From: Chitinophagales bacterium
Lineage (GTDB): Bacteria; Bacteroidota; Bacteroidia; Chitinophagales; LD1
Direction of reading: 5' to 3'
NCBI GenBank assembly: GCA_016786765.1
Contig: JAEUUZ010000019.1
Span: forward strand, 1-64,000
Length of the DNA: 64,000 nucleotides
Shown: positions 1 through 64,000 of the stretch, one piece after another
Position numbering within the stretch: position 1 is the first letter of the stretch
How the letters are laid out: each line of letters starts with the position of its first letter
The notes under the pieces: model-generated
What the model was told of the DNA's origin: nothing
Seen by the model: only the letters and a program-made list of their open reading frames with translations
Databases searched by the model: none
Position numbers and translations under genes: made by a program

Positions 1-1882
1 CCAAATTTGCACTTAAGGTATCCCGCACAACAATATCGTAAGCCGTATCATTACCTGTATTCTGGAATTGTACAATATAATTCAACCAAGTCGCATTTTG
101 TGAAATGTCGTTCGGGTAAACTGTTTTATCGTTCGGGTCGAGTGAATTTACAACAGAGAAACACATGGTTAAAGAATCGTTTGAAGGATTGTAATCCGGT
201 GTTGGTGTATGGATGGTTGTTGTGATACAAACAGAAGAACCAAGCACTGCATTGGAATCGGTTTGTACATCAATATTAAAGTCGGAAGTCATATCGATTT
301 TGCTTACATCTGCAATGGCATAGGTGAGTGTATTTCCAACCACTGTTGTAGGGGTGAGTGCTCCGGGAGCAGGATTTTTATATTGAACCGAACCGATAAT
401 GGCGGTGCTTACAATAGCTGAAGAGAAACCGGAGCATCCTAAAAAACCAGTCATATCCCCGGATTGTATAGTTACTGTTTCTGTACGGCCTTGTCTAAAT
501 CGACCACTTATAGCCTCTACCCCAACATCAGAGTCTCTGCATTCTATCCCAAAATTCACATTAAACTTCAACGAATCTGCTGCAGTGATAGCAACAGTGT
601 GAAATCCGGAAGAAGGGCAAGTTACTTGAATGGGTATGTTTGTGGTATCGATAGTAACTTCATAATTCGAAAAGGAGTGGGTATCGAAAGAATATTCCCC
701 GGTAGATGTACTGTACATTTGTTCTGCTATAACTCCGGCATTTGATAAAACAATTTTAATGTTAGGCAACTTATTTCCCGGGCGCAAACTATCGAGCAAA
801 CAAGAACTAGTGGTATCTTTATGAATATTCCCTGAAATATTACTATATAAGGGACAGCCGCTAGCTATGTCACATAAAGGGAAAGTTTTCCAATCAGGTA
901 TACTGGTTGTGCTTCCTCTCGGGTAGTTAGGCAAACAGGTTATTCCAGTAGTATCGAAATACCAATTGGTCACTTTGTTTAACTTAGGAAGACAATAAAG
1001 ATTAGGATTATTCATACAAACGAATAAATCCAATGAATCTGGTAAATCAGGAAGTGAGGTTAGTTGATTTTTGCTACAAACCAAATTGATTAAACCTGAA
1101 GGAAGTGAAGGAAGGGTTGATAAGTGATTCACCGCACAACGTAAATCTTTTAAATCTAATGGAAGGGAAGGGAGGGCTGACAATTGGTTGTAATTACAAC
1201 TCAAGTTGATTAAACCTGAAGGAAGTGGAGGAAGAGCCGATAGTTGGTTAGATTGGCAAAACAATTCATTTAAACCTGTTGGTAGGGAAGGTAGGGCTGA
1301 TAATTGGTTATCTTCGCACTTCAGTATTGATAAATTCCCAGGAAGGGAGGGCAGGGCAGTTATCTTGTTACCACTGCATCTCAAATCGGTTAATCCTGCG
1401 GGAAGGGAAGGAAGAGAAGTAAGTTGATTAACTTCGCATTGCAGAGCCACTAAACCTATAGGAAGGAAAGGAAGGGTTGATAGTTGATTAACACTGCAGT
1501 CTAAATAGGTTAAACCTGATGGTAGGGAAGGAAGGGCTATTAAATGATTAGAATTACAAAATAGTTCCTTTAAACCTGAAGGTAGGGAAGGAAGGGTTGT
1601 AAGTATGTTAACCTCACACCGCAATGTAGTTAAACTATCAAAGTATTTTATAGCTGTTATATCTTTAATATTATTTTGACTAGAACAATCAACAGTTGTT
1701 TCATTCACAATAGCACTGCAGGTAGTATCTATCTGAAAGCCAACCTGGGTATTCCCTTGCATACACGTTGGGTAATTTGTTGCCAACCACTTCCCAAAAT
1801 TACTATCGGGTATATTCACCCATTGGGCGTTGGTGGTTAAAAATGAAATAGAAATAACAAAAAGGAGTAGGTAGCGCTTCAT
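1..1882 (-). CDS. Secreted leucine-rich-repeat protein, 3' end cut off by window edge
   Basis: An open frame reads from an ATG at 1882 to the left edge without a stop, so the protein is at least 627 residues and its C-terminus is missing. It starts with a signal peptide (MKRYLLLFVISISFL, then residues ending in NAQ). About ten consecutive 20-residue repeats of the form LPxLPxGLxxLxCxxNxL follow, which is the short 'bacterial' LRR class also seen in YopM/IpaH proteins. After these come a beta-rich segment resembling SdrD-B/CarboxypepD-like folds and a domain containing NSLDPNDKTVYPNDIS, typical of large Bacteroidota surface proteins. Such proteins usually end in a T9SS sorting domain, which would lie outside the window. 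A role in adhesion or surface binding is inferred. It is divergent from the glutathione peroxidase gene. Confidence 0.85.
   Translation of the reverse strand, partial: MKRYLLLFVISISFLTTNAQWVNIPDSNFGKWLATNYPTCMQGNTQVGFQIDTTCSAIVNETTVDCSSQNNIKDITAIKYFDSLTTLRCEVNILTTLPSLPSGLKELFCNSNHLIALPSLPSGLTYLDCSVNQLSTLPFLPIGLVALQCEVNQLTSLPSLPAGLTDLRCSGNKITALPSLPGNLSILKCEDNQLSALPSLPTGLNELFCQSNQLSALPPLPSGLINLSCNYNQLSALPSLPLDLKDLRCAVNHLSTLPSLPSGLINLVCSKNQLTSLPDLPDSLDLFVCMNNPNLYCLPKLNKVTNWYFDTTGITCLPNYPRGSTTSIPDWKTFPLCDIASGCPLYSNISGNIHKDTTSSCLLDSLRPGNKLPNIKIVLSNAGVIAEQMYSTSTGEYSFDTHSFSNYEVTIDTTNIPIQVTCPSSGFHTVAITAADSLKFNVNFGIECRDSDVGVEAISGRFRQGRTETVTIQSGDMTGFLGCSGFSSAIVSTAIIGSVQYKNPAPGALTPTTVVGNTLTYAIADVSKIDMTSDFNIDVQTDSNAVLGSSVCITTTIHTPTPDYNPSNDSLTMCFSVVNSLDPNDKTVYPNDISQNATWLNYIVQFQNTGNDTAYDIVVRDTLSANL
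1030..1640 (-). repeat. 60-bp tandem repeats encoding 20-residue LRRs
   Basis: About ten in-frame 60-bp units inside the LRR gene each encode LPSLPSGL-type motifs followed by L-x-C-x-x-N. The period is exactly 60 bp and units differ mainly at the solvent-exposed LRR positions. The proline/leucine part is the most conserved at DNA level. Confidence 0.85.
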
Positions 1883-2015
1883 AGTATTAAATTTTGGGTA
1901 CTATAAAGATACATAAAAAAGGCTCAACTAATAAAATGAGAATATAGCGCTGTTTGTATTTTATAAAACGAATTCATTCCGTCTCTTTATATTCACCGCC
2001 AATAAACAACCACAC

Positions 2016-2489
2016 ATGGCAACGATATACGATTATAAACTGAATGATTTACAAGGCAATCCATTGGATTTATCGGCTTATGCCGGTAAGAAAATTTTGT
2101 TGGTGAACACGGCTTCGGCTTGTGGATTAACGCCACAATATGCGCAGTTGCAGGAATTACACGAAACGCATAACGACAAAGTGCAAGTAATTGGTTTGCC
2201 GTGTAACGATTTCGGAGGACAAGAACCGGGCACCGAAAAAGAAATCGGCACGTTCTGTGAAACCCACTTCAGCGTTAGCTTTCCGCTCACTCAAAAAGTG
2301 GTGATTAAAGGCGATAACATCTCTCCTATCTATTCGTTTCTCACCAAAAAAGAATTGAATGGCAAGGAAGACAGCGAAGTGATCTGGAATTTCCAGAAAT
2401 ATTTAATCAACGAAAAAGGCGAACTGGAAGCGGTTTTCCACCCGAAAACGGAAGTGATTAGCGAAGAATTTTTGAACCACTTAGCATGA
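2016..2489 (+). CDS. Glutathione peroxidase family protein
   Basis: A 157-residue cytoplasmic peroxidase of the thioredoxin fold that reduces hydroperoxides. The peroxidatic Cys36 lies in the motif NTASACGLTPQY. Gln69 lies in LPCNDFGGQEPGT and the catalytic Trp/Asn in IWNFQKYL, which are the three family signatures. Cys81 (GTFCETHF) is at the usual place of the resolving cysteine, so thioredoxin rather than glutathione is the likely reductant. Length is normal for the monomeric bacterial type. Its TGA overlaps the ATG of holB by 4 bp, so the two are probably co-transcribed. It uses cysteine, not selenocysteine. Confidence 0.93.
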   Translation: MATIYDYKLNDLQGNPLDLSAYAGKKILLVNTASACGLTPQYAQLQELHETHNDKVQVIGLPCNDFGGQEPGTEKEIGTFCETHFSVSFPLTQKVVIKGDNISPIYSFLTKKELNGKEDSEVIWNFQKYLINEKGELEAVFHPKTEVISEEFLNHLA

Positions 2490-3682
2490 ATTTTTCGGAA
2501 GTAGTTGGACAAACCGCCATTAAAGATCAGCTCAGCGAACTGATTGGCTTGAAGAAGTTGCCGCATGCCCTTTTGTTGCAAAGTAATGAAGGTCGCGGTG
2601 GCTTGCCTCTAGCCCTGGCGATTGCCAAAAACTTAGTGTGCGAAAAACGAAACCGCAGCGAAGAAGCCGATAGTGGCGGTATGTTCGGGGCCATGTTGCC
2701 TCCACCCGAGCCATTGACCGATGCTTGCGGCACTTGTCCGGCTTGCCAAAAAGCAGAAAAACTCATTCACCCCGATATTCATTTTACCTTTCCTGTGTAT
2801 CGCAGAAAATCAGACTCACCGGCTCTGAGCTACGATTTTATTCAAGAGTGGCGTTCGGCTGTTACGCAGAACCCGTACATGAATTTGATTGAGTGGTTAC
2901 AAGCCACCGAGGCCGAAAACAAACAGGGGAATATTTCGGTAGCAGAATGCCACGAAATCATCAAACGTGTAAACCTTAAGCCTTACGAGGCGAACTCCAA
3001 AGTGCAAATCATTTGGATGGCCGAGCAATTGCGCGAAACCGGCAACACGCTCCTTAAAGTGATTGAAGAACCACCGGCCGATACCATTTTCATTTTTGTG
3101 GTGGAGCAAATCGAGTTGATGCTCAATACCATTCTTTCGCGTACTCAAATCGTGAAACTACCGCCCATCAGCGATGAGGATATGATCGAATACCTCACCA
3201 AAGCGCTATCCATGCACCCCGATCAAGCGTTGCGGGTGGCCCGCATTGCCGAAGGTAACCTCAACAGCGCCCTAGCTTTAGCCCATAGCGATGGCAATGC
3301 ATACGAACAACTGCTACAAAAATGGCTGTCTACATCCATACGATTAATAGGTCCGCATGCCGCTGAATCTTCCGTTCAATTGCAAGCGCTCACCGATGAA
3401 TTTGCTGCTCTCGGTCGCGAGCACCAAAAAGCCTTTGTGAAATACGCCCTTTGGTTTTTACGCGAAATTGCTTTGTTAAATAACGGCCTCACTTCCGAGA
3501 AGCTTTTCGGCAACGAACTCACCTTTGCTACCCGCGTGGCACAGGCTTTAAACGTGGATAAACTCTTGGCAATTCAAAAGAAACTGAACGATTTGCACTA
3601 CCATATCGAACGAAACGCAAATCCTAAAATTGCCTTCTACGGCATCTCATTTGAGCTTTACCGCATTTTTACCCAAAAATAA
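2486..3682 (+). CDS. holB: DNA polymerase III subunit delta'
   Basis: A 398-residue clamp-loader subunit. The N-terminus (VVGQTAIKDQLSELI, then LPHALLLQSNEGRGGLPLALAIAKNL) is the AAA+ region with a degenerate P-loop lacking GKT, as expected for the non-ATP-binding delta'. A zinc-module cysteine cluster (ACGTCPAC) follows near residue 85. The sensor region has VIEEPPADTIFIFV and LSRTQIVKLPP, the SRC-like arginine-finger segment (SRT here). It starts within the stop of the glutathione peroxidase gene. Followed by ricT and gldH, an order I recognise from many Bacteroidota. Confidence 0.93.
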   Translation: MNFSEVVGQTAIKDQLSELIGLKKLPHALLLQSNEGRGGLPLALAIAKNLVCEKRNRSEEADSGGMFGAMLPPPEPLTDACGTCPACQKAEKLIHPDIHFTFPVYRRKSDSPALSYDFIQEWRSAVTQNPYMNLIEWLQATEAENKQGNISVAECHEIIKRVNLKPYEANSKVQIIWMAEQLRETGNTLLKVIEEPPADTIFIFVVEQIELMLNTILSRTQIVKLPPISDEDMIEYLTKALSMHPDQALRVARIAEGNLNSALALAHSDGNAYEQLLQKWLSTSIRLIGPHAAESSVQLQALTDEFAALGREHQKAFVKYALWFLREIALLNNGLTSEKLFGNELTFATRVAQALNVDKLLAIQKKLNDLHYHIERNANPKIAFYGISFELYRIFTQK

Positions 3683-3808
3683 TTTTATTTTCGCTCCATT
3701 AGGTGAAGTCGGTTTTGCTTTAGTCGATTCCAACGCTTTCCCTTTATTTCATTCATTTATACCTTTCTATTGGCTGAAAACCAATGGTTAAAGGCTAAAA
3801 CATATAGT

Positions 3809-5287
3809 ATGTCTTGTGGTTCATGTGGTTCAAAAGATGGGAAAGTAAGCGGCTGCGGTAGCGGTGGCAGTTGTTCCTCGGGTGGTTGCAACCGTAGCAA
3901 TGTATTCGACTGGTTCAGTTTTATGCCAACTTCCTTCAACGAAAATTGCAACATTGTTGAAATTTCGTTCAAAAAAGGCGCCCGCAAAGGGTTTTACAGA
4001 AATACCGGCAATTTAGATTTATACAAAGGTCAGCTAGTGGTGGTGGAAGCCGCACAGGGCTTTGATATTGGCGAAGTGAATTTGCAAGGCGAATTGGTGC
4101 GTGCCCAGATGAAAAAACGCAGAATTACCGAGCGTGACGATACCATCAGAAATATTCTTGGCCTCGCCAACGAGCAAGAAATCGATTTGTACTTGGATGG
4201 CAGAAACCGCGAAAAAGAAACCATGATCCGTGCCCGTGCCATTGCGCGTTCGCTGGATTTGGACATGAAAATTGGCGATGTGGAATACCAAGGCGATGGC
4301 AAAAAAGTAACCATCTATTACATTGCCGATGGCCGTGTCGATTTCCGTGAATTGGTGAAAGTATTCGCCCGCGATTTTAAAGCAAAAATTGAAATGCGTC
4401 AAATTGGTGCTCGTCAGGAGGCCGGTAGAATAGGCGGTGTGGGCACATGCGGACGAGAATTATGTTGCTCTACTTGGTTGCAAGATTTTAAATCGGTAAC
4501 CACGCAATCGGTGCGGTATCAGAACTTGGCTATTAATACCGAGAAGATGAGCGGACAATGCGGTCGTTTGAAGTGTTGCTTGAATTTCGAGCTTGACACT
4601 TACAACGATGCGTTGAAGAAATTCCCTAAGAATGCCGATAAGATTGAAACCGGTGAAGGTTTAGCCATTTTGCGTAAAACCGAGATTTTGAAAAAAATCA
4701 TGATTTACAGCTACGAAGGCAACTTCTCTGTTTCGTATAAATTGGATATTGAAGCGGTGCAGCAATTGTTGTGGATGAACAAACAAGGCCAGAAACCCGA
4801 GAGTTTGAGCAAGTTTACGGTAGCCGAAGAAAAAATTATTGACGAGTCGAAACACGAAGATTTAGTGGGGCACGTGAGCTTGTCTTCGCTGGAAGATAAA
4901 GACCGCAGAAACCGCAATCAGAATCGCAATCGTCAGCAAGGGAATAACAGCAACCGTCAGGGGGGCAACAACAGTAATCGCCCTGCGAATACCAACAGCA
5001 ACCGCCCTGCGAATACCAACAGCAACAAACCGGCTAATACCAACACCAACAAGCCGGCCAACAACAGTAATCGTCCGGCTAACAACAATAACCCGAACCG
5101 ACAAAACAACCAGAACAATCCGAACAAGCAAAACGGTACTAACCCGAATGCGAATGCCAACAATCCGAATAACAAACAGCACAACAAAACGGATCAACCG
5201 CAACGTAAACAGAACCATCCGCCACGCAATAAACCGCGTAACGATGGTCCGCAAAATCCTAACATCGACAAACCTAAACAGGACTAA
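3809..5287 (+). CDS. ricT: PSP1-domain protein (RicT family) with Asn/Pro-rich tail
   Basis: I start the gene at ATG 3809, giving 492 residues beginning MSCGSCGSKDGK; a TTG 39 bp upstream is in frame but adds residues the family lacks. The Cys/Gly-rich N-terminus (about residues 1-30) is typical of the Bacteroidota version. The PSP1 core spans about residues 60-290, with GTCGRELCCSTWL and MSGQCGRLKCCLNFE carrying the conserved cysteines. In Bacillus this family takes part in the Y-complex that affects RNase Y and RNA maturation; here the role is inferred. From about residue 365 the protein becomes a low-complexity tail of NSNRPAN-like repeats, Asn/Pro/Arg/Lys-rich and probably disordered and basic. 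Its TAA overlaps the gldH ATG by one base. Confidence 0.9.
   Translation: MSCGSCGSKDGKVSGCGSGGSCSSGGCNRSNVFDWFSFMPTSFNENCNIVEISFKKGARKGFYRNTGNLDLYKGQLVVVEAAQGFDIGEVNLQGELVRAQMKKRRITERDDTIRNILGLANEQEIDLYLDGRNREKETMIRARAIARSLDLDMKIGDVEYQGDGKKVTIYYIADGRVDFRELVKVFARDFKAKIEMRQIGARQEAGRIGGVGTCGRELCCSTWLQDFKSVTTQSVRYQNLAINTEKMSGQCGRLKCCLNFELDTYNDALKKFPKNADKIETGEGLAILRKTEILKKIMIYSYEGNFSVSYKLDIEAVQQLLWMNKQGQKPESLSKFTVAEEKIIDESKHEDLVGHVSLSSLEDKDRRNRNQNRNRQQGNNSNRQGGNNSNRPANTNSNRPANTNSNKPANTNTNKPANNSNRPANNNNPNRQNNQNNPNKQNGTNPNANANNPNNKQHNKTDQPQRKQNHPPRNKPRNDGPQNPNIDKPKQD
4940..5110 (+). repeat. Asn/Pro/Arg-rich coding repeats in ricT tail
   Basis: Imperfect tandem units of about 24 bp encode NSNRPANT / NTNKPANN. 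They explain the long spurious open frames on the opposite strand here. Confidence 0.75.
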
Positions 5288-5790
5288 TGATACGTTTTGA
5301 AACTGCGCCAAAATTTTCGAGCCGAGGTATTGTGTTTGGCTTTCTTGTGTTGTTGTTGAGTGCGTTATCGTCATGCGACAGCAACCGTTTTTTCGAAGAC
5401 AATCAAAGCATTGCTGGCGATAAATGGGACTACAACGATGTGAAAAAATACACCGTGAATGTAGACGACACTACTGCTCATTTCAATTTGTGCATTAATG
5501 TGCGTCACTCCTTTCACTACGAATGGCGCAACATGTATGTGATGGTCACCACCGAATTTCCCGATGGACGAAAAGTGGATTCGCGTGTAAACTTATCGCT
5601 GTCTGAGCCGGACGGACGTTGGTACGCTCGCTGCATTGGCGACAACTGCTACATCAGCATCCCTATCAAAGAAAACACCATGTTCCCGCAAAAAGGGAAA
5701 TACACATTCAGCATTCGCCAAGATATGCGCCAAAACCCGCTCCCACTGGTAAAATACATTGGGTTTAGAGTAGAAAAAGTATTGAAGTAA
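5287..5790 (+). CDS. gldH: Gliding motility lipoprotein GldH
   Basis: A 167-residue lipoprotein. The signal peptide ends in a lipobox with the lipidated Cys30 (LSALSSCDSN). The mature part has the GldH pattern: a FEDNQ segment, KWDYNDVKKYTVNV, NVRHSFHYEWRNMYV and FPDGRKVDSRVNLSLSEPDGRW. GldH is needed for gliding in Flavobacterium, but it also occurs in many non-gliding Bacteroidota with T9SS. The gene starts on the last base of ricT (TAATG overlap), which supports translational coupling. A hairpin at 5832-5855 follows. Confidence 0.88.
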   Translation: MIRFETAPKFSSRGIVFGFLVLLLSALSSCDSNRFFEDNQSIAGDKWDYNDVKKYTVNVDDTTAHFNLCINVRHSFHYEWRNMYVMVTTEFPDGRKVDSRVNLSLSEPDGRWYARCIGDNCYISIPIKENTMFPQKGKYTFSIRQDMRQNPLPLVKYIGFRVEKVLK

Positions 5791-5831
5791 GCTTAATTTT
5801 TTTGGGCGTGTAACCGGCTGTACGTTGCAAT

Positions 5832-5855
5832 CTTTTCCAATAAGAATTGGAAAAG
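5832..5855 (+). terminator. Hairpin downstream of gldH
   Basis: TTTTCCAAT and ATTGGAAAA form a perfect 9-bp stem around AAGA, extended by one C-G pair. There is only a short T-run after it, so terminator function is uncertain; it may act from either side. Confidence 0.4.
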
Positions 5856-5930
5856 GATTTCCACTTCCATCCGCACGCGGCATTGAGGTGCATTGGAAAT
5901 ATATTTTCTATTCGTCATTCTTTGCTACCG

Positions 5931-6029
5931 CAAGCGTCTCGCTTGTGGAGTTACTATCATCAAAAAAAACGACTAGAAACTTACAAAGTCAACGCTAGTA
6001 TTTTATACTGCTCACAAGCGGGACGCTTG
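5931..6029. repeat. Pair of CAAGCG-NNN-CGCTTG hairpins
   Basis: CAAGCG-TCT-CGCTTG (5931-5945) and CAAGCG-GGA-CGCTTG (6015-6029) are two small perfect palindromes 84 bp apart. Flanking bases (GTGGAG after the first, CTCA before the second) make the pair partly inverted to each other. The second lies 16 bp after the stop of the large minus-strand gene. They look like a dispersed REP-type element at the island edge. Confidence 0.5.
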
Positions 6030-6044
6030 GGGCAGCGTAGGACA

Positions 6045-9000
6045 TTAGGTACAGAGCGAATCTACCTCCTGAATTACTTCATTTATAGTTGGAATTTCTG
6101 CCCTCTTTGAATAAAATTCTCTGTCAAGATTTAGTTGCCAATAGTTCAAAACTTGAATCATTTTTTTCTTCGACTTATTCTTTTCAAGGAACTCGTTTAT
6201 ATGTTTTTTTGTTTCATTGAAATTGACTTGGCTACTTAAAGCATATTCCCAAATTAAATCAAGTATATCCCGACTATATTCATACCCTATACTCTTTTGT
6301 ATAAACTTCTTTGAAAATGAATTTTTAAACAATTCAAAAGTATTGTGTAAAACTTGGGATGGGGAAAATTTTACTAAACTGTAATTAAGTCTTAGACCAT
6401 TAGGATATTGCATTCTAGTCTTTATCCACTTAAATAAAAATTCTATAGCTAACACTTCACCAATTGGAAGTAGATACTTTATAGCAATTAGTTTATCTTC
6501 TTCTTTCATATTGATTTTGAAACAATTAAGAAGATGTAAATCTACATATTCCTTAAAATCAATATAAATCAATTCAATTAAATCCCACCAATATTCTGTT
6601 TCATTACAATCCAATGAAAGGACATAGTCTTTTAATTCTTCCTTATCTCCATCTAATTCAATATAAATTTTTGTTGCTTTAATTATATCAAAATCATGTA
6701 AAGACATTGATCTGATTGAATTTAGTATGAATGGAGTGGATTCTGTAATTTGTAATTTTTGACATAGGCCAATATGAGTTGCACATACATAACTAACAAG
6801 ATTGCCTAGTCTTAAATTATTAATAACTCGCTGTTTAACTAAATCCGCATCTGAAATCTTCTCTAAAATTTTATCACTTAATGAAACATTGTACTCGTCA
6901 TTATTCATTCTCATACTTAGTCCGGAAAAATCAAAACTCAACATATCTAGCATCACGACATCTTGAATTGAAAATTCAAATCTTTTCCATATGAATGCTA
7001 CTATATTTTCCTTGTTCCTGAATTGAATTGTTCTATCCGTATTTTCCCATATTGCATTTTTAAAATCGCAATCATCTATATTCTGTTTACACCAATCAAC
7101 AATAAATTTACTATGCCAATCTCCTATTTCAGACTTGTTTTCTATAAATTTCAAAATAGAACTCAAAACATATAATTGCCATTTAATTTCATCATTTATT
7201 GTTTCAACAAAATCATCGTAGTTAAGTGCTTTTGTCTTTTCTGACATTTTCCACAACTTATCTATTACAATTCCATACTTAAATGAAATAAAGCTTTCGT
7301 GAAATGTAGTTACAAGTTTCCTTATATCATCGTAAGAAAGTGAGGTTTTGTCATACAACTTAAAAATGGCTTTTACCTCACTTAAAAAGTCCTCCTTATT
7401 CATAAGCAAAGCTAGATCCTTTTTATACCTTTCTTCTCGAATAATTTTGTAGTTGGGCATATGGATATAAGTAAATCTTCCATTAGATATTTTGTTTATA
7501 TCGTTATAAAAGGTGTCATGTATTTCTCCTGGGTTTAAGTTCGATCTCAAGTAAAAGATATTTTCATCTTTTATTTCCCCTTTTTTGAATTGCTCAATAA
7601 TATAATCGATACATTCCAAATCTGCTATTGAGCCTAAAATGGAATATTTTTGAAAAGATTCATTTTTTGTTTTTTGAATTATTTTAAATGCATCTAGTGT
7701 GGTGCTAGTCTCATTGTAAAATTGTATTAAAAGAGTTTGATATTTGTTGGCATGAAGTTCGCATGAAAACAAATGAATCTCAATTATTTTTTCCAAAATC
7801 CCACAACCAGGCTCATATGCCTTAATACAGTTTCCAATAAAGGTGCTATCAATTATCTCATTCTCATAAGGGTCTTTATGAATATCTTCTAAGTGTTTCA
7901 AAACAAAAATTAAGACCTTGTTTATCGCTTGTTTGCTAGTACATTTTCCTATTGCTATTGTTTGTTGGTAGTCAACATATCTTATCTTTTTCTTCTCGTA
8001 CTCATCTTTCCTTACTGCAGTAGTTGAAAGAATAAAATCAACATTTTCATTGCATAAATTCAATTTACTTAACTGCATAAGCAATTCGTTCCTAATCTCG
8101 TTTGTATTTGTATTTGGACAAATATTTATTATTCTATCTATATCTTTTTGCCCCCTATCTTTGATTCTAAAAAAACATTGTATAGCTTTTCCCTGGATAT
8201 AAACTGTATGTTCTTTAGATTGAATAATATTTATTAAAACAATTTCAAATTCGTCTTCTTTTGAATAGAATTTAAGGCAAAGTGATAGTGTAGAAAGAAT
8301 ATTCTCTAAATGTTCTTCAGATTGATAGGAGTAAAATTCGTTTAACAGGTATTCGATAAAAATCTTTTCGTTGCCACTAAACTCTACTATATCTTTATAG
8401 CTAAGTGAAGCATTTTCTAAATACATATTCCTAGATCCATAAAAATTAAAAATTGATTTTATAATCTTTAATCTCACATGACTAGGAATTATCTCTCTTT
8501 CAAATCTTACAATAATCTCAGGCTTGATTTCAATTAACCAATTCAACAATTCTAAAAATTCCGTTTCGTTCCTTTGTCCTAATATACCCATTAAAAAAGT
8601 AAGTGTATTTAGCCATTTAGGCTTTACTATTGTGTAATCAGGTTTAAAAGCTATTGATTTCTTTATTATTCCTGTCAAGTGATATGATAAAACTGTGGCT
8701 GCTAAATATTCTTGATAATTGTTGTGTATAAACTTAATGCCTCCTTTTTCATGGTTATTGAAATATACTAATGGCGAGTGTTTTAAAAGTTCTCGTTGTT
8801 CTGGGTTAACTATTATCTTTCTAAAGTCGCTTTTAGTGAGATAATTAACACCCAACTCCACCATGGAAAGAGATAATCTTTCCAAGGTTTTCCTCATTGT
8901 AATTTCATAATCTAAATCACTAACATTTTTTACTTTATGTAGTTTTTTATTTTCCTCAATTTTTTTTTGAATTATTTTCTCAAAAGCCTCACTTCTGTTT

Positions 9001-10289
9001 TTTGGAAAATTTGATTCCCCTATTTGTAAGAATAGAGTCGTGAATTCTACTAGATTGAATGGGTTTGTAAATAGTTGATAAATTTTATTTTTCTTGGCAA
9101 TTCGCTCAAAAGTTTTGGATTTAACTTTATCCATTCTGCTATTTAAATATCTGCTTATTGCATCTTCACTAAAATCCTCTATATAGAAACACTTATAATC
9201 ATCTAGTTGAGCATTATAAAAATTGCTTCGCATTGAAAGTAATACTGTTGATTTCTTGTATTTTTTTGAAAAGAGATTTAGTTTTCCTACCGCAGTTTCG
9301 ATTTTATTGGTTGGAATTTCATCAAATCCATCAAGTATAATAAGTCTTTTCCTTTCTGCTATATTCATCCAAAGAGGCTCAAATGCAGAAATATAATTCT
9401 CAAAATCTTGTTCTGAATAATCTTTCAGAGAACATACAATCGGATAGTATATCTCTTGCTCATTGCAAAAAGAATGGGCAATATTATTTAATTCTGCTGT
9501 TTTACCTGTACCAGCAGCACCTAGTAAAACTATTTTTTGGGACTCATTTTCCTTAATTAAATCAAAAAGGAAGATTGTTTCTTCTTTTCTCCAAAAATCA
9601 TTGTTGTTTTCATTGAGATTGTTTTCACTTTTCACTTTTCTTTCTATGAAATGGTCAAGCTTTTTATACTGAATTTTTGGTGGTGGGATTATTTGACTTT
9701 TGTCCCATTCTGAAAATAGACTTTCATCACAAATATGTTGAGCCCATTCTTTTCCAAAAATTTCTGCTACAATAGCAGGATACCTTTTTAGTTTTTGATT
9801 CAATTTATCCGTATCCCAAACATCAAAATCGACACCTTTTTCATGATATGAATCTCGAATTTTTATGAATTCTGAAGTAAGTTTTTTATCGCTTCTTAAG
9901 TCTACTTTTATTGCCATTATAAATTCTTTGGCAATTTGTGCAAATTGACCATTATCAAATTCTTTAGTAGCCATTTTAAATTTACTAACAGAATATTTCT
10001 CTACTTTTTTACATTGAATAAATATTTTATTTAGTGAATTTGCTGGATTTATTAAATCTTTTTTAATGCAAAAAACATCAATTCCATGTTGTTTATTCCC
10101 TTGTCTAAGATAAAGTCTTGCATCATCACACTCCTCACTAGCTATCAATACACATAATCTCTCAAATGTTTCCCAACGAATTTGTTTATCAAACGGAAGC
10201 TCATTATGGTCTTTATGTGGAATAGAAAAAAGTTGTGGAACGAAATCCCCTTCTAAATAATTTTCAACCCCAATTTGAATATCCTCCAT
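6045..10289 (-). CDS. Mrr-like nuclease-NACHT (STAND) ATPase, probable anti-phage protein
   Basis: A 1414-residue protein in three parts. Residues 35-185 look like a PD-(D/E)xK nuclease of the Mrr type: Glu43 in the first helix, GID with Asp71, and IQCKK with Gln92 and Lys94 (the QxK variant common in Mrr proteins). Residues 250-450 are a NACHT-type P-loop ATPase: Walker A GAAGTGKT at 257-264, Walker B RLIILDGFDEIP at 315-326, and an arginine-bearing strand (LLSMRSNF) near 350. The remaining 900 or so residues are Ile/Lys/Glu-rich and helical, as in the sensor arms of STAND proteins. This architecture matches nuclease-effector NLR-like defence proteins (Avs and bNACHT groups), in which phage sensing triggers oligomerisation and DNA cleavage. 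The specific phage target cannot be read. Base composition is far more AT-rich than the flanking genes, which suggests transfer. It is transcribed alone. Confidence 0.85.
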   Translation of the reverse strand: MEDIQIGVENYLEGDFVPQLFSIPHKDHNELPFDKQIRWETFERLCVLIASEECDDARLYLRQGNKQHGIDVFCIKKDLINPANSLNKIFIQCKKVEKYSVSKFKMATKEFDNGQFAQIAKEFIMAIKVDLRSDKKLTSEFIKIRDSYHEKGVDFDVWDTDKLNQKLKRYPAIVAEIFGKEWAQHICDESLFSEWDKSQIIPPPKIQYKKLDHFIERKVKSENNLNENNNDFWRKEETIFLFDLIKENESQKIVLLGAAGTGKTAELNNIAHSFCNEQEIYYPIVCSLKDYSEQDFENYISAFEPLWMNIAERKRLIILDGFDEIPTNKIETAVGKLNLFSKKYKKSTVLLSMRSNFYNAQLDDYKCFYIEDFSEDAISRYLNSRMDKVKSKTFERIAKKNKIYQLFTNPFNLVEFTTLFLQIGESNFPKNRSEAFEKIIQKKIEENKKLHKVKNVSDLDYEITMRKTLERLSLSMVELGVNYLTKSDFRKIIVNPEQRELLKHSPLVYFNNHEKGGIKFIHNNYQEYLAATVLSYHLTGIIKKSIAFKPDYTIVKPKWLNTLTFLMGILGQRNETEFLELLNWLIEIKPEIIVRFEREIIPSHVRLKIIKSIFNFYGSRNMYLENASLSYKDIVEFSGNEKIFIEYLLNEFYSYQSEEHLENILSTLSLCLKFYSKEDEFEIVLINIIQSKEHTVYIQGKAIQCFFRIKDRGQKDIDRIINICPNTNTNEIRNELLMQLSKLNLCNENVDFILSTTAVRKDEYEKKKIRYVDYQQTIAIGKCTSKQAINKVLIFVLKHLEDIHKDPYENEIIDSTFIGNCIKAYEPGCGILEKIIEIHLFSCELHANKYQTLLIQFYNETSTTLDAFKIIQKTKNESFQKYSILGSIADLECIDYIIEQFKKGEIKDENIFYLRSNLNPGEIHDTFYNDINKISNGRFTYIHMPNYKIIREERYKKDLALLMNKEDFLSEVKAIFKLYDKTSLSYDDIRKLVTTFHESFISFKYGIVIDKLWKMSEKTKALNYDDFVETINDEIKWQLYVLSSILKFIENKSEIGDWHSKFIVDWCKQNIDDCDFKNAIWENTDRTIQFRNKENIVAFIWKRFEFSIQDVVMLDMLSFDFSGLSMRMNNDEYNVSLSDKILEKISDADLVKQRVINNLRLGNLVSYVCATHIGLCQKLQITESTPFILNSIRSMSLHDFDIIKATKIYIELDGDKEELKDYVLSLDCNETEYWWDLIELIYIDFKEYVDLHLLNCFKINMKEEDKLIAIKYLLPIGEVLAIEFLFKWIKTRMQYPNGLRLNYSLVKFSPSQVLHNTFELFKNSFSKKFIQKSIGYEYSRDILDLIWEYALSSQVNFNETKKHINEFLEKNKSKKKMIQVLNYWQLNLDREFYSKRAEIPTINEVIQEVDSLCT

Positions 10290-10776
10290 TGTTTTTTTAT
10301 TTTTTATCCCGTGTTATGTGTCATCACAAATCACTCAAAAAGTGGTTAATAATTGCTCCCCTAAACCTCACTAATTCCCCCCACAATACCAACCGTGGTT
10401 TTACGCAATTTACTCCATTGGTTGGTATTCCGGCACCAACCAAAACCCACCCCAAACCTAACCCGGTTTACAAAAAATATGAACCGAGCCTATCGAAAAC
10501 CTAAACTCACCCACTCTAAACCCAAGCCGTTTAACCTAAAATATGAACCTACCCCACCCCAAACATGAACTTACCCTATCGAAAACATAAACCGACCCTA
10601 CCTGGAGGGTGGGGGTAGCCACCTTTCGGGTAGGGTCGGTTGTCCTATTTGCACCCCTAAGTTTACCTTTTGGGTAGGGTATACCCACCCTTTAGGGTGG
10701 TACCCCCCACCCCCAGGAGTGGGGGGGGTATACCTTTTGCCTACCCTCAGTTCATGTTTTGGGTAGGTAAACCCAT
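10290..10776. repeat. Gene-free, strand-asymmetric, hairpin-rich block
   Basis: No credible gene. From about 10444 to 10600 the + strand is C/A-rich with very few G; from about 10603 to 10760 it is G-rich with runs of up to eight G. A 34-bp direct repeat occurs at 10479-10512 and 10565-10598 (28 of 34 identical). ACCGACCCTACC (10591-10602) and its exact complement (10629-10640) form a 12-bp stem. CCACCCT/AGGGTGG (10685-10700) and CCCCCCAC/GTGGGGGG (10703-10726) form further stems. GGGTAGGGT recurs. The block could fold as one large RNA or DNA structure; its function is unknown. Confidence 0.7.
10410..10443. repeat. 34-bp palindrome-bearing repeat, copy 1
   Basis: Contains the stem TTGGTTGGT / ACCAACCAA (10418-10426 and 10435-10443). 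It matches 17291-17324 at 29 of 34 positions in direct orientation, including CTCC before the stem. The two copies bracket the DNA that carries the channel gene and the four-gene operon. Confidence 0.6.
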
Positions 10777-11262
10777 TTATGGAGTGGTCGTTTCAGCAGG
10801 TGAGCCACCTTGGTTCGCAAATCTCGATTTTAACAAATCGTAAATGGTATCGGCACCTGCTACACCTGCATTCGCTGCCGCCTCAAAATTGCGGTAGGCT
10901 GCCAATGCCGATACATAGGCTTCGCTTCCGGCTAATAATTGCGTATCGCTAATGCGTTCAGCTAATTGGTTAACAATTGTGCTTAGCTCATCGAGCTGTG
11001 CAAAGAGGCTCATATCCTTTTGCATTTCTGCCACATTAAAATAGGCAGGCAATAAACCCGGGTTGTTCACCATCGAATTAATGGCATCCTCGGTGAAGGC
11101 TTTGTTGGATACATTGATTTTAGGCAATGCGCTCCGTTCTTCTACCGTTAAGCCTACTAAAAAAGGCATATTGGTTTGAATGGTTTGGATGGCTGTTTTT
11201 ACAGCAGTGATTTGTGCCGCAGTCATAGTAATACTGAGGCGATTGACATTAATATTGGCCAT
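10777..11262 (-). CDS. Conserved Bacteroidota protein of unknown function
   Basis: A 161-residue protein without signal peptide or membrane segment. It is predicted mostly helical: MANINVNRLSITMTAAQITAVKTAI at the N-terminus, then VGLTVEERSALPKINV, and LLAGSEAYVSALAAYRNFEAAAN near residues 115-140. I recognise the general pattern (Asn/Ile-rich start, 'LT.EER..LPK', 'GSEAY.AAL.FY') from small Bacteroidota proteins that have no assigned function, so I give no role. Its base composition is closer to the backbone than that of the AT-rich genes around it. The repeat block lies directly after its stop and the CGTAGAAATACG array lies 234-313 bp before its start. Confidence 0.75.
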   Translation of the reverse strand: MANINVNRLSITMTAAQITAVKTAIQTIQTNMPFLVGLTVEERSALPKINVSNKAFTEDAINSMVNNPGLLPAYFNVAEMQKDMSLFAQLDELSTIVNQLAERISDTQLLAGSEAYVSALAAYRNFEAAANAGVAGADTIYDLLKSRFANQGGSPAETTTP

Positions 11263-11650
11263 AGTAATTGGTTATTATTGCCTACTCTTTGATCCCCTTT
11301 TCGGCATCCGGGGTTATTTGTTTTGAAATAGGGTGAAGGCAAACAGGACGCTTACCTACGTGATATAAACCTAAAATGGGTTTATTTAAAAACCAAGCAA
11401 GTTTGGGTTGGGGGTAGGGTAACGCATAGTAGCAAAAACAGACTCTAATCGTTTATGGCATGAGCTTACAGTCATTTCCTTTGTTCTTGCATTTTCCGTA
11501 GAAATACGCAAAAATACCGTAGAAATACGCAAAGTGCTGTTGCGTAGAAATACGGTAAAATTGCGTAGAAATACGGTTGGAATTGTGAGGGGGAATAGGG
11601 ATGTTTGACTAATCTTTAAACAAAACTGTTAACATCTCAAGTTACAACTA
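11263..11650. other. Intergenic regulatory region
   Basis: 388 bp between divergent genes. It holds a GGGTTGGGGGTAGGGT stretch near 11405-11421, similar to the G-rich motifs in the block at 10600-10760, and four CGTAGAAATACG boxes at 11497-11575. No open frame or RNA gene was recognised. Confidence 0.6.
11496..11576. promoter_or_regulatory. Array of four CGTAGAAATACG dyad boxes
   Basis: Identical 12-mers start at 11497, 11518, 11543 and 11564 (spacings 21, 25 and 21 bp). CGTA and TACG are complementary arms around GAAA. The first two copies are flanked by C on both sides and the last two by G on both sides, so the array is itself two matched pairs. The 21-bp pair spacing equals two helical turns, which suits binding of a dimeric regulator on one DNA face. 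The last box ends 74 bp before the channel gene. Confidence 0.65.
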
Positions 11651-12994
11651 ATGGAAAAATCTATTGTAAAAAAATATGTTAATGATTACTTTTTTAATGA
11701 TTATACACCATTGATAATCGCATTTTTTTTTCATTTTACTTTATATAGATTCATAGGTCATGACATTATTTATAAAGAGTTTTTCGCATGCGTAGCTGTA
11801 GTTCAAGCAGTGATTTTTGAAGTATCGTTGCTTAATAAATCAGATAAAACAGCATATTACGGAAAAGGTGATTTTAAATACTTCATTATCCAAATATTCA
11901 TTTCAATATTTTTCATAATAGTTACTTTTGGCGTTGACTATTATCTGCTTTTTATTGAAAATCAAAATTCTTTTAAGGTAAATACAGTAATAACAGAAAA
12001 ACTATTTGTATCTAGTATAAATGCCTCTTTGTTATTTGATTTCTTTTATTTCAGTATTACAACTTTTTCCACTACAGGATATGGCGATATGCAGCCATTT
12101 TCTAATCTTGCAAGATTGTTTTGTGTTATACAAATTACAATTTCATTCTTTGTTGCATACTATGTGTTAAATTATTTTTCCGACAACTTGGAGAATTCAA
12201 AGAAACTAATTAATGCATTACTTAATACTAAAGAAAGTATTATCGAGAAAAGCAATGATGACAAAAAAAATGAAAATTCTATAAGAGGTTTACTTCCAGC
12301 TTTTATTACAATCTTGGTTTTAACTTTACTCTTTCACAGCTTAAGTTTATTTCTAACGCAAACTCAATTTGTAGTAAAGCTTGAAAAGGTAATTTACTTT
12401 TCAATATTGATAATTGCACTTTATGGAGTTATTGATTTTATCTATAGACTTATAAGGATGTCCATAAAAGATATGAAAACTTTTTTGCCATTACATGTTT
12501 CAAGTAGACAACTTTTAGTTTTATATTTTTCAAATGTATTTATTCTCGGTGTTTCGTATTTTCTGTTCGGGAAATGCATTGGCAACTATTTAGCAGTTCT
12601 TTGTTCAATCGCAATTCCCGTTATATATTATTATTCAATCAACTTAAGACTTTTTGATAGGAGGGCAAAAATTAATTTAATATTGATTGTTATGCTATCA
12701 CTTATTCCCTATATCATATCATATGCAGTTGTAATGTTCATCGTTTCATTTTATAATCCTGGGGCATTTCATCTACAATCTCCAAATCCTGAATATTCAT
12801 TTTTGCAAATTTCAGACTTTCTATATTATTCGGTAGTTACTTTTTCAACTACTGGGTATGGCGATATTTATCCTGTATCGACATTGAGTAAATTTTTAAT
12901 CTCAATAAAACTATTTTCCAATCTCTTTATAATTTTTTATTTCGTTTCCAATATTCTAAATGTAAAGGCAAAAACAACTAAAAGCTTATTGTAG
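11651..12994 (+). CDS. Membrane protein with two K+-channel pore signatures
   Basis: A 447-residue polytopic membrane protein with about ten hydrophobic segments. Two copies of the exact string FSTTGYGD occur at residues 139-146 and 398-405; TTGYGD is the potassium-channel selectivity filter. Each is preceded by an aromatic pore helix (FFYFSITT, LYYSVVT) and followed by a hydrophobic helix (155-178 and 412-436). This is a tandem-pore layout, as in eukaryotic K2P/TPK proteins. Bacterial channels normally have one pore per chain. No RCK/TrkA-N or cyclic-nucleotide domain is visible; residues 180-210 form a short polar linker. It presumably conducts K+ as a dimer. The gene is AT-rich like the rest of the island, and its link to neighbouring genes is unknown. 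Confidence 0.85.
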   Translation: MEKSIVKKYVNDYFFNDYTPLIIAFFFHFTLYRFIGHDIIYKEFFACVAVVQAVIFEVSLLNKSDKTAYYGKGDFKYFIIQIFISIFFIIVTFGVDYYLLFIENQNSFKVNTVITEKLFVSSINASLLFDFFYFSITTFSTTGYGDMQPFSNLARLFCVIQITISFFVAYYVLNYFSDNLENSKKLINALLNTKESIIEKSNDDKKNENSIRGLLPAFITILVLTLLFHSLSLFLTQTQFVVKLEKVIYFSILIIALYGVIDFIYRLIRMSIKDMKTFLPLHVSSRQLLVLYFSNVFILGVSYFLFGKCIGNYLAVLCSIAIPVIYYYSINLRLFDRRAKINLILIVMLSLIPYIISYAVVMFIVSFYNPGAFHLQSPNPEYSFLQISDFLYYSVVTFSTTGYGDIYPVSTLSKFLISIKLFSNLFIIFYFVSNILNVKAKTTKSLL

Positions 12995-13306
12995 GAAAAC
13001 AACTAAAACGATTAAGAGTCTTAGTTGTCTAGCCTTTCAAATTTTGATATTTTAATGCTATCGGGCTCGTAATTGGAAAATTTTGATAATAAACTAGAAG
13101 TGTATAAACATGAACTTTGACTATTAGATAAATAACAATAGGATGTTTTTAACCGATGTACTAAAGAAAATATTTTAGCTTAACGAAAACATACAGTTAT
13201 TTAATGAAAAAGATATAACTCAAAACAATAATAAAATCTAGAGTTTTAAAACCTACAAATTGTTAATTACCATACAGCTTTAATTTTAAAATCAATAAAA
13301 CCAACT
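12995..13306. other. AT-rich intergenic gap with a weak hairpin
   Basis: 312 bp. CAACTAA and TTAGTTG (about 13000-13029) can pair around a 14-nt loop just after the channel gene, a possible weak terminator. The rest is AT-rich without open frames; it must contain the promoter of the four-gene operon, but no convincing TAnnTTTG box was seen. Confidence 0.4.
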
Positions 13307-14455
13307 ATGACAAATAACGAAACCCTCCAAAATCAGGAATCTAATAATTCTAAAATCACTTATGAGCAATTTGGACGGGAGTCTGCTCAAAGTGCTAATG
13401 GAAACTCTGACCAACTAAAAAGTGCATTAAGTATTATTTTCAATGAAATTGTTAGAAAATCTACTCTTGATGAAAACCAAAAAAAAGTAAAAGTACAAAG
13501 CTTAAATAATGAAAAAGTTAAGTTAGATACCGAGATAATTGGTGTTGCTACATTAATAAAAACAAAAGATGTTGAACTTCAGAATAAGCAAAAGGAATTA
13601 GACGAAATTGAACAAGGTAAAGGTCATGTTGATTTAATTCCATTAGTGATATCCTCTCTTATCACTATACTTCTTACTTTTTTTCTTTGGATTTTTTATT
13701 CTGGCAGTAGCTATGGAGCCCTAAATGAGAAGATATTCAGAAAACAAACAAATGGATTATCTGCAATTTTTGAAGCTCTTGGTCATCTTATTAGTTATGG
13801 AAGTGGAATAGAAAAATCTTTTTATACTTTATTCCCGATACTATTTATTGGATTAGGATTTCTTATCCATGATGGCTTAGTAAAAAAGAACTATTTGAAA
13901 ACTGTATTCATACTCACATTTACTTTTTTAATAGATATAATACTTGGTTACTTAATTTCTAGAAATTTGTACAACTCCTCCCCTGGTATACGATTTACTA
14001 ACCCTTGGCAAATGAATTTTATTCTTTTAGATCCTAACTTTTATTTGATATTGTTTTGTGGATTTGCAGGTTATATAATTTGGGGTTTTTTATTGAACTC
14101 ATCGCTTCAAAAATTCAATGATATGCAACCTACTGTTAGGCAAAAGCAAGTTTTAAGAGATAAGGGTGAAATAGAGATTGAAATAACTAAGTTAAATGGG
14201 CAAAAGGTAGCATTAGAAAATAGCAGAAAAGAAGTTCAACAAGAAATTGAGGATTTAGGTAAGGGAGTTGTATTTATTGATGTATCAAACCTTCGAGCTC
14301 TTGTTGGCTATTTTATGCAAGGTTGGGGCGCGTGGCTTCAGTTAATGAAACAGTCTCAAGCAACAGAACTTATTTCCGAATGTAATAAAATAGCTGACGA
14401 CTGGTTAGCCCAAATTATCATATCAAAAACAAATTCTGTAATCTTCAAACAATAG
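13307..14455 (+). CDS. Four-helix membrane protein with two coiled coils (operon gene 1)
   Basis: A 382-residue protein of no recognised family. Residues 1-50 are polar. A coiled coil (about 52-105, rich in K, E, Q and L) leads into the first membrane helix (109-131). Three more helices are at about 173-189, 197-216 and 244-264. A second coiled coil (about 272-318) and a C-terminal amphipathic region follow (VGYFMQGWGAWLQLM near 332-347). With four helices both coils lie on the same side, presumably the cytoplasm. The general plan (inner-membrane helices with long coils, next to an OmpA-domain gene) recalls MotA/ZorA-type proteins, but no MotA/ExbB sequence signature is visible. It is the first of four co-directional genes; its stop overlaps or abuts the next start. 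Confidence 0.75.
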   Translation: MTNNETLQNQESNNSKITYEQFGRESAQSANGNSDQLKSALSIIFNEIVRKSTLDENQKKVKVQSLNNEKVKLDTEIIGVATLIKTKDVELQNKQKELDEIEQGKGHVDLIPLVISSLITILLTFFLWIFYSGSSYGALNEKIFRKQTNGLSAIFEALGHLISYGSGIEKSFYTLFPILFIGLGFLIHDGLVKKNYLKTVFILTFTFLIDIILGYLISRNLYNSSPGIRFTNPWQMNFILLDPNFYLILFCGFAGYIIWGFLLNSSLQKFNDMQPTVRQKQVLRDKGEIEIEITKLNGQKVALENSRKEVQQEIEDLGKGVVFIDVSNLRALVGYFMQGWGAWLQLMKQSQATELISECNKIADDWLAQIIISKTNSVIFKQ

Positions 14456-14457
14456 TG

Positions 14458-15852
14458 ATGACTAATACAAAAAAGCTACTATTAATATTTTTCATTTTCA
14501 TTATTGTTTTTGGTGTCTTTCTACGAGTTGTATTTTTTTCGGATGACCCTAAAAGGCTAGTTTATGACAACCTGAATAATATTGAAAATGTTGATTCTAT
14601 AATTGCTTACTATAAATCATTAAGTAAAGATTTTCAGGAGCAAGAACCAATTAAAGAACGACTTATAGAAAGACTGCGACACAAAAAGATTAGTAATGAT
14701 CAAATACAAGAGGTTTCGAATCTGTTAAACAATCCAATTTATCTAAATGTAGTAATAGTCCCAGATCTTTCAAAAAGAATAATCGATACTATCAATAATC
14801 CTAATCAAAGTGAGTATGATAGAAAGTTAATTTTGAAAGCTTATAAAGAATTTATCGGTTTTATAATAAGCCAAAACAACTATGAGATTAATGATAAATT
14901 GAGTTTTGATTTTACTGATCCGAGACAAACTAACGGTAAGTTTAATAAACTGTCAGACAAACTATCTATAGATTTTTCTAAGCCCAATCAAAATTTTACT
15001 GTTAACGATTTTAATGTTAAAGAAAAAGAAATTGAAAATGCTATAACTGAAATTTACCAAATCGCTTCACAACCTAAAAATACTATTGGCAATAATTTTA
15101 TTGAATACTTTAATACTTTTTTTTCTAGTAAGCTTCAAAAAACAACCCTTGAAAAGCGATGGGTTAATAAGTTAATTGTTTTAACTGATGGATACTTAGA
15201 GGTTACAAACTCATCAGGCGATATAATCGACTATACTCCAGTAACAAAAAGTCCTGATGATTACCCTATTCCAATAGTAGACAAAGATTATTCAAATTGC
15301 GATATCTTAATTTGTCAAGTAAATATGCGCAAAAATGAAAGAAGCAAGTCTGAGTCTCTAAAAAGATATTGGTATAATTGGCTTTCTTCAATGAGATTTC
15401 GAAATATTAATGATGATAATTGGTGGTCTAAAAGATATGAGGATCCTAATGTTGCAGAAAATGAACTAGTCGATTTTTTTCAAGGTGAGGTTAACACTCC
15501 AAATACAATAAAGAATGTAGAGTCTTTATCAAGCTATAAAAATTCGACCCCAGCTTCAGATATACAAAAGCCAACTTCTAACGATAGAAATGCTCACAAG
15601 AATGTTTCACAAAATATTCCAAAGAAAACTACGATTTCAATTCCTCATAAAAAAAATGAGGTACTTGATACTTGCTCAAAAGCGTATGATAAAATTTATG
15701 AATTATCCATCAAAGATGACTTGAGCAAAGAAGAGTTATTGACCCTAATTAAGCTACAAACTGAATTTTTAAATCTAGAATGTAGCTCTGAATATAAAGA
15801 GGTAATTAAAAAAAGTAAGCAAACTATTTCTGAAATGTTAAAATCTAAATAA
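14458..15852 (+). CDS. Membrane-anchored protein with degenerate vWA-like domain (operon gene 2)
   Basis: The ATG at 14458 gives 464 residues; a GTG three bases earlier overlaps the previous stop and is also possible. The N-terminal helix (about 7-28) is a signal anchor. Residues about 95-330 resemble a von Willebrand A domain. A first strand ends in NVVIVPDLSKR (DxS near residue 104-106, but without the second MIDAS serine), a later strand reads NKLIVLTDGYLEV (TDG near 244), and DILICQVNMR is a further strand. The Asp/Ser positions fit a weakened metal-binding site. The C-terminal region is linker-like and then helical with two cysteines (DTCSKAY, LECSSEY). It probably faces the periplasm. 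TAA and the next ATG overlap by one base, so translation of gene 3 is coupled. Confidence 0.72.
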   Translation: MTNTKKLLLIFFIFIIVFGVFLRVVFFSDDPKRLVYDNLNNIENVDSIIAYYKSLSKDFQEQEPIKERLIERLRHKKISNDQIQEVSNLLNNPIYLNVVIVPDLSKRIIDTINNPNQSEYDRKLILKAYKEFIGFIISQNNYEINDKLSFDFTDPRQTNGKFNKLSDKLSIDFSKPNQNFTVNDFNVKEKEIENAITEIYQIASQPKNTIGNNFIEYFNTFFSSKLQKTTLEKRWVNKLIVLTDGYLEVTNSSGDIIDYTPVTKSPDDYPIPIVDKDYSNCDILICQVNMRKNERSKSESLKRYWYNWLSSMRFRNINDDNWWSKRYEDPNVAENELVDFFQGEVNTPNTIKNVESLSSYKNSTPASDIQKPTSNDRNAHKNVSQNIPKKTTISIPHKKNEVLDTCSKAYDKIYELSIKDDLSKEELLTLIKLQTEFLNLECSSEYKEVIKKSKQTISEMLKSK

Positions 15853-16670
15853 TGAAAATCATATCTCAAAATATTGTTGCAATTCTTGCCTTACTTTTAT
15901 TGTCAAATTGTATTTCTCAAAAAGATTTAAATGAGCAACAAGCAGAGAATGAAAGAACTCGAATTGCTTTAGAAGATAATATTGTGATGTTAAAAAAGTT
16001 GTTAAACAAATCAACACAATCATCAGAAACAACTTCCACTATTAATAATGCAATAGACGACATTTCTACAAAAGTCGAACAAGCATATAAGGAAATCGAC
16101 AAGCAAACAGGGAAAAAGACAAAAACGCGATTGAATAATTTGCGGTTAAAAACGGAGATTATTTCACAGGCAATGCAGGAACTTAAAGTGGTTCAAATTG
16201 CTGTTGAAAAAGTTGTATCTGAAAAACTAGAATCCGATTTATCGTTTGATGTAGGTAAATCTACGTTGAAGGAAAGTGGAAAAAAGGAAATTGATGACAT
16301 GGTCCAAAACATTAGGATGCAAATTCAGTTTTGGAATGATTTTCCCAAAAATGAACAACCAAAGAAATATGCCGATAAAGTAAAGAAGATAGCTGTTAAT
16401 ATTACAGGTTATGCTGACTTACAAGGAAGTACTAACACTGAACAAAGAATAAAATATAATTTGGAGTTATCAAATGAAAGAGCAAATGCTGTTCGTTCAT
16501 ACTTTGAGTTCAGATTAACTGAAATTGCTAAAACTGAAAAAATAGAGATCAAGTTGAAGGCTGTCGGAAAAGGTGAGGAACCTCCAGTTGGGTTAAAAAA
16601 TACAACAAAAATAGATAACCCTGAACGCAGAATTTGTGTCATTACATTAGGTGTTATCCCTACATTTTAA
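15852..16670 (+). CDS. OmpA-domain lipoprotein (operon gene 3)
   Basis: A 272-residue protein with a lipoprotein-type signal (ILALLLLSNC, lipidated Cys20; Asn at -1 is slightly unusual). Residues 25-130 are helical/coiled coil. The C-terminal half is an OmpA-like peptidoglycan-binding domain: DLSFDVGKSTLKESGKKEID, VNITGYADLQGS, then YNLELSNERANAVRSYFEF and a final ERRICV segment. The Asp of GYAD and the Arg of the LSxxRA motif, which bind diaminopimelate in this family, are present. An insertion (about 30 residues with KNEQPKKYADK) lies between the first and second strands. It would anchor the operon's complex to the cell wall from the outer membrane or inner leaflet. Confidence 0.88.
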   Translation: MKIISQNIVAILALLLLSNCISQKDLNEQQAENERTRIALEDNIVMLKKLLNKSTQSSETTSTINNAIDDISTKVEQAYKEIDKQTGKKTKTRLNNLRLKTEIISQAMQELKVVQIAVEKVVSEKLESDLSFDVGKSTLKESGKKEIDDMVQNIRMQIQFWNDFPKNEQPKKYADKVKKIAVNITGYADLQGSTNTEQRIKYNLELSNERANAVRSYFEFRLTEIAKTEKIEIKLKAVGKGEEPPVGLKNTTKIDNPERRICVITLGVIPTF

Positions 16671-16676
16671 AATTTA

Positions 16677-17201
16677 ATGAGCAGGTATTTAGTTCTTTTT
16701 TTTGTTTTATGTTCCTGTAATTTGGGAACGAACCCCAAAAATGATGCAGATAAGATTACTGGCAAGGTAGTTAAGATTTTTGATGGAGACACCTTTGAAA
16801 TACTTATGTCTGACAATACTACGCTCAAAGTGAGAATGTCGGGCATTGATGCACCTGAAAAGGGAATGCCTTTTTATAAAGTTGCCAAAAACTATTTAGG
16901 TACACTTTGTTTTCAAAACGAAGTTATGATTGTAACCAAAGGAAAGGACCGATATAATCGGACTATTGCTCAATCGTATTTGCCAGATGGTAGGGAGTTA
17001 GGGGAAGAAATGGTTGCTGCTGGCTATGCTTGGCATTTTGTAAAGTATTCAAATGATAAGAAATTAGATAGTATTGAGAATGTTGCCCGTATAGAAAAGA
17101 GAGGGTTATGGGCGGAATCCAATCCTATGGCTCCATGGGAAAATCGAAAATTACATCGCCAAGGAGTTTCTACTAAAGATAGTTTTGACTTAAAGAATTA
17201 A
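16677..17201 (+). CDS. Staphylococcal-nuclease-like lipoprotein (operon gene 4)
   Basis: A 174-residue protein. The first 14 residues form a lipoprotein signal ending in LCSC. The rest is a complete SNase/TNase domain: KVVKIFDGDTFEI, VRMSGIDAPEKGMPFY, KGKDRYNRTIAQSYLPDG, EEMVAAGYAWHFVKYS and RIEKRGLWAESNPMAPWENR. These carry the usual calcium-binding aspartates, the catalytic glutamate and both arginines. The enzyme would cut DNA or RNA outside the cytoplasm. It starts 6 bp after the OmpA gene and closes the operon. Single thermonuclease genes are common, but its position as the last cistron here suggests it is the effector of the complex (inference). Confidence 0.9.
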   Translation: MSRYLVLFFVLCSCNLGTNPKNDADKITGKVVKIFDGDTFEILMSDNTTLKVRMSGIDAPEKGMPFYKVAKNYLGTLCFQNEVMIVTKGKDRYNRTIAQSYLPDGRELGEEMVAAGYAWHFVKYSNDKKLDSIENVARIEKRGLWAESNPMAPWENRKLHRQGVSTKDSFDLKN

Positions 17202-17290
17202 CATTCTTGCACCCATCGCTCTTGTTACCACTTACCGTCCATTCTCTGTAAATAGTTTCCTTTTGTACGGGCACGAACCCAGGAAAAATG

Positions 17291-17324
17291 TTTCTCCTTT
17301 GGTTGGTGTTACGCCACCAACCAA
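17291..17324. repeat. 34-bp palindrome-bearing repeat, copy 2
   Basis: TTGGTTGGTG / CACCAACCAA form a perfect 10-bp stem around TTACGC. It matches 10410-10443 in direct orientation (29 of 34). Confidence 0.6.
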
Positions 17325-17375
17325 TCTTTTCACCTTCAGTTATTGTTTTCACCAACCGCAAGTATGAATAGTGTG

Positions 17376-17395
17376 ATTCCCGCCTAAGCGGGAAT
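17376..17395. repeat. ATTCCCGC palindrome
   Basis: A perfect 8-bp stem with the loop CTAA, of the widespread 'GATTCCCGC...GCGGGAAT' dispersed hairpin type. Confidence 0.55.
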
Positions 17396-17616
17396 GACGG
17401 CAATATGATGTTTGTTTGCCAAAATAATGTTTGAACTAGAATGCCCCGTGAGGGATTGGAGCGGAAAGCCCGCAGGGCCAATGCCTATTGGCACGAGGAC
17501 TTGCAGCGAAAAGCCCGGTGCCGCTTCTTAGCGGGACACGGCCTACATCCTGCAGGGAACAGCCTATGCATAAATCCTAAGAAATTCGAAAAAAAGCGAA
17601 TCGGGCGATTCAAAAC

Positions 17617-17646
17617 TTTGACGAACACAACTTTTGGCTATTTTAG
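17617..17646 (+). promoter_or_regulatory. Candidate promoter of the GT117 gene
   Basis: TTTG (17617-17620), an 18-bp spacer and TATTTTAG (17639-17646) fit the Bacteroidota TTTG-N19-TAnnTTTG promoter with one mismatch. Transcription would begin around 17653, just before the ATG at 17668. Confidence 0.4.
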
Positions 17647-17667
17647 CAGATTCCAAAAAAACAAAAT

Positions 17668-20600
17668 ATGCAAAACTTCAAGAAAATTAATACCCTGGTA
17701 GGCTTCGGTGTGCTGTTATTCGCTACTGTTGTTTACGCGATGACCATGGAATCGAGCGGAAGCTTCTGGGACTGCGGTGAGTTCGTTTCGGGCTGCTGGA
17801 AACTACAGGTAGTTCACGCTCCGGGGGCACCATTCTTCCTTATGTTGGGACGATTGTTCACACTTTTGGCTTTTGGCGATACTTCGAAAGTGGCAATGAT
17901 GGTGAATTTTATGTCGGGTTTAAGCACTGCCGCTTCGATTATGTTTTGTTATTGGTCGGTAGTGATGTTGGCAAAAAAAATGTTTTTTACGGATAAGAAC
18001 AATCCAACATCGGGCGAGGCGATTGCCGTGATGGGAGCCGGTTTGATAGCCGCAGGTTGCGCTACGTTCTTGGATTCGTTGTGGTTTTCGGCTGTGGAGG
18101 GCGAGGTGTATGCCTTGTCGCAGTTCTTTATGGCGATTATTGTTTGGGCAATTTTGAAATGGGACGAAAGCGAAAGCAAATACGCTGACCGTTGGATTAT
18201 TTTTATTGCCTATATGGTGGGCTTGTCGATAGGCGTTCACTTACTTTCGTTACTAGCCTTGCCGTTTATTGCGGTGGTATACTATTTCAAAAACCACAAA
18301 ACTTCGGTAGTAGGCTTTTTTATTGCCGCTTTTGCCGGTTTTGGCGTGTTGGGTTTTGCGATGAAGTTTGTTATTTCTTACACCCAGGCGTTCATGGCCG
18401 GGTTCGATAAATTCTTTGTGAACACATTGGGATTACCGTTTTACAGCGGTGTGATTTTCTTCTTCTTGTTGTTGATTTCATTATTGGCGTACGGCATTTA
18501 TTATACTCAAAAAACGAATCGGTACTTATGGAATTTGGGATTGATTTCGGCTTCGTTTGTGTACATCGGCTACTTATCGTATGCGATGGTGCCTATTCGT
18601 GCTGTAGCAAATACACCCATTAACATGAACAGACCGGCTGATCCATTCAGCATTAAATCGTATGTAGATCGTGAGCAGTATGGCGACAGACCGTTGGTGT
18701 ACGGACCGGATTATACCGCAACTTATCAGGATATTGAAGGACAAAAAGAATTGGGCGACCGTTTCTACAAAGGCAAAGACAAATATGAATTTGGCGGAAA
18801 GAAAATCGATTATATTTTCAAAGATGAGGCATGTATGTTATTCCCTCGTTTAGGTTTTTGGCAAGAAACGCAAAAGCACGATGGGTATAGAACATGGTTA
18901 AACCCGGCAGCGAAATTAATTGACCGTAAGACGAACGAGGTGGTACAAACCTTTGATCCGGGTCAGCGCCAGCAAGCCAACCAAATTGCGCAACAACGTA
19001 ATGCCGAGCAACCGGGACGTTATTTTGTGAAAGATGATGTTTCGATGAAAGACAACATTTGGTATTTCTTGAAGTATCAGATTGGGTATATGTACTTCCG
19101 TTATTTTATGTGGAACTTTGCCGGTAGACAAGATGATATTCAAGGCACTTACGGTAACGACAATGGCCGTTGGATAAGCGGTATTCCGTTTATTGACAAT
19201 TCGGGGTTATTCTTTACACCGGAGTATCCGCAAGAGCATTTATCGAAAGAATCGTTGGAAAACAAAGGCCGCAACAAGTTTTACATGATTCCGTTCATTC
19301 TGGGATTGATTGGTTTGATTTACACATTGTACAAAAACGAAGAAATTTTCTTGAAGATTTTGGTGTTGTTTATAGTTACCGGTTTGTTCCAGATTGTGTA
19401 TCAAAACGAGCCGCCAATAGAGCCGAGAGAGCGCGATTATGCACAGGCAGGTTCGTTCTGGACGTATTGTTTCTGGATTGGATTTGGGGTGTTAGCGATT
19501 TGGGATTTCTTACGTAAGAAAATGGCTGAAATTCCTGCAGCCGGTGTGGCTTTAGCCTTATCGTTGAGTGCGCCAATTTTAATGGGAGCGCAAGGATGGG
19601 ATGATCACACTCGCCACAACCGTTATACCGCAAGAGATTTAGCGAGAGATTATTTAGAGTCTTGTCAGCCGAATGCTATTTTGATGACGATGGGTGATAA
19701 CGATACTTATCCATTGTGGTATGCACAAGAGGTGGAAGGTATTCGTCCGGATGTGCGTGTCATCAACCTTTCGTTATTAGGTGTAGATTGGTATATCCAG
19801 CAATTGAAATATCGATGGAACCAATCGGCACCGGTTAAAACTTCGTTTACCGATGAGCAAATACAAGCTAGCAACCGCGATGTGGTGCGCTACTCGCCTA
19901 CTCCGGGTATTAATGAAGAAACACCATTAGATTTGAAAAAGGTGATGCAATTTATTGCCAGCGATGATCCGAAAAACAAGGTGAGTTCAGGTCAAGGTGA
20001 GATGGAGAATTTCTTACCAACAAGAACATTCTATTTAGATATAGACACTAACAAAGCGAAAGCGATGAATATGTTAGACCCGGCTGATTATGCACAGTTG
20101 ACTCCGCGTATGAATTGGCAAATAGGTAGTGGAACGTTGTTGAAAAACGATTTACTGACCTTAGATATTGTGGCGAACAACATTATGGAACGTCCGATTT
20201 ACTTTGCAGTTTCTGTAAGTTCAGATGCGTATGAAGGCTTAGATAAATATTTCCAATTGGAAGGATTAACCTACAGAATTGTTCCTAGAGAGTCGGGGTC
20301 TAAGGGCCATCAAACGGCACCTGTACGTAATGATGTGGCGTATGAGAACATGATGAAGAAATTCAAATTCGGAGGCGTTGAAACGTACCCTGATTTGTAT
20401 ATCGATGAAAACATCCAACGTATGTTCATGAATTTGAGAGGCAACTACGCACGTTTAGCGGAATCGTTAGCGGTAAAAGGCGATACGAAAAAAGCGGTTG
20501 AAGTGATTGACTATGCGTTGAAAATGATGCCGGCTAAGTTGATTCCGTATAATGTGTTCAATGCTTCTTACCCTGAGTTTTATTATGCTGCTGGCGATAA

Positions 20601-20898
20601 AGCAAAAGCAAGAAAACTATCGGATGAGTTGTTAGCAAGAGCGAAAGATGAATTACAATACTGGCAATATGTTTATAAGCTACAACTGGAAAAAGCTTCA
20701 GATAGTGGCGATAGAGCGTATTTAGCGCAATTGCAACAAGGCTACTTTATGCAGAACCGTCCTATTCAAGAACAATTGTACATTTTACAAGAGTTGAGTT
20801 CTATTGCGAAACGATTCGATCCTGAAATGGCTGCAAAATTGGAAAAAGAATTCAAAGATGCGCAGGCCAGCTTTGTGAAAGATATGCCAAAAAGCTAG
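17668..20898 (+). CDS. GT117 / DUF2723 family membrane glycosyltransferase-like protein
   Basis: A 1076-residue protein. The N-terminus (MESSGSFWDCGEFVSGCWKLQ, then HAPGAPFFLMLGR) is the signature of the DUF2723 family, related to TMEM260 O-mannosyltransferase and named GT117. About a dozen membrane helices fill residues 8-340 and 540-660. A soluble loop lies between, and a long C-terminal part contains TMGDNDTYPLWYAQEVEGIRPDVRVINLSLL and a helical repeat-like end. The enzyme would transfer a sugar from a lipid-linked donor to protein or glycan on the periplasmic side; the substrate is unknown. It follows the repeat-rich gap that ends the island and leads a run of glycan genes. Confidence 0.85.
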   Translation: MQNFKKINTLVGFGVLLFATVVYAMTMESSGSFWDCGEFVSGCWKLQVVHAPGAPFFLMLGRLFTLLAFGDTSKVAMMVNFMSGLSTAASIMFCYWSVVMLAKKMFFTDKNNPTSGEAIAVMGAGLIAAGCATFLDSLWFSAVEGEVYALSQFFMAIIVWAILKWDESESKYADRWIIFIAYMVGLSIGVHLLSLLALPFIAVVYYFKNHKTSVVGFFIAAFAGFGVLGFAMKFVISYTQAFMAGFDKFFVNTLGLPFYSGVIFFFLLLISLLAYGIYYTQKTNRYLWNLGLISASFVYIGYLSYAMVPIRAVANTPINMNRPADPFSIKSYVDREQYGDRPLVYGPDYTATYQDIEGQKELGDRFYKGKDKYEFGGKKIDYIFKDEACMLFPRLGFWQETQKHDGYRTWLNPAAKLIDRKTNEVVQTFDPGQRQQANQIAQQRNAEQPGRYFVKDDVSMKDNIWYFLKYQIGYMYFRYFMWNFAGRQDDIQGTYGNDNGRWISGIPFIDNSGLFFTPEYPQEHLSKESLENKGRNKFYMIPFILGLIGLIYTLYKNEEIFLKILVLFIVTGLFQIVYQNEPPIEPRERDYAQAGSFWTYCFWIGFGVLAIWDFLRKKMAEIPAAGVALALSLSAPILMGAQGWDDHTRHNRYTARDLARDYLESCQPNAILMTMGDNDTYPLWYAQEVEGIRPDVRVINLSLLGVDWYIQQLKYRWNQSAPVKTSFTDEQIQASNRDVVRYSPTPGINEETPLDLKKVMQFIASDDPKNKVSSGQGEMENFLPTRTFYLDIDTNKAKAMNMLDPADYAQLTPRMNWQIGSGTLLKNDLLTLDIVANNIMERPIYFAVSVSSDAYEGLDKYFQLEGLTYRIVPRESGSKGHQTAPVRNDVAYENMMKKFKFGGVETYPDLYIDENIQRMFMNLRGNYARLAESLAVKGDTKKAVEVIDYALKMMPAKLIPYNVFNASYPEFYYAAGDKAKARKLSDELLARAKDELQYWQYVYKLQLEKASDSGDRAYLAQLQQGYFMQNRPIQEQLYILQELSSIAKRFDPEMAAKLEKEFKDAQASFVKDMPKS

Positions 20899-20937
20899 TC
20901 GTGCAGACGTTTTAGGTTAAACACTAAATTCAACGAC

Positions 20938-22041
20938 TTGAACATTGGGATTCTCGGTATTGGTAAATTGGGGCTTTGTTTCGGATTAAACCTTGAGCAG
21001 AAAGGGTATTCGATTGTGGGTGTAGATATTCATGAAGGCTATGTGCATTCCATCAATAACAAAACATTGTTTTCATTTGAGCCACGGGTAAACGAACTGT
21101 TGCAGTCTGCTTCGAATTTCAAAGCTACCACAGCAATTGCGGATGTACTGTTGGATGATTTTCCATTGCTCTTTATTATGGTAGCCACACCATCGTTGCC
21201 CGATGGAAGTTACGACCACGCACAAATTGAACATATAGCCGAGCAATTGATAGGCTTTGGCAAACGGGATAAGCAAATTCATTTGGTGATTGGCTGTACA
21301 ACAATGCCCGGATATTGTGACGACTTAGCCAAACGACTTGAGCATTACAACTATACAGTAAGTTATAATCCTGAGTTTATTGCACAGGGTGATATTATTC
21401 GCAATCAATTATATCCTGATCAGGTGCTGATAGGTGAAGCGAACGAAACCGCTGGCGATTTGATAGAAGAGGTGTTCACACAGTTATGTGAAAACAAACC
21501 GGTGTATTGTAGAATGAGTCGGCTTAGTGCTGAAATTGCGAAAATTGCCACAAATTGTTTTCTAACAACGAAGATTTCGTTTGCCAATTCGATTGGCGAT
21601 TTAGCCATTAAGGTTGGTGCTGAGCCCGAAAAAATATTGCATGCCATTGGGGCCGATAGTAGAATCGGGAATAAATATTTATCGTATGGCTTTGGCTTTG
21701 GCGGCCCTTGTTTCCCGAGAGATAATAAGGCACTTGGGCTTTTTGCGCGCAATAATGATTACGCCTTGTTGCTGAGTGAAGCAACTGATGAGATAAACAA
21801 ACGTCATCTTACGTTTCAATGGCAAGACTACTTAAAGACCTATTCGGAAGATGAAAAAATCGTCTTCGATGGTATAACATATAAAAAAGGTTCATTACTT
21901 TTAGACGAATCTCAACAATTCGCTTTAGCCCTTTTGCTGGCAAAGGCAGGCCGAAAGGTAGTGTTGCGAGATCAGGAAGTAGTGCTAACAGCAATTAAAA
22001 AGGAATACGGCAACCTTTTTGATTATGAACCTAACCCATGA
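20938..22041 (+). CDS. Nucleotide-sugar (UDP-glucose/UDP-ManNAc type) dehydrogenase
   Basis: A 367-residue protein. The TTG at 20938 is the only usable start: an in-frame stop lies 39 bp upstream and the Rossmann motif GILGIGKLG begins at residue 4. The middle contains a conserved Lys/Asn helix (EIAKIATNCFLTTKISFANSIGDL). The catalytic Cys258 is in GGPCFPRDNKAL, the signature of the UDP-glucose/GDP-mannose dehydrogenase family, which oxidises C6 to a uronic acid in two NAD+ steps. The chain is somewhat short (family about 390-450), mainly in the C-terminal domain. The exact sugar cannot be told. Its TGA overlaps the next ATG by 4 bp. Confidence 0.87.
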   Translation: MNIGILGIGKLGLCFGLNLEQKGYSIVGVDIHEGYVHSINNKTLFSFEPRVNELLQSASNFKATTAIADVLLDDFPLLFIMVATPSLPDGSYDHAQIEHIAEQLIGFGKRDKQIHLVIGCTTMPGYCDDLAKRLEHYNYTVSYNPEFIAQGDIIRNQLYPDQVLIGEANETAGDLIEEVFTQLCENKPVYCRMSRLSAEIAKIATNCFLTTKISFANSIGDLAIKVGAEPEKILHAIGADSRIGNKYLSYGFGFGGPCFPRDNKALGLFARNNDYALLLSEATDEINKRHLTFQWQDYLKTYSEDEKIVFDGITYKKGSLLLDESQQFALALLLAKAGRKVVLRDQEVVLTAIKKEYGNLFDYEPNP

Positions 22042-23939
22042 AAACAAACATAGCTATTGTTGTCCCAACCTTCAACCGCCCCCATTGTCTGATGCGGTTG
22101 TTGGATGCATTAGCCAAAGCCGAATACTCGCAAAACACAGATCTTTTTATATCCATTGATGATGCATCGGTTCAAACAAAAACAGTTGCTATAGCCGAAG
22201 AATATCTATGGGCTTTTGGTTCAAAAAAAGTAATTCGGAATACCCAACATTTGGGACTGAAACAGCATATTCTGTTGTGTGTCGACATTGTAAATGACTA
22301 CGATGCCATTATCGTTTTAGAAGACGACTTAGTGGTTTCGCCTTACTTTTTTGCATACACACAACAGGCACTTGCGTTTTATTCCGCTGAAGAAAAAGTA
22401 GCCGGGATATCGTTGTATAGCTATGCTATTACGGAAAGCGGATTTTATCCTTTTTACCCTAAGCAAGATGGCAGTGATGTTTACTTCATGCAAGTGGCAT
22501 CATCGTGGGGACAGTGTTGGACAAAACAACAGTGGAATGCCTTTAGGCGATGGCTAAAGGAACATCCCGAGCTCAAGAGCAATAAACCTTTACCTGATTA
22601 CATTCAAAGTTGGGGAGCGCAATCGTGGAAGAAACATTTCATTCATTATTTGATTGATACTGATTCGTATTTTGTTTTCCCGCATCAATCGCTCAGTACT
22701 AACTTTGGCGATCCCGGCACCAATACCGATCGAAAAGGATTGTTTCAAACCCCCTTGATGCAAGGTAATCGCAACTTCCAGTTTCAATCCCTTACTGCTT
22801 CGCAAAGCAAGTATGATGCTTGGTTTGAACAAAATGTTTTTCAAAAAGGAATTTACAATTCAAGCAATACCACTATTGATGTTTATGGTGAGCGCGCATT
22901 AGACAGTGTGCTTACGCCATTTTTGATTTCCTCTAAAAAATGCAACCAACCTATACAATCGTTTGGGATTGAACTATCGGATTACACGCAGAATATTATG
23001 CAAGATGTAAAAGGTGAATTTTTACATCTTGGTGCCACAAAAGATTTTATCGATAAAAAACCGAATCGCGAGGCTTTTTTTCCACAATTGAAAGGGATTA
23101 AGGATTTAGTTTTCCATGAGTTTATCGAATCGGAAGCTACTGAAAGAGGGCGTGCTGCGTTTGAAAAACACATGTACAATCAACAGTACCCTACATTCTG
23201 CATTCTTATTATAGCTGATACTTCGGATGGACTTGCGTTAACACTGAATAGCATTTCAAGACAAAAATATCCGTTTGTAGATGTTAAGATCTTCGCGAAA
23301 ACAACGCTTAGTATACATCCGCTTCCGGAACACATTAATAGCCTCCAAATCATTGAATCAGCCGATGACCAAATGGTACTGGATGCATTGACTACCTCCT
23401 CATATGCCTACGGTGCGTTGGTCCAATCTGGCGATGAATATGCAGAAGGAGCGTTATTAGCGGCAAAAAACATTTTTAAACGTTTTGTAGATATACATTG
23501 GTTGTATGGCATTGTGGTTGGCAAACACAATGGCGTTTTACAAGCCCCAAAACCAATATGCAAAAGAAGGTTCACGGAAAGATTAATTACTGCTGAAGTT
23601 GAAACCACTGGCACAACAAGTCTTCGCTCGGCAGGTTTATTCTTTTCAGAATATCTTGCAAAAGAGAGTATCAAAAAAATGAAAGTAAACGGTCTATCGG
23701 GAATTCCACATCAACTTTGGTTGCAATGTATTCGGGAGACGCCATTGTATAGTGCCTCTTTTTATGCAGCTTATAGTGGAGAAAAGGAAGTAAAGCGATC
23801 ACAACCCTTTAGTTTCAAGCAATGGAGTTTTGAAAAAAACATTCCTTATTTACGCTATATATATTACCGCCAAGAAAAATTCCCGGCTGTTGTGCGCTTT
23901 GAACATAAAACCAATGCCTATTATTTAAGTGACTACTAA
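22038..23939 (+). CDS. Glycosyltransferase, GT2/GT13-like, two-part
   Basis: A 633-residue cytoplasmic protein. The first 300 residues are a GT-A domain: NIAIVVPTFNRPHCLMRLLDAL, SIDDAS, and the metal-binding VLEDDL with Glu95-Asp97. VASSWGQCWTKQQW and the acceptor region follow. The second half (from about residue 380) starts with YPTFCILIIADTSDGLALTLNSISRQKYP, which looks like a degenerate second GT2 fold without a clear DxD. The protein may therefore be a catalytic domain plus a binding domain. It overlaps both neighbours (4 bp upstream, 11 bp downstream), so it belongs to the glycan operon. The sugar is unknown. Confidence 0.82.
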   Translation: MKTNIAIVVPTFNRPHCLMRLLDALAKAEYSQNTDLFISIDDASVQTKTVAIAEEYLWAFGSKKVIRNTQHLGLKQHILLCVDIVNDYDAIIVLEDDLVVSPYFFAYTQQALAFYSAEEKVAGISLYSYAITESGFYPFYPKQDGSDVYFMQVASSWGQCWTKQQWNAFRRWLKEHPELKSNKPLPDYIQSWGAQSWKKHFIHYLIDTDSYFVFPHQSLSTNFGDPGTNTDRKGLFQTPLMQGNRNFQFQSLTASQSKYDAWFEQNVFQKGIYNSSNTTIDVYGERALDSVLTPFLISSKKCNQPIQSFGIELSDYTQNIMQDVKGEFLHLGATKDFIDKKPNREAFFPQLKGIKDLVFHEFIESEATERGRAAFEKHMYNQQYPTFCILIIADTSDGLALTLNSISRQKYPFVDVKIFAKTTLSIHPLPEHINSLQIIESADDQMVLDALTTSSYAYGALVQSGDEYAEGALLAAKNIFKRFVDIHWLYGIVVGKHNGVLQAPKPICKRRFTERLITAEVETTGTTSLRSAGLFFSEYLAKESIKKMKVNGLSGIPHQLWLQCIRETPLYSASFYAAYSGEKEVKRSQPFSFKQWSFEKNIPYLRYIYYRQEKFPAVVRFEHKTNAYYLSDY

Positions 23940-24846
23940 CCCTAAAATATCCGTTGTTACCGTTTGCAGAAATGCCGAACAATACATAAGAACATGTATA
24001 GAATCGGTTGTGGGGCAAAACTATGCTAACATCGAATATATTATTGTTGACGGAGCAAGTAATGACAATACGCTAAGTATCATAAAAGAATACGAAAGTA
24101 AAATCCACTGCATTATTTCCGAAACAGATTCAGGTCCGGCAGATGCGTTGAACAAAGGTTTTTTGAAAGCTACTGGCGATATTTTATGTTGGTTGAATGC
24201 CGATGATAAATTTCATCCTTATGCATTATCAACTGTTGCGAAACTATTTACGGATCTACCAAACGTGGATTGGATAACCGGCTTCCCTTCGTGGTATAAT
24301 GCAGAAGAAACCTGCTTAAATGAATTGTTTATTCAACGTACTCCGGTGTTTGACAACTATGTGCACGATGGTGTTTACCCGCATTTCAATCGATGGAGTA
24401 AAACACGATTTGTCAGTGGCGATTTTTTAGCCATACAACAGGAATCTGTTTTTTGGAGAGCTTCACTTTGGAAGAAAGCAGGCGCTAAAATTGAAAAAGG
24501 AATTATTGCTTTTGATTTTGAATTGTGGGTGCGTTTTTTTCAATGGGCAAGTATTTATACGGCCCCTGTATTGCTATCAGGATTCAGAGTACATAAGCAT
24601 CAATTGTCAGAAGATCAGGAACGGTATATTCGAGAATGCCAAAGCATTATTGAGCAATCGCATAACAACGAATCAATACATGCTAAAGTTTGGGACTTCG
24701 TAAAAATTAAATTTGCCTATTTATTTAAGCCATTTTATTACACCGACATTCCTCTACTTTGCCAACTATATCCTACCCTCATGGGCTTTCCGAAATTGAT
24801 AAAATTCAATGAAAGGCAGAATAAATTTACTATTGATTATATTTAA
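23929..24846 (+). CDS. Family 2 glycosyltransferase
   Basis: A 305-residue GT-A enzyme. A GTG start at 23929 places the protein 11 bp inside the previous gene and gives the classic N-terminus PKISVVTVCRNAEQYIRTCIESVVGQ. DGASNDNT, SETDSGPADALNKGFLKATGDI and LNADDK (metal-binding Asp92-Asp93) are all typical of GT2. SGDFLAIQQESVFWRASLWKKAG holds the likely acceptor/base region. No membrane helix is visible. The donor is not determinable. It is tightly coupled to the upstream GT and lies 3 bp from the next gene. Confidence 0.88.
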   Translation: MTTNPKISVVTVCRNAEQYIRTCIESVVGQNYANIEYIIVDGASNDNTLSIIKEYESKIHCIISETDSGPADALNKGFLKATGDILCWLNADDKFHPYALSTVAKLFTDLPNVDWITGFPSWYNAEETCLNELFIQRTPVFDNYVHDGVYPHFNRWSKTRFVSGDFLAIQQESVFWRASLWKKAGAKIEKGIIAFDFELWVRFFQWASIYTAPVLLSGFRVHKHQLSEDQERYIRECQSIIEQSHNNESIHAKVWDFVKIKFAYLFKPFYYTDIPLLCQLYPTLMGFPKLIKFNERQNKFTIDYI

Positions 24847-24849
24847 CCG

Positions 24850-27717
24850 ATGAGTAAGCAAAAAGAAATACAACAAAAAAAAGTAAGCAAGAGCAATACA
24901 AAAGAAACCCAAAAAAACAGCGAAGGTTTTCTCGCAAAATATGGGTTTAGCCTTTTTATTTTCTTGATTAGTTTTTTGGTGTATGCGAATTCCATTCCAA
25001 ACGATTATAATCTTGATGATGAATTGGTAACACAAAACCATCGTTTAACTGCCGGTGGAATTAGTGCTATCCCGGATATTTTCACCGAACCCTACTACAA
25101 AGATAAATTAGGCTACAGCTACGAGTATCGACCAATGGTACTTGTTTCTTTTGCTATTGAACATGAATTTTTTGGCGACAACCCGCATGTAAGTCATTTC
25201 TTCAACGTTCTTCTTTATGCCCTTTTATGTTTAACACTCTATCGGGTGATTAACCGACTTTTGGGTACAGACTACAGTATGATAACCTTTGTAGCCGCAA
25301 CTATTTTTGCTTTACATCCTATTCATACCGAGGTGGTGGCAAGTATAAAAAGCCGCGATGAAATACTATCGTTACTTGGTGCATTGTTAGCCCTTCGTTA
25401 TGCCCTTAAATTCAATGAAACAAAAAAGTGGATTTACGTTCCATGCATGTTTATTGCTTTTGTTTTCGGCTTGCTGTCAAAACTCACTATTACACCTTTC
25501 CTTATTTTCATCCCCATGGCCATTGCCTTTTTCCGAACCACATCGTTAAAAGAAATGCTACTACTGAGTATTGGACTTGCATTCCCATTATTCTTTTTGG
25601 TTAATATCAACCTTCTCAAAGACAGAGTCCAATTCTTGATGGGTGTACTTGTTTTGAATTGTGTTTTGTTTATCCTCAAAAACGGAGTTTCAGGTAATTG
25701 GCTGAAACACTTCTCTGTAAAGGGTTTTCTCGGCATTTATCTTTCGAATGCTAAATCGTATGCATCCAGTATTTCGTTTCGAAATTTTTATCAATGGCAG
25801 AGTATACTACTCAGCATTATCATTCTTGGGCTAGCCGGTTTAAACTATTTTTATTTCATAGCCGGAAATAACGGCTTGTTTCTTGGAACCCTTTTTATTA
25901 TTGGCTTTTCGCTATTGTGGCTAAATTGGGAATGGAAACTCATCGTTGGTATCGGATACTTATCCATGCTCCTCTTTTATCTGTTTAATTTGCAACTACC
26001 GCATCGTTTGGCATTATCTATTCTTCCATTTCCGTTACTGTATTTCGGCCTTCGCTCAAAAGGAATCCAGCGCATCTTGTTAATTGCTTTTGCTATTGGT
26101 TTAACTACTCTATGGACAATACAGCGTTATGATGGTGTTATCGTTCTCGTTGGCGCAATGCTTGTGCTCTTCTATTTCCAAACAAAGACCGCTAAATACC
26201 AACTTCCAATTTTAATAGTTATTGCCATCGGACAAACAGTATTGTTTTTCTTGGGTACTGAAAAGAACATATTCTATTTTAACTTCCTCATTGTTTTTTT
26301 ATTCCTCTCCTATTTTTCTGAAAAAAATTATCGCATAGCAATTATAGGCGTTTTAGCATTTGTATTGCTTATCCCATCGCTGATTAGTATCAAAGTTGCG
26401 CAACAGCCTTTACATATACAGTTGCAAGACACCCATATTGTAGGAAAGCTCAGCAGTACCAATGGACCTACGATCATAGCATATACCAATCGTCCGCTTA
26501 ATTTTGTTGAGATTCCTGTTGGGTTAAATGAACCGTTAGCTATTCGGTTGGGAACCGGAATGGATATTTTTGCTAAATATTTAAAGTTGATCTTTGCACC
26601 GTATCCAATGTCGTTTTATTATGGGTATAAATATATTGATGCACTGAATTTTTGGAATGCATACCCAATCGCTATTTTCTTAATGCATTTATTAATTGCA
26701 GGATTGGGCTTATATTTCTTGCGCAAGCGACCCATCATATCGTTTAGCATTTTTGTTTACTTGATTTCGTTAGCCTCTGTATCTACAGTTGTTTCAGCAC
26801 TTCCGGGAATGATGGCCGATCGTTACTTACTCATCCCAAGTATTGGATTTAGCATCTTGGTGAGCTATTTACTGCTTTTACTTTCCAAAAATCCGTTTAA
26901 CGGGAAGTCGCTTAACGAATTTTCTCTTCCGCTGAAAGCAATACTATTATTGATTTGCATTGCGTATTCCGGTGTAACCATAGCGCGCAATTTTGATTGG
27001 AAAGACCGAGTAACGTTATTCTCTAAAGATATTGAGAATGTTTCGAATTCAGCGCAAGCTAGAAATTTGTATGCAGTGCATTTAGCTTTAAAAGCCGGTA
27101 CAACATCGAATACATCAGAGCAAACGAAATGGAGAGAAGATGCTTGTGTTCAATTCAAAAAAGCCCTCGACATTTATCCCGAATTTATGAATGCTTCTTT
27201 CGATTTAGGCAGAACACTTGTGCAGCTGAACCGTTATGATGAAGCTATGGCAGAATTTAAAAACACAATTAGAATAAAACCTACATTTTCTGAGCCATAC
27301 AGCAACATTGCCGTTTTGCTGGATGCACAAAATAAATTCGCGGAAGCGATTCCCTATTATAAAAAGGCGATTGAAATTCGTCCAAAACTAATGGTATACG
27401 CCAACTTGAGCTTTGATTATTTCCGGCTGAATGATTTTGAAAACTCACTAGCGGTAAGCAGAGATGCCAGTAAGGATTTCCCAAATGCCTATCAACCCTA
27501 TTTCAATATGGCGAAAGTGTTTATGCGGATGGGGGCTAGAGACAGTGCGATTGCAAATTTCGAAAAAGCGTATAAGTACAACGAAAATGACTATAGCTTA
27601 GTGAGCACACTGTATGCGATGTATGCTGAAAGAAACGACCCACGTGCATCCTACTTTGGAGAACGACTAAAACTATTACCTAAACCACAAACAGGGAATT
27701 TCATCAATCAAAAATAA
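24850..27717 (+). CDS. TMTC-like GT-C membrane protein with C-terminal TPRs
   Basis: A 955-residue protein. After a basic tail (1-30) comes a GT-C core of many membrane helices. The first periplasmic loop carries the acidic motif NLDDE (Asp56-Glu58) expected of lipid-phosphate-sugar transferases, and HPIHTEVVASIKSRDEIL follows, which is characteristic of TMTC/O-mannosyltransferase-like proteins. From about residue 760 tetratricopeptide repeats appear (ALDIYPEFMNASFDLGRTL, FKNTIRIKPTFSEPYSNIAVL and others). TMTC proteins in animals O-mannosylate cadherins; the bacterial version probably glycosylates exported proteins (inference). It ends the glycan gene run. Confidence 0.82.
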   Translation: MSKQKEIQQKKVSKSNTKETQKNSEGFLAKYGFSLFIFLISFLVYANSIPNDYNLDDELVTQNHRLTAGGISAIPDIFTEPYYKDKLGYSYEYRPMVLVSFAIEHEFFGDNPHVSHFFNVLLYALLCLTLYRVINRLLGTDYSMITFVAATIFALHPIHTEVVASIKSRDEILSLLGALLALRYALKFNETKKWIYVPCMFIAFVFGLLSKLTITPFLIFIPMAIAFFRTTSLKEMLLLSIGLAFPLFFLVNINLLKDRVQFLMGVLVLNCVLFILKNGVSGNWLKHFSVKGFLGIYLSNAKSYASSISFRNFYQWQSILLSIIILGLAGLNYFYFIAGNNGLFLGTLFIIGFSLLWLNWEWKLIVGIGYLSMLLFYLFNLQLPHRLALSILPFPLLYFGLRSKGIQRILLIAFAIGLTTLWTIQRYDGVIVLVGAMLVLFYFQTKTAKYQLPILIVIAIGQTVLFFLGTEKNIFYFNFLIVFLFLSYFSEKNYRIAIIGVLAFVLLIPSLISIKVAQQPLHIQLQDTHIVGKLSSTNGPTIIAYTNRPLNFVEIPVGLNEPLAIRLGTGMDIFAKYLKLIFAPYPMSFYYGYKYIDALNFWNAYPIAIFLMHLLIAGLGLYFLRKRPIISFSIFVYLISLASVSTVVSALPGMMADRYLLIPSIGFSILVSYLLLLLSKNPFNGKSLNEFSLPLKAILLLICIAYSGVTIARNFDWKDRVTLFSKDIENVSNSAQARNLYAVHLALKAGTTSNTSEQTKWREDACVQFKKALDIYPEFMNASFDLGRTLVQLNRYDEAMAEFKNTIRIKPTFSEPYSNIAVLLDAQNKFAEAIPYYKKAIEIRPKLMVYANLSFDYFRLNDFENSLAVSRDASKDFPNAYQPYFNMAKVFMRMGARDSAIANFEKAYKYNENDYSLVSTLYAMYAERNDPRASYFGERLKLLPKPQTGNFINQK

Positions 27718-27758
27718 CTTTTGTCATTTTGCGTTTCCATACCTTTTAACTTAACTAT

Positions 27759-30020
27759 ATGTCGATAAAAAAACACCTTTTCTCCATCCTGATAATCATT
27801 GTTTATACTTCAATTTTTGCGCAAGACAGCACACCTTCTAATGCGAAGCTTTCACCTAAAACGCAATTGCTTTTAGCAACCCCGGAGCCAGCGATTCGGC
27901 AACGCATTGCGCAAGACTATGTTTATCACACCATAGCCGGAAAAACCTATTTAAGCGGGTTAATTAAAACGAATACGATACAAACACCGTCAGCTTTTGA
28001 GGCATTAGGTGTGAACGTAGGAACAAAAGCCGGCAACATTTGGACGGTTCAAATTCCGATGGAAAATGTAAAAGCATTTACACAACTGAATATGATTGAT
28101 TATATAGAACTAGATGAGCCCATCAGTATGAATTTGGATTCAGTAGTAAGAACAACGCGAGCAGATTCGGTGCATGCGGGTATAAACATTGTTATGCCAT
28201 TTACAGGAAAAGATGTTGTAGTAGGTGTTGTAGATATAGGTTTCGATTATACCCATCCAACCTTATACGACTCATTAGGCAATACCTACCGCGTAAAAAG
28301 AGTTTGGGAACAAAGAAAAAGCGGAACACCGCCCACAGCTTATGGTTATGGGAACGAAATTATCGACAGTCTTTCCATGTTTGCCGCACAAACCGATAAC
28401 AGCACCAATACACATGGTATGCATGTTGTGGGAATTACTTCAGGAAGCGGAAGAAAAAGTAATGCCACCAGCAATCACAAATTTCAAGGCTTGGCCTTTG
28501 AGAGCGATATTGTATTTGTTGGAATTACCCCTGATTCTACGGAATGGAAAAACACAGGCGTATCGAGCATTGTAGATGGGATAAACTATGTGTATCAATA
28601 TGCCGCAACGGTAGGTAAACCCGCAGTTGTGAACTTAAGTTGGGGACCACCCTTAGGCCCAAAAGATGGAACTTCATTGTTTAGCCAGGCTGTTGATGCA
28701 CTTACCGGAGCCGGAAAAATATTTGTATGTTCAGCCGGAAACAATGGCGATGTAAACCTTCATATCAATAAATCATTTACTTTTTCAGACACAACCGTAA
28801 GCACCTTTGTAGGTTTTGCTTCGTACCTCAACACCAAAAATACTTGGGTAGATGTTTGGGGACAAAGTGGCCAATCGTTTTGTGCGAAAGTATCTTTATA
28901 CAATGGTGTAGAAACAGCAACCACGGGGTTTGTATGCCTAGACAACCAACTCCACCGATTTTATTTAATAGGCGCTAACAACGATACTTGCTTTGTGGAT
29001 ATGGTAACGGCCACTTCCGAGTTTAATGGTAAACCTAGATTATATTTGAGTTTAGGCAGTAGAGTGAAAGACAGTATTTGTTTAACGATAAACGGAACGA
29101 GCGGAATCATAAATATTTGGAATGGTTATGTTAGAGCATCGAACGGCTATTACGGAGAATTAACGAGTAACGGCAGAAGCTGGGCTACTGCCGGAGACAA
29201 CAATCAAACTACCTCCGATTTTGTGGCTACGCAATCAGCCATCAGTGTGGGGGCCTATTCCAGCAGAATAAACTTCAAAAATATTAGCAATAGTAACCAG
29301 TCGTATTCCAGTTATACCTCGCTAAAAAAACTAGTTCCTTTTTCAAGTCATGGACCTACTGCTGATAACCGCATAGTGCCTGATATTACAGCACCGGGAC
29401 TAGCCGTAATTTCATCAGTGAATTCGTTTAATGCAGATTACAAACCGGGTGGAGCAGACTATTCATCGGTCATCAGCAGAGGTTACGATTCGTTGAACAG
29501 TAAGTATTATTACTATGCACAAATGTCGGGCACTTCTATGTCGTCTCCGGCAGCATCGGGCATTGTTGCATTGATGCTTCAAGCCAATCCTAAGCTTTCT
29601 CCGGCTGAGGTGAAACTTATTCTGGCAAAAACAGCTATCACCGATACATTTACAGGCACTTTGCCGGCACAAGGCAACAATCTATGGGGACATGGAAAAA
29701 TCAACGCCTTTGCAGCTGTTATGGAGGCGTATACCTATCCTGCCCATTTGAATACCCTAAAGAACAAAGCCTTTAAAGCGGAATTATACCCCAATCCCAA
29801 TCAAGGCAAGTTCACCATAAATATTAATGAAAGCAAAGCACTAAAATTGACATTATCCATTTACGATTACACCGGCAAACAAGTGCATCAAGCTACTTGG
29901 AATAAAGCTACAGGTGCCGATTCAAAAAATATAGATGTGAACGCATTAAGCCGAGGCGTGTATTTTGTGCAATTGCAATCCGGTACTGATTTGTGGGTAG
30001 ATAAAATTGTAGTGGAGTAA
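27759..30020 (+). CDS. Secreted S8 (subtilisin-like) protease with T9SS sorting domain
   Basis: A 753-residue secreted protease. A signal peptide ends near residue 21 (SIFAQ) and a propeptide-like region follows. The catalytic triad is Asp159 (VVGVVDIGFDYTHP), His219 (NTHGMHVVG) and Ser593 (MSGTSMSSPAASG), with a long insertion between His and Ser (about residues 330-500, beta-rich). The C-terminus (YPNPNQGKFTINI, then YDYTGKQVHQ, and GVYFVQLQSG...KIVVE) is a type A T9SS sorting domain that is removed on export to the surface. Substrates are unknown. It is a single gene between the glycan run and an OmpA lipoprotein. Confidence 0.92.
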   Translation: MSIKKHLFSILIIIVYTSIFAQDSTPSNAKLSPKTQLLLATPEPAIRQRIAQDYVYHTIAGKTYLSGLIKTNTIQTPSAFEALGVNVGTKAGNIWTVQIPMENVKAFTQLNMIDYIELDEPISMNLDSVVRTTRADSVHAGINIVMPFTGKDVVVGVVDIGFDYTHPTLYDSLGNTYRVKRVWEQRKSGTPPTAYGYGNEIIDSLSMFAAQTDNSTNTHGMHVVGITSGSGRKSNATSNHKFQGLAFESDIVFVGITPDSTEWKNTGVSSIVDGINYVYQYAATVGKPAVVNLSWGPPLGPKDGTSLFSQAVDALTGAGKIFVCSAGNNGDVNLHINKSFTFSDTTVSTFVGFASYLNTKNTWVDVWGQSGQSFCAKVSLYNGVETATTGFVCLDNQLHRFYLIGANNDTCFVDMVTATSEFNGKPRLYLSLGSRVKDSICLTINGTSGIINIWNGYVRASNGYYGELTSNGRSWATAGDNNQTTSDFVATQSAISVGAYSSRINFKNISNSNQSYSSYTSLKKLVPFSSHGPTADNRIVPDITAPGLAVISSVNSFNADYKPGGADYSSVISRGYDSLNSKYYYYAQMSGTSMSSPAASGIVALMLQANPKLSPAEVKLILAKTAITDTFTGTLPAQGNNLWGHGKINAFAAVMEAYTYPAHLNTLKNKAFKAELYPNPNQGKFTININESKALKLTLSIYDYTGKQVHQATWNKATGADSKNIDVNALSRGVYFVQLQSGTDLWVDKIVVE

Positions 30021-30089
30021 TTCAGCAAAAAAAACTAAAATCATAGTTAGTTCTGTTAAAATGTTTTATCGTTGCAAAAATTAGATGTT

Positions 30090-30935
30090 ATGAAAAAAGT
30101 ACAAATAGCCGTTATCGCATTCACCGTGTTGTTGAGTTCTTGTGTAACGCAGAAGAAATATAAAGGACTTCAATCGGAGTACGACAAATTAAAAACGTCT
30201 GAAAGCGCATTAAATTCAAGTGTTCAGGATTTGACTTTAAAATTAGCCAATTGCAGAACTGAATCCTCCGGTTTGAACGACAAAATCAAAATGTTACAAG
30301 AAAATGTAGCCTTGTTGCAGAAATTGATTGACGACTGTCAGAAACAAAACAACCAAGGTGGAGTGAACATCAGTAAGTTGGTAGACGAAATTAACGTAGC
30401 TAATAAATACATCAAAGAATTGGTGGCTACCAACCAACGCAACGACTCGTTGAATATGGTATTAAGTAATAACTTGAAACGTTCGTTAAGCGATGTAGCC
30501 AGCGATGACGTTCAAATTAAAGTGCAAAAAGGGGTGGTATTCATCTCGTTGTCCGACAAAATGCTATACAATTCCGGAAAATATACGTTGAGCCCGGCAG
30601 CTGCCGGAACTTTGGATAAAATCGCCAAAATCTTGAACGACTATAAAGATTATGATGTTTTAGTTCAGGGAAATACCGACAACGTGCCAATTGCCACTGC
30701 AACAATTGCCGACAACTGGGATTTGAGCTGTTTAAGAGCTACTTCAGTTGCCCGTTATTTACAAAACAATTTGAATATCAATCCAAGCAGAATTACTGCC
30801 GGTGGCCGTTCTGAATATCAGCCTAAAGTAAGCAACGACACACCTGCGAACCGCTCTATCAATCGCAGAACCGAGATTATCGTAATGCCGAAATTGGATG
30901 AATTCATGAAACTTTTAGAAGCCGGTAAAAAGTAA
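30090..30935 (+). CDS. OmpA-family peptidoglycan-binding lipoprotein
   Basis: ATG 30090 gives 281 residues and places the lipobox correctly (FTVLLSSC, Cys18); a TTG 18 bp upstream is in frame but unlikely. Residues 25-130 form a long coiled coil with ALNSSVQDLTLKLANC and related heptads. The C-terminal OmpA domain contains VFISLSDKMLYNSGKYTLSPAAAGTLDKIA, VLVQGNTDNVP, and DLSCLRATSVARYLQ, with the Asp and Arg that contact the peptide stem. NPSRITAGGRSEYQP and NRSINRRTEIIVMP complete the fold. It tethers the outer membrane to the wall. A strong terminator follows. Confidence 0.9.
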   Translation: MKKVQIAVIAFTVLLSSCVTQKKYKGLQSEYDKLKTSESALNSSVQDLTLKLANCRTESSGLNDKIKMLQENVALLQKLIDDCQKQNNQGGVNISKLVDEINVANKYIKELVATNQRNDSLNMVLSNNLKRSLSDVASDDVQIKVQKGVVFISLSDKMLYNSGKYTLSPAAAGTLDKIAKILNDYKDYDVLVQGNTDNVPIATATIADNWDLSCLRATSVARYLQNNLNINPSRITAGGRSEYQPKVSNDTPANRSINRRTEIIVMPKLDEFMKLLEAGKK

Positions 30936-30944
30936 ATGCTTCCA

Positions 30945-30983
30945 CCTTTTTGGATTGAAAATTATCCAAAAGGGTTTTCTTTT
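30945..30983 (+). terminator. Rho-independent terminator of OmpA lipoprotein gene
   Basis: CCTTTTTGGAT (30945-30955) pairs with ATCCAAAAGG (30964-30973), followed by TTTTCTTTTT. Confidence 0.7.
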
Positions 30984-31014
30984 TAGAGAAAAGATATATA
31001 TTCGCGCTCTCTAT

Positions 31015-31085
31015 TGCCCGATCGTCTAATGGCAGGACTACTGATTTTGGTTCAGTGTGTATAGGTTCGAATCCTGTTCGGGCAA
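31015..31085 (+). tRNA. tRNA-Gln (UUG)
   Basis: Acceptor strands TGCCCGA (31015-31021) and TCGGGCA (31078-31084) pair fully, with discriminator A85. The anticodon loop reads ATTTTGG with TTG as anticodon, the D arm has GGCAGGA and the T arm has GGTTCGAATCC. CCA is not encoded. Confidence 0.95.
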
Positions 31086-31090
31086 CAATT

Positions 31091-31123
31091 AAAGGCCTTA
31101 CTCTTTGCGAGTAGGCCTTTTTT
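31091..31123 (+). terminator. Terminator after tRNA-Gln
   Basis: AAAGGCCTTACTC pairs with GAGTAGGCCTTT around a short TTTGC loop, followed by TTTTTT. Confidence 0.8.
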
Positions 31124-31195
31124 GTTTGTACGAATTCACCATTAAAATGTATGGGCAATCGCACTGCTTCATCATTCCATTCATTCTGAAAAAAC

Positions 31196-31227
31196 AAAAT
31201 CCACTACCTGTTTAGGTAATGGATTTT
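31196..31227 (-). terminator. Terminator after tRNA-Ser
   Basis: AAAATCCACTACCT pairs with AGGTAATGGATTTT (one mismatch), with the T-run on the minus strand just downstream of the tRNA. Confidence 0.7.
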
Positions 31228-31232
31228 AAATG

Positions 31233-31319
31233 CAGAGAGGAAGGGATTCGAACCCTCGATACGCTTTCACGTATACACGCTTTCCAGGCGTGCTCCTTCA
31301 ACCACTCGGACACCTCTCT
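31233..31319 (-). tRNA. tRNA-Ser (GGA)
   Basis: A class II tRNA of 87 nt. The acceptor AGAGAGG/CCTCTCT has discriminator G. The anticodon loop reads CTGGAAA with anticodon GGA. A long variable arm (TGTATACGTGAAAGCGTA-type) and a T arm with GGTTCGAATCCC are present. CCA is not fully encoded. Confidence 0.95.
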
Positions 31320-31353
31320 TCGTGTTTTCGGGCTGCAAGTATAATCAATTCGA

Positions 31354-32589
31354 CTAAATAATTGCTTTGCGTAATAGATTTAGCGCTGTCATAGCAGATG
31401 CGCGAATATTCTCCATACGCGATGGAAAGAACTGTATAGTATAGGTTTTAATGCTCTCCTTCGACCCTACGGCAAAGCACACTGTACCTACCGGCTTAGC
31501 GGCTGTACCTCCATCAGGTCCGGCTATACCGCTAATGGCCACACCATAATCCGCATCGGAAACACGTAACAATCCGTCTAACATTTCGCGTACACAAGCT
31601 TCACTTACTGCACCTTGGGTTTCAAGTGTTTCCTTCTTCACTCCTAGTATCGCCTCTTTCATTGAATATGAATAGGTAACTAAGCTTCCTTTAAAGTACA
31701 CAGAACTGCCGGGAATACTCGTAACGAGGTGTCCAACATAGCCACCGGTGCAGCTTTCTGCTACAGCAAATGTTTTCCCTTTGGCTTGAAACAACCGACC
31801 AACCGCTTCTTGCAGGGTAATATCTTCTTCGGCAAAAACATAGGCTTGCATAATGCGCTTCATCTCATCATATACTTTATCGAGCATAGCTTTATGAGCG
31901 GCATCGGTTATTCCATATGCGCTTAAGCGCAATTTCACCATGCCTAAATCGGGTAAGTAAGCCAACTGAATCGTTGAAGGCAAACTATCTTCTATGCCTG
32001 AAAGCATTTGTGCTATTGACGATTCGCCAATACCCACACACAACAAATTGCGATGATATATTTCGGGTAAAGGGAATTGCGTTTTCAATTTGGGTATTAC
32101 TTTGTTTGTGATTAGATGTTTCATTTCATACGGCACACCCGGCAACGATACGATGACTTTCCCTTCTACATCAAACCACATTCCGGGTGCTGTGCCGCGC
32201 TCATTGTCAAGCACAGTGCAGTTATCTGGCACTAGTGCTTGTGTTTCGTTGATCGCCAATAGTGGTCGGCCGCGCTTCTCAAAAATGGCACGTATCCGCG
32301 CTAGTGTAGGTTCATGCAATACCTCTCCGGCATGAAAATAAGTTCGTAATGTTTTTTTGGTGATGTCGTCTTTTGTAGGTCCCAGTCCGCCTGTTATAAT
32401 CACAATATCCGATTGGGAACGGGCGGTATCAATGGCTTTCACAATTTGAACAGCGATATCGCCCACAGCAATACGTTCATAAATTTTAATTCCAATGGCA
32501 TTCAACATTTGTCCAATCCAAGCAGAATTGGTGTCCACAGTTTGACCAATCAGCAATTCATCGCCAATGGTAATAATAGTACAGTTCAT
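31354..32589 (-). CDS. cinA: CinA family nicotinamide mononucleotide deamidase/ADP-ribose pyrophosphatase
   Basis: A 411-residue two-domain protein. Residues 1-170 are the molybdopterin-binding-like (COG1058) domain, seen from TIITIGDELLIGQTVDTNSAWIG, ITGGLGPTKDDITKKT and VSLPGVPYEMKHL. Residues 255-411 are the PncC/CinA C-terminal domain with AESCTGGYVGHLVTSIPGSS, YFKGSLVTYS and GISGIAGPDGG, which converts NMN to NaMN in pyridine nucleotide recycling. Length is that of full CinA. It follows lptD in the same direction, 9 bp after its stop, so co-transcription is likely. Confidence 0.93.
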   Translation of the reverse strand: MNCTIITIGDELLIGQTVDTNSAWIGQMLNAIGIKIYERIAVGDIAVQIVKAIDTARSQSDIVIITGGLGPTKDDITKKTLRTYFHAGEVLHEPTLARIRAIFEKRGRPLLAINETQALVPDNCTVLDNERGTAPGMWFDVEGKVIVSLPGVPYEMKHLITNKVIPKLKTQFPLPEIYHRNLLCVGIGESSIAQMLSGIEDSLPSTIQLAYLPDLGMVKLRLSAYGITDAAHKAMLDKVYDEMKRIMQAYVFAEEDITLQEAVGRLFQAKGKTFAVAESCTGGYVGHLVTSIPGSSVYFKGSLVTYSYSMKEAILGVKKETLETQGAVSEACVREMLDGLLRVSDADYGVAISGIAGPDGGTAAKPVGTVCFAVGSKESIKTYTIQFFPSRMENIRASAMTALNLLRKAII

Positions 32590-32598
32590 ACAGCAACA

Positions 32599-35334
32599 TT
32601 AAAAAGCGTTATCTAAATAGGATTTTCGTCTTGTTAATTTCAAATCTTTCAACATAGAAGATTTCACGCGAAGTTCAATCATAAACTGCTGATAGGCCAC
32701 AGGATAGGCGGTCCAGTTAAAGTTCAGCTCCCAACAGTGCAAATCGCGCATAACGCGAACCGTAGTTAATGTTGGTTGTTTCAATCGAAAATCGAACCCG
32801 GAACTTAATGCTACTTTCCATTTAGGTGTAAGATTTACATCGCCATCGATATAGAGCGATTGTGTGGAAATAAGCGTATCGCGCAAATCGGTTGTTTTGG
32901 AAGACGAAATATTAAACGTATAAGAGGCAGTAATTCGCCACGGAATATTGAAATCATAATACAAGTATGGATCATACGACACATAATCGCCTTTTTTGAA
33001 CCCCTTATCGGTATTCTGCGGAGCCGCTTTACTTTTCCCTTGGAATGTGGCATTCAAAGAAATGTTCCCGGTTTGAAATCGCAATAGTTGTTTCTTTTCG
33101 TTCCATTGAAATTTATTGCTTCGGGCACCCAACGAATCGAGGGCATAAGGATCGAGGGCAATATTAAATGCACCGCCAATATTTTCCCAAATCTTCAAGT
33201 TTCCGTTAATGGTAAATACGTTGAGTTTATTGGTTTTAGCGGCAAAATTATAACCGCCCGAAATATTGAAACGCTCGAGTGGTGCAATTTTGCGCTCATG
33301 TTTGATGGTATCACTTTTCGAAAACACTTTCATTTCGAAGTTATTGGCTAAGGAAAAATTCACAGCGCCAACCATACCCGAAGTTGGAATACCATACAGC
33401 GAGTTTACAATATCATAATGCGAATAAGTAAGAGGATTTTGATTCAGCAAATCGGTCTGAACGGTTTGGTAATAGCCCCAAAAACTACTGCCAAAATCGG
33501 GATGATAAACACCACTCACAGATGGTGTGAAAATATGTCGAATTCCCTTTATCCATTTCCCTTTAAAATTGTAAATACCAATTACCTTTGTGCTCATGGT
33601 AACATTTACATCGAAATCGCGCACACCATGAAACCCAATTGTGGTATCGGTTTTGAGATAACTTCCTAAGTATGGAATTTGAAAATTTGAACCATCGGGA
33701 CGAATCACCGTTAGGTCTTGTTCTTGCCATTTTTTATTCACCGATTGGAAAAACCATCGTTCGGTATAACGGAATGCAGGAGTGATATTCAAATATTTAG
33801 CCACGGTGAAAGGCGCATCAATATTCAAGTTTTGTTGTATACCAAAACGCATACGTTTCAAACTTTCAGAAGTAAACAACAACGAATCGAAGGTGTTTAA
33901 AATATTCTTCGCTTCGAAATTATAAGAGATACCAATAGACTCATACCATTTCAATTTGCCGGTAGAGACCTTGGCTTTAAACGGAGTAACGCGCAATACA
34001 TTTAAGCGGAACACCGGAAACGAAACGCTGAACTGTTTTGTAGCAATATTCTGCGCATGGCTTAATGAAAGCGATAACGAGAGAAAGGGAATGCGCGGAA
34101 ATATTTTTTGGTAATTGACATTCGAATTGAAAGAGGTTTGGAAAATTGAATTATCGGTAATCCTTTGGGCCTTATTAAAAGAGCTTGTTAAGAAATTGAC
34201 GGAAGCTGCAAAGGTATTGGTTGGGGCTGCTTTCGGGTCGAGGTTAAATGTCCAAGAAAAACGAAAATCGTTTTGTGCACTCTGATTGGGTAAATCGGGA
34301 TCGGCCGGCATAGTTCGGATGTAGGCAAACCCTATATTGCCGGAGAACTTATACATTTTGATATAGCTTAAAGTGGGGTAAACACCAAAGGTTCCGTTGG
34401 TATATACATCGGCCAATACTTTCAACGATAAATTATTATTGATAGCAAAGAAGTAGCCTCCTTGCTTTATGAAAAACCCATTTCGAGCATCTTCCCCAAA
34501 TTGAGGGAAAACAATACCTGATCTACGGCCTTGTTTCACCGGAAAAATCCCGAATGGAATATAAAGGGGCGTTGGAATATCGCCCACACAAAGATTTGCG
34601 GGGCCCGTAACAATCAATTTATTAGGTACTAGCTTTATTTTTTTTGCTTTGAAATAATAATGCGGATGCTCTAAATCGCAAGTAGTGTATTTATTGGAGA
34701 GTCCATACCATTCTTCATTTTCATTGCGTTTTACTGCTTGACTTTGCAAATAAGCTTCCCCTTCTTGTGTATATACTTCGTAAACTTTTCCCCGCTTTGT
34801 TTTAAAATTATAGGCCATTCTGCCGGCCATATATTCCTTATCGCTTTCTTTAAAAACAGGCTTTCCCGTTTTTTCTCCCGTACTATCGGGCTTTCCGTTG
34901 GCATAAAGCGTGAATGTAGTCCAATCAAAATGTACAGAATCGGCTTCCAATTCTGTTTTTTGGTACTTCATAGCCGCTTTTGTAAAGAGGTACATTTTCT
35001 TGTTATCGATGTCGTAAACAATCGAATCTTCAGCCTGATAAAAGATTTTCTCTTTGATTTCGCCCTCTTCTTCCTTGATAGCTACTGTGTCAACAACCGC
35101 CCGAACGCTGGTATCTGCTTGAAAAGGGATGGTGTCCCGTTTTGTTCGAAGGCTGTCGGATGTTAAATTTTGCCACCTGCTTTTAGCACTTTTTACACTA
35201 TCTGGAGCGGCCAAAAACTGAATTGGCTCAGTCTTTGCCATATTTCTGGCATTAGCTAAAATAGTGGACATTAACATCATAAGAATGCTAATAAACAATT
35301 TTAGACTTACTGGAAGAGTTATATATTTTTGCAA
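32599..35334 (-). CDS. LptD/OstA-like outer-membrane LPS assembly protein
   Basis: Start is uncertain. A TTG at 35334 gives 911 residues with a signal-peptide-like N-terminus (MQKYITLPVSLKLFISIL); ATG at 35280 gives 893 residues with a poorer signal. The N-terminal third is an LptA-like jellyroll: YQAEDSIVYDIDNKKMYLF, ELEADSVHFDWTT and the TTCDLEHPHYYFKAKKIKLVPNK-type segment. From about residue 310 (YIPFGIFPVKQGRRSGIVFPQFG) the LptD beta-barrel begins. The family inserts LPS into the outer leaflet with LptE. The gene diverges from the amidase gene with at most 61 bp between starts. cinA follows it. Confidence 0.85.
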   Translation of the reverse strand: MQKYITLPVSLKLFISILMMLMSTILANARNMAKTEPIQFLAAPDSVKSAKSRWQNLTSDSLRTKRDTIPFQADTSVRAVVDTVAIKEEEGEIKEKIFYQAEDSIVYDIDNKKMYLFTKAAMKYQKTELEADSVHFDWTTFTLYANGKPDSTGEKTGKPVFKESDKEYMAGRMAYNFKTKRGKVYEVYTQEGEAYLQSQAVKRNENEEWYGLSNKYTTCDLEHPHYYFKAKKIKLVPNKLIVTGPANLCVGDIPTPLYIPFGIFPVKQGRRSGIVFPQFGEDARNGFFIKQGGYFFAINNNLSLKVLADVYTNGTFGVYPTLSYIKMYKFSGNIGFAYIRTMPADPDLPNQSAQNDFRFSWTFNLDPKAAPTNTFAASVNFLTSSFNKAQRITDNSIFQTSFNSNVNYQKIFPRIPFLSLSLSLSHAQNIATKQFSVSFPVFRLNVLRVTPFKAKVSTGKLKWYESIGISYNFEAKNILNTFDSLLFTSESLKRMRFGIQQNLNIDAPFTVAKYLNITPAFRYTERWFFQSVNKKWQEQDLTVIRPDGSNFQIPYLGSYLKTDTTIGFHGVRDFDVNVTMSTKVIGIYNFKGKWIKGIRHIFTPSVSGVYHPDFGSSFWGYYQTVQTDLLNQNPLTYSHYDIVNSLYGIPTSGMVGAVNFSLANNFEMKVFSKSDTIKHERKIAPLERFNISGGYNFAAKTNKLNVFTINGNLKIWENIGGAFNIALDPYALDSLGARSNKFQWNEKKQLLRFQTGNISLNATFQGKSKAAPQNTDKGFKKGDYVSYDPYLYYDFNIPWRITASYTFNISSSKTTDLRDTLISTQSLYIDGDVNLTPKWKVALSSGFDFRLKQPTLTTVRVMRDLHCWELNFNWTAYPVAYQQFMIELRVKSSMLKDLKLTRRKSYLDNAF
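35324..35331 (+). promoter_or_regulatory. Candidate -7 box of the amidase gene
   Basis: TATTTTTG matches TAnnTTTG exactly and ends 10 bp before the amidase ATG. If used, the message would have almost no leader. No good -33 box is seen. Confidence 0.3.
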
Positions 35335-35341
35335 CTGAATT

Positions 35342-36868
35342 ATGAAACAAATTAGAAAAACGGGCGAATTTAAGAAAAACAAACGCTTCATCCAGTTCAT
35401 TATTGTTGGACTACTGAGCCTTTTAACTTCTTTTTCCATAGCAAACCCGCAACAAGGCACTGCCATCAAGACTTTAGTGATAGATCCGGGGCATGGTGGA
35501 ACCGATCCGGGTGCCATTGGTCCATTGGGTCACCACGAGGCGAATTTGGCTTTGGCCGTTTCGTTAAAATTTGGCGCTTTAGTGGAAAAGTATTTTAAAG
35601 ATACACGCGTTGTTTATACCCGAAAAACGGATGTATTTGTTTCATTAAACGATAGAGCAGAAATTGCCAATAAGGCAAAGGCCGATTTGTTTTTTTGCAT
35701 CCATTTGAATGCCGAGCCTAAACATACGGCCTACGGCTCAAGTACTTATGCCCTTGGATTGCACCGCACCGATGAGAACTTAGAAGTAGCTAAACGTGAA
35801 AATGCGGTTATTGATTTAGAGCAAGGAGGGTTAAAAAACTACGACTTCAATCCTAATTCACCCGAAGGACATATCATTATGAGTATGAAGCAAAATGCCT
35901 TTTTAGACCAAAGTTTGAAAATTGCTTCGCTTATTGAAGATGAACAAGCAGCTATAGCCAAACGGAAAACAAGAGGCGTAAAACAAGCCGGTTTTTATGT
36001 TTTGTATAAAACTTCTATGCCGTCAATCCTCACAGAAATCGGCTTCATTTCAAACGCAACTGAGGCGCAATTTCTAGCTTCGGAAAATGGACAAAAACTA
36101 GTAGCGGCTTCTCTTTTCAGAGCATTTGTAAAATACAAAAACAGCATCGAAGGAAAAGATATTGAAATTGATTTGTCAGACTATTTACCAACTGGCAGCA
36201 AAGAAATACCTATTGAAGACAAAACCGAACCAACGAAAACCGCTCCTGTTGAAAATAAACCAACCGCAGTTACGAAGGAAGACAACAAACCCGAAGGAAT
36301 TGAGTCAACCACACCTACTCCCGGTGTTCGAGTGGTAAAAGCCGATTTTAAACCGGTAGAAAACACAGTTGATTCTACAACATTACCTAAGTACAAAAAG
36401 GAACAATTAGGCACCGGGTCTCAAATTAATTTTGGGCAATTTAATATTCCAAAAAAGACGGTGAAATCGGATTCAACGAACAGCAAAGGGGCTGTATCGG
36501 AAACTGCAGTAAAAGCAAACACAACAGCTCCGCCAACCGAAACAAGAGGTACTGATCCTAATAAAGTAACACCGGTGAAAACAGGTGTAGCGGCTGAAAA
36601 TAAAGGCCCTGTATTTAGAATACAATTATCTGCGGCCATTGTGTTACCCAAAAATGCACCGGAAATCACTGCTAAATTCGGTAAAATCTACACTGAAAAG
36701 CTGCCAAACGGTGTGCTGCGTATAATGGTTGGGAATTTTACTTCTGCCGCTGAGGTACAGTCTGAATTACCCAAAGTTCGCGCTGCAGGTTTTAAAGATG
36801 CCTTTATTGCCGTATATGAAAATGGAAAACGGGCCGATAATAATCGATTGAATGAGCTGTTAAAGTAA
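35342..36868 (+). CDS. N-acetylmuramoyl-L-alanine amidase with C-terminal SPOR-like domain
   Basis: A 508-residue exported enzyme that cuts the amide bond between MurNAc and the stem peptide. A membrane/signal helix (about 18-35) is followed by an Amidase_3 domain (residues 42-262). The zinc ligands are His in DPGHGG, Glu in HHEANL and His in FCIHLNAEP; the catalytic Glu is in ILTEIGFISN. A Pro/Thr/Lys-rich linker (265-420) leads to a SPOR-type region (FRIQLSAAIVL ... RIMVGNFTSAAEVQSELPKVRAAGFKDAFIAVYENG) that may bind denuded glycan at the septum. It is followed by the MCE gene; both orientation and order are common in Bacteroidota. Confidence 0.92.
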   Translation: MKQIRKTGEFKKNKRFIQFIIVGLLSLLTSFSIANPQQGTAIKTLVIDPGHGGTDPGAIGPLGHHEANLALAVSLKFGALVEKYFKDTRVVYTRKTDVFVSLNDRAEIANKAKADLFFCIHLNAEPKHTAYGSSTYALGLHRTDENLEVAKRENAVIDLEQGGLKNYDFNPNSPEGHIIMSMKQNAFLDQSLKIASLIEDEQAAIAKRKTRGVKQAGFYVLYKTSMPSILTEIGFISNATEAQFLASENGQKLVAASLFRAFVKYKNSIEGKDIEIDLSDYLPTGSKEIPIEDKTEPTKTAPVENKPTAVTKEDNKPEGIESTTPTPGVRVVKADFKPVENTVDSTTLPKYKKEQLGTGSQINFGQFNIPKKTVKSDSTNSKGAVSETAVKANTTAPPTETRGTDPNKVTPVKTGVAAENKGPVFRIQLSAAIVLPKNAPEITAKFGKIYTEKLPNGVLRIMVGNFTSAAEVQSELPKVRAAGFKDAFIAVYENGKRADNNRLNELLK

Positions 36869-36952
36869 CATTTCAATTGGCAATTGATTTGTTCTGCCTC
36901 GGAAGACTTGCATTTCTTAGTTTATTCCCTATTTTTGAAAAAAAGCAACGCT

Positions 36953-37945
36953 GTGACCAATCAAGCTAAAGTCGGAATTTTTGCATTCGTTACTATTGTA
37001 ATCTTCGTTTTAGGATTCTACTTTTTAAAGGGGATAAATTTATTCTCTACTAAGAGCAGATACTATGCTATTTACGATAAAGTAGATGGTTTATATAAGT
37101 CGAATCAAGTAACTATTAACGGTTACAAAATTGGAATTGTTAGTGATATGAGTATCGACCAAAAAACGGGCAAAGTGATTATTCAGATAATGACTGAAAG
37201 CGACTATCCGATTCCAACCAATTCGATTGCTGAGATTCAGTCTACTGATTTAGTAGGTGGCAAACAAGTAAGTATTGTTCTCGGTAACGCGAAAGAGATT
37301 CTGAAAAGTGGCGATACCCTGCAAACCGGATTCAAAAAGGATTTTACATCAACGATTAGCGCTGCTATTGACCCTTTAATGGCCAAAATCAGCCATACCC
37401 TTGCAGGATTAGATACTGTACTTCACTCAGTAGCCATTGCGCTAGATAAAAATGACCCGAAAAGTACTATTGGTGCTTTGAATGCTTCATTAGCCAACAT
37501 TCAATCCATTACACACGATATAGAAGCATCGGGTTCATTAAATAAAAGCTTGAAAAATATTGAAGGGATTACTACCAATATCAACAACAACAACGCGAAC
37601 ATCGATAAGCTGTTGAAAAACCTTGGTACATTCTCCGACAATTTGAAAGATACCGATTTAAAAACCACCGTTAACAATGCAAAAGAAGCCATTGCTTCGC
37701 TTCAATTGGTGCTGAATAAAATCAATAAAGGAGAAGGTACAGTAGGTAAGTTGGTGAAAGACGAGCAAGTATATCAGCACTTAGATTCAGCTATCGTTAA
37801 TCTCGATAAATTATTGGTAGATGTAAAAGCGCATCCATATCGTTACGTGAATGTTTCGGTATTTGGAGGCGAAAAACGCGATGCCAAATACAAAGAGAAG
37901 CTAGCGAAAAAAGAAGCTGCCGCTAAAGCAAAAGCAGCAAAATAA
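36953..37945 (+). CDS. MCE-family (MlaD-like) lipid-transport protein
   Basis: I choose GTG 36953 (330 residues, MTNQAKVGIFAFV), which places the single membrane helix (about 7-27) as in homologues; TTG 36935 or 36884 would add up to 23 residues. The MCE domain spans about residues 35-115 (YYAIYDKVDGLYKSNQVTINGYKIG, IPTNSIAEIQSTDLVGGKQVSIVLG). A helical coiled region follows (residues 120-280) with ITTNINNNNANIDKLLKNL and the GEGTVGKLVKDEQVYQHLDSA motif. These proteins carry phospholipids between membranes with an Mla-type ABC permease. The C-terminus is Lys/Ala-rich. Confidence 0.88.
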   Translation: MTNQAKVGIFAFVTIVIFVLGFYFLKGINLFSTKSRYYAIYDKVDGLYKSNQVTINGYKIGIVSDMSIDQKTGKVIIQIMTESDYPIPTNSIAEIQSTDLVGGKQVSIVLGNAKEILKSGDTLQTGFKKDFTSTISAAIDPLMAKISHTLAGLDTVLHSVAIALDKNDPKSTIGALNASLANIQSITHDIEASGSLNKSLKNIEGITTNINNNNANIDKLLKNLGTFSDNLKDTDLKTTVNNAKEAIASLQLVLNKINKGEGTVGKLVKDEQVYQHLDSAIVNLDKLLVDVKAHPYRYVNVSVFGGEKRDAKYKEKLAKKEAAAKAKAAK

Positions 37946-38010
37946 AGTTTACCTTTTTTAGATTTTATCGTTACAATATCGTGCAAGTATCGTTTAACTA
38001 GCCGTTACTA

Positions 38011-38018
38011 TAGCTTTG
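38011..38018 (+). promoter_or_regulatory. Candidate -7 box upstream of the GT-C gene
   Basis: TAGCTTTG matches TAnnTTTG exactly, 70 bp before the ATG at 38089. The upstream -33 region is only weakly matched. Confidence 0.3.
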
Positions 38019-38088
38019 TATTTACATGATTATAACTTGAGTTAAACAATTAAAAACTGTAAACTTGACACATTAAAACGAATTCAAT

Positions 38089-39462
38089 ATGAAGGAGAAA
38101 ATTTCGAAGGCATTACCCTTTCTTGTCGTAGGAGTTGTAGTTTTTATGTTGCTGTCGTTACATTTCGGCTGGTTGAATGCTTTCTTTTTTGATACCGAAC
38201 ATGCGGATGTACAAGGCATTGATTATTTCTCAGCCCCAAAATCGTATTTGAATTTATTAGAAAAACGAAGCATGTTCGATACCTGGGGTGGCACAGCTTA
38301 CGGTCCACACTCGACTTGGTATTTAGCACATCCTGCATTTAGTGTTTTTGTGGGTTCTTGGTTCTCTTTTTTTTCGCCATGGACAAGTTATTGGCTTTTT
38401 ACATTATTCTCTGTTGCATTAATGGCATTTAGCGGATGGATGATTTCAAGAGCATCGACCGACACCTTTAATCAGCGATTAAGCATTGCCGTATTACTTT
38501 GCGCATTTCCCACCTATTGGCTGTTGTTTGTAGGCAATATTCACGCAGTGCTTGTGGTAGCTATCACCTTTATTTTACTCGGCATTTTCGATCTTACTTA
38601 TGCTGAAAACGAACGACAAGGACAGCAAAAATTAATGGCAGGCTTACTCATTTCTTTCTTTTCTAAACCTGTAGTATTGCTGATGTTACCACTGCTACTC
38701 TTCACAAAAGAAACACGAAAAACAACCATAAAGAGTTTAGTGATTTACGGAATTGTTTCACTTATTTTCATTGTTGTTCCGATGTTTAATCCGGAGGGTG
38801 TTGGGCTGCAAAAACTAATGACATTGAACACCGACTTCATTAAGCAGAACATGAACATCTACAAAAACAATTTTGTGTTGAATGCTTTTATGAAAGACAA
38901 TGCCATGCATTGGTTTAACCTGATTGCCCAGTCGGAATACAAACTTATGCATGTGGATGTTTATTCTCTTCCTGTATTCGTGGACACTATTGCAGGACGT
39001 GAAACACCTGCAGGCATTTACAAAACACCGATTTACTTGAGTATGCTGTTATCATTTTTTGTGCTGTTCATCAACGATAAAAAAATAAGATTAGAAGCCA
39101 CATTGCTATTGATTATGGCCATTTCGCTCACCTTCTTTTTAAGTTATAACACGGTGTGGGAATATCAATTCACTTCAGCATTGCCTGTAATTGCATTACT
39201 CCCTATCTTAAAAGAAAAGGACGTGTTTTACAAAAAATATATTCCGGTGATGTTTGGCATTGGTTTATTTTTCTGCCTTCCCAGCCTATATTGCATGGTG
39301 CGCAAATCGGAATTAAACAGCAAGGCTATTACGCTCATTCGAGCCGATAGAGTCATTCCCGCCTTATTACTATTTGTGATGATGACCGTACTTTTATTCA
39401 ATATCATTAAACAACATATTGATACAGGGACCGAAGAAAATGCAGAAGAGAAAACGCAATAG
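38089..39462 (+). CDS. GT87-like (DUF2029) GT-C membrane glycosyltransferase
   Basis: A 457-residue protein with about eleven membrane helices. The first periplasmic loop contains DTEHADVQGIDYFSAPKSYLNLLEKRSMFDTW, the D-x-x-x-Y-x-A/S pattern of the polyprenyl-phosphate-sugar-dependent mannosyltransferase (GT87) group. Later helices contain LFVGNIHAVLVVAI, AGLLISFFSKPVVLLMLPLLL and YNTVWEYQFTSALPVIALL, also typical. It would take a sugar from a polyprenyl phosphate donor in the periplasm. It lies on the opposite strand just downstream of the polyprenyl-phospho-arabinose cassette, so that donor is a plausible substrate (inference). Its stop is 2 bp from the convergent TPR gene. Confidence 0.7.
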   Translation: MKEKISKALPFLVVGVVVFMLLSLHFGWLNAFFFDTEHADVQGIDYFSAPKSYLNLLEKRSMFDTWGGTAYGPHSTWYLAHPAFSVFVGSWFSFFSPWTSYWLFTLFSVALMAFSGWMISRASTDTFNQRLSIAVLLCAFPTYWLLFVGNIHAVLVVAITFILLGIFDLTYAENERQGQQKLMAGLLISFFSKPVVLLMLPLLLFTKETRKTTIKSLVIYGIVSLIFIVVPMFNPEGVGLQKLMTLNTDFIKQNMNIYKNNFVLNAFMKDNAMHWFNLIAQSEYKLMHVDVYSLPVFVDTIAGRETPAGIYKTPIYLSMLLSFFVLFINDKKIRLEATLLLIMAISLTFFLSYNTVWEYQFTSALPVIALLPILKEKDVFYKKYIPVMFGIGLFFCLPSLYCMVRKSELNSKAITLIRADRVIPALLLFVMMTVLLFNIIKQHIDTGTEENAEEKTQ

Positions 39463-39464
39463 TA

Positions 39465-40220
39465 TTATTTCTTCAAAGTAGCCTTTGCTTTTACATCTTG
39501 TGCCCAAGCTAAATTGTTTTTAGCTAATGTATTTTCTGGATTTGTTGAAATCGCTTTTTGGAACATGGCTATCGCCTCATCTGTGCTGTTCTTAAGCATA
39601 TACGCTACGCCTATATTATTCATTGCATCTGCATTGTTGGGCTCTTTGTCGAACACCATATTCCAAATCGAAATGCTTTTATCATATTGTCCAATTTTTT
39701 GATAATTCAATCCGTAGTTGATATAGAACTTCACATCGCGTTGTGCATCCGGTGTATTCTCTTGTGCCTGAATTACAGCAAGCGTTTTCGCCTTCTCATC
39801 GCTGGCCCATTTCAAATTATTTTTGGCCAATTGAAAGCCGGTGTCAATTTGTAATGCTTTGGTGCAGGCATCAATGCCATCTTGATATTGCATTAACATG
39901 GTGTAGGCACAGCCTAAATTATTGTAGGCAGCAGCACTTTTGGGATTAAGCGAAATAGCTTGTTTCAGCGGTTCAATACTTCTACCCGGACGGTTGGCGC
40001 CTATGCAAGCAATAGAATAGGCCAGCAAATTGTCGAATGTAGGATTCGTATTCGCAGTTTGCTCAAGCGCTGACAAATCAACTTGTGGTGCTTGAGTAAC
40101 CACATCGGCAGTCTTAGGTAAATCGGGCTTCCCGGAAGACTTAACAAACAGAAAAACTACCGGTGCTAGCAACAAAAATGCTGCAACGGCAAGAAGTACA
40201 ATTCGCTTATTCTTCAACAT
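39465..40220 (-). CDS. Tetratricopeptide-repeat protein, membrane-anchored
   Basis: A 251-residue protein with one N-terminal helix (about 8-28, VLLAVAAFLLLAPVVFLFVK). Residues 60-245 contain TPRs: PLKQAISLNPKSAAAYNNLGCAYTML, ACTKALQIDTGFQLAKNNLKWA, SISIWNMVFDKEPNNADAMNNIGVAYML and AMFQKAISTNPENTLAKNNLAWA. It is probably a periplasmic or membrane-facing scaffold; no catalytic domain. It follows the phosphatase of the arabinose cassette with a 48-bp gap and may be in the same transcript. Confidence 0.82.
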   Translation of the reverse strand: MLKNKRIVLLAVAAFLLLAPVVFLFVKSSGKPDLPKTADVVTQAPQVDLSALEQTANTNPTFDNLLAYSIACIGANRPGRSIEPLKQAISLNPKSAAAYNNLGCAYTMLMQYQDGIDACTKALQIDTGFQLAKNNLKWASDEKAKTLAVIQAQENTPDAQRDVKFYINYGLNYQKIGQYDKSISIWNMVFDKEPNNADAMNNIGVAYMLKNSTDEAIAMFQKAISTNPENTLAKNNLAWAQDVKAKATLKK

Positions 40221-40268
40221 AGGTGAATTTTAGATAGGAAATATAATCGCAAAAAATGAAATTGTAAA

Positions 40269-40916
40269 CTAGTCTTTGTTTAACGCAGCAAACCATTGCG
40301 ATGTCAGGTTTGACGAATTCAACGGCATATTAAACCCATACTTCACTTCTGCGATAAAGTAAGCATCTCCACTTCCATGTCCATAACCATAACTTGGAAC
40401 ACCTTTGTTGGCGTCTAAGATCGGTAGTATCTGTTTTGCCTTTTCTTTTCCATAGCAGTTTTCACCGGCTATTTTCCCGGTGTAATATTGACCATCGTTT
40501 TCAAAAGTTGTATCAATAATTTTCATGTTTTGTTGTCGGCACCATTCGCCCAACCATAACCGAGAGGAAGCGGTCAATAGATAGACTTCATGTCCGCGCT
40601 CTTGATGCCAACGTATGAGCTGAAGCGCTTGAGGATAAACCATTTTAGGCAATACTTCATTACAAAACAATTGTCCTTTTTCTTCCAGTTCAGCAACAGA
40701 ACGACCTTTGTAGAAAAAAGTAAAAAAGCGCTCCTTCAATTTTTGATTGGAATATAATTTTAAGAAGTACAATAAAATAAAGGGACTGTTCAACACCATA
40801 CACCAATAGAGTTTGAAGCGGCCATCGGTATACTGAAGGAATTCCAAAAAAGAATCTTCAAAACTGATGGTACCATCAAAATCGAAAAACGCAATGCCTT
40901 TTGCTTGCTCACTCAT
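40269..40916 (-). CDS. HAD-IB phosphatase of polyprenyl-phospho-arabinose cassette
   Basis: A 215-residue HAD enzyme. Motif I FFDFDGTISFEDSF carries the nucleophile Asp12-type residue (FDFDGT). Motif II is LLTASSRLW, and motif III/IV is GKEKAKQI with GYGHGSGDAYF. It belongs to the HAD-IB group that includes SerB-like phosphatases. In the polyprenyl-phospho-arabinose pathway a phosphatase must remove the 5-phosphate from polyprenyl-phospho-5-phosphoribose; here a HAD-IB enzyme is in the place taken by a PAP2-type enzyme in mycobacteria (inference from context). Its start overlaps the stop of the DprE2-like gene by 4 bp. Confidence 0.8.
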   Translation of the reverse strand: MSEQAKGIAFFDFDGTISFEDSFLEFLQYTDGRFKLYWCMVLNSPFILLYFLKLYSNQKLKERFFTFFYKGRSVAELEEKGQLFCNEVLPKMVYPQALQLIRWHQERGHEVYLLTASSRLWLGEWCRQQNMKIIDTTFENDGQYYTGKIAGENCYGKEKAKQILPILDANKGVPSYGYGHGSGDAYFIAEVKYGFNMPLNSSNLTSQWFAALNKD

Positions 40917-41650
40917 AGATTCGTTTTCTTGAATAAGGCTTCAGGAATACTTTTGATGATGAACATTATTAACCACCAAACAGGTAATACATACACTACA
41001 TCTTTCTTTTTGCTAAAGGCTTTCCAAATAGCTTCGGCAACCTGCTCTGCACTAGCCGTAATAGGTTTAGGCGTTGGCGGCAAATCGGCTACCATTTTTG
41101 TTTTGATAAACCCCGGAATAACCGTTGCCACATGCACATTTGAAGCAAACATTCTTCCGCGCAAACCGCTCAAGAAGGCTGTTAATGCAGCTTTTGAAGC
41201 GCCATAAAGATAATTACTTTTCCGTCCGCGCTCTCCGGCCACAGAAGAAACACAAACGATACTACCTTGCTTTTTTGCTTCCATTGCATTAGCAATTATG
41301 CCTAAAATCGAAACGTTTCCAGTAAAGTTCGAATCGATAATTAATTGGGCTTCTTCAAAATCAGCTAATCCTTTTTCATGATTACCTAAATAGCCAAACA
41401 CAGAAACAACAACATCGGGTGCTATTGACAATGTTTCGTAAAAGGCTTTGTGTTCTGCTGTTTGCAGCGCATCAAAACGCACATTCTCCACTTTCACGTT
41501 GTGTCGAATTGCAATATCGCTGGCTAGCTTTTTTTGATAATCATCGATTGTTCTAGCCGCTAAAAGAATGTTATATCCTTCTTTTGCAAAACGATATGCA
41601 CATGCCTGACCCACATCAGCATTTGACCCTAACAATAGTAATGTTCCCAT
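40913..41650 (-). CDS. DprE2-like SDR, polyprenylphospho-2-keto-ribose reductase
   Basis: A 245-residue short-chain dehydrogenase. The NAD(P)-binding motif is LLLGSNADVGQACA, and the catalytic Ser-Tyr-Lys appears in VCVSSVAGERGRKSNYLYGASKAAL. The ERGRKSN sequence before the tyrosine and the GFIKTKM segment are like DprE2. The C-terminal hydrophobic tail (YVLPVWWLIMFIIKSIPEALF) suggests membrane association, as expected for a lipid-linked substrate. It would reduce the 2-keto intermediate to polyprenylphospho-arabinose. It lies 8 bp after the DprE1-like gene. Confidence 0.85.
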   Translation of the reverse strand: MGTLLLLGSNADVGQACAYRFAKEGYNILLAARTIDDYQKKLASDIAIRHNVKVENVRFDALQTAEHKAFYETLSIAPDVVVSVFGYLGNHEKGLADFEEAQLIIDSNFTGNVSILGIIANAMEAKKQGSIVCVSSVAGERGRKSNYLYGASKAALTAFLSGLRGRMFASNVHVATVIPGFIKTKMVADLPPTPKPITASAEQVAEAIWKAFSKKKDVVYVLPVWWLIMFIIKSIPEALFKKTNL

Positions 41651-41658
41651 AAATGATT

Positions 41659-42966
41659 TTATATCGTTAACCGATTCGATTGTAATGATTGAAATTTAGT
41701 GGAATGCAAAAAAGCTGTTCCGTATGATTGATGAAATGTAGCACTTGTCATTCGTGCATCTTTGGTTAGATACAAACGACCACCATAGTCCAATACGACT
41801 TTATCGAGCTCATCCAATAATGCAAAAACTTTCGGACTTACTTTAAAATCAAGTGCCAGAGTATAGCCTTCAATGGGAAAAGAAAGTGGAGAAGAAAATG
41901 CATCGCCTTTTCCAAAAGTCTTTAATACTGCCAGAAACGAACCACAACCTGAATCGGCAATTTTAGTTAAGATCTTAATTAAACCTTCTCTCCCATTTTC
42001 AAATGGAATGGCAAATTGATACTGCGTGAATCCATTTTTACCATAAATTCTATTCCAGTTGGTGAGTATATCTAAGGGATAGAAATATGGATTATAATGT
42101 ACCACATTGTTTATTTCCTGTTGCCTTTGCTTGTTGTAGTACAAAAAGTTGAAGGCCTTAATCGACAGCTCGTTCAGGGCAAAAGCCGGAAACATAAAGG
42201 GCACATCAATTTGTTTTGCTGAATGCAATTGAAGTGGCTGCTTTGCTTGTTGTGCTTGCAAGTCTGATGGAGTAGCATGTTCACCAAGCATAAGAATAGA
42301 ACGTCCTAAACTATCGCCCTTCGACAAACAATCTATCCAAGCCACTGAATAGGTGTAGTGCTGATATTGTTCGAAATAATCGAGAATAGCATGTATATTC
42401 TTTGCTTTAACAGCCTTTTGTTTGATAAAGCTTGTTTCTATTTTCTTTAAATGGAGTGTAACCGTAAGCACCACACCGGTTAATCCCATACCGCCAATGG
42501 TATTGATAAAATGCTCCGTATTTTCTGTTCTTGAGCAACGAAGTATTTCGCCACTTTCAACCATCAAATCAAAGCATTCGATGTATTGCGAAATGGCTCC
42601 ATCTTTATGATGATTCTTTCCATGAATATTAGAAGCCACCGCTCCACCCATGGTAATAAATTTAGTACCGGGTGTAACTGGCAGAAAAAATCCCTTCGGC
42701 ACGATTACCTCTAAAATTTCGCTCAATAAAACGCCTGCTTCTGTTTTAATAATTCCGTTTACGGTGTCAAACGATAAGAATTTGTTCAGCGCCAGCGTAG
42801 AGAATATCTTAGGCTGTAAAGCACTATCGCCATAGCATCTGCCATTGCCACGAGGGATAAAAGCATCGGTAGTTCTCACATATGCTGCTATTTTATCGAC
42901 AGCATTTAACGTAGTGCATTCCGCATCGATAGTTGGATAGATTCCCCAATTAAATATTCTTTCCAT
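41659..42966 (-). CDS. DprE1-like FAD oxidoreductase, polyprenylphospho-ribose 2-epimerase subunit
   Basis: A 435-residue flavoprotein of the vanillyl-alcohol-oxidase family. The FAD domain shows PRGNGRCYGDSALQP, FFLPVTPGTKFITMGGAVASNIHGKNHHKDG and IGGMGLTGVVLTVTL, very close to mycobacterial DprE1. The C-terminal substrate domain has SFPIEGYTLALDF and YGGRLYLTKDARMTSATFHQ. Lys402 aligns with catalytic Lys418. Ala371 aligns with Cys387, the covalent benzothiazinone target, which is therefore absent. The enzyme would oxidise the 2-hydroxyl of polyprenylphospho-ribose. It overlaps the UbiA-type gene by 17 bp. Confidence 0.87.
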   Translation of the reverse strand: MERIFNWGIYPTIDAECTTLNAVDKIAAYVRTTDAFIPRGNGRCYGDSALQPKIFSTLALNKFLSFDTVNGIIKTEAGVLLSEILEVIVPKGFFLPVTPGTKFITMGGAVASNIHGKNHHKDGAISQYIECFDLMVESGEILRCSRTENTEHFINTIGGMGLTGVVLTVTLHLKKIETSFIKQKAVKAKNIHAILDYFEQYQHYTYSVAWIDCLSKGDSLGRSILMLGEHATPSDLQAQQAKQPLQLHSAKQIDVPFMFPAFALNELSIKAFNFLYYNKQRQQEINNVVHYNPYFYPLDILTNWNRIYGKNGFTQYQFAIPFENGREGLIKILTKIADSGCGSFLAVLKTFGKGDAFSSPLSFPIEGYTLALDFKVSPKVFALLDELDKVVLDYGGRLYLTKDARMTSATFHQSYGTAFLHSTKFQSLQSNRLTI

Positions 42967-43828
42967 ACAGAATAAATAAGAATGTTAACCCCCAAAGTAA
43001 AATAGTGATTTGCAAAAAACGATCTTTCCAAAGTACATCGGTGGGTGAACCCGATTCTTTATCGACCACTGTAATTTGTATGTAACGCATGATACCCAAA
43101 AACACAAATAGTGAAGTAAAGTAAAGTTTGTCCGACCCAATGCGGGCAATTACTTCGGGCGATATAGAATACAAAACATAAGAAATGAGCGTTATCGAAA
43201 ACGAGATACTTTTCGCTATGTCGAGAAAAGCAATGGAATAACCTGAAAGTGATTTACGTAAAGCATCTTTCTGCACATCAATCACCAAATCGTCTCTGCG
43301 CTTGGCAAAAGCCAATGAAATGGTAAGCAGAAATACCATAATGATCATCCAGTTTGACACAAATACTTGCGCCTCTTCGCCACCTGCAATTACCCGTAGT
43401 ACAAAACCAATGCTAATGCAGGATACATCCACTATAGATATTTTCTTTAGTCCAAACGAATACAAAACATTGAGTAAGAAATAACCCAATACATACCAAC
43501 GTGCATAGGCTATCAAAGTAAGGGTTGCTAGAAAAAGTAAAACTAAAACACATAAAATGATTATAGCCGAACTCTTGCTAAAAAAACCGCTGGCAATGGG
43601 TCTGAATTGTTTTTTGGGATGACGTCTGTCTTCTTCTACATCAATAATATCGTTCAATATATATATAGACGAAGCCGCAAAACAAAAGGAAAGAAAAACA
43701 AATGCCACGTTGGTACTCAGCACCAAACCAATTTTTCCGGCAAAAAAAACAGGAAGAAAAACAAACGCGTTCTTCATCCAATGTTTAATGCGCAGTAGCG
43801 ATAAAAAATGGCGAATATTTTCCGTCAT
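42950..43828 (-). CDS. UbiA-family polyprenyl-phosphate phosphoribosyltransferase
   Basis: A 292-residue membrane protein with about nine helices. The first prenyl-binding motif SIYILNDIIDVEEDRRHPKKQFRPIASG (two pieces of 20 or fewer: YILNDIIDVEEDRRHP and KKQFRPIASG) is the exact DPPR-synthase pattern, N-D-x-x-D-x-x-x-D-R-x-H-P. The second acidic loop FAKRRDDLVID also fits. The family transfers phosphoribose from PRPP to a polyprenyl phosphate (mycobacterial Rv3806c). It is the promoter-proximal gene of a four-gene cassette with the DprE1-like, DprE2-like and HAD phosphatase genes. Confidence 0.87.
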   Translation of the reverse strand: MTENIRHFLSLLRIKHWMKNAFVFLPVFFAGKIGLVLSTNVAFVFLSFCFAASSIYILNDIIDVEEDRRHPKKQFRPIASGFFSKSSAIIILCVLVLLFLATLTLIAYARWYVLGYFLLNVLYSFGLKKISIVDVSCISIGFVLRVIAGGEEAQVFVSNWMIIMVFLLTISLAFAKRRDDLVIDVQKDALRKSLSGYSIAFLDIAKSISFSITLISYVLYSISPEVIARIGSDKLYFTSLFVFLGIMRYIQITVVDKESGSPTDVLWKDRFLQITILLWGLTFLFILYGKNI

Positions 43829-43897
43829 CCGTCTTTATGAACTTTTTTTGAAGATAGTAAAAAAGTAAAGACTAATAAGTTTTGGCTCAACTACAGA

Positions 43898-44614
43898 TTA
43901 ACGAACAATCTCGAAACGTGTATTTACTCGGAATGTGAGCTTAATGGTCTGGAAATTAATTTCAGGATCCTGCTCATAAGATGCATCTTCAACAGCAGCT
44001 GCCTTCTCCATTCGCATATTGGCATACATAGGTTGAGGCATATAATCGCCCATGTCAACTTCTTGAATATAAAGCACTTTCCCTACCTTCTCGTCAATAG
44101 CACCGGCCATGGAAACCGCCTTAGTTTTAGCCGCTTTTACTGCCGCCTGTTTTACTTCCATTTTATATTCTTCCATTTTTGTGTGATTGGTACCGGCAAT
44201 GTACATATTCACTGCTTTCAAATCGGTGAGAATATCAAACACTTTGCCTACCGTTTGTGCATCCGAAACTTTCAAACGAAATTCTTTACTTTCTTGGTAA
44301 CGCTCTTTGCTTTTCCAGTAAAAATAATCCGAACCGTTTGTATTGCTCAACTGTAAATTTTTAATGTCGATACCTGCTTTTCGCAGTTGCTCCAACATCG
44401 TTTTCTCTTGGGCTTCAATGGTGGGTTTGTTTTTTTCGTTGCTGTTTTTGCTCAATGTAAAAGCGATGTAAATAATATCCGGTACAATTTCTTTTTCAGC
44501 TGAACCGGTTACATCAATATAGGGTTGGTCGATTTTGTTGCTCATCATCGTTTGGGCGTTTGTGGTTGTGAATAAAAATGCAATTCCTGCAATAAGTGCT
44601 GTTATTTTGTGCAT
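43898..44614 (-). CDS. SIMPL (DUF541) domain protein, exported
   Basis: A 238-residue protein with a signal peptide (about 1-20, IAFLFTTTNAQ). The SIMPL domain contains PYIDVTGSAEKEIVPDIIYIAFTLS, KNLQLSNTNG and ALKTKAVSMAGAIDEKVGKVLYIQE. SIMPL proteins form periplasmic oligomers; the biochemical role is not settled. A single gene, divergent from the OstA-like gene. Confidence 0.85.
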   Translation of the reverse strand: MHKITALIAGIAFLFTTTNAQTMMSNKIDQPYIDVTGSAEKEIVPDIIYIAFTLSKNSNEKNKPTIEAQEKTMLEQLRKAGIDIKNLQLSNTNGSDYFYWKSKERYQESKEFRLKVSDAQTVGKVFDILTDLKAVNMYIAGTNHTKMEEYKMEVKQAAVKAAKTKAVSMAGAIDEKVGKVLYIQEVDMGDYMPQPMYANMRMEKAAAVEDASYEQDPEINFQTIKLTFRVNTRFEIVR

Positions 44615-44748
44615 AGCATTAAATTTTATTAGCTAATAAAGTGATTTTGAGACAAACACCATGCCGATTTATCGTTTTTTAGAAAATGTAACATGATTGA
44701 ATTTTCATTTCTTTAACCATTCCTTTCCTGCTATTCAGGATGAATAAA

Positions 44749-44756
44749 TATATTTG
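44749..44756 (+). promoter_or_regulatory. Candidate -7 box of the OstA-like gene
   Basis: TATATTTG matches TAnnTTTG exactly and ends 7 bp before the ATG at 44764, which would give a leaderless message. Confidence 0.35.
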
Positions 44757-44763
44757 AACTGAA

Positions 44764-46281
44764 ATGAAAGGATTCAAATTTCAGGATTTTAAGCTGCAGT
44801 GGATTGTATTGTTTTTCGTTCCGTGTTTTTTGTTTGCGCAAGAAGAAAACAAGGATGTAGAAATTCTGAATGCCGACCTATTGAAATTCACTGAAATCAA
44901 TGGAAAGAAATTCACCAAACTGATTGGCAATGTTCAGCTCAAACAAGATGAGGTGTTTATGTTTTGCGATAGTGCACTGCTCGACAAAGACTCAAACACT
45001 CTCGTAGCGTGGCACCACATTCACATTCAGCAAGATTCTACACATGCATACTCTACCTTTCTTACCTATAATGGCAATACCAAATTGGCGACCCTTACCA
45101 ATGGCGTGAAACTCACAGACAATAAGGCCTCGATTTACACAGAAGAGCTGTTTTACAATTCGAGAGAAAAAATGGCGTATTACTTAGCGGGCGGAAGAGT
45201 ATTGCGCGAAAAATCGGTTATTCGAAGTCGAATGGCTTATTACTATTCAACCTCAGGCGATGTATATTTCAACAAAAATGTAGACATTAAAGACCCGGAA
45301 TATCGATTAACATCAGATACGCTAAAGTATAATCTAAATACCGACTTCACTACGTTTTACGGCAATACCACAATTTATAATCAAGAGAGTAGAATTGAAT
45401 GCGACAACGGTTGGTTTGATACAAAACAAGATGTAGCTTCGTTTGGATTGAACACCACAATTTATAACGGACAGCAGGTGTTGAACTCCGACAGTTTGTA
45501 TTACGATCGAAGAAGCAAGTACGGAAAAGCCATGAATCGTTTTGTGTGGATTGACTCGTCTATGGCCTTTGAACTGCATGGCCGTAGAGGCGATTACTAT
45601 GAAGTGGGCAAACAAATTTATGCCTTCGATCATGCTTTCGCTATCTATAAAATGGATAACGATTCTTTGTTTCTTCGAGGCGATACTTTGTTTTCAAAAG
45701 AACATTCGGAAATAGACACATCGAAAGATTTTTCAGCATTTCATCATGTGCGTTTCTACATGCGCAATATGCAAGGGGTTTGCGATTCATTTTTCTATTC
45801 CACTGCCGATTCGCTTTTCCGGTTTTATTACAACCCCGTACTTTGGGCCGATAGCACACAAATGACGGGGGATAGCATTCATCTTCGCATCAAAAACAAA
45901 AAGGCCGATTTCCTTACCTTATTTGAGAAATCTATCATCATTTCGCCTGAAACGAAATATTACAATCAAATTCAAGGCAAGAATATTTTTGGTTATTTCA
46001 ACGATAATGAATTGGAGAAAATGTTTGTAGATGCAAACTCGGAAAGCATTTATTATGGTAAAGATGATAAAGGGAAATATATTGGCATGAACAAAGCTAC
46101 ATGTGTAAAAATGTGGATATACTTTAAAGAAAAAAAAGTAAATAAAGTGGTATTTATCGAAAAACCGGATGCCATTTTTACACCCCTAAAAATGATTTCG
46201 GAAGAGGAAAAATACCTGAAGCTCTTTACATGGCAAATCGATAGGAAACCAAAATCCAGAGAAGATATTTACTTGAAATAA
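44764..46281 (+). CDS. OstA/LptA-like periplasmic LPS-transport protein
   Basis: A 505-residue protein with a signal peptide (to about residue 26, PCFLFAQ). Repeated LptA-like beta-jellyroll strands fill the rest: KFTKLIGNVQLKQDEVFMFCDSA, ATLTNGVKLTDNKASIYTEEL, GDVYFNKNVDIKDPEYRLTSDTL and FTTFYGNTTIYNQESRIECD. It is longer than LptA and lacks the LptD barrel, as usual for the Bacteroidota OstA-like protein. It probably forms part of the periplasmic LPS bridge. The NDH-2 gene follows by 31 bp. Confidence 0.87.
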   Translation: MKGFKFQDFKLQWIVLFFVPCFLFAQEENKDVEILNADLLKFTEINGKKFTKLIGNVQLKQDEVFMFCDSALLDKDSNTLVAWHHIHIQQDSTHAYSTFLTYNGNTKLATLTNGVKLTDNKASIYTEELFYNSREKMAYYLAGGRVLREKSVIRSRMAYYYSTSGDVYFNKNVDIKDPEYRLTSDTLKYNLNTDFTTFYGNTTIYNQESRIECDNGWFDTKQDVASFGLNTTIYNGQQVLNSDSLYYDRRSKYGKAMNRFVWIDSSMAFELHGRRGDYYEVGKQIYAFDHAFAIYKMDNDSLFLRGDTLFSKEHSEIDTSKDFSAFHHVRFYMRNMQGVCDSFFYSTADSLFRFYYNPVLWADSTQMTGDSIHLRIKNKKADFLTLFEKSIIISPETKYYNQIQGKNIFGYFNDNELEKMFVDANSESIYYGKDDKGKYIGMNKATCVKMWIYFKEKKVNKVVFIEKPDAIFTPLKMISEEEKYLKLFTWQIDRKPKSREDIYLK

Positions 46282-46312
46282 ATTTACATCACCGCATCTT
46301 AAATCGAATCCT

Positions 46313-47599
46313 ATGGCATTACAACTTCCAATATCCAATCAAAAAAGAGTAGTGATAATAGGTTGTGGGTTCGGTGGATTGGAGTTAGCCAGAACGCTAT
46401 CCGGAAAAGGGTTTCAGATTGTACTTTTCGACAAAAACAACTACCATACGTTTCAACCTTTATTGTATCAAGTAGCAACAGCAGGGCTAGAAGCCGATTC
46501 CATAGCCTACCCGATTCGGAAAATTTTTCGCGATAACAAAGATGTATTTTTCCGATGGGCAGAAGTGCAACATATAAATACAACCGAGCAAAAAATCAAC
46601 ACATCTATTGGGGAATGCAATTATGATTTTCTTGTAATTGCTACCGGAACTACTACGAACTTTTTCAATAACAACGCTATTGCAGAAAATGCAATGCCGA
46701 TGAAAACTGTTGTTGAAGCACTTAACCTACGTTCACTGATTTTGCAAAATTTAGAGAAAGCAACCCTCGCTGAAAATGAAGAAGAACGCAAGGCGTTAAT
46801 GACTTATGCAATTGTTGGCGGTGGTCCAACAGGTGTAGAATTAGCCGGAGCACTGTGTGAATTAAAAAAACATGTACTGCCGAACGACTATCCTGAATTG
46901 GATTTCACGCACATGGAGGTGTTATTGATTGAATCCGGTGGGGAGGTGTTACAAAATTTGTGCAAGGAAAATCAAGCTAAAGCGATTCGCTACTTGACCG
47001 ACCTGGGCGCTTCAGTATTATTGAATACGCGTGTTGCTTCGTATGATGGAAGTGTAATCAACACAGCTGATGAAAAAATCATTCGCACGTACTCATTAAT
47101 TTGGGCTGCAGGAGTAAAAGGCAATGAAATCAATGGTTTTGATGCAACAACACTTACACCCGGCAGAAGATATTTGGTGAACGAAAGCTGTCAAATCAAT
47201 GGATTTGAAAACATTTTTGCCATTGGAGATATAGCCTGTATCTGTACAGAAACCTTCCCGAAAGGGCATCCGCAAGTAGCTCCTGTGGCTATTCAACAAG
47301 GCACGTTAGTTGCTGAAAACATTCTAGCCTTAACAGAAAAAAAAGGCTTAAAAAAGTTTGCGTATAACGATAAAGGTTCAATGGCAACAGTAGGAAGAAA
47401 CCGCGCAGTTGTTGAAACGGGTAAAATAAAATTTGGTGGATTTTTCGGTTGGTTTGCCTGGATGGCTGTGCATTTAATGCAATTGGTAGGTTTCCGAAAC
47501 CGAATAGTAGTGTTCATCAATTGGGTGTGGAACTATATCAACTACGACCGAAATATCAGATTGATTATTCGTCCGTTTGAAAAGAAAAATCAAGCCTGA
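46313..47599 (+). CDS. Type II NADH dehydrogenase (NDH-2-like FAD oxidoreductase)
   Basis: A 428-residue flavoprotein. The FAD motif is VIIGCGFGGLELARTL, followed by KNNYHTFQPLLYQVATAGLE. The NAD motif is AIVGGGPTGVELAGALCEL. The second FAD motif is IFAIGDIACI, and VAPVAIQQGTLVAENI binds quinone in the family. The C-terminal amphipathic helices (WFAWMAVHLMQLVGFRNRIVVFINW) suggest peripheral membrane attachment. It passes electrons from NADH to quinone without pumping protons. Converges with the CDF gene, overlapping by 10 bp. Confidence 0.9.
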   Translation: MALQLPISNQKRVVIIGCGFGGLELARTLSGKGFQIVLFDKNNYHTFQPLLYQVATAGLEADSIAYPIRKIFRDNKDVFFRWAEVQHINTTEQKINTSIGECNYDFLVIATGTTTNFFNNNAIAENAMPMKTVVEALNLRSLILQNLEKATLAENEEERKALMTYAIVGGGPTGVELAGALCELKKHVLPNDYPELDFTHMEVLLIESGGEVLQNLCKENQAKAIRYLTDLGASVLLNTRVASYDGSVINTADEKIIRTYSLIWAAGVKGNEINGFDATTLTPGRRYLVNESCQINGFENIFAIGDIACICTETFPKGHPQVAPVAIQQGTLVAENILALTEKKGLKKFAYNDKGSMATVGRNRAVVETGKIKFGGFFGWFAWMAVHLMQLVGFRNRIVVFINWVWNYINYDRNIRLIIRPFEKKNQA

Positions 47600-48219
47600 T
47601 TTAAATCTAACCAACTCTTACGAAGCAAAGTGGCCGACCATTTCAAGATGATCAGTGAAGCTAAAACACCACATACCGCATCCATCCAAGTAATATTGAA
47701 ATACTTTGCCGACAACAGTGCAAAGATGGCGAATACACTTAAAATCACATCTGCCAATACATGCAAATAAGCTGCACTTAAGTTCATATCCGCATGGTCG
47801 TGCACATGACCTTCATGCAAAAGATAGGCCGCAATTCCATTCACCACCAATCCAACTATAGAAGTGATAAGTGCTCCGTTGGTTACATCAATTTCAGGAT
47901 TCGAAAATTTCATAAGTGATTCTATGAGCATCCAAACGGTTACGCCCAACAACAACATAGCGCTAAAAAATCCGGAAGCAGAGAGAATGCGATGTTCACT
48001 AGTATTGGGAAACAAATTCCAATCGATGATTTTATATGTAAAGTATGCCAATAACAATACCATAACATGAGTAAGCATGTGCCAACCATCCATAACTAAA
48101 GCCATCGAATTGATTGTATAGCCGAAATACAACTCCAATAACATAGCCGCTAAAGAGAGCGCAACGGCAATAATGGTTCGGGTTTCGTTAGAACGAATAT
48201 GATGATGATCGTGTGCCAT
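47590..48219 (-). CDS. Cation diffusion facilitator (zinc-type), short form
   Basis: A 209-residue membrane protein. A His-rich N-terminus (MAHDHHHIRS) precedes six helices. The metal site is H-x-x-x-D type: MDGWHMLTHV in helix 2 and HVLADVI in helix 5. A His-rich loop (HEGHVHDHADMN) links helices 4 and 5. The cytoplasmic C-terminal domain of normal CDF proteins (about 90 residues) is absent. It probably exports Zn2+ or Co2+. It lies 1.3 kb from the Fur-family regulator and diverges from plsC. Confidence 0.87.
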   Translation of the reverse strand: MAHDHHHIRSNETRTIIAVALSLAAMLLELYFGYTINSMALVMDGWHMLTHVMVLLLAYFTYKIIDWNLFPNTSEHRILSASGFFSAMLLLGVTVWMLIESLMKFSNPEIDVTNGALITSIVGLVVNGIAAYLLHEGHVHDHADMNLSAAYLHVLADVILSVFAIFALLSAKYFNITWMDAVCGVLASLIILKWSATLLRKSWLDLNQA

Positions 48220-48308
48220 GATGGTACAAACCTATTTCTTTTTTGAATAAATGATAAACTATAAAATGAATTTCGTAAAATCGAAGTGCAATTCAAAAGC
48301 AAAATCTG

Positions 48309-49067
48309 ATGAAAAAAATTCTTTCCATACCCTATAGTATTTATGTAGCAGTCTCCTTTTTTCTAGTACTTTGCTTACTGCTTATTATCTATACCCCTTT
48401 GCTTTTAATCAAAAACGACCGCAAACGAATGCGCATCATTTTTTTCTTAAATAAACTATTTATTTGGAAAATATGGACCAACATTGCTTTCTTGCCAGTG
48501 AAAGTAGAAGGACGAGAAAAAATTAAAGATGATGTGGTGTATGTGTTTGTACCTAACCACAGCAACATGTTAGATATTGTTTATACCTCATCGTGTATCG
48601 ATCAATACTACAAACCATTGGTGAAGAAAGAACTACTGTCGTTCCCCGTACTTGGACAATTATTGCAAATCGTTTCTCTACCTGTAGATAGAAAATCTCC
48701 CGAAAGTCGAAAAGCCAGTACACAAAAAATGATTGAATGGTTAAAAAGCGGTATTGGATTATTGATTTTCCCTGAAGGTACGCGCAACCGAACACCGGAG
48801 CCGGTGAAAGAAATGTATGACGGAGCTTTCCGCGTGGCTATTGAAGCACAGGCAAGTATCGCGCCCATCGCTTTAATCAATTTACGTGGTTTACAGCCTG
48901 TAGATTCGATTTGGTTTTACCCGGGCAAAGTAACCATGCGATTCCTAGACCCTATTTCGACCCAAGGAATGACCGAAAATGATATTGACGCCTTACGCGA
49001 TAAAACACGAAAAATGATTGGAGATGTGTTGCAGGCGGAAGATGAATTTTTCAACAGAACTGCTTAG
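48309..49067 (+). CDS. plsC: 1-acyl-sn-glycerol-3-phosphate acyltransferase
   Basis: A 252-residue membrane enzyme of phospholipid synthesis, making phosphatidic acid from lysophosphatidic acid. The catalytic NHxxxxD motif is NHSNMLD, and the acceptor motif is FPEGTRNRT, both present and well placed. Two hydrophobic segments lie at residues 8-32. It converges with the sixA gene, overlapping by 17 bp. Confidence 0.9.
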   Translation: MKKILSIPYSIYVAVSFFLVLCLLLIIYTPLLLIKNDRKRMRIIFFLNKLFIWKIWTNIAFLPVKVEGREKIKDDVVYVFVPNHSNMLDIVYTSSCIDQYYKPLVKKELLSFPVLGQLLQIVSLPVDRKSPESRKASTQKMIEWLKSGIGLLIFPEGTRNRTPEPVKEMYDGAFRVAIEAQASIAPIALINLRGLQPVDSIWFYPGKVTMRFLDPISTQGMTENDIDALRDKTRKMIGDVLQAEDEFFNRTA

Positions 49068-49515
49068 GATAGTAAAATCCCTCCATCGTAAATCTACCCG
49101 CTTTTAATTCCAATACAGCACAGCCACAAGTAGGCACATTATCGATACGGGCATTAGTGTATTGATTGATAAAATCGGTAATGGCCGGATTATGGCAGAC
49201 AACAAACAAAGTCTTCGATGTAGGTCTGGGAAGTTGTATCACTCGCCAAAGCTCCTCACAAGTACATTCATATAAACGATCAACATACTCGATTTGTGAA
49301 GGAGCATAAGCAAAGGCTTTTGCAAAGAGCTTTGTTGTTTGCAATGTTCGTATGGCAGGTGAAGTAATCAATAAACTGGGAGCAATTCCTTTAGCTTTCA
49401 ATGCCTGTGCAATCTTCAGCGCATCAGCCTTACGATCCTCGCGAATAGGACGATCGAAATCGGGATTTTCGGCACTCCAATCTGATTTGATATGCCGGAT
49501 TAATACAATTTTCAT
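49051..49515 (-). CDS. SixA-type histidine phosphatase
   Basis: A 154-residue branch-2-like histidine phosphatase: VLIRHIKSDWSAENPDFDRP (catalytic RH at residues 7-8), LLITSPAIRTLQTTKLFAKAF and VVCHNPAITDFINQYT (second catalytic His). It would act on phosphohistidine proteins or small phosphates. Its start lies 12 bp from the dyad box that precedes the Fur gene. Confidence 0.87.
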   Translation of the reverse strand: MKIVLIRHIKSDWSAENPDFDRPIREDRKADALKIAQALKAKGIAPSLLITSPAIRTLQTTKLFAKAFAYAPSQIEYVDRLYECTCEELWRVIQLPRPTSKTLFVVCHNPAITDFINQYTNARIDNVPTCGCAVLELKAGRFTMEGFYYPKQFC

Positions 49516-49526
49516 GTTAAATTATT

Positions 49527-49545
49527 ATTGCAACAGTGTTGCAAT
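49527..49545. promoter_or_regulatory. Perfect 19-bp dyad, probable Fur/Zur box 1
   Basis: ATTGCAACAGTGTTGCAAT is a perfect palindrome around a central G, between the divergent sixA-like and Fur-family genes. Confidence 0.65.
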
Positions 49546-49562
49546 TAATAAAAATGTTTACT

Positions 49563-49581
49563 ATTGCAACACAATTGCAAT
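49563..49581. promoter_or_regulatory. Imperfect dyad, probable Fur/Zur box 2
   Basis: ATTGCAACACAATTGCAAT has two mismatched positions. It ends 3 bp before the Fur-family ATG at 49585, so binding would cover the ribosome-binding site. Confidence 0.6.
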
Positions 49582-49584
49582 AAG

Positions 49585-49971
49585 ATGCAAAATAGAAATA
49601 CAAAAACAAAAGACGAAGTATTGCGCATAATTAGTAGCTCAAGCTATGCTCTATCGCACACCGATATTGAAAATACGGCACAAATTGACTTTGACCGGGT
49701 AACCCTTTATCGAATTTTATCGGCTTACGAGCAACAAGGCATAGTGCACAAAGTGGTAGGGAACGATGGTAAAGCCCGTTATGCTGCCTGTAAAGAGAAT
49801 TGCCAGGAACACTTACACCACAAAGATAACCACCTCCATTTTGGTTGTAATGATTGCGGTAAAATGTACTGCTTCGAAGATCGTGTAATAGACCTAAAAA
49901 TGCCTAAAGGATTCAAGGCTCAACAATTTAATTATACGGTATACGGTACTTGTCCGGAATGTAATGCTTAA
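49585..49971 (+). CDS. Fur-family transcriptional regulator, probably Zur-like
   Basis: ATG 49585 gives 128 residues; a TTG 21 bp upstream is in frame but lies inside the dyad. The winged helix covers residues about 10-75 (SHTDIENTAQIDFDRVTLYRILSAYEQQGIVHKVV). The metal-binding half has HHKDNHLHFGCNDCGKMYCFED and GTCPECNA, giving the two CxxC structural zinc sites plus His-rich ligands (regulatory site). The two dyads just upstream suggest self-repression. The protein overlaps the receptor gene, so it is likely to control metal uptake; zinc is more likely than iron from the neighbourhood. Confidence 0.87.
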   Translation: MQNRNTKTKDEVLRIISSSSYALSHTDIENTAQIDFDRVTLYRILSAYEQQGIVHKVVGNDGKARYAACKENCQEHLHHKDNHLHFGCNDCGKMYCFEDRVIDLKMPKGFKAQQFNYTVYGTCPECNA

Positions 49972-52312
49972 GCAAAGAAAACATATCATTTACATTCAAA
50001 AGCACATGCCAAAAGCAATGTTGCTAAGCCTTTTCATTTTATGCTATTGGAATATTTCAGCGCAATGTAACCTTAGTATCTCCGGCACCATCAACGAAGA
50101 ACATACCAACGAAACATTAGATTTTGCTTCATTACAAATACTAGAACTCAATGTAGTTCGAACCACCGATTCTGCCGGTAACTTTCAGTTCAACAACTTG
50201 TGCAAAGGCACATATACAATGGCCTACACGCATCCCGGATGTAAAACCGAATATCAAAAAATAAATTTAGAGAAGAGCGAAATACTACAACTGCATTTGC
50301 ATCATAACGAAATTGATTTGAACGAAGTAACGGTAGCCCAACATAAACGCGAAAGTGCACCAACACACCAAGTGGAAACGCTCAAAGATCAAGCATTGTT
50401 TGAAACTAGAGGTATGACGTTTGGAGATGCATTGAAAACATTATCAGGAGTAAGTACTCTCAAAACAGGAGCTACTATTGCGAAGCCAGTAATTCATGGC
50501 ATGACGGGCAATAGAATTCTATTAGTGAGTAATGGTGTGCGATTAGAAAGTCAACAATGGGGCTCTGAACATGCGCCTGAAATTGATGCATACCTAGCAA
50601 AAAAAATAACTGTTATTAAAGGGGCTTCAGCTATTCGCTATGGGAGCGATGCCATTGGTGGTGTAATTCTGATTGACCCAGAAGCATTACCTTCAAAACC
50701 GGGAATTGGTGCAGAATTCAACTATGCTGTTGGAAGTGTAAACGGACAAAATGATTTTTCACTTTTATTGCAAGGCAATCATAAAAAGCAGTCTGCCTTT
50801 AGTTGGCGAACACAAGGAACTTATCGCTTTGGCGGGAATATACATTCGCCAAATTATTATCAGAAAAACACAGGTTTTTATGAAGGAAATGGTTCTGTAG
50901 CCTTAGGATGGAAAAAGGAAAAATACGGCTTAGAATTTTTCGGTTCCTATTTCAACACAAAAATCGGAATTCTTTCTGCGGCACACACCGGAAGTTTAGC
51001 CGATTTGGAAGCGGCCATTCATGCTTCACAACCTAAAGAATCTGCTGCGTTTTCATACACCATTGGTCGACCATATCAGAAAGTGCAACATATACTTTCG
51101 AAACTCCACTCCTATTTGAATACAAAAAAAGGGGTATTTACACTCGACATTACCTATCAATACAATATTCGCGATGAATATGATAAATTCCCACCTCGCA
51201 ATAATGCCCTTGCTGCCTTGAACCATCCGGCATTGCGATTAGACATTCAAACAATAACTGGCGAATTGAGTTGGGAGAAAAAAATTAAACAATGGCAAAA
51301 TTTGGTCGGAGCACAGTTTATTACCCAAACCAATAGTTATAAGTATGGATACTTGATTCCTGCATTTTGGAACTTCTCAGGTGGCGTATTTGCAATTGAA
51401 CGTTGGAGCAACGAAAAAATGGAAGTAGAACTGGGTGCTCGATTGGATTATCGTTGGACACAGGCCATATTAGTGGAACGCGGTAAGAAACGAGAGCCAA
51501 TCTATCAATTTATTATTCCAACAGCATCGGTAGGCTTAGATTACCATATCACAGAAAAGTTGAAATACAATTTAAATTTAGGTTTGGCATGGCGAGCACC
51601 ATCGATGAATGAGCTCTTTATCGCAGGCTTACACCATAGCACAGCCACTGTGGAAATTGGCGATGAACAATTGAAAGCAGAACAATCGATAAGCATCACC
51701 ACCGGTATAACTTACCGAAATCAATGGTTGCAAGCTGATGTAAGCTTGTTTTCTCATCTTTTCAAGAATTATATCTATGGCAAACCGGATACACAACCTA
51801 TACTTACAATTCGCGGCTACTTCCCTGTGCTACGCTATGTACAAACTGATGCAGCAATTAGTGGCAGCGATATTAACTTAGCCGTTACACCCATCCGCCA
51901 ACTCGAACTCTCGGCTAAAGCATCCCTTTTATGGGCTGTAAATCTAAAAACAAAAGATTGGCTGGAACAAATGCCATCACAGCGTTTTAACTACAGCATC
52001 CGTTATACCATTAACGGAACAAATGACTTTTCAAACCTATATTTAGCGCTTTCTGTTGTTCATGTTTTGCAACAAAACCTTTTGCCAAAAAATTATGCCG
52101 ATTATCTACCTGCTCCAAAAGCTTATTGGCTGTTGAATTTCGACTGTGGTACAACTATTCCTTTAAAGCATCAAAAAATTTCGGTTGGGTTTTCTATCCA
52201 AAATATGCTCAACAAAACCTATCGCGAATACATGAATCGGTTCCGCTATTTTACAGATGAGCCTGGTATAAATATTATGGCACGTGTAAAAGTACCTTTG
52301 TTCTACCATTAA
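49964..52312 (+). CDS. TonB-dependent outer-membrane receptor with CarboxypepD-like domain
   Basis: A 782-residue receptor. ATG 49964 overlaps the regulator by 8 bp; ATG 50006 is another possible start and keeps the signal peptide (LSLFILCYWNISAQ). Residues about 38-115 form the carboxypeptidase-regulatory-like fold. The plug (about 130-235) has ALFETRGMTFGDALKTLSGVS, MTGNRILLVSNGVRLESQQWGSEHAPEID and IRYGSDAIGGVI. The rest is the beta-barrel, ending in the aromatic MARVKVPLFYH. A His-rich LQLHLHHNE lies before the TonB-box region. Its ligand is likely a metal or metal chelate because the regulator gene is directly upstream. Confidence 0.9.
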   Translation: MLKQRKHIIYIQKHMPKAMLLSLFILCYWNISAQCNLSISGTINEEHTNETLDFASLQILELNVVRTTDSAGNFQFNNLCKGTYTMAYTHPGCKTEYQKINLEKSEILQLHLHHNEIDLNEVTVAQHKRESAPTHQVETLKDQALFETRGMTFGDALKTLSGVSTLKTGATIAKPVIHGMTGNRILLVSNGVRLESQQWGSEHAPEIDAYLAKKITVIKGASAIRYGSDAIGGVILIDPEALPSKPGIGAEFNYAVGSVNGQNDFSLLLQGNHKKQSAFSWRTQGTYRFGGNIHSPNYYQKNTGFYEGNGSVALGWKKEKYGLEFFGSYFNTKIGILSAAHTGSLADLEAAIHASQPKESAAFSYTIGRPYQKVQHILSKLHSYLNTKKGVFTLDITYQYNIRDEYDKFPPRNNALAALNHPALRLDIQTITGELSWEKKIKQWQNLVGAQFITQTNSYKYGYLIPAFWNFSGGVFAIERWSNEKMEVELGARLDYRWTQAILVERGKKREPIYQFIIPTASVGLDYHITEKLKYNLNLGLAWRAPSMNELFIAGLHHSTATVEIGDEQLKAEQSISITTGITYRNQWLQADVSLFSHLFKNYIYGKPDTQPILTIRGYFPVLRYVQTDAAISGSDINLAVTPIRQLELSAKASLLWAVNLKTKDWLEQMPSQRFNYSIRYTINGTNDFSNLYLALSVVHVLQQNLLPKNYADYLPAPKAYWLLNFDCGTTIPLKHQKISVGFSIQNMLNKTYREYMNRFRYFTDEPGINIMARVKVPLFYH

Positions 52313-52342
52313 AACACTTCTTAATTCTTTAAATAATCAAAA

Positions 52343-52897
52343 ATGAAAAACAAAACAACGCTTAGAAATGGGCTTTTCGTAATAGCCCTTGCTACTGTAG
52401 GATTACAATCGTGCAAAAAAGATCCGCCTGTAAATAGTGAAAGTGAAGTCATCACGACTTTACAAATTGTTGCCACAGATTCAGCAACTGGAACTACTGC
52501 AGGCGTGTTTACGTTTAAGGATTTAGATGGCGACAAACCCACTCCTCCTTCTGTATTCGACACCATTAAATTAGCGCCAAACAAAACCTACAATGTATCG
52601 CTTATTGTTTTAGACGAATCAAAAAATCCTATTGATAGTACCTCCAACGAAATTGCTGAAGAAGCTGACGATCATTTGTTTTTCTTTGAATCTACACCTG
52701 CTGCTTTGGTGAATGTGGTCATTCAAGACAAAGATTCCAAAAACCTACCATTAGGTTTACTTTCGAAATGGACAACCGGGACTGCAGGGTCAGGTACAAC
52801 AAAAATTACTTTACGTCATCAACCGGGTGAAAAAAATGGCACTTTTAGCCCTGGAGATACCGATATAGAAGTAACGTTTAATACACTAGTTCAATAG
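52343..52897 (+). CDS. Lipoprotein of TonB/Fur locus
   Basis: A 184-residue lipoprotein with lipidated Cys24 (LATVGLQSCKKDPP). The mature part is beta-rich (TLQIVATDSATGTTAGVFTFKDLDGDKPTPP, YNVSLIVLDESKNPIDSTSNEIAEEADDHLFFF, TKITLRHQPGEKNG). Similar short lipoproteins accompany metal-linked TonB receptors in Bacteroidota; its role is not known, and binding of substrate at the surface is possible. It starts 30 bp after the receptor stop and is followed by a terminator. Confidence 0.75.
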   Translation: MKNKTTLRNGLFVIALATVGLQSCKKDPPVNSESEVITTLQIVATDSATGTTAGVFTFKDLDGDKPTPPSVFDTIKLAPNKTYNVSLIVLDESKNPIDSTSNEIAEEADDHLFFFESTPAALVNVVIQDKDSKNLPLGLLSKWTTGTAGSGTTKITLRHQPGEKNGTFSPGDTDIEVTFNTLVQ

Positions 52898-52918
52898 TTA
52901 CTACTATTAATTTTTCTA

Positions 52919-52957
52919 CAAAGGCCATTCTACTTTCTGAATGGCTTTTGTATTTTT
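52919..52957 (+). terminator. Terminator after the TonB-locus lipoprotein gene
   Basis: GCCATTC (52924-52930) pairs with GAATGGC (52939-52945), flanked by A-rich and T-rich tails (TTTTGTATTTTTAT). An ATG at 52941 lies inside the stem, so it is not a real start. Confidence 0.65.
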
Positions 52958-52961
52958 ATAT

Positions 52962-53267
52962 ATGCAGAAAACACTATTCGCCTTCCTTATTCTAGTCTTC
53001 AGCGTACAAAGTTGTATGAAAAAAGACTGTACCATTCGCGATCCATTTACATCAAATGAAATTGCGAATTACAAATGTAAGTCGGATTGCAAAACAGATG
53101 CTGAAATTCTATCTTCTGTACAATGCGTTCGATGTGTTTCTCAATTATTAGATACCATTGAAACCTGCACCAAAACTGATGGCGATTCGTTGATTCAATT
53201 TTACCTAAATAATCCAACGGCAGGGCACTGCGATAAAATAAAGGCAAAATTAGATTGCGGCAATTAA
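52962..53267 (+). CDS. Small cysteine-rich lipoprotein
   Basis: Start at ATG 52962 gives 101 residues; the earlier in-frame ATG falls in a terminator stem. The lipobox is VFSVQSC (Cys18). The mature part has eight further cysteines (DC, KC, DC, QCVRC, TC, HC, DC), an even number suggesting up to four disulfides. No family recognised. It lies downstream of the metal-uptake locus but after a terminator. Confidence 0.65.
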   Translation: MQKTLFAFLILVFSVQSCMKKDCTIRDPFTSNEIANYKCKSDCKTDAEILSSVQCVRCVSQLLDTIETCTKTDGDSLIQFYLNNPTAGHCDKIKAKLDCGN

Positions 53268-53271
53268 CCCG

Positions 53272-54042
53272 TTACCACCGTTTTCCAAAATGGAAACCTA
53301 AATACAAAGCGGGATGTAAAAATGAATTGGCATCTCTATTTACATAGATGGGTACTTTCTTATAATAAACATCCAACATCACGCCCACTTCCAACGCTTT
53401 CACGAAACGATCTTTACTTCCCCAATCAAAATTCAAACCGGCTTTTATATGACCGCCAAATACAGGAATCATTTGTCCGATTCCCTTGTAAAACGGAGAC
53501 GCCTCGTAAATCGAATCTTTGTTCATAAACTTGGAATCGGTTGAATTCGAGTACTTCACCGACTCATGTAAAAACTCACCAGTAATAGAGTCTCTACCGG
53601 TCAATAATTCTAAATAGTAGGGCTTCTGTAAGCCCAATGAAAAGCCAACAAAACCAATAAAACTTAATCTAACTCCATTGCGATCCGATTTATCGGCAAT
53701 CATTCGTTCTAAGCCATAGCTGGCGCGAATTGCATGGAACCGATTCTGTAAACCATAATAGTATTTCTTACCTTTTTGTCCGAATGCCGGGTTAGTAGCA
53801 TTCAACTTATCTTTATAATTGAAAAAATACTGATACTCTAATTGCACTAAATTGGTAACGTAAATATTTTTAATCCAGCCTTTGGTGAGGTAAAGAGAAA
53901 CACCGTTGGTTTGGATTTTTAATCCGCCTGAAAATTCATGCTTATACATGTAGTCGATCACCTTTTTGGGTGCAGGTTTAGTTTCGGTTTGCGCCAACAA
54001 GCACAAAGGCAGATAAAGCAATATGAATATCCAACTACGCAT
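53272..54042 (-). CDS. Exported, probable outer-membrane beta-barrel protein
   Basis: A 256-residue protein with a signal peptide (about 1-17, LPLCLLAQ). Alternating aromatic/hydrophobic strands (YMYKHEFSGGLKIQTNGVSLYLTKGW-like, VTNLVQLEYQYFFNYKDK, VRLSFIGFVGFSLGLQ, AGLNFDWGSKDR) and the C-terminal LGFHFGKRW suggest a small barrel. No named family identified. A single gene converging on the Cys-rich lipoprotein. Confidence 0.75.
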   Translation of the reverse strand: MRSWIFILLYLPLCLLAQTETKPAPKKVIDYMYKHEFSGGLKIQTNGVSLYLTKGWIKNIYVTNLVQLEYQYFFNYKDKLNATNPAFGQKGKKYYYGLQNRFHAIRASYGLERMIADKSDRNGVRLSFIGFVGFSLGLQKPYYLELLTGRDSITGEFLHESVKYSNSTDSKFMNKDSIYEASPFYKGIGQMIPVFGGHIKAGLNFDWGSKDRFVKALEVGVMLDVYYKKVPIYVNRDANSFLHPALYLGFHFGKRW

Positions 54043-54182
54043 GATTACAATAATAGCAATAAATCACCAATTGGCTATTGAAATTAGGCTGCATATTTTC
54101 TAAACATTAATTATTCCAAAAGAATTCAGCAAACTCCCATTCCTTCAAAAATTACTTAGTTTTAAGCCTCAAATTAAATACA

Positions 54183-54983
54183 ATGAGACAAAATCATGAA
54201 ATCGATTTTCGCATTTTCGGAGAAGAAATGCAATGTGTAGAAATTGAACTCGACCCGCAAGAAACGGTTATGGCGGAATCCGGAGCTTTTATGTTTATGG
54301 AAGAAGGCATCGAAATGCAAACTGTATTTGGCGATGGCTCCACTGGTGGTGGCGGTGGTTTGATGGGCAAATTGTTATCTGCAGGGAAACGTGTATTGAC
54401 CGGTGAAAGCTTGTTTATGACCGCCTTCACGAATTTAGGTCAAGGTAAATCGAGAGTTAGTTTTGCTTCGCCTTATCCTGGGAAAATTATTCCTATGGAT
54501 TTACAACAATTAGGAGGTAAAGTTATCTGCCAGAAAGATGCTTTTTTGTGTGCTGCAAAAGGCGTGTCAATCGGTATAAATTTTCAGAAAAAATTAGGCA
54601 CCGGATTATTTGGTGGTGAAGGTTTTATCATGGAAAAACTAGAAGGTGATGGTATGGCGTTTGTGCATGCGGGCGGACATATTTTAGAGCGCGAGTTAAA
54701 ACCGGGAGAAGTGTTACGTATTGATACAGGGTGTATTGTTGCCTACACTAAAGATGTTGACTTTGATGTGCAATTTATAGGTGGCATTAAAAACACATTT
54801 TTTGGTGGTGAAGGCGTTTTCTTTGCTGTGTTACGCGGCCCCGGAAAAGTGTGGTTACAGACCTTACCTATTTCAAGATTAGCAAGCCGTGTGATTGCTT
54901 ACGCACCGCAAAACGGTGGACGAAGAGAAGAAGGTGGATTGTTGGGTGGATTAGGTAATTTGTTGGACGGAGACGGATTTTAA
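54183..54983 (+). CDS. AIM24 family protein (TIGR00266)
   Basis: A 266-residue protein. EIDFRIFGEEMQCVEIELDPQETVMAESGAFMFMEEGIEM, a Gly-rich FGDGSTGGGGGLMGKLLSAG and RVLTGESLFMTAFTNLGQG define the family. Two beta-prism-like halves, with LRIDTGCIVAYTKDVDFDVQFIGGIKN in the second. The C-terminal end is a GGLLGGLGNLLDG tail. The biochemical role is unknown. Confidence 0.87.
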   Translation: MRQNHEIDFRIFGEEMQCVEIELDPQETVMAESGAFMFMEEGIEMQTVFGDGSTGGGGGLMGKLLSAGKRVLTGESLFMTAFTNLGQGKSRVSFASPYPGKIIPMDLQQLGGKVICQKDAFLCAAKGVSIGINFQKKLGTGLFGGEGFIMEKLEGDGMAFVHAGGHILERELKPGEVLRIDTGCIVAYTKDVDFDVQFIGGIKNTFFGGEGVFFAVLRGPGKVWLQTLPISRLASRVIAYAPQNGGRREEGGLLGGLGNLLDGDGF

Positions 54984-55047
54984 CTGACGCAATGACCAAT
55001 TCCCAAAACCCAATGTTCAATTTTAGGTATTGAAAATTTATTAGACT

Positions 55048-56880
55048 ATGTGCGGTATAGCAGGCTTTATTGACTCCAATTATTCTCGAGATACGGGCTT
55101 AGACTTGTTGGAGAATATGCTTGCATCTATTGCACATCGTGGACCTGATGCTCGCGGAAAATGGAATGAGGGAAATGTTTTTCTAGGACAAAACCGATTG
55201 AGTATCATCGACCTTTCGAAAGCATCGAATCAGCCTTTTTTGTATGAAGATTTAGTGATCTCTTTTAACGGAGAGATTTACAACTATATCGAAATCAAAG
55301 AAGAGTTGACCAAGAAAGGTCATCGCTTCACTACACAAGGCGACACAGAAGTGATTTGTGCCGCTTACAAAGAATACGGAGAACGTTGTGTGGAGCAGTT
55401 CATGGGCATGTGGGCCTTTGCATTATGGGATAAAACGAAAAAGAAACTATTTTGTTCTCGCGATCGTTTCGGCATCAAACCATTTTATTACATCGAAAAA
55501 AATGGAGGGTTTTATTTTGGGTCGGAGTATAAAGTGTTCAAACAAATACCCGCTTTCGATAAAACATTAAACATCGAACAAATTCAACGTGGAATAGCCT
55601 TGAACTGGGTGACCTACAAGGACGAAACCTATTTCAAGCAACTCCAATCATTGGAGCCATCCCACAGCTTAGTGATTGAAAATGGACAAAAAAAGGTCTA
55701 CCGGTATTGGGATATCGATACGCAAAACAAATCGAACGCTCATCTTTCATTCCAAGAAAAAAGCGAACAGTTTTATCATCTTTTTGAACGATCAATCAAA
55801 CAACATTCGCGATCGGATGTACCTACCGGAGCATGCTTGAGCGGAGGATTAGATAGTAGTTCCATAGTAAGCTTGTTTGCTACACTTTTCCCGAATCAAC
55901 CCATCAAAACATTTTCCATTTTTTACGATGGGAAAAACGAAGTGGATGAACGTCCGTTTGTGCGAGAAGTAGTCGACAAATACAAAACCGTTGAACCTTT
56001 TTATTTCTCTCCGAGTGAGCAGCAAATTGAAGACTCTTTCAACAAGGTAGCCTATCATGCTGATGTGCCTTTGTTGGGCTCAACATTTATTTCACAACAT
56101 TTCTTGATGAAATTAGCCAGAGAAAAAGGAGTGACAGTGGCTATTGACGGACAAGGTGCCGATGAATATTTAGGGGGCTACTTACATTCCTTTTATAGAT
56201 TATTGGCAAGCCAAGCGTCTTCGCTTCAACTTGGTGCCTTTGTTTCAACATTCCGCCATCATTTACAACGCGAAAAATATGGCGTTGGAAAAGCAGTTGA
56301 AATTCTAGCAAAAACGGGGGCGTCCCTATTTTTTGATGAATCCAAAATTTACAATTTAGAGTACAATCAAAAACAAGCATACTTTAAATCGATAGAATCG
56401 GTGGCCTTTGAAAAAAAATCAAACAATGGCTTAGATGATTTCTTGTATCAACTTTTGTTTAATACAACATTGCAAACATTGTTGCATTTTGAAGATAGAA
56501 ACTCAATGACATTTTCATTGGAGTCGCGGGTTCCATTTCTCGATCATAGGCTTGTTGAATTTGCGTTCACACTAAACAACAACGACAAAATAAATACTAG
56601 GGCTGAAACAAAATTTTTACTGAGAGAAAGCATGAAGTCTGTTTTGCCAAAAGCAGTATATGGGCGCAAAGACAAAAAAGGTTTTGTTACCCCGGGCGAA
56701 GTGAAATGGTTGGACGGACCGCTGAAACACTTATTGGAAGTTGACTACAGCAATCTTGAATTCTTGAATGTAGATCAGGCAAAAAAAGAAATTGAAGCCT
56801 TCAAACAAGGAGATAAATCTAACGCTAAAATGGTTTGGAAGTTGGTTTGTCTAAACCACTGGGTTCAAACAAACCAATAA
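55048..56880 (+). CDS. asnB: Asparagine synthase (glutamine-hydrolysing)
   Basis: A 610-residue enzyme with an N-terminal glutamine amidotransferase domain (MCGIAGFID, nucleophile Cys2; AHRGPDARGKW; FNGEIYNYIEIKEEL; RDRFGIKPFYY). The C-terminal synthetase domain begins at about residue 235 (LSGGLDSSSIVSL, PP-loop) and contains IDGQGADEYLGGY and SLESRVPFLDHRLVEF. Length fits the family. Given the glycan genes nearby, it could be an amidating homologue rather than housekeeping AsnB; the sequence does not decide. Its stop is 4 bp from that of the convergent protease gene. Confidence 0.9.
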   Translation: MCGIAGFIDSNYSRDTGLDLLENMLASIAHRGPDARGKWNEGNVFLGQNRLSIIDLSKASNQPFLYEDLVISFNGEIYNYIEIKEELTKKGHRFTTQGDTEVICAAYKEYGERCVEQFMGMWAFALWDKTKKKLFCSRDRFGIKPFYYIEKNGGFYFGSEYKVFKQIPAFDKTLNIEQIQRGIALNWVTYKDETYFKQLQSLEPSHSLVIENGQKKVYRYWDIDTQNKSNAHLSFQEKSEQFYHLFERSIKQHSRSDVPTGACLSGGLDSSSIVSLFATLFPNQPIKTFSIFYDGKNEVDERPFVREVVDKYKTVEPFYFSPSEQQIEDSFNKVAYHADVPLLGSTFISQHFLMKLAREKGVTVAIDGQGADEYLGGYLHSFYRLLASQASSLQLGAFVSTFRHHLQREKYGVGKAVEILAKTGASLFFDESKIYNLEYNQKQAYFKSIESVAFEKKSNNGLDDFLYQLLFNTTLQTLLHFEDRNSMTFSLESRVPFLDHRLVEFAFTLNNNDKINTRAETKFLLRESMKSVLPKAVYGRKDKKGFVTPGEVKWLDGPLKHLLEVDYSNLEFLNVDQAKKEIEAFKQGDKSNAKMVWKLVCLNHWVQTNQ

Positions 56881-56884
56881 CTTT

Positions 56885-59800
56885 TTATTGAACCTCGAAT
56901 CGAATTCTCTGTATGTCTCGATTTGACTTAAGCCAAAGAATATACTCTCCGGCAGATAAAATATCAGAAAGCAACAATTGCGATTCTGATATATCCATAG
57001 GCAATACTGTTTCATAAACCAATTGCCCTATAGTATTAAAAATGGAAGCGCTTATTCGATCCCCTTTATTCCATCTAAGAGTGAAATTACCGTTATTAGG
57101 ACTTGGAAGTAATGACACACCTAGTGTACCTAAAACATTAGCAACTGAATTAAACTCATAATTCAATTTGGTTGACATGTTAGTACAATGTCTATCGTTA
57201 TCTGATATCTCGACATAATATTGCCCTGAGGAAGTTATAGTTAAACATTGAAATGTATCACCAGGCAATAACACATTGTTCCTATACCATTGATAACGAA
57301 CACCTGCTGCATCGGTACACAATTGGTTCCCAATCTTAGTAATAATTTGCGAAGGAGGGAAAGCCTGAAAGCTCGAGGATAAAGACACATAACACCCAGA
57401 AGTATTTCTTAACAAAGCTGAATATAGTCCACTTTGTGAAACAACGATAGACTTATTAATTACTCCAGTATTCCACATGTAGAATGCAGGTGCGGGCACT
57501 ATACTTAATGTATCAGATGTGCAACTCTTTTTTTCTTCGATTGTAGCTATTGGCTTTGCTACAACATCAACAAAAACAGTATCAACATTTTGACAACCAT
57601 CTCCATTTACAATACTCACAATATACGTTGTTGAATTAAGAGGGAATGCCTTAGGATTATAGATTAAACTATTAGACAAGGTATTGCTTGGTGTCCATGA
57701 GTAAGAAACGCCAAGATGCGAAGCAATAATTTGTGCCGTATCTCCAGCACAGATTGATGTTTTGGACGATTGATTTTCATTCGAACCGGTGCAACAAACT
57801 ATATTGACTGTTTTAGTAATATTTATTGTATCGCAAGGGGAATATATGGAGAGCCCTACAACGTATGAACCGGCTTTGGAATACACGTGTGTAGGATTCT
57901 GGATGTTAGAAGTGTTTGTTGAAGATTGCGGATCTCCAAATGTCCAAACAAACCGAGTTGTTCCTTTACAATATCGAATTGGATCTAAAGTTGTAAAAAA
58001 AACAGGATTGTTGACACACGAGTCTTTAGCGTTAAACGACAAATTACACCCTCCAAATGTTGTCTTGGGATAACCGGACAAACCAGCTTTCATACTTGCC
58101 CCACTAGAGAGTTGTAATCCTGTGAGAGGTAATGAGCCACAATTCCCTGAAGCGTTACTGCAGTAGTTACAAGCTACACCCGCTGCGTTAGGATTATGTA
58201 TAACACCCATTGTAGAGTACCCCCACCTATTTACATAAATCTTATTATTAGGTGCTAATTTCATTTCCCCAAATCCGTAGTTGGGGTTATTTTTTACATC
58301 TGTTGCAATTAATGAAAGTGAGGCGGTGTTAAAATCATATTGATATAATGCCGGATTACACATTGTTGTCGCATATAGTTTTGAACAATCAGGCGAAAAC
58401 TCTAAACCATAGGCACAGTCGTTATAGGAATCGCCCAATGTAACTTGCGTGGTTGGCGTAATCAAACCTGTACCTCGATCAAAACCATAGATCGATAAAT
58501 TATGCGTAGTATTTTGAAAAAAAGTAGCAGCCATTTTTGTACCATCAGGAGAAAACTCAATTTCTCCATCGGTGCTATTATTGGCAAAATTTTCGTTGGC
58601 AATACTTGAAACTACTGATGGCATTACTGCTGTTGACGTAACTAAAACCGAGTAAAAATTATTGTTGTTACAATCATGCGTTATCAGCCAATAATCTCTT
58701 CCGTTTGAATGTAAGATTGCATTTTGTTTTTCACAAGCCCTCGACTCTACAATAACATTTTTAACCCTCACATCACCGCGAGGATTCAAAATCGTTCCAT
58801 TTCCGGGTAGGCGTAAATCAACTATAGAATATCGAAGACCTCTACTTCCGCCATTGTAATCAATCGTAAAAACGTAATATACATCCGCACTATCCGTTTT
58901 AGGAATAATCATTGCCGATCTACATGCAGTTGAACTACCGTACAACCCCGTTCCATTCGGCATAGCCGTTCCATTTTTATCCCAAATGCTTAATCCATCA
59001 GAGTAAAACTGCATTCCCCCACAATCGTTAGACAGGGTACTACTCCCATTTACCATATTTACATTTCCACTCATAACGGTCGGTGGATCCGTCAAAAAAG
59101 AAACACCGGCATTTACCCCAAAATACCAATTCCCATCTTGTAAAGGCCTACATACTTTTGGTATTGAATCATAAACCGTAAAATACCTCATCATGGTATC
59201 TGCACAACTAGCCACATTATCATTTGTTACTAGTTGCATTGTATAGTTCCCTTTAGTATTAAACACTTGAGAAAACGAAGACTGAGTAGATGTCAATGTT
59301 CCATTTAAAAGCCATTTATAACTATTACCAAAACCGGTGGAAGTGAACGAAATAGTACTTCCAACTGCATAATTTTGTTGGTTGTTTGCTCCTATAGTAA
59401 ATGTAGATTTTGCCAAACAAGGCAAACACTTCAAAGCATTATATGCATCTATTCTTCCACTTCCTAATTTACCGGCATACCCTGGGTTTAAAGCATCAAT
59501 GTTATCAGCAGAGTTTTTCAAACAACTTTCTAATGCATCCGGAGTTAAGGAAGGTGAATTAGACAGCATTAATGCGCAAAGCCCCGCTACCATTGGACAA
59601 GCCATAGAAGTACCACTCATCATACCGTATGTATTATCGGCATTTCCAATACAACTGTAAATATTAGATCCGGGTGCAGTAATATCAACCCAAGTTCCAT
59701 AGTTGGAAAAGCCTGATTTCAAATCATTTGTTGTAGAAGATGCAACGGCAATTACATGATTATACGCTGAAGGGTAATGCATTGAGCTGCTAGAATTATT

Positions 59801-60712
59801 ACCCGCTGCAGCAACAAATACAATACCTTGACTGTATCCGTAATTAAACAACAATTGTTCGCTCTGAGAAAAACCTCCGCCTCCCCAACTCAAACTTACC
59901 ACATTCGCTTTTACTGCAATAGCATATTCAACACCACCATATGGATTATCCAAATAATTAGCGGTATTCGCATCACGATTTACTTTTACAGGAATAATGC
60001 TTACGCCATTACCTATGGAAGCAACGCCCAATGCATTATTAGTCGCAGCGGCAGCTATTCCAGCACAATGAGTGCCGTGTATCATAGTCCCTGCAGGTGC
60101 TGATGCGGGTCGATTTGGATTATTATCATTATCACCGGCATCCCACCCATTTCTATCATCTATATACCCGTTATTATCATCATCTATCCCATTACCAGCA
60201 ATTTCAGCGGTATTGGTGTAAATTTTAGTTTTCAAGTCGTCATGAGTTACACGTACCTCATCATCAACAATAGCCAATTTCACGGATGCCAATCCTGTAT
60301 TTAAGTTCCATGCGTTATAAGCGTTAATATAGTTGGCGCCTAAATACCATTGTTGACTTTGCAGCGGATCGTTTGGCGTATAAAATAGTTGATGCTGGGG
60401 AACTCTTTCAGCATAATCGACCATTGATAAAGATTGTAATGCCTCAACCAATGCACTTTCATTTATTGAAACGGGTGCTTCTACGGTATAAATCAAACTC
60501 AACGTTTCGTCATCTAAATGCGAAAAAGTTCGATAAACATTTTTCACCGCAAAAGTTGATTTTATAGTATTGAATTTATCCTCATCCCTTCCTGAAAGGT
60601 TCGCCAAAGACAAATTCGACTTTAATTTAAAACAGACTTGACCTTCTTTATATTGTCCAAAAACTATGGTAACAAGAAGCAAAAAAATAAAGGATAATGA
60701 AAGCTTTTTCAT
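56885..60712 (-). CDS. Large secreted S8 protease with PKD-type domains and T9SS sorting domain
   Basis: ATG 60712 gives 1275 residues with a clean signal peptide (MKKLSLSFIFLLLVTIVFGQ); an upstream in-frame ATG would add 35 residues that do not look like a signal. A propeptide is followed by the S8 domain: Asp150 (VKLAIVDDEV), His212 (MIHGTHCAG) and Ser368 (MSGTSMACP), with an acidic loop DDDNNGYIDD likely to bind calcium. Downstream are PKD-like domains (TSTGFGNSYKWLLNG, RFVWTFGDPQSS) and a WD40/PD40-like region (YDFNTASLSLIA, CSKLYATTMCNPALY). The final YPNPNQG-like SPNNGNFTLRWNKG and LLSDILSAGEYILWLKS indicate type A T9SS export. Confidence 0.9.
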   Translation of the reverse strand: MKKLSLSFIFLLLVTIVFGQYKEGQVCFKLKSNLSLANLSGRDEDKFNTIKSTFAVKNVYRTFSHLDDETLSLIYTVEAPVSINESALVEALQSLSMVDYAERVPQHQLFYTPNDPLQSQQWYLGANYINAYNAWNLNTGLASVKLAIVDDEVRVTHDDLKTKIYTNTAEIAGNGIDDDNNGYIDDRNGWDAGDNDNNPNRPASAPAGTMIHGTHCAGIAAAATNNALGVASIGNGVSIIPVKVNRDANTANYLDNPYGGVEYAIAVKANVVSLSWGGGGFSQSEQLLFNYGYSQGIVFVAAAGNNSSSSMHYPSAYNHVIAVASSTTNDLKSGFSNYGTWVDITAPGSNIYSCIGNADNTYGMMSGTSMACPMVAGLCALMLSNSPSLTPDALESCLKNSADNIDALNPGYAGKLGSGRIDAYNALKCLPCLAKSTFTIGANNQQNYAVGSTISFTSTGFGNSYKWLLNGTLTSTQSSFSQVFNTKGNYTMQLVTNDNVASCADTMMRYFTVYDSIPKVCRPLQDGNWYFGVNAGVSFLTDPPTVMSGNVNMVNGSSTLSNDCGGMQFYSDGLSIWDKNGTAMPNGTGLYGSSTACRSAMIIPKTDSADVYYVFTIDYNGGSRGLRYSIVDLRLPGNGTILNPRGDVRVKNVIVESRACEKQNAILHSNGRDYWLITHDCNNNNFYSVLVTSTAVMPSVVSSIANENFANNSTDGEIEFSPDGTKMAATFFQNTTHNLSIYGFDRGTGLITPTTQVTLGDSYNDCAYGLEFSPDCSKLYATTMCNPALYQYDFNTASLSLIATDVKNNPNYGFGEMKLAPNNKIYVNRWGYSTMGVIHNPNAAGVACNYCSNASGNCGSLPLTGLQLSSGASMKAGLSGYPKTTFGGCNLSFNAKDSCVNNPVFFTTLDPIRYCKGTTRFVWTFGDPQSSTNTSNIQNPTHVYSKAGSYVVGLSIYSPCDTINITKTVNIVCCTGSNENQSSKTSICAGDTAQIIASHLGVSYSWTPSNTLSNSLIYNPKAFPLNSTTYIVSIVNGDGCQNVDTVFVDVVAKPIATIEEKKSCTSDTLSIVPAPAFYMWNTGVINKSIVVSQSGLYSALLRNTSGCYVSLSSSFQAFPPSQIITKIGNQLCTDAAGVRYQWYRNNVLLPGDTFQCLTITSSGQYYVEISDNDRHCTNMSTKLNYEFNSVANVLGTLGVSLLPSPNNGNFTLRWNKGDRISASIFNTIGQLVYETVLPMDISESQLLLSDILSAGEYILWLKSNRDIQRIRFEVQ

Positions 60713-60798
60713 ATGTATGGGATTACTCGACAAAATTAGAAAAAACATGTACCTTCCTTGTAAAATCTCATAACTGTCATTCAATAATTCATAAACGT

Positions 60799-61320
60799 AT
60801 GTCCCTTGCATTTTCATCCCTGCTTATCATAGCCGCAAAATCCGTTGCCGTTTACGTATTTATCCTACTTGCGATTAGGCTCTTCGGTAAAAAAGAATTG
60901 GCACAGCTTTCTGTGATTGACTTAGTGTTTATTTTATTGATAAGCAACGCTGTTCAAAATGCAATGGTTGGAGCAGACAGCACGTTATTAGGAGGTATGG
61001 CTGCCGCTACAGCTCTGTTTTTAGTGAACAGCGTTTTCAAAGTGGTGAGCTATAAATTCCCACAATTCAGCAAAGTTATTCAGGGTGAATCTTTACTGCT
61101 GATTTACGAAGGGAAAGTCATTCAAAAAAATTTAGAAACAGCTATGATTAGTCAATCGGAGTTAGAAGCTGCTGTTCGTGAACACGGGGTGGAATCGTGC
61201 GAACAAGTAACCATTGCTGTATTGGAAGTAGACGGCAACATAAGCGTAGTATCTGATGAATTCAAAACAAAAACGGTGAAGAAACGAAGAGGACATCGTG
61301 CGTTAAACAGACAATCCTGA
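60799..61320 (+). CDS. DUF421 (YetF/YcaP-type) membrane protein
   Basis: The ATG at 60799 gives 173 residues and three helices (about 4-27, 38-57, 62-80), as in the family; upstream in-frame codons lie inside the divergent protease promoter. Key sequences are RLFGKKELAQLSVIDLVFILLISNAVQNAMVG and VIQGESLLLIYEGKVIQKNLETAMISQSEL. The C-terminal domain (VESCEQVTIAVLEVDGNISVVSDE) is the soluble YetF-type fold. Function is unknown; stress roles have been proposed for homologues. Confidence 0.85.
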   Translation: MSLAFSSLLIIAAKSVAVYVFILLAIRLFGKKELAQLSVIDLVFILLISNAVQNAMVGADSTLLGGMAAATALFLVNSVFKVVSYKFPQFSKVIQGESLLLIYEGKVIQKNLETAMISQSELEAAVREHGVESCEQVTIAVLEVDGNISVVSDEFKTKTVKKRRGHRALNRQS

Positions 61321-61390
61321 TGCACCTTAACTGATTTTAGCATCCTAACTTCCTAAAAATCGTAATATAGCACATCAAATTAACAGCACT

Positions 61391-61903
61391 ATGCAAACGA
61401 AAACACCGAAAGACTCTATTGTAACTATGACCGAAATCGTTTTGCCGAACGATACCAATACTTTAAACAATTTAAGAGGAGGAAAAATCTTGCACTGGAT
61501 GGATATTGCATCGGCTATTTCAGCCGGGAAACATTCCAATGCAGTAGTGGTAACGGCTTCTGTAGATAATGTATCTTTCGAAAATCCAATAAAACTAGGC
61601 GATGTAGTAACGATTACGGCTAAAGTAACCCGTGTATTCAATACATCTATGGAAACACATATCGAGGTTTGGGCGGAAAACCTGCCAACACAAACACGTT
61701 ATAAATGCAATGAAGCCTACTATACCTTTGTGGCACTCGATAGTAACGGAAAACCTAAGAAAGCTACAGCCCTAATTCCGGAAACAGAGGAAGACAAAAG
61801 GCATTACGATGGAGCCATGCAACGTAGAGAACTGCGTTTGGTGTTGGCTGGTCGTATGAAAGCTCATGAAACCAATGAACTCAAAAACTTCTTCGATAAA
61901 TAA
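61391..61903 (+). CDS. Acyl-CoA thioesterase, hotdog fold
   Basis: A 170-residue hotdog protein of the YciA/BACH type: TEIVLPNDTNTLNNLRGGKILHWMDIASAISAGKHS (catalytic Asn/Asp positions in the helix), NVSFENPIKLGDVVTITAKV and METHIEVWAEN. It would hydrolyse acyl-CoA to free fatty acid and CoA in the cytoplasm. It converges with wecB, 11 bp between stops. Confidence 0.88.
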   Translation: MQTKTPKDSIVTMTEIVLPNDTNTLNNLRGGKILHWMDIASAISAGKHSNAVVVTASVDNVSFENPIKLGDVVTITAKVTRVFNTSMETHIEVWAENLPTQTRYKCNEAYYTFVALDSNGKPKKATALIPETEEDKRHYDGAMQRRELRLVLAGRMKAHETNELKNFFDK

Positions 61904-61914
61904 ATTACTGCTGA

Positions 61915-62991
61915 TTACCTGCGCAACAAATGCTCTACAATTTCTGCGGAAGCATTACCTGTTCCATAAAGATTAACAGAAAAGTCGTTTTGCTTATTGA
62001 GCATGGTGTTGAATCCTTCTAGAATCTTTTCTTTCACTGCACCGGTAGTAACGTTAAAGCCGTTCTCAACTAGCTCAATCCATTCTGTTTGCTCACGCAT
62101 GGTTACGCAATTTTTCTGAAAGAAAAATGCTTCTTTCTGCAATCCTCCGCTATCTGTCATAACCAATTTAGCATTGGCCGTTAATTGCACCATATCAATG
62201 TATCCAACCGGATCAATGATAGTAAATTCAGGTGTTACACCTTGTTGTTCTAAAATTTTTCGGGTACGTGGATGTAATGGAATTACTACACGTACTCTTG
62301 CATTTATCTCATTAAGTGCCGAAACAATATTCTTTAAATTGTGCTCGTCATCAGTATTCTCTTGTCGGTGAATAGTTGCTAAAACATATTCGTTTTTTGC
62401 AACTCCTAAATCGGCCAAAACAGTTGACGAAACCTCCGCCTTTTTCGCATAAAACAAAGCGGCATCATACATAACATCGCCCGTTCGCACTACATCACAA
62501 GGAATATTAGCATAACCTTCATTCGTTAAGTTTTTAACGGCCGTATCTGTGGGGCAGAACAAATAATCTGAAATTCGATCCGTTAAAATTCGGTTTACCT
62601 CTTCAGGCATACGCATATTAAACGAACGGAGTCCGGCTTCCACATGTGCTACTTTTATGTGCATCTTCTTTGCAGCCAAAGCACCAGCTAATGTTGAATT
62701 GGTATCGCCATACACTAACAAAACATCAGGCTTTTCTATTACTAACACTTTCTCTATTTCTTCTATCATCCGTCCAGTCATCGCGCCATGCGATAATGAA
62801 TGGATCTCCAAATTATACTTTGGGGTAGGAATTTCCATTTCATCGAAAAAAATATCGCTCATATTTTTATCGAAATGCTGTCCGGTATGCACTATTACTT
62901 CCTCCACACCGGCAAAACTTTTTACAGCTCTGCTGAATGCCGAAGCTTTAATAAACTGTGGACGTGCACCTACTATTGTTAAAATTTTCAT
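61915..62991 (-). CDS. wecB: UDP-N-acetylglucosamine 2-epimerase (non-hydrolysing)
   Basis: A 358-residue GT-B fold enzyme that makes UDP-ManNAc from UDP-GlcNAc. Family signatures are ILTIVGARPQFIKASAFSRA, VHTGQHFDKNMSDIFFDEM, VLVYGDTNSTLAGALAAKK, HVEAGLRSFNMRMPEEVNR and TDSGGLQKEAFFF. Catalytic residues of the family (Asp in YGD, Glu in VEAGLRS, Arg and His) are in place. UDP-ManNAc would feed surface glycan synthesis together with the neighbouring glycosyltransferase. Confidence 0.93.
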   Translation of the reverse strand: MKILTIVGARPQFIKASAFSRAVKSFAGVEEVIVHTGQHFDKNMSDIFFDEMEIPTPKYNLEIHSLSHGAMTGRMIEEIEKVLVIEKPDVLLVYGDTNSTLAGALAAKKMHIKVAHVEAGLRSFNMRMPEEVNRILTDRISDYLFCPTDTAVKNLTNEGYANIPCDVVRTGDVMYDAALFYAKKAEVSSTVLADLGVAKNEYVLATIHRQENTDDEHNLKNIVSALNEINARVRVVIPLHPRTRKILEQQGVTPEFTIIDPVGYIDMVQLTANAKLVMTDSGGLQKEAFFFQKNCVTMREQTEWIELVENGFNVTTGAVKEKILEGFNTMLNKQNDFSVNLYGTGNASAEIVEHLLRR

Positions 62992-63034
62992 TACCGTAAT
63001 TTGATTGCAATTATAAAAAAAGGAAACGGATCCG

Positions 63035-64000
63035 TTACTTCTTCGTTAGTTCATCCAAAATACTGGCCATCTTACAGGTCAATGTTCGTCTGGAATATCG
63101 CGAAATATTAGCTGATGTAGCCACTAACTGCTGCTGTAAATACAAGTTATACCAAGCAATTAATTGTTGTTTCACCTGTGTTACTTCATCATAACCTACA
63201 ACTATACCCGACCCGGCATTATCTATAATCTCAGCAGCATCGCCATCCTTAGGACCAATACATAAAATTGGGCGATTAGACGCCAAATACTCGAATATTT
63301 TTCCGGTTAGAATAGACTTGTTGTTCCAGGTATTATTAATCACTAACAATAATACCTGCGATTGATTCTGCATGCGCAACGCTTCCGCATGTTTCACATA
63401 GCCTACATAATTTACCAATGCTTCTATGCCAAGCTCCTGAACCGACTGCTGCACGGATGCCTCAGGTTTTCCAACCAACTTTACTTCAACATCGTTAATC
63501 AATGGATGATTCTCTTCTTTCAATGCTTTTAGTGCTTTCCACAACACTTTAGGGTCGCGGGCATTGTTCATTGTTCCAATATAGGTGATTGTGAATTTCT
63601 CATCTAAGGTCAAACTCAAATCCGCTTTATCGCTCTCATCAAAACCATTTGTTATTACCTCAGTTCGTGTAGTCGATATTTGTTTTAAGTCTTCTGCCAT
63701 GGTTTTTCCAATAGGAGTAATCACATCGCAAGTATCAAGCACTTTCTTTTCGAGAGATTTATGTCGCCTATCGGCAAGCCAAGTTAAATTCAGTTCTTTG
63801 TAAAAATCAATTTGCGTCCATTGGTCGCGATAGTCTACTATCCACGGCAAACCAAACTCTTCTTTAACGCCCAAAGCAATCAAGTGACAAGAATGTGGCG
63901 GACCGGTGGAAACTATAGCATCGACCGGATGTTGTGTTAAATAATCAGACAAATAACGCACCGATGGTTTCACCCAAAAACAACGCGCATCGGGGATAAA
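63035..64000 (-). CDS. Family 4 (GT-B) glycosyltransferase, 5' end beyond window
   Basis: The frame stays open to the right edge: codons before the GTG at 63973 read FIPDARCFW and continue the known family pattern, so the true start lies outside. The visible 321 residues include STGPPHSCHLIALGVKEEFGLPWIVDYRDQW, YIGTMNNARDPKVLWKALK and KIFEYLASNRPILCIGPKDG (the donor-binding E-x7-E region of GT4). It belongs to the same surface-glycan cluster as wecB, 43 bp upstream of it in transcription order. Confidence 0.87.
   Translation of the reverse strand, partial: FIPDARCFWVKPSVRYLSDYLTQHPVDAIVSTGPPHSCHLIALGVKEEFGLPWIVDYRDQWTQIDFYKELNLTWLADRRHKSLEKKVLDTCDVITPIGKTMAEDLKQISTTRTEVITNGFDESDKADLSLTLDEKFTITYIGTMNNARDPKVLWKALKALKEENHPLINDVEVKLVGKPEASVQQSVQELGIEALVNYVGYVKHAEALRMQNQSQVLLLVINNTWNNKSILTGKIFEYLASNRPILCIGPKDGDAAEIIDNAGSGIVVGYDEVTQVKQQLIAWYNLYLQQQLVATSANISRYSRRTLTCKMASILDELTKK

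What the first reader, a model, noticed from the sequence alone, without database searches (positions are those of the whole stretch)
11651..12994. Bacterial tandem-pore potassium-channel-like protein
Two identical FSTTGYGD filter strings in one 447-residue chain give a two-pore-per-chain layout known mainly from eukaryotic K2P/TPK channels. No regulatory RCK domain is present. It sits between a defence-like gene and an envelope operon, so ion flux as a defence output is worth considering.
Basis: partly seen in the sequence, partly recalled or inferred. Interest (0 to 1): 0.62.

Follow-up and report, generated by a model that had tools for sequence, protein, structure and literature searches.

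The report
Two-pore potassium channel in a bacterium
A Bacteroidota genome carries an apparently acquired gene for a membrane protein with two potassium-channel pores in one chain, a layout best known from animals and plants, and it sits behind a DNA signature that in this genome often precedes antiviral genes.

Summary
The 447-residue ORF at 11651-12994 (+) carries two complete K+ channel pore domains (Pfam Ion_trans_2 twice), each with FSTTGYGD; three codons differ, all synonymously. It is not a Trk/Ktr transporter and has no RCK domain. Each half matches a family of ~185-residue bacterial proteins with three helices, a pore loop and one helix (4TM-1P). Two such units, joined by an extra helix pair, give a predicted 10TM-2P chain. 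Two chains would supply the four pore loops of one K+ pore (inferred, not modelled). No full-length relative was found: among 395 class genomes searched with the family profile, only the own genome has two matches in one ORF. The gene lies in an AT-rich cassette that starts 44 nt after a ~50-bp element present seven times in 1.07 Mb of this genome. Four of the seven slots carry strong anti-phage matches (Pycsar, SIR2-HerA, SIR2-pAgo, a Pycsar-type cyclase), one a NACHT gene, one a phosphoesterase, one this channel. A defence role is thus plausible but unproven: AT-rich islands without the element also carry defence genes (4 of 18), and nothing shows conductance. I call it a new variant of a known kind.

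The parts
11651..12994 (+). tandem-pore K+ channel gene, 447 aa, predicted 10TM-2P
11651..12235 (+). first 4TM-1P unit (residues 1-195)
   Evidence: family profile 79.4 bits; AF2 block pLDDT 73-94 over residues 71-200 except 58 at 111-120; residues 74-179 match Kir2.2 at Z 12.4, rmsd 1.5 over 91 residues
12065..12088 (+). first selectivity filter FSTTGYGD (residues 139-146)
12131..12133 (+). Gln161 in the inner helix; the single-pore relatives have Glu in 30 of 34 rows and Gln in 4
12248..12466 (+). linker with an extra helix pair (TM5-TM6, residues 200-272), no match to the family
   Evidence: 2.4 bits; 121 of 300 shuffles reach it; helices
12467..12991 (+). second 4TM-1P unit (residues 273-447)
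   Evidence: family profile 80.8 bits; AF2 block pLDDT 66-90 over 281-440; residues 292-442 match AKT1 at Z 10.8, rmsd 2.1 over 108 residues
12842..12865 (+). second selectivity filter FSTTGYGD (residues 398-405)
12908..12910 (+). Lys420, at the same inner-helix position as Gln161
11558..11607 (+). boundary element before the channel cassette; 7 copies in 1.07 Mb of this genome
11497..11575 (+). four CGTAGAAATACG copies, partly inside the boundary element
10361..10411 (-). inverted copy of the boundary element, 72 nt before the NACHT start codon
10408..11607 (.). 1.2-kb unit with the 161-aa gene, 86.6% identical over 1205 bp to a second copy on contig C41 that precedes a Pycsar cassette
10777..11262 (-). 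161-aa protein of unknown function; 93% identical copy on C41
6045..10289 (-). NACHT protein, 1414 aa, cargo of the left cassette
   Evidence: Pfam NACHT 29.1 bits; NCBIfam EruA 39.1 bits, far under its cut-off of 1000
13307..16670 (+). three-gene module after the channel: coiled-coil membrane protein, 465-aa protein that looks vWA-like by eye, OmpA-domain lipoprotein
   Evidence: same layout in another genome without a channel
16677..17201 (+). staphylococcal-nuclease-like protein, last gene of the AT-rich stretch

Best explanation
The gene encodes a K+-selective channel that carries two pore loops per chain. Shown: two full pore domains with canonical filters; each half is homologous to a bacterial family of single-pore proteins with three helices, pore loop, one helix; the halves are joined by an extra helix pair. 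Inferred: both ends lie in the cytoplasm and two chains assemble so that the four filters line one pore, as in K2P channels, in place of the four-subunit assembly expected of the single-pore relatives. Inferred: having neither voltage sensor nor ligand domain, it is leaky or gated at the filter or by the membrane, and opening it moves K+ down its gradient and shifts membrane potential. Shown: it is cargo of an AT-rich cassette that starts at an element shared with anti-phage cassettes in the same genome. Inferred, about 0.35: its use is phage defence or a related stress response; otherwise it serves K+ or potential homeostasis.
For: Two Ion_trans_2 matches over cut-off. An 11-sequence single-pore profile hits the chain twice, 74.3 and 55.7 bits; a 34-sequence one gives 79.4 and 80.8 bits, and the parts before the pores alone 19.6 and 8.9 bits, with 0 of 300 shuffles reaching either. 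AF2 gives the same order of elements in both halves; the 50 listed VIA-align rows are K+ channels or pore relatives for the second half, and all but one (an entry titled only 'transmembrane protein') for the first. Filters identical in protein with three synonymous changes, while the halves are 23% identical overall. Lys+Arg 23 in inner loops against 4 in outer loops for the 10TM layout. The own genome shows no single-pore partner of this family: its third match to the family profile is a 305-aa frame elsewhere. Cassette context.
Against: No conductance data and no dimer model. Whole-chain AF2 is weak (mean pLDDT 62.4 and 60.0, pTM 0.47 and 0.49), and each half is confident only when the alignment covers it. 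No Foldseek match at E 0.001 or better for either model. The pre-pore match of the second half is near the shuffle maximum (8.9 against 8.2). No full-length relative, so no conservation of the tandem form can be shown. The conserved inner-helix Glu is Gln and Lys here, which may change or impair conduction. Whether the halves arose by duplication or by fusion is unresolved (p-AU 0.416, very long branches). The boundary element's link to defence is not significant by the strict count (4 of 7 against 4 of 18, p 0.12), the tests on the two sides were not alike, and PADLOC does not list the channel.
Confidence: 0.68

Rival explanations
1. An ordinary K+ or osmotic homeostasis channel that was acquired by chance in this stretch; the cassette context says nothing about its use.
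For: Single-pore relatives are spread through Bacteroidota, Paenibacillus and Actinobacteria; the two neighbourhoods of single-pore relatives that I listed (L002, L155) hold ordinary genes; AT-rich islands of this genome also carry plain genes such as a thermolysin-type peptidase and a fatty-acid desaturase.
Against: No full-length relative in 396 genomes of its order, so it is not a conserved housekeeping gene; low GC, 27-28% against 39% in the sampled contigs; it lies in the slot right behind the repeated element.
Confidence: 0.45
2. A diverged, non-conducting or regulatory pore protein, or one decaying by drift, whose filters persist by inertia.
For: Gln161 and Lys420 replace a conserved Glu; very long branches of both halves; no full-length relatives.
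Against: Both filters identical in protein with three synonymous codon changes; the Y, S, T, F, G, G, D and P positions around the filter are kept in both halves; the ORF is open.
Confidence: 0.2
3. A Trk/Ktr/HKT-type K+ transporter (four pore loops in one chain with single filter glycines; recalled).
For: Several pore loops in one chain.
Against: PF02386 has no match in the genome; Pfam gives Ion_trans_2 only; two full TTGYGD filters, not four single-glycine ones.
Confidence: 0.02
4. The channel is the membrane effector of the neighbouring NACHT protein.
For: Both cassettes start at copies of the same element and lie back to back.
Against: Opposite strands with a 161-aa gene between; each has its own copy of the element, so they look like two separate acquisitions; elsewhere single slots hold whole systems of their own.
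Confidence: 0.07

Closest known systems
Bacterial single-pore 4TM-1P Ion_trans_2 proteins of ~185 aa (e.g. in Flagellimonas, Arenibacter, Aquimarina)
   Same: each half matches over the unit, including the helices before the pore; same filter region
   Different: one pore per chain against two; inner-helix Glu in 30 of 34 rows against Gln and Lys here; no TM5-TM6 linker
K2P / TPK two-pore-domain K+ channels of eukaryotes
   Same: two pore domains in one chain, so a dimer would give four filters (inferred)
   Different: 10 predicted TM helices against 4 (recalled for K2P); only about 21 residues between the helix before the first pore and its pore helix, so no room for the K2P cap (cap size recalled); both filters identical
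Fungal TOK (8TM-2P) and animal/plant TPC (two 6TM units); both recalled, not from a call
   Same: two pore units in one chain
   Different: helix count and arrangement differ; no voltage-sensor helix with regularly spaced Arg seen here by reading
KCO-like two-pore sequences of photosynthetic bacteria mentioned in PMC8619664
   Same: bacterial, two PF07885 pores
   Different: that paper reports varied filters (second pore GxxD) in those; no sequence comparison was made here
Plant AKT1/GORK and Kir2.2 pore domains (solved structures)
   Same: fold of the pore part: Z 12.4, rmsd 1.5 over 91 residues (Kir2.2); Z 10.8, rmsd 2.1 over 108 residues (AKT1)
   Different: no cytoplasmic ligand domain here; one pore per chain in those

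Membership tests
K+ channel pore superfamily (Pfam Ion_trans_2, PF07885) | profile match over the curated cut-off | tested here: met
   72.2 bits, two stretches, cut-off 22.5; second half alone 39.1
K+ channel pore superfamily (Pfam Ion_trans_2, PF07885) | T-x-G-Y-G-D filter after a pore helix, helices on both sides | tested here: met
   two FSTTGYGD; pore helices 125-139 and 387-399, 125-139 and 383-398
K+ channel pore superfamily (Pfam Ion_trans_2, PF07885) | K+ conductance | not testable with these tools
   needs expression and recording
K2P/TPK | two pore domains in one chain | tested here: met
K2P/TPK | 4TM-2P topology | tested here: not met
   10 helices of membrane length, Lys+Arg 23 inside and 4 outside; prediction, not experiment
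K2P/TPK | extracellular cap between first helix and first pore (K2P) | tested here: not met
   residues 104-124 only, no helix there; cap size recalled
K2P/TPK | functional dimer | not testable with these tools
   no dimer prediction offered
Trk/Ktr/HKT | TrkH profile match (PF02386) | tested here: not met
   0 matches in the own genome; the control rang in 11 of 14 genomes
Bacterial 4TM-1P family | homology along the whole unit, not the pore alone | tested here: met
   pre-pore parts 19.6 and 8.9 bits against shuffle maxima 9.5 and 8.2, 0 of 300 each; weak for the second half
Bacterial 4TM-1P family | a single pore per chain | tested here: not met
   two pores
Ligand-gated prokaryotic K+ channels (RCK type) | RCK/TrkA_N domain | tested here: not met
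   Pfam at E 0.1 lists Ion_trans_2 only
Known anti-phage systems (PADLOC) | match of the channel to a defence profile | tested here: not met
   0 families at E 0.01
Zorya (for the OmpA gene downstream) | ZorB match and a MotA-like ZorA beside it | tested here: inconclusive
   ZorB 36 bits, ZorB2 NCBIfam 20.6 bits of 400 needed; no MotA match in the neighbouring genes

The most novel reading that the evidence does not exclude
A bacterial tandem-pore K+ channel of a new 10TM-2P layout acts as an anti-phage effector: it is carried in a cassette introduced by a lineage-specific ~50-bp element that acts as the landing site or common leader for defence cassettes, and on infection it opens and lets K+ out, collapsing membrane potential.
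Probability: 0.15. Interest if true: 0.85.

Novelty: new variant of a known kind. Interest (0 to 1): 0.5.

Why it matters
Prokaryotic K+ channels are normally single-pore subunits that form tetramers; the step to two pores per chain is usually studied in eukaryotes (recalled). A bacterial chain built from two units of a still existing single-pore family gives a case in which that step can be tested: concatenation, two-fold pores and the freedom to vary one filter. If the cassette link holds, K+ flux through a true selective channel would be a new output of bacterial immunity, and the boundary element would be a way to find further defence genes in this lineage.

Tried and rejected
Full-length relatives: none in genome contigs by a scan with the protein (294 pattern stretches, none a relative), in 60 relatives, 395 phylum and 396 order genomes (the sets overlap), in plasmids, phages or viral contigs (104 stretches, none). 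With the family profile in 395 class genomes, 81 had a match and only the own genome had two in one ORF (at most 8 candidates scored per genome). With PF07885 in 247 phylum genomes, 182 had a match; I read the listed rows (about 150, more not listed) by eye and saw no pair in one ORF.

One near-hit (L003) lies opposite a receptor gene of TonB type (named by eye) with stops inside and was dropped as chance. The first alignment for structure prediction (A3) mixed the two halves and was not used; A5 and A6 replace it.

Duplication against fusion: trees with 49 and 42 rows do not put the halves together, but long branches meet; one clade is not rejected. A pair of adjacent single-pore paralogues in G898 shows that two-gene arrangements exist, but they are distant from this gene.

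Sigma-70 and Bacteroidota-type promoter patterns gave nothing above chance near the gene (the second pattern is recalled). NACHT N-terminus: no Pfam family at E 10, so my impression of a nuclease-like motif there stays an impression. Boundary element in other genomes: 4 single hits with one mismatch in 168 other genomes, none in the one congeneric genome searched, so it is lineage-specific as far as seen. Papers: the searches gave no description of this protein or of such a boundary element in the held open-access library; PMC8619664 was read in passages and one section, PMC12485921 and PMC6377628 in passages, the rest as listings only.

Control for the element: eight contigs (1.07 of 3.62 Mb) chosen because they hold the CGTAGAAATACG repeat, so the sample is not random. 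24 AT-rich islands, 6 at a boundary; the seventh boundary (C14) lies in DNA of about 35% GC. For islands without it I tested the longest ORF of each of 18 (17 together with one second ORF, one); for boundary slots I tested several ORFs, which favours the boundary side. By longest ORF alone the boundary side would be lower (C41 and C37 would drop out).

Full report
The ORF and its pores. The ORF at 11651-12994 (+) is open and 447 aa long. FSTTGYGD occurs at residues 139 and 398. The two DNA stretches differ at three codons, all synonymous, while the two halves of the protein are 23% identical. That pattern fits selection on both filters and excludes an assembly echo. Pfam-A gives Ion_trans_2 alone, in two stretches, well over its cut-off, and the second half passes on its own. 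TrkH has no match in the whole genome. NCBIfam gives only a weak match to a voltage-gated channel model over 34 residues (29.9 of 425 bits). The solved-structure hits shown by sequence are ion channels, nearly all named as K+ channels.

What the halves are. Searches with the protein returned short single-pore proteins aligned to either half. They form a family of about 180-240 residues with helices before the pore; the genome-contig scan found them in many Flavobacteriaceae, other Bacteroidota, Paenibacillus and Actinobacteria. A profile of 11 of them hits the chain twice, residues 28-176 and 275-442, at 74.3 and 55.7 bits. A profile of 34 (chosen by me from the 80 kept loci) gives 79.4 and 80.8 bits; the parts before the pore alone give 19.6 and 8.9 bits, and no shuffle of 300 reaches either, though the second is close to the shuffle maximum of 8.2. 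The middle stretch 200-275 does not match (121 of 300 shuffles reach its score). So the chain is unit, helix pair, unit.

Topology. Both predicted models show the same helix order; I count ten membrane helices and two pore helices. With both ends inside, inner loops hold 23 Lys/Arg and outer loops 4. I ran two predictions, with relatives aligned to the first half (A5) or to the second (A6; coverage), because I found no one alignment that served both. Each gave confident values only for the covered half, and mean pLDDT was 62.4 and 60.0. The fold of each half is that of a K+ channel pore: Kir2.2 Z 12.4, rmsd 1.5 over 91 residues for the first; AKT1 Z 10.8, rmsd 2.1 over 108 for the second. The top row is an entry titled only 'transmembrane protein' (9ma5, Z 12.5). 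Foldseek E-values were above 0.001 for both. A dimer was not modelled.

A difference from the relatives. In the 34 single-pore rows an inner-helix position is Glu in 30 and Gln in 4; here it is Gln161 in the first half and Lys420 in the second. What this does to gating is unknown; by counting from the filter it lies about one turn above the usual hinge (recalled), not clearly in the pore.

How rare. In 395 class genomes the family profile matched 81, and only the own genome had two matches in one ORF. One other genome (G898) had two matches close together, in a pair of adjacent separate genes. PF07885 itself matched 182 of 247 phylum genomes, and I saw no second pair among the rows listed. The literature is not empty: PMC8619664 (passages and section 2.2) states that a single pore is usual for Archaea and Bacteria and mentions first and second pores of KCO-like proteins of photosynthetic bacteria. 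So bacterial two-pore chains are rare, not unheard of. I found none with this topology in the searches named.

Surroundings. GC falls to 27-30% over 6000-10000 and 11500-16000 and is mostly 42-45% between and outside. The 1.2-kb middle part, 10408-11607, with a 161-aa gene, is 86.6% identical over 1205 bp to a stretch of contig C41; the C41 protein is 93% identical, and a third, 48% identical copy lies on C6. After that unit the C41 copy carries a Pycsar cyclase (646 bits) and PycTM. The shared right end is an element with consensus TTGCGTAGAAATACGGTTGGTATTGTGGGG, aligned over seven loci.

The boundary element. A profile of it has exactly seven hits at E 5.3e-9 or better in 1.07 Mb, the next at 0.12 (the profile was built from these seven, so the count says only that no eighth is near). 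The first gene starts 44-319 nt later in all seven. The cargoes are: this channel; the NACHT protein (inverted copy); PycC + PycTM + a histidine kinase (C41); an AIG2-like protein + SIR2-pAgo class I (1195 bits; C60); DUF4365 + SIR2 (382 bits) + HerA (527 bits) (C10); two cyclases of Pycsar type (121.5 and 42.5 bits; C37); a metallophosphoesterase (C14). Loci with the palindrome but without the tail (C14:49k, C26, C34) sit by ordinary genes by reading. Against this, of 18 AT-rich islands without the element the longest ORF is a defence match in 4. Fisher's exact test gives p 0.12 for 4 of 7, and 0.03 if the NACHT gene is counted; the two sides were not tested alike. In 168 other genomes the core pattern gave four single hits. 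So the element marks cassette starts in this lineage, and the defence link is suggestive.

The genes after the channel. The module 13307-16670 (coiled-coil membrane protein, 465-aa protein, OmpA lipoprotein) has a counterpart of the same layout in G309, beside a gene that reads like a DNA-polymerase clamp and without a channel. Only the first gene was matched by sequence search (25% identity, E 6.9e-9); the other two were matched by eye. The module is therefore not a fixed partner of the channel.

Verdict. The channel reading is well supported by sequence and fold, the two-chain pore is inferred, and the use is open. I put K+ channel with two pores per chain, acting as a dimer, at 0.68, and a defence or stress role at about 0.35 within that.

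Noticed in passing
window 11558-11607 (+), 10361-10411 (-); L204, L206, L209, L210, L211: A ~50-bp element (CGTAGAAATACGGTTGGTATTGTGGGG core) stands 44-319 nt before the first gene of seven cassettes, several with anti-phage genes; possible landing site or common leader.
   Followed up: partly
window 10408-11607 and G000:C41 about 81.8-83.0 kb: A 1.2-kb unit with a 161-aa gene of unknown function is present twice (86.6% identical DNA), each time before a cassette.
   Followed up: partly
window 17290-17324 and 10409-10446; C60, C41, C37, C14: A hairpin-like repeat (TTGGTTGGTGTT...CACCAACCAA) has 13 matching pieces in 1.07 Mb, among them at the right ends of the channel and SIR2-pAgo cassettes; its first half resembles part of the boundary element.
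   Followed up: partly
window 5794-5908: A ~90-115-bp repeat with 14 matching pieces in 1.07 Mb lies at the end of the NACHT cassette.
   Followed up: no
window 13307-16670; L183 6845-10202: A three-gene module (coiled-coil membrane protein, protein that looks vWA-like, OmpA-domain lipoprotein with weak ZorB matches) recurs in a distant genome; function unknown.
   Followed up: partly
L155 3452-4111 and 4293-4949: Two adjacent paralogous single-pore channel genes, a possible forerunner layout of a fused two-pore gene.
   Followed up: partly
L021 850-1695: A 282-residue single-pore relative with extra helices before the pore; it joined the first half of the channel in one tree, perhaps by long-branch attraction.
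   Followed up: no
L025 (455-aa frame): A single pore domain at the end of a long soluble repeat-like region, an unusual fusion.
   Followed up: no

Follow-up and report, generated by a model that had tools for sequence, protein, structure and literature searches.

Can a bacterium of the phylum Bacteroidota make a lipid-linked arabinofuranose donor, and which enzyme would use it? This question is raised by a small group of genes in the window analyzed here, i.e. the first 64,000 nucleotides of contig JAEUUZ010000019.1 (assembly GCA_016786765.1, Chitinophagales bacterium). A first-pass annotation had proposed that a UbiA-type enzyme, a DprE1-like and a DprE2-like protein and a HAD phosphatase are encoded in one overlapping operon of a Bacteroidota host, and this description holds. 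An ORF check detected four intact, tightly packed reading frames on the minus strand between 43828 and 40269 (Table 1): the UbiA and DprE1 genes overlap by 17 bases and the DprE2 and HAD genes by 4 bases, while a gap of 8 bases separates DprE1 from DprE2. Among the named loci that match best, almost every one belongs to Bacteroidota. A TPR gene follows the HAD gene at a distance of 48 bases and lies between the cassette and a GT87-like gene. Scans for promoters and terminators yielded matches no more numerous than in shuffles.

Table 1. Coordinates of the cassette genes and of the two adjacent genes in the window.
Feature	Coordinates	Strand	Length (aa)	Matches and remarks
UbiA-family polyprenyl-phosphate phosphoribosyltransferase (PPPRS/DPPRS homologue)	42950..43828	-	292	NF008977, PF01040, PDB 8j8j
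DprE1-like FAD oxidase	41659..42966	-	435	NF053785, PDB DprE1
DprE2-like SDR reductase	40913..41650	-	245	NF053786, NF005489, PDB DprE2 21gq_C
HAD-IB phosphatase, candidate 5-phosphate phosphatase	40269..40916	-	215	TIGR01488, TIGR01490, PF12710
TPR protein, N-terminal hydrophobic segment, possible accessory	39465..40220	-	251	Pfam TPR
GT87-like GT-C glycosyltransferase	38089..39462	+	457	PF09594; convergent with cassette

The enzyme identities proposed earlier were borne out by family models that scored far above chance and, for the first three proteins, by matches to solved structures. The UbiA protein matched the decaprenyl-phosphate phosphoribosyltransferase model NF008977 with 218.5 bits and PF01040 with 75.7 bits, and its sole PDB relatives at E 0.001 were the DPPRS chains 8j8j (E 4.8e-32) and 8j8k. 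For the assessment of active sites, 91 to 109 homologues per protein were aligned. Residues N59, D60, D63 and D67 of the UbiA protein (NDxxDxxxD) are kept in 107/107 aligned homologues and are spaced exactly as N247, D248, D251 and D255 of Citrobacter ORF15, which were tested by mutation (PMC11127046). The oxidase matched the DprE1 model NF053785 with 391 bits (E 7e-117); in the PDB, DprE1 scored 262 bits (E 6.5e-77) and the next protein other than DprE1 only 40 bits. The HGKNHH loop (residues 115-120) and K402 are conserved. For the SDR, the top PDB match was DprE2 (21gq_C, E 2.2e-31); the protein reached 180.7 bits with the DprE2 model NF053786 and 300.6 bits with NF005489, exceeding the cut-off of the latter, and residues S136, Y149 and K153 are invariant in 109 homologues.

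The earlier proposal that a HAD-IB enzyme takes the place of the phosphatase also stood: the gene occupies a conserved position, and its product, a candidate for this step, matched the HAD-IB models (TIGR01488, 68 bits with a cut-off of 45; TIGR01490, 96.8 bits; PF12710, 99 bits). A PDB sequence search at E 0.001 gave no relative of this protein. It keeps D12 and D14 (DxD), S117, K159 and D184; the first Asp of motif IV, present in 92% of the relatives, is replaced by His180, and the other six outliers, among them the same-genus relative, carry Asn at this position. The scores of the other three enzymes all stay below the NCBIfam equivalog cut-offs (DprE1, 391/500; DprE2, 181/250; DPPRS, 218/234), and we therefore regard these proteins as homologues rather than certified orthologues. 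Given the distance of the phylum, such scores are perhaps not surprising.

Judged by gene content and order, homology, residue conservation and phyletic coupling, the best reading of the cassette is a route from PRPP to polyprenyl-phosphate-D-arabinofuranose, the reactions and the lipid being predicted from the homologues. The four-step logic put forward earlier is retained. In full, the operon probably makes polyprenyl-phosphate-beta-D-arabinofuranose: the UbiA, DprE1-like, DprE2-like and HAD-IB proteins would together convert PRPP to this donor, a carrier would take it across the membrane, and a GT-C enzyme, here most likely the GT87-like protein, would move arabinofuranose onto a glycan or glycoprotein outside the inner membrane. 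By extension, we infer that the envelope of this organism contains arabinose.

As to the carrier, no flippase of the MATE or GtrA/SMR type is encoded among the ORFs around the cassette, and two GtrA genes are located on other contigs. Besides homology, catalytic residues and gene order, the arabinofuranose route is favored by features of other Bacteroidota described below, namely the alternative phosphatase genes, the GtrA-family gene within two cassettes and the GT-C gene within that of Algoriphagus aestuarii, and by the Citrobacter ORF15 biochemistry and the link of DprE1/E2 to arabinose (PMC11127046). The points that speak against it are the sub-equivalog scores, the better fit of the SDR to NF005489 than to the DprE2 model, His180 in the HAD protein, the lack of a linked flippase and, for the last step, the position of the GT87-like gene of G541 away from the cassette.

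How far the cassette extends in the phylum was surveyed with the DprE1 protein of the window as query at a threshold of E 1e-50, because the NCBIfam DprE1 model is not specific enough by itself and catches generic FAD oxidases in most genomes (E about 1e-8 to 1e-14). At E <= 1e-50, DprE1 homologues were present in 79/392 Bacteroidota genomes, representing 42/179 genera, and in 21/198 genomes of the order; in the family search, strong matches were obtained in 5/30 genomes, the own genome counted. A search of phage records gave no relative of DprE1. The pathway, described earlier as best known from mycobacterial cell walls and Azorhizobium Nod factors, is not restricted to these and also extends to Pseudomonas pilin, O antigens and about 20% of Bacteroidota genomes. 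Identity of DprE1 to the window protein does not track taxonomy, probably as a result of horizontal transfer of the cassette: it amounts to 73% in the same genus, to 66% in G541, a genome from a different family of the order, as well as in a MAG that carries the label Bacteroidales, and to 62% in Algoriphagus, but only to about 40% in another genus of the own family. In trees of DprE1 and of UbiA alike, with uneven branch supports, the window groups with Algoriphagus, Proteiniphilum, Saprospiraceae, MAGs and G541. Chryseobacterium, Epilithonimonas and relatives carry the cassette in one conserved neighborhood.

A survey of co-occurrence of the four genes had been suggested, and it revealed the same order (UbiA, DprE1, DprE2, HAD) in 83/120 loci, a few of which are the same contig present in both samples. 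Among the variants, five loci (L116, L118, L119, L125 and L126) keep the order UbiA-DprE1-DprE2 and encode a UbiA protein of 475-492 aa, which is as long as a HAD-UbiA fusion (e.g. PRK08238). In two further loci (L120 and L121) a DUF212 gene of the divergent PAP2 type sits between the UbiA and DprE1 genes. Since elsewhere in Bacteroidota a DUF212/PAP2-type gene or an apparent UbiA fusion stands in for the separate phosphatase, this component seems to be interchangeable, a separate HAD gene being the commonest form in the sampled loci. The use of HAD-IB in place of PAP2, previously pointed out, is no novelty, as biochemical work of 2024 had already demonstrated the pairing of a UbiA PPPRS and a HAD phosphatase for Citrobacter (PMC11127046). 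A GtrA-family gene is inserted between the UbiA and DprE1 genes in L118 and L119; GtrA is a proposed family of lipid-sugar flippases.

Three GT-C proteins of the window (38089, 17668 and 24850) had been named as possible users of the donor, and of these only the first was retained, on phyletic grounds. Its family was found in only three genomes, each with a close relative of the window's cassette: it occurs in 2/198 genomes of the order, both cassette-positive, and among 392 genomes of the phylum only in the window's own. In the same-genus genome (G019) a 73% relative lies beside the cassette in the same arrangement, with the TPR gene (58% identity, L107) in between. A TPR gene is likewise found near the GT-C gene in G541 (46%, L140), where the GT87-like, an AftB-like and the TPR genes stand together on a different contig from the cassette, the GT87-like gene near a GT2-type gene that visual inspection suggests to be a polyprenyl-phosphate-hexose synthase. 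The match of the 38089 protein to PF09594 (Pfam GT87) is borderline (25.1 bits, cut-off 25.0), and the G541 homologue gave no GT87 match at E 0.01. A PDB sequence search with the 38089 protein returned no match, and folding it alone produced no fold (pLDDT 44, pTM 0.29). Because it is seen only in company of close cassette relatives, the protein is the best candidate for the donor user in this organism. Real doubt remains, as the G541 copy neighbors the GT2-type gene, away from the cassette, and the enzyme might use another donor. The TMEM260-like protein at 17668 was rejected as a dedicated donor user because its family is present in 56/59 genomes of the order irrespective of the cassette, and for the 24850 protein Pfam gave TPR-type matches only, and a role in arabinose transfer has no support.

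Elsewhere in the phylum the cassette is accompanied by other GT-C proteins. One such family of about 550 aa, designated C5, has no Pfam or NCBIfam match. It was located near the cassette in 13/40 and 16/80 loci of two partly overlapping sets and occurs in 11/198 genomes of the order, 11/11 being cassette-positive (hypergeometric 1e-12, uncorrected for kinship); in one of the genomes carrying it (G282) it is unlinked to the cassette. An AlphaFold model built from 16 sequences (pLDDT 77, pTM 0.81) gave AftA as best Foldseek match (E 5e-4), followed by ArnT, and structural alignment yielded Z scores of about 20-22 for Pmt, about 16-17 for OST, 15.4 for ArnT, 14.5 for AftB, 14.4 for EmbB and 14.2 for AftA. 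As modelled, C5 has a GT-C fold; its sugar specificity does not follow from these fold matches. The AftB-like protein of G541 matched NF041481, the model for terminal beta-(1->2)-arabinofuranosyltransferase (E 6.5e-9), and a 33% relative of it, also a GT-C protein, is encoded inside the cassette of Algoriphagus aestuarii (L144) between the DprE1 and DprE2 genes. The genome of the window yielded a homologue neither of C5, with a query that matches 11 other genomes, nor of the AftB-like protein, the AftB model matching in C. glutamicum. We see an even chance that Bacteroidota employ dedicated, unnamed GT-C families, namely C5 and here the GT87-like protein, as D-arabinofuranosyltransferases.

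The reading outlined above has to be weighed against three others, of which the one concerning the last step has most in its favor. It accepts that the lipid donor is made and holds that the 38089 protein uses a different one, such as polyprenyl-P-mannose or -glucose, the real arabinosyltransferase being encoded elsewhere in the genome. The GT87 family, to which the protein shows its weak match, includes the polyprenyl-P-mannose-dependent PimE; the position of the G541 homologue and the pairing of the cassette with other GT-Cs in relatives point the same way. However, GT-C gene and cassette occur together in 3/3 genomes, adjacent in two, and the GT-C is missing both from the remaining 19 order genomes with a cassette and from every genome without one. 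The hypergeometric chance for the two order genomes is 0.011, and the two may share descent. We consider this explanation less likely than not.

Alternatively, oxidase and SDR might act on polyprenyl-P-ribose and deliver another pentofuranose or a 2-keto intermediate. The preference of the SDR for a non-DprE2 model (NF005489) would fit, as would the Citrobacter O2 system, in which a different SDR epimerase turns the same precursor into xylofuranose (PMC11127046). Yet the DprE1 assignment is very strong, the best solved match of the SDR is DprE2, and DprE1/E2 homologues go with Araf while ORF13 homologues go with Xylf (PMC11127046), which makes this outcome quite unlikely. Least probable is a chance neighborhood of a UbiA prenyltransferase, an FAD oxidase, an SDR and a HAD protein of general lipid or quinone metabolism. 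Each of the four proteins does come from a large superfamily, and seven UbiA-type matches occur in the genome; against this stand the gene order held in 83/120 loci across the phylum and a UbiA protein whose best models are phosphoribosyltransferases and whose PDB relatives at E 0.001 are DPPRS chains only.

If the arabinofuranose route is correct, a pathway that is an antitubercular drug target extends to about a fifth of the sampled Bacteroidota genomes, and D-arabinofuranose is predicted in the surface glycans of those that bear the cassette. Should the dedicated GT-C families prove to be arabinofuranosyltransferases, much of the phylum would possess an unrecognized arabinofuranose-bearing surface glycan. 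A search of the open literature retrieved no direct report of arabinofuranose in Bacteroidota, which is weak evidence, subscription journals lying outside that search. A donor cassette that is conserved while its GT-C partners vary offers a handle on transferases and acceptors, C5 foremost.

The mycobacterial and corynebacterial DPA pathway (Rv3806c DPPRS, Rv3807c, DprE1, DprE2) follows the same reaction logic and provides solved homologues for 3/4 enzymes. It differs in its phosphatase, Rv3807c being unrelated to the HAD-IB protein found here, where the genes moreover form one short operon and arabinogalactan is not expected. Pseudomonas aeruginosa has a dedicated pilin transferase, TfpW. In this likewise Gram-negative organism a PPPRS homologue is the proposed supplier of polyprenyl-P-Araf for D-Araf pilin glycosylation (PMC11127046), but the phosphatase family differs and a link to pilin is not seen at our locus. 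A further related system is the three-component pentofuranose system of Citrobacter youngae O1/O2, which consists of the PPPRS-PRP protein ORF15, a MATE protein and GT136; Kelly et al. 2024 showed the PPPRS and HAD phosphatase activities biochemically, assigned the ORF13 epimerase to xylose, tied DprE1/E2 to an arabinose variant and described such pathways as widespread, in a main text that does not contain the word Bacteroid- (PMC11127046). A UbiA PPPRS with a HAD phosphatase is common to that system and the one proposed here, as would be a lipid-linked pentofuranose donor and GT-C transfer outside the membrane. In Citrobacter, however, the HAD and UbiA parts form a fusion protein and ribose or xylose serves as the sugar, whereas in the window the two proteins are separate, accompanied by DprE1 and DprE2 and without a linked MATE flippase. 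The pathway is hence of a known kind, to which the present analysis adds its extent in Bacteroidota, the swapping of its parts and the coupling to C5.

In the survey of the host's order, the unnamed GT-C family C5, whose members are about 550 aa long, was confined to genomes positive for DprE1 (11/11), and we regard it as a candidate arabinofuranosyltransferase. AftB-like GT-C proteins were found at two further loci and share 33% identity with each other. The cassettes at L120 and L121, sampled from other genomes, lack a recognised HAD gene, and the DUF212 gene that they carry is a possible alternative phosphatase.

Features in the window and at sampled loci of other genomes
Feature	Position	Strand	Remark
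DUF212 'divergent PAP2' gene	L120:7167-7574		between UbiA and DprE1
DUF212 'divergent PAP2' gene	L121:8856-9287		between UbiA and DprE1
C5 genes	L090-L099, L112, L114, L117; 16 loci within L148-L222
C5 example gene	L148:7182-8819	-
AftB-like GT-C protein	L144:11305-12978		within cassette of Algoriphagus aestuarii
AftB-like GT-C protein	L140:10805-12526		G541 (same order, another family); adjoins homologue of window GT-C protein 38089
1414-residue protein	window 6045-10289	-	P-loop GAAGTGKT, Walker B-like LIILDGFDE
Second glycan-type cluster	window 17668-27717	+	assigned partly by eye

In the second cluster, the gene for a TMEM260-like GT-C protein is accompanied by genes for a nucleotide-sugar dehydrogenase, a pair of GT2-like proteins and a polytopic protein that carries TPR repeats. 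Judged by eye from its sequence, the 1414-residue protein would be a STAND ATPase of NACHT-like type whose N-terminus resembles a nuclease; it may serve in anti-phage defence.

A contig labelled cyanobacterial (L146, Spirulina sp. CS-785/01) encodes a 58% identical DprE1 together with UbiA and DprE2, which suggests cross-phylum transfer or contamination.

Residue 371 of the window's DprE1-like protein (41659-42966) is Ala, invariant across ten relatives, where solved mycobacterial DprE1 has the Cys of GWNICVDF, the benzothiazinone-binding Cys387; because of this invariant replacement, the protein is expected to be naturally insensitive.
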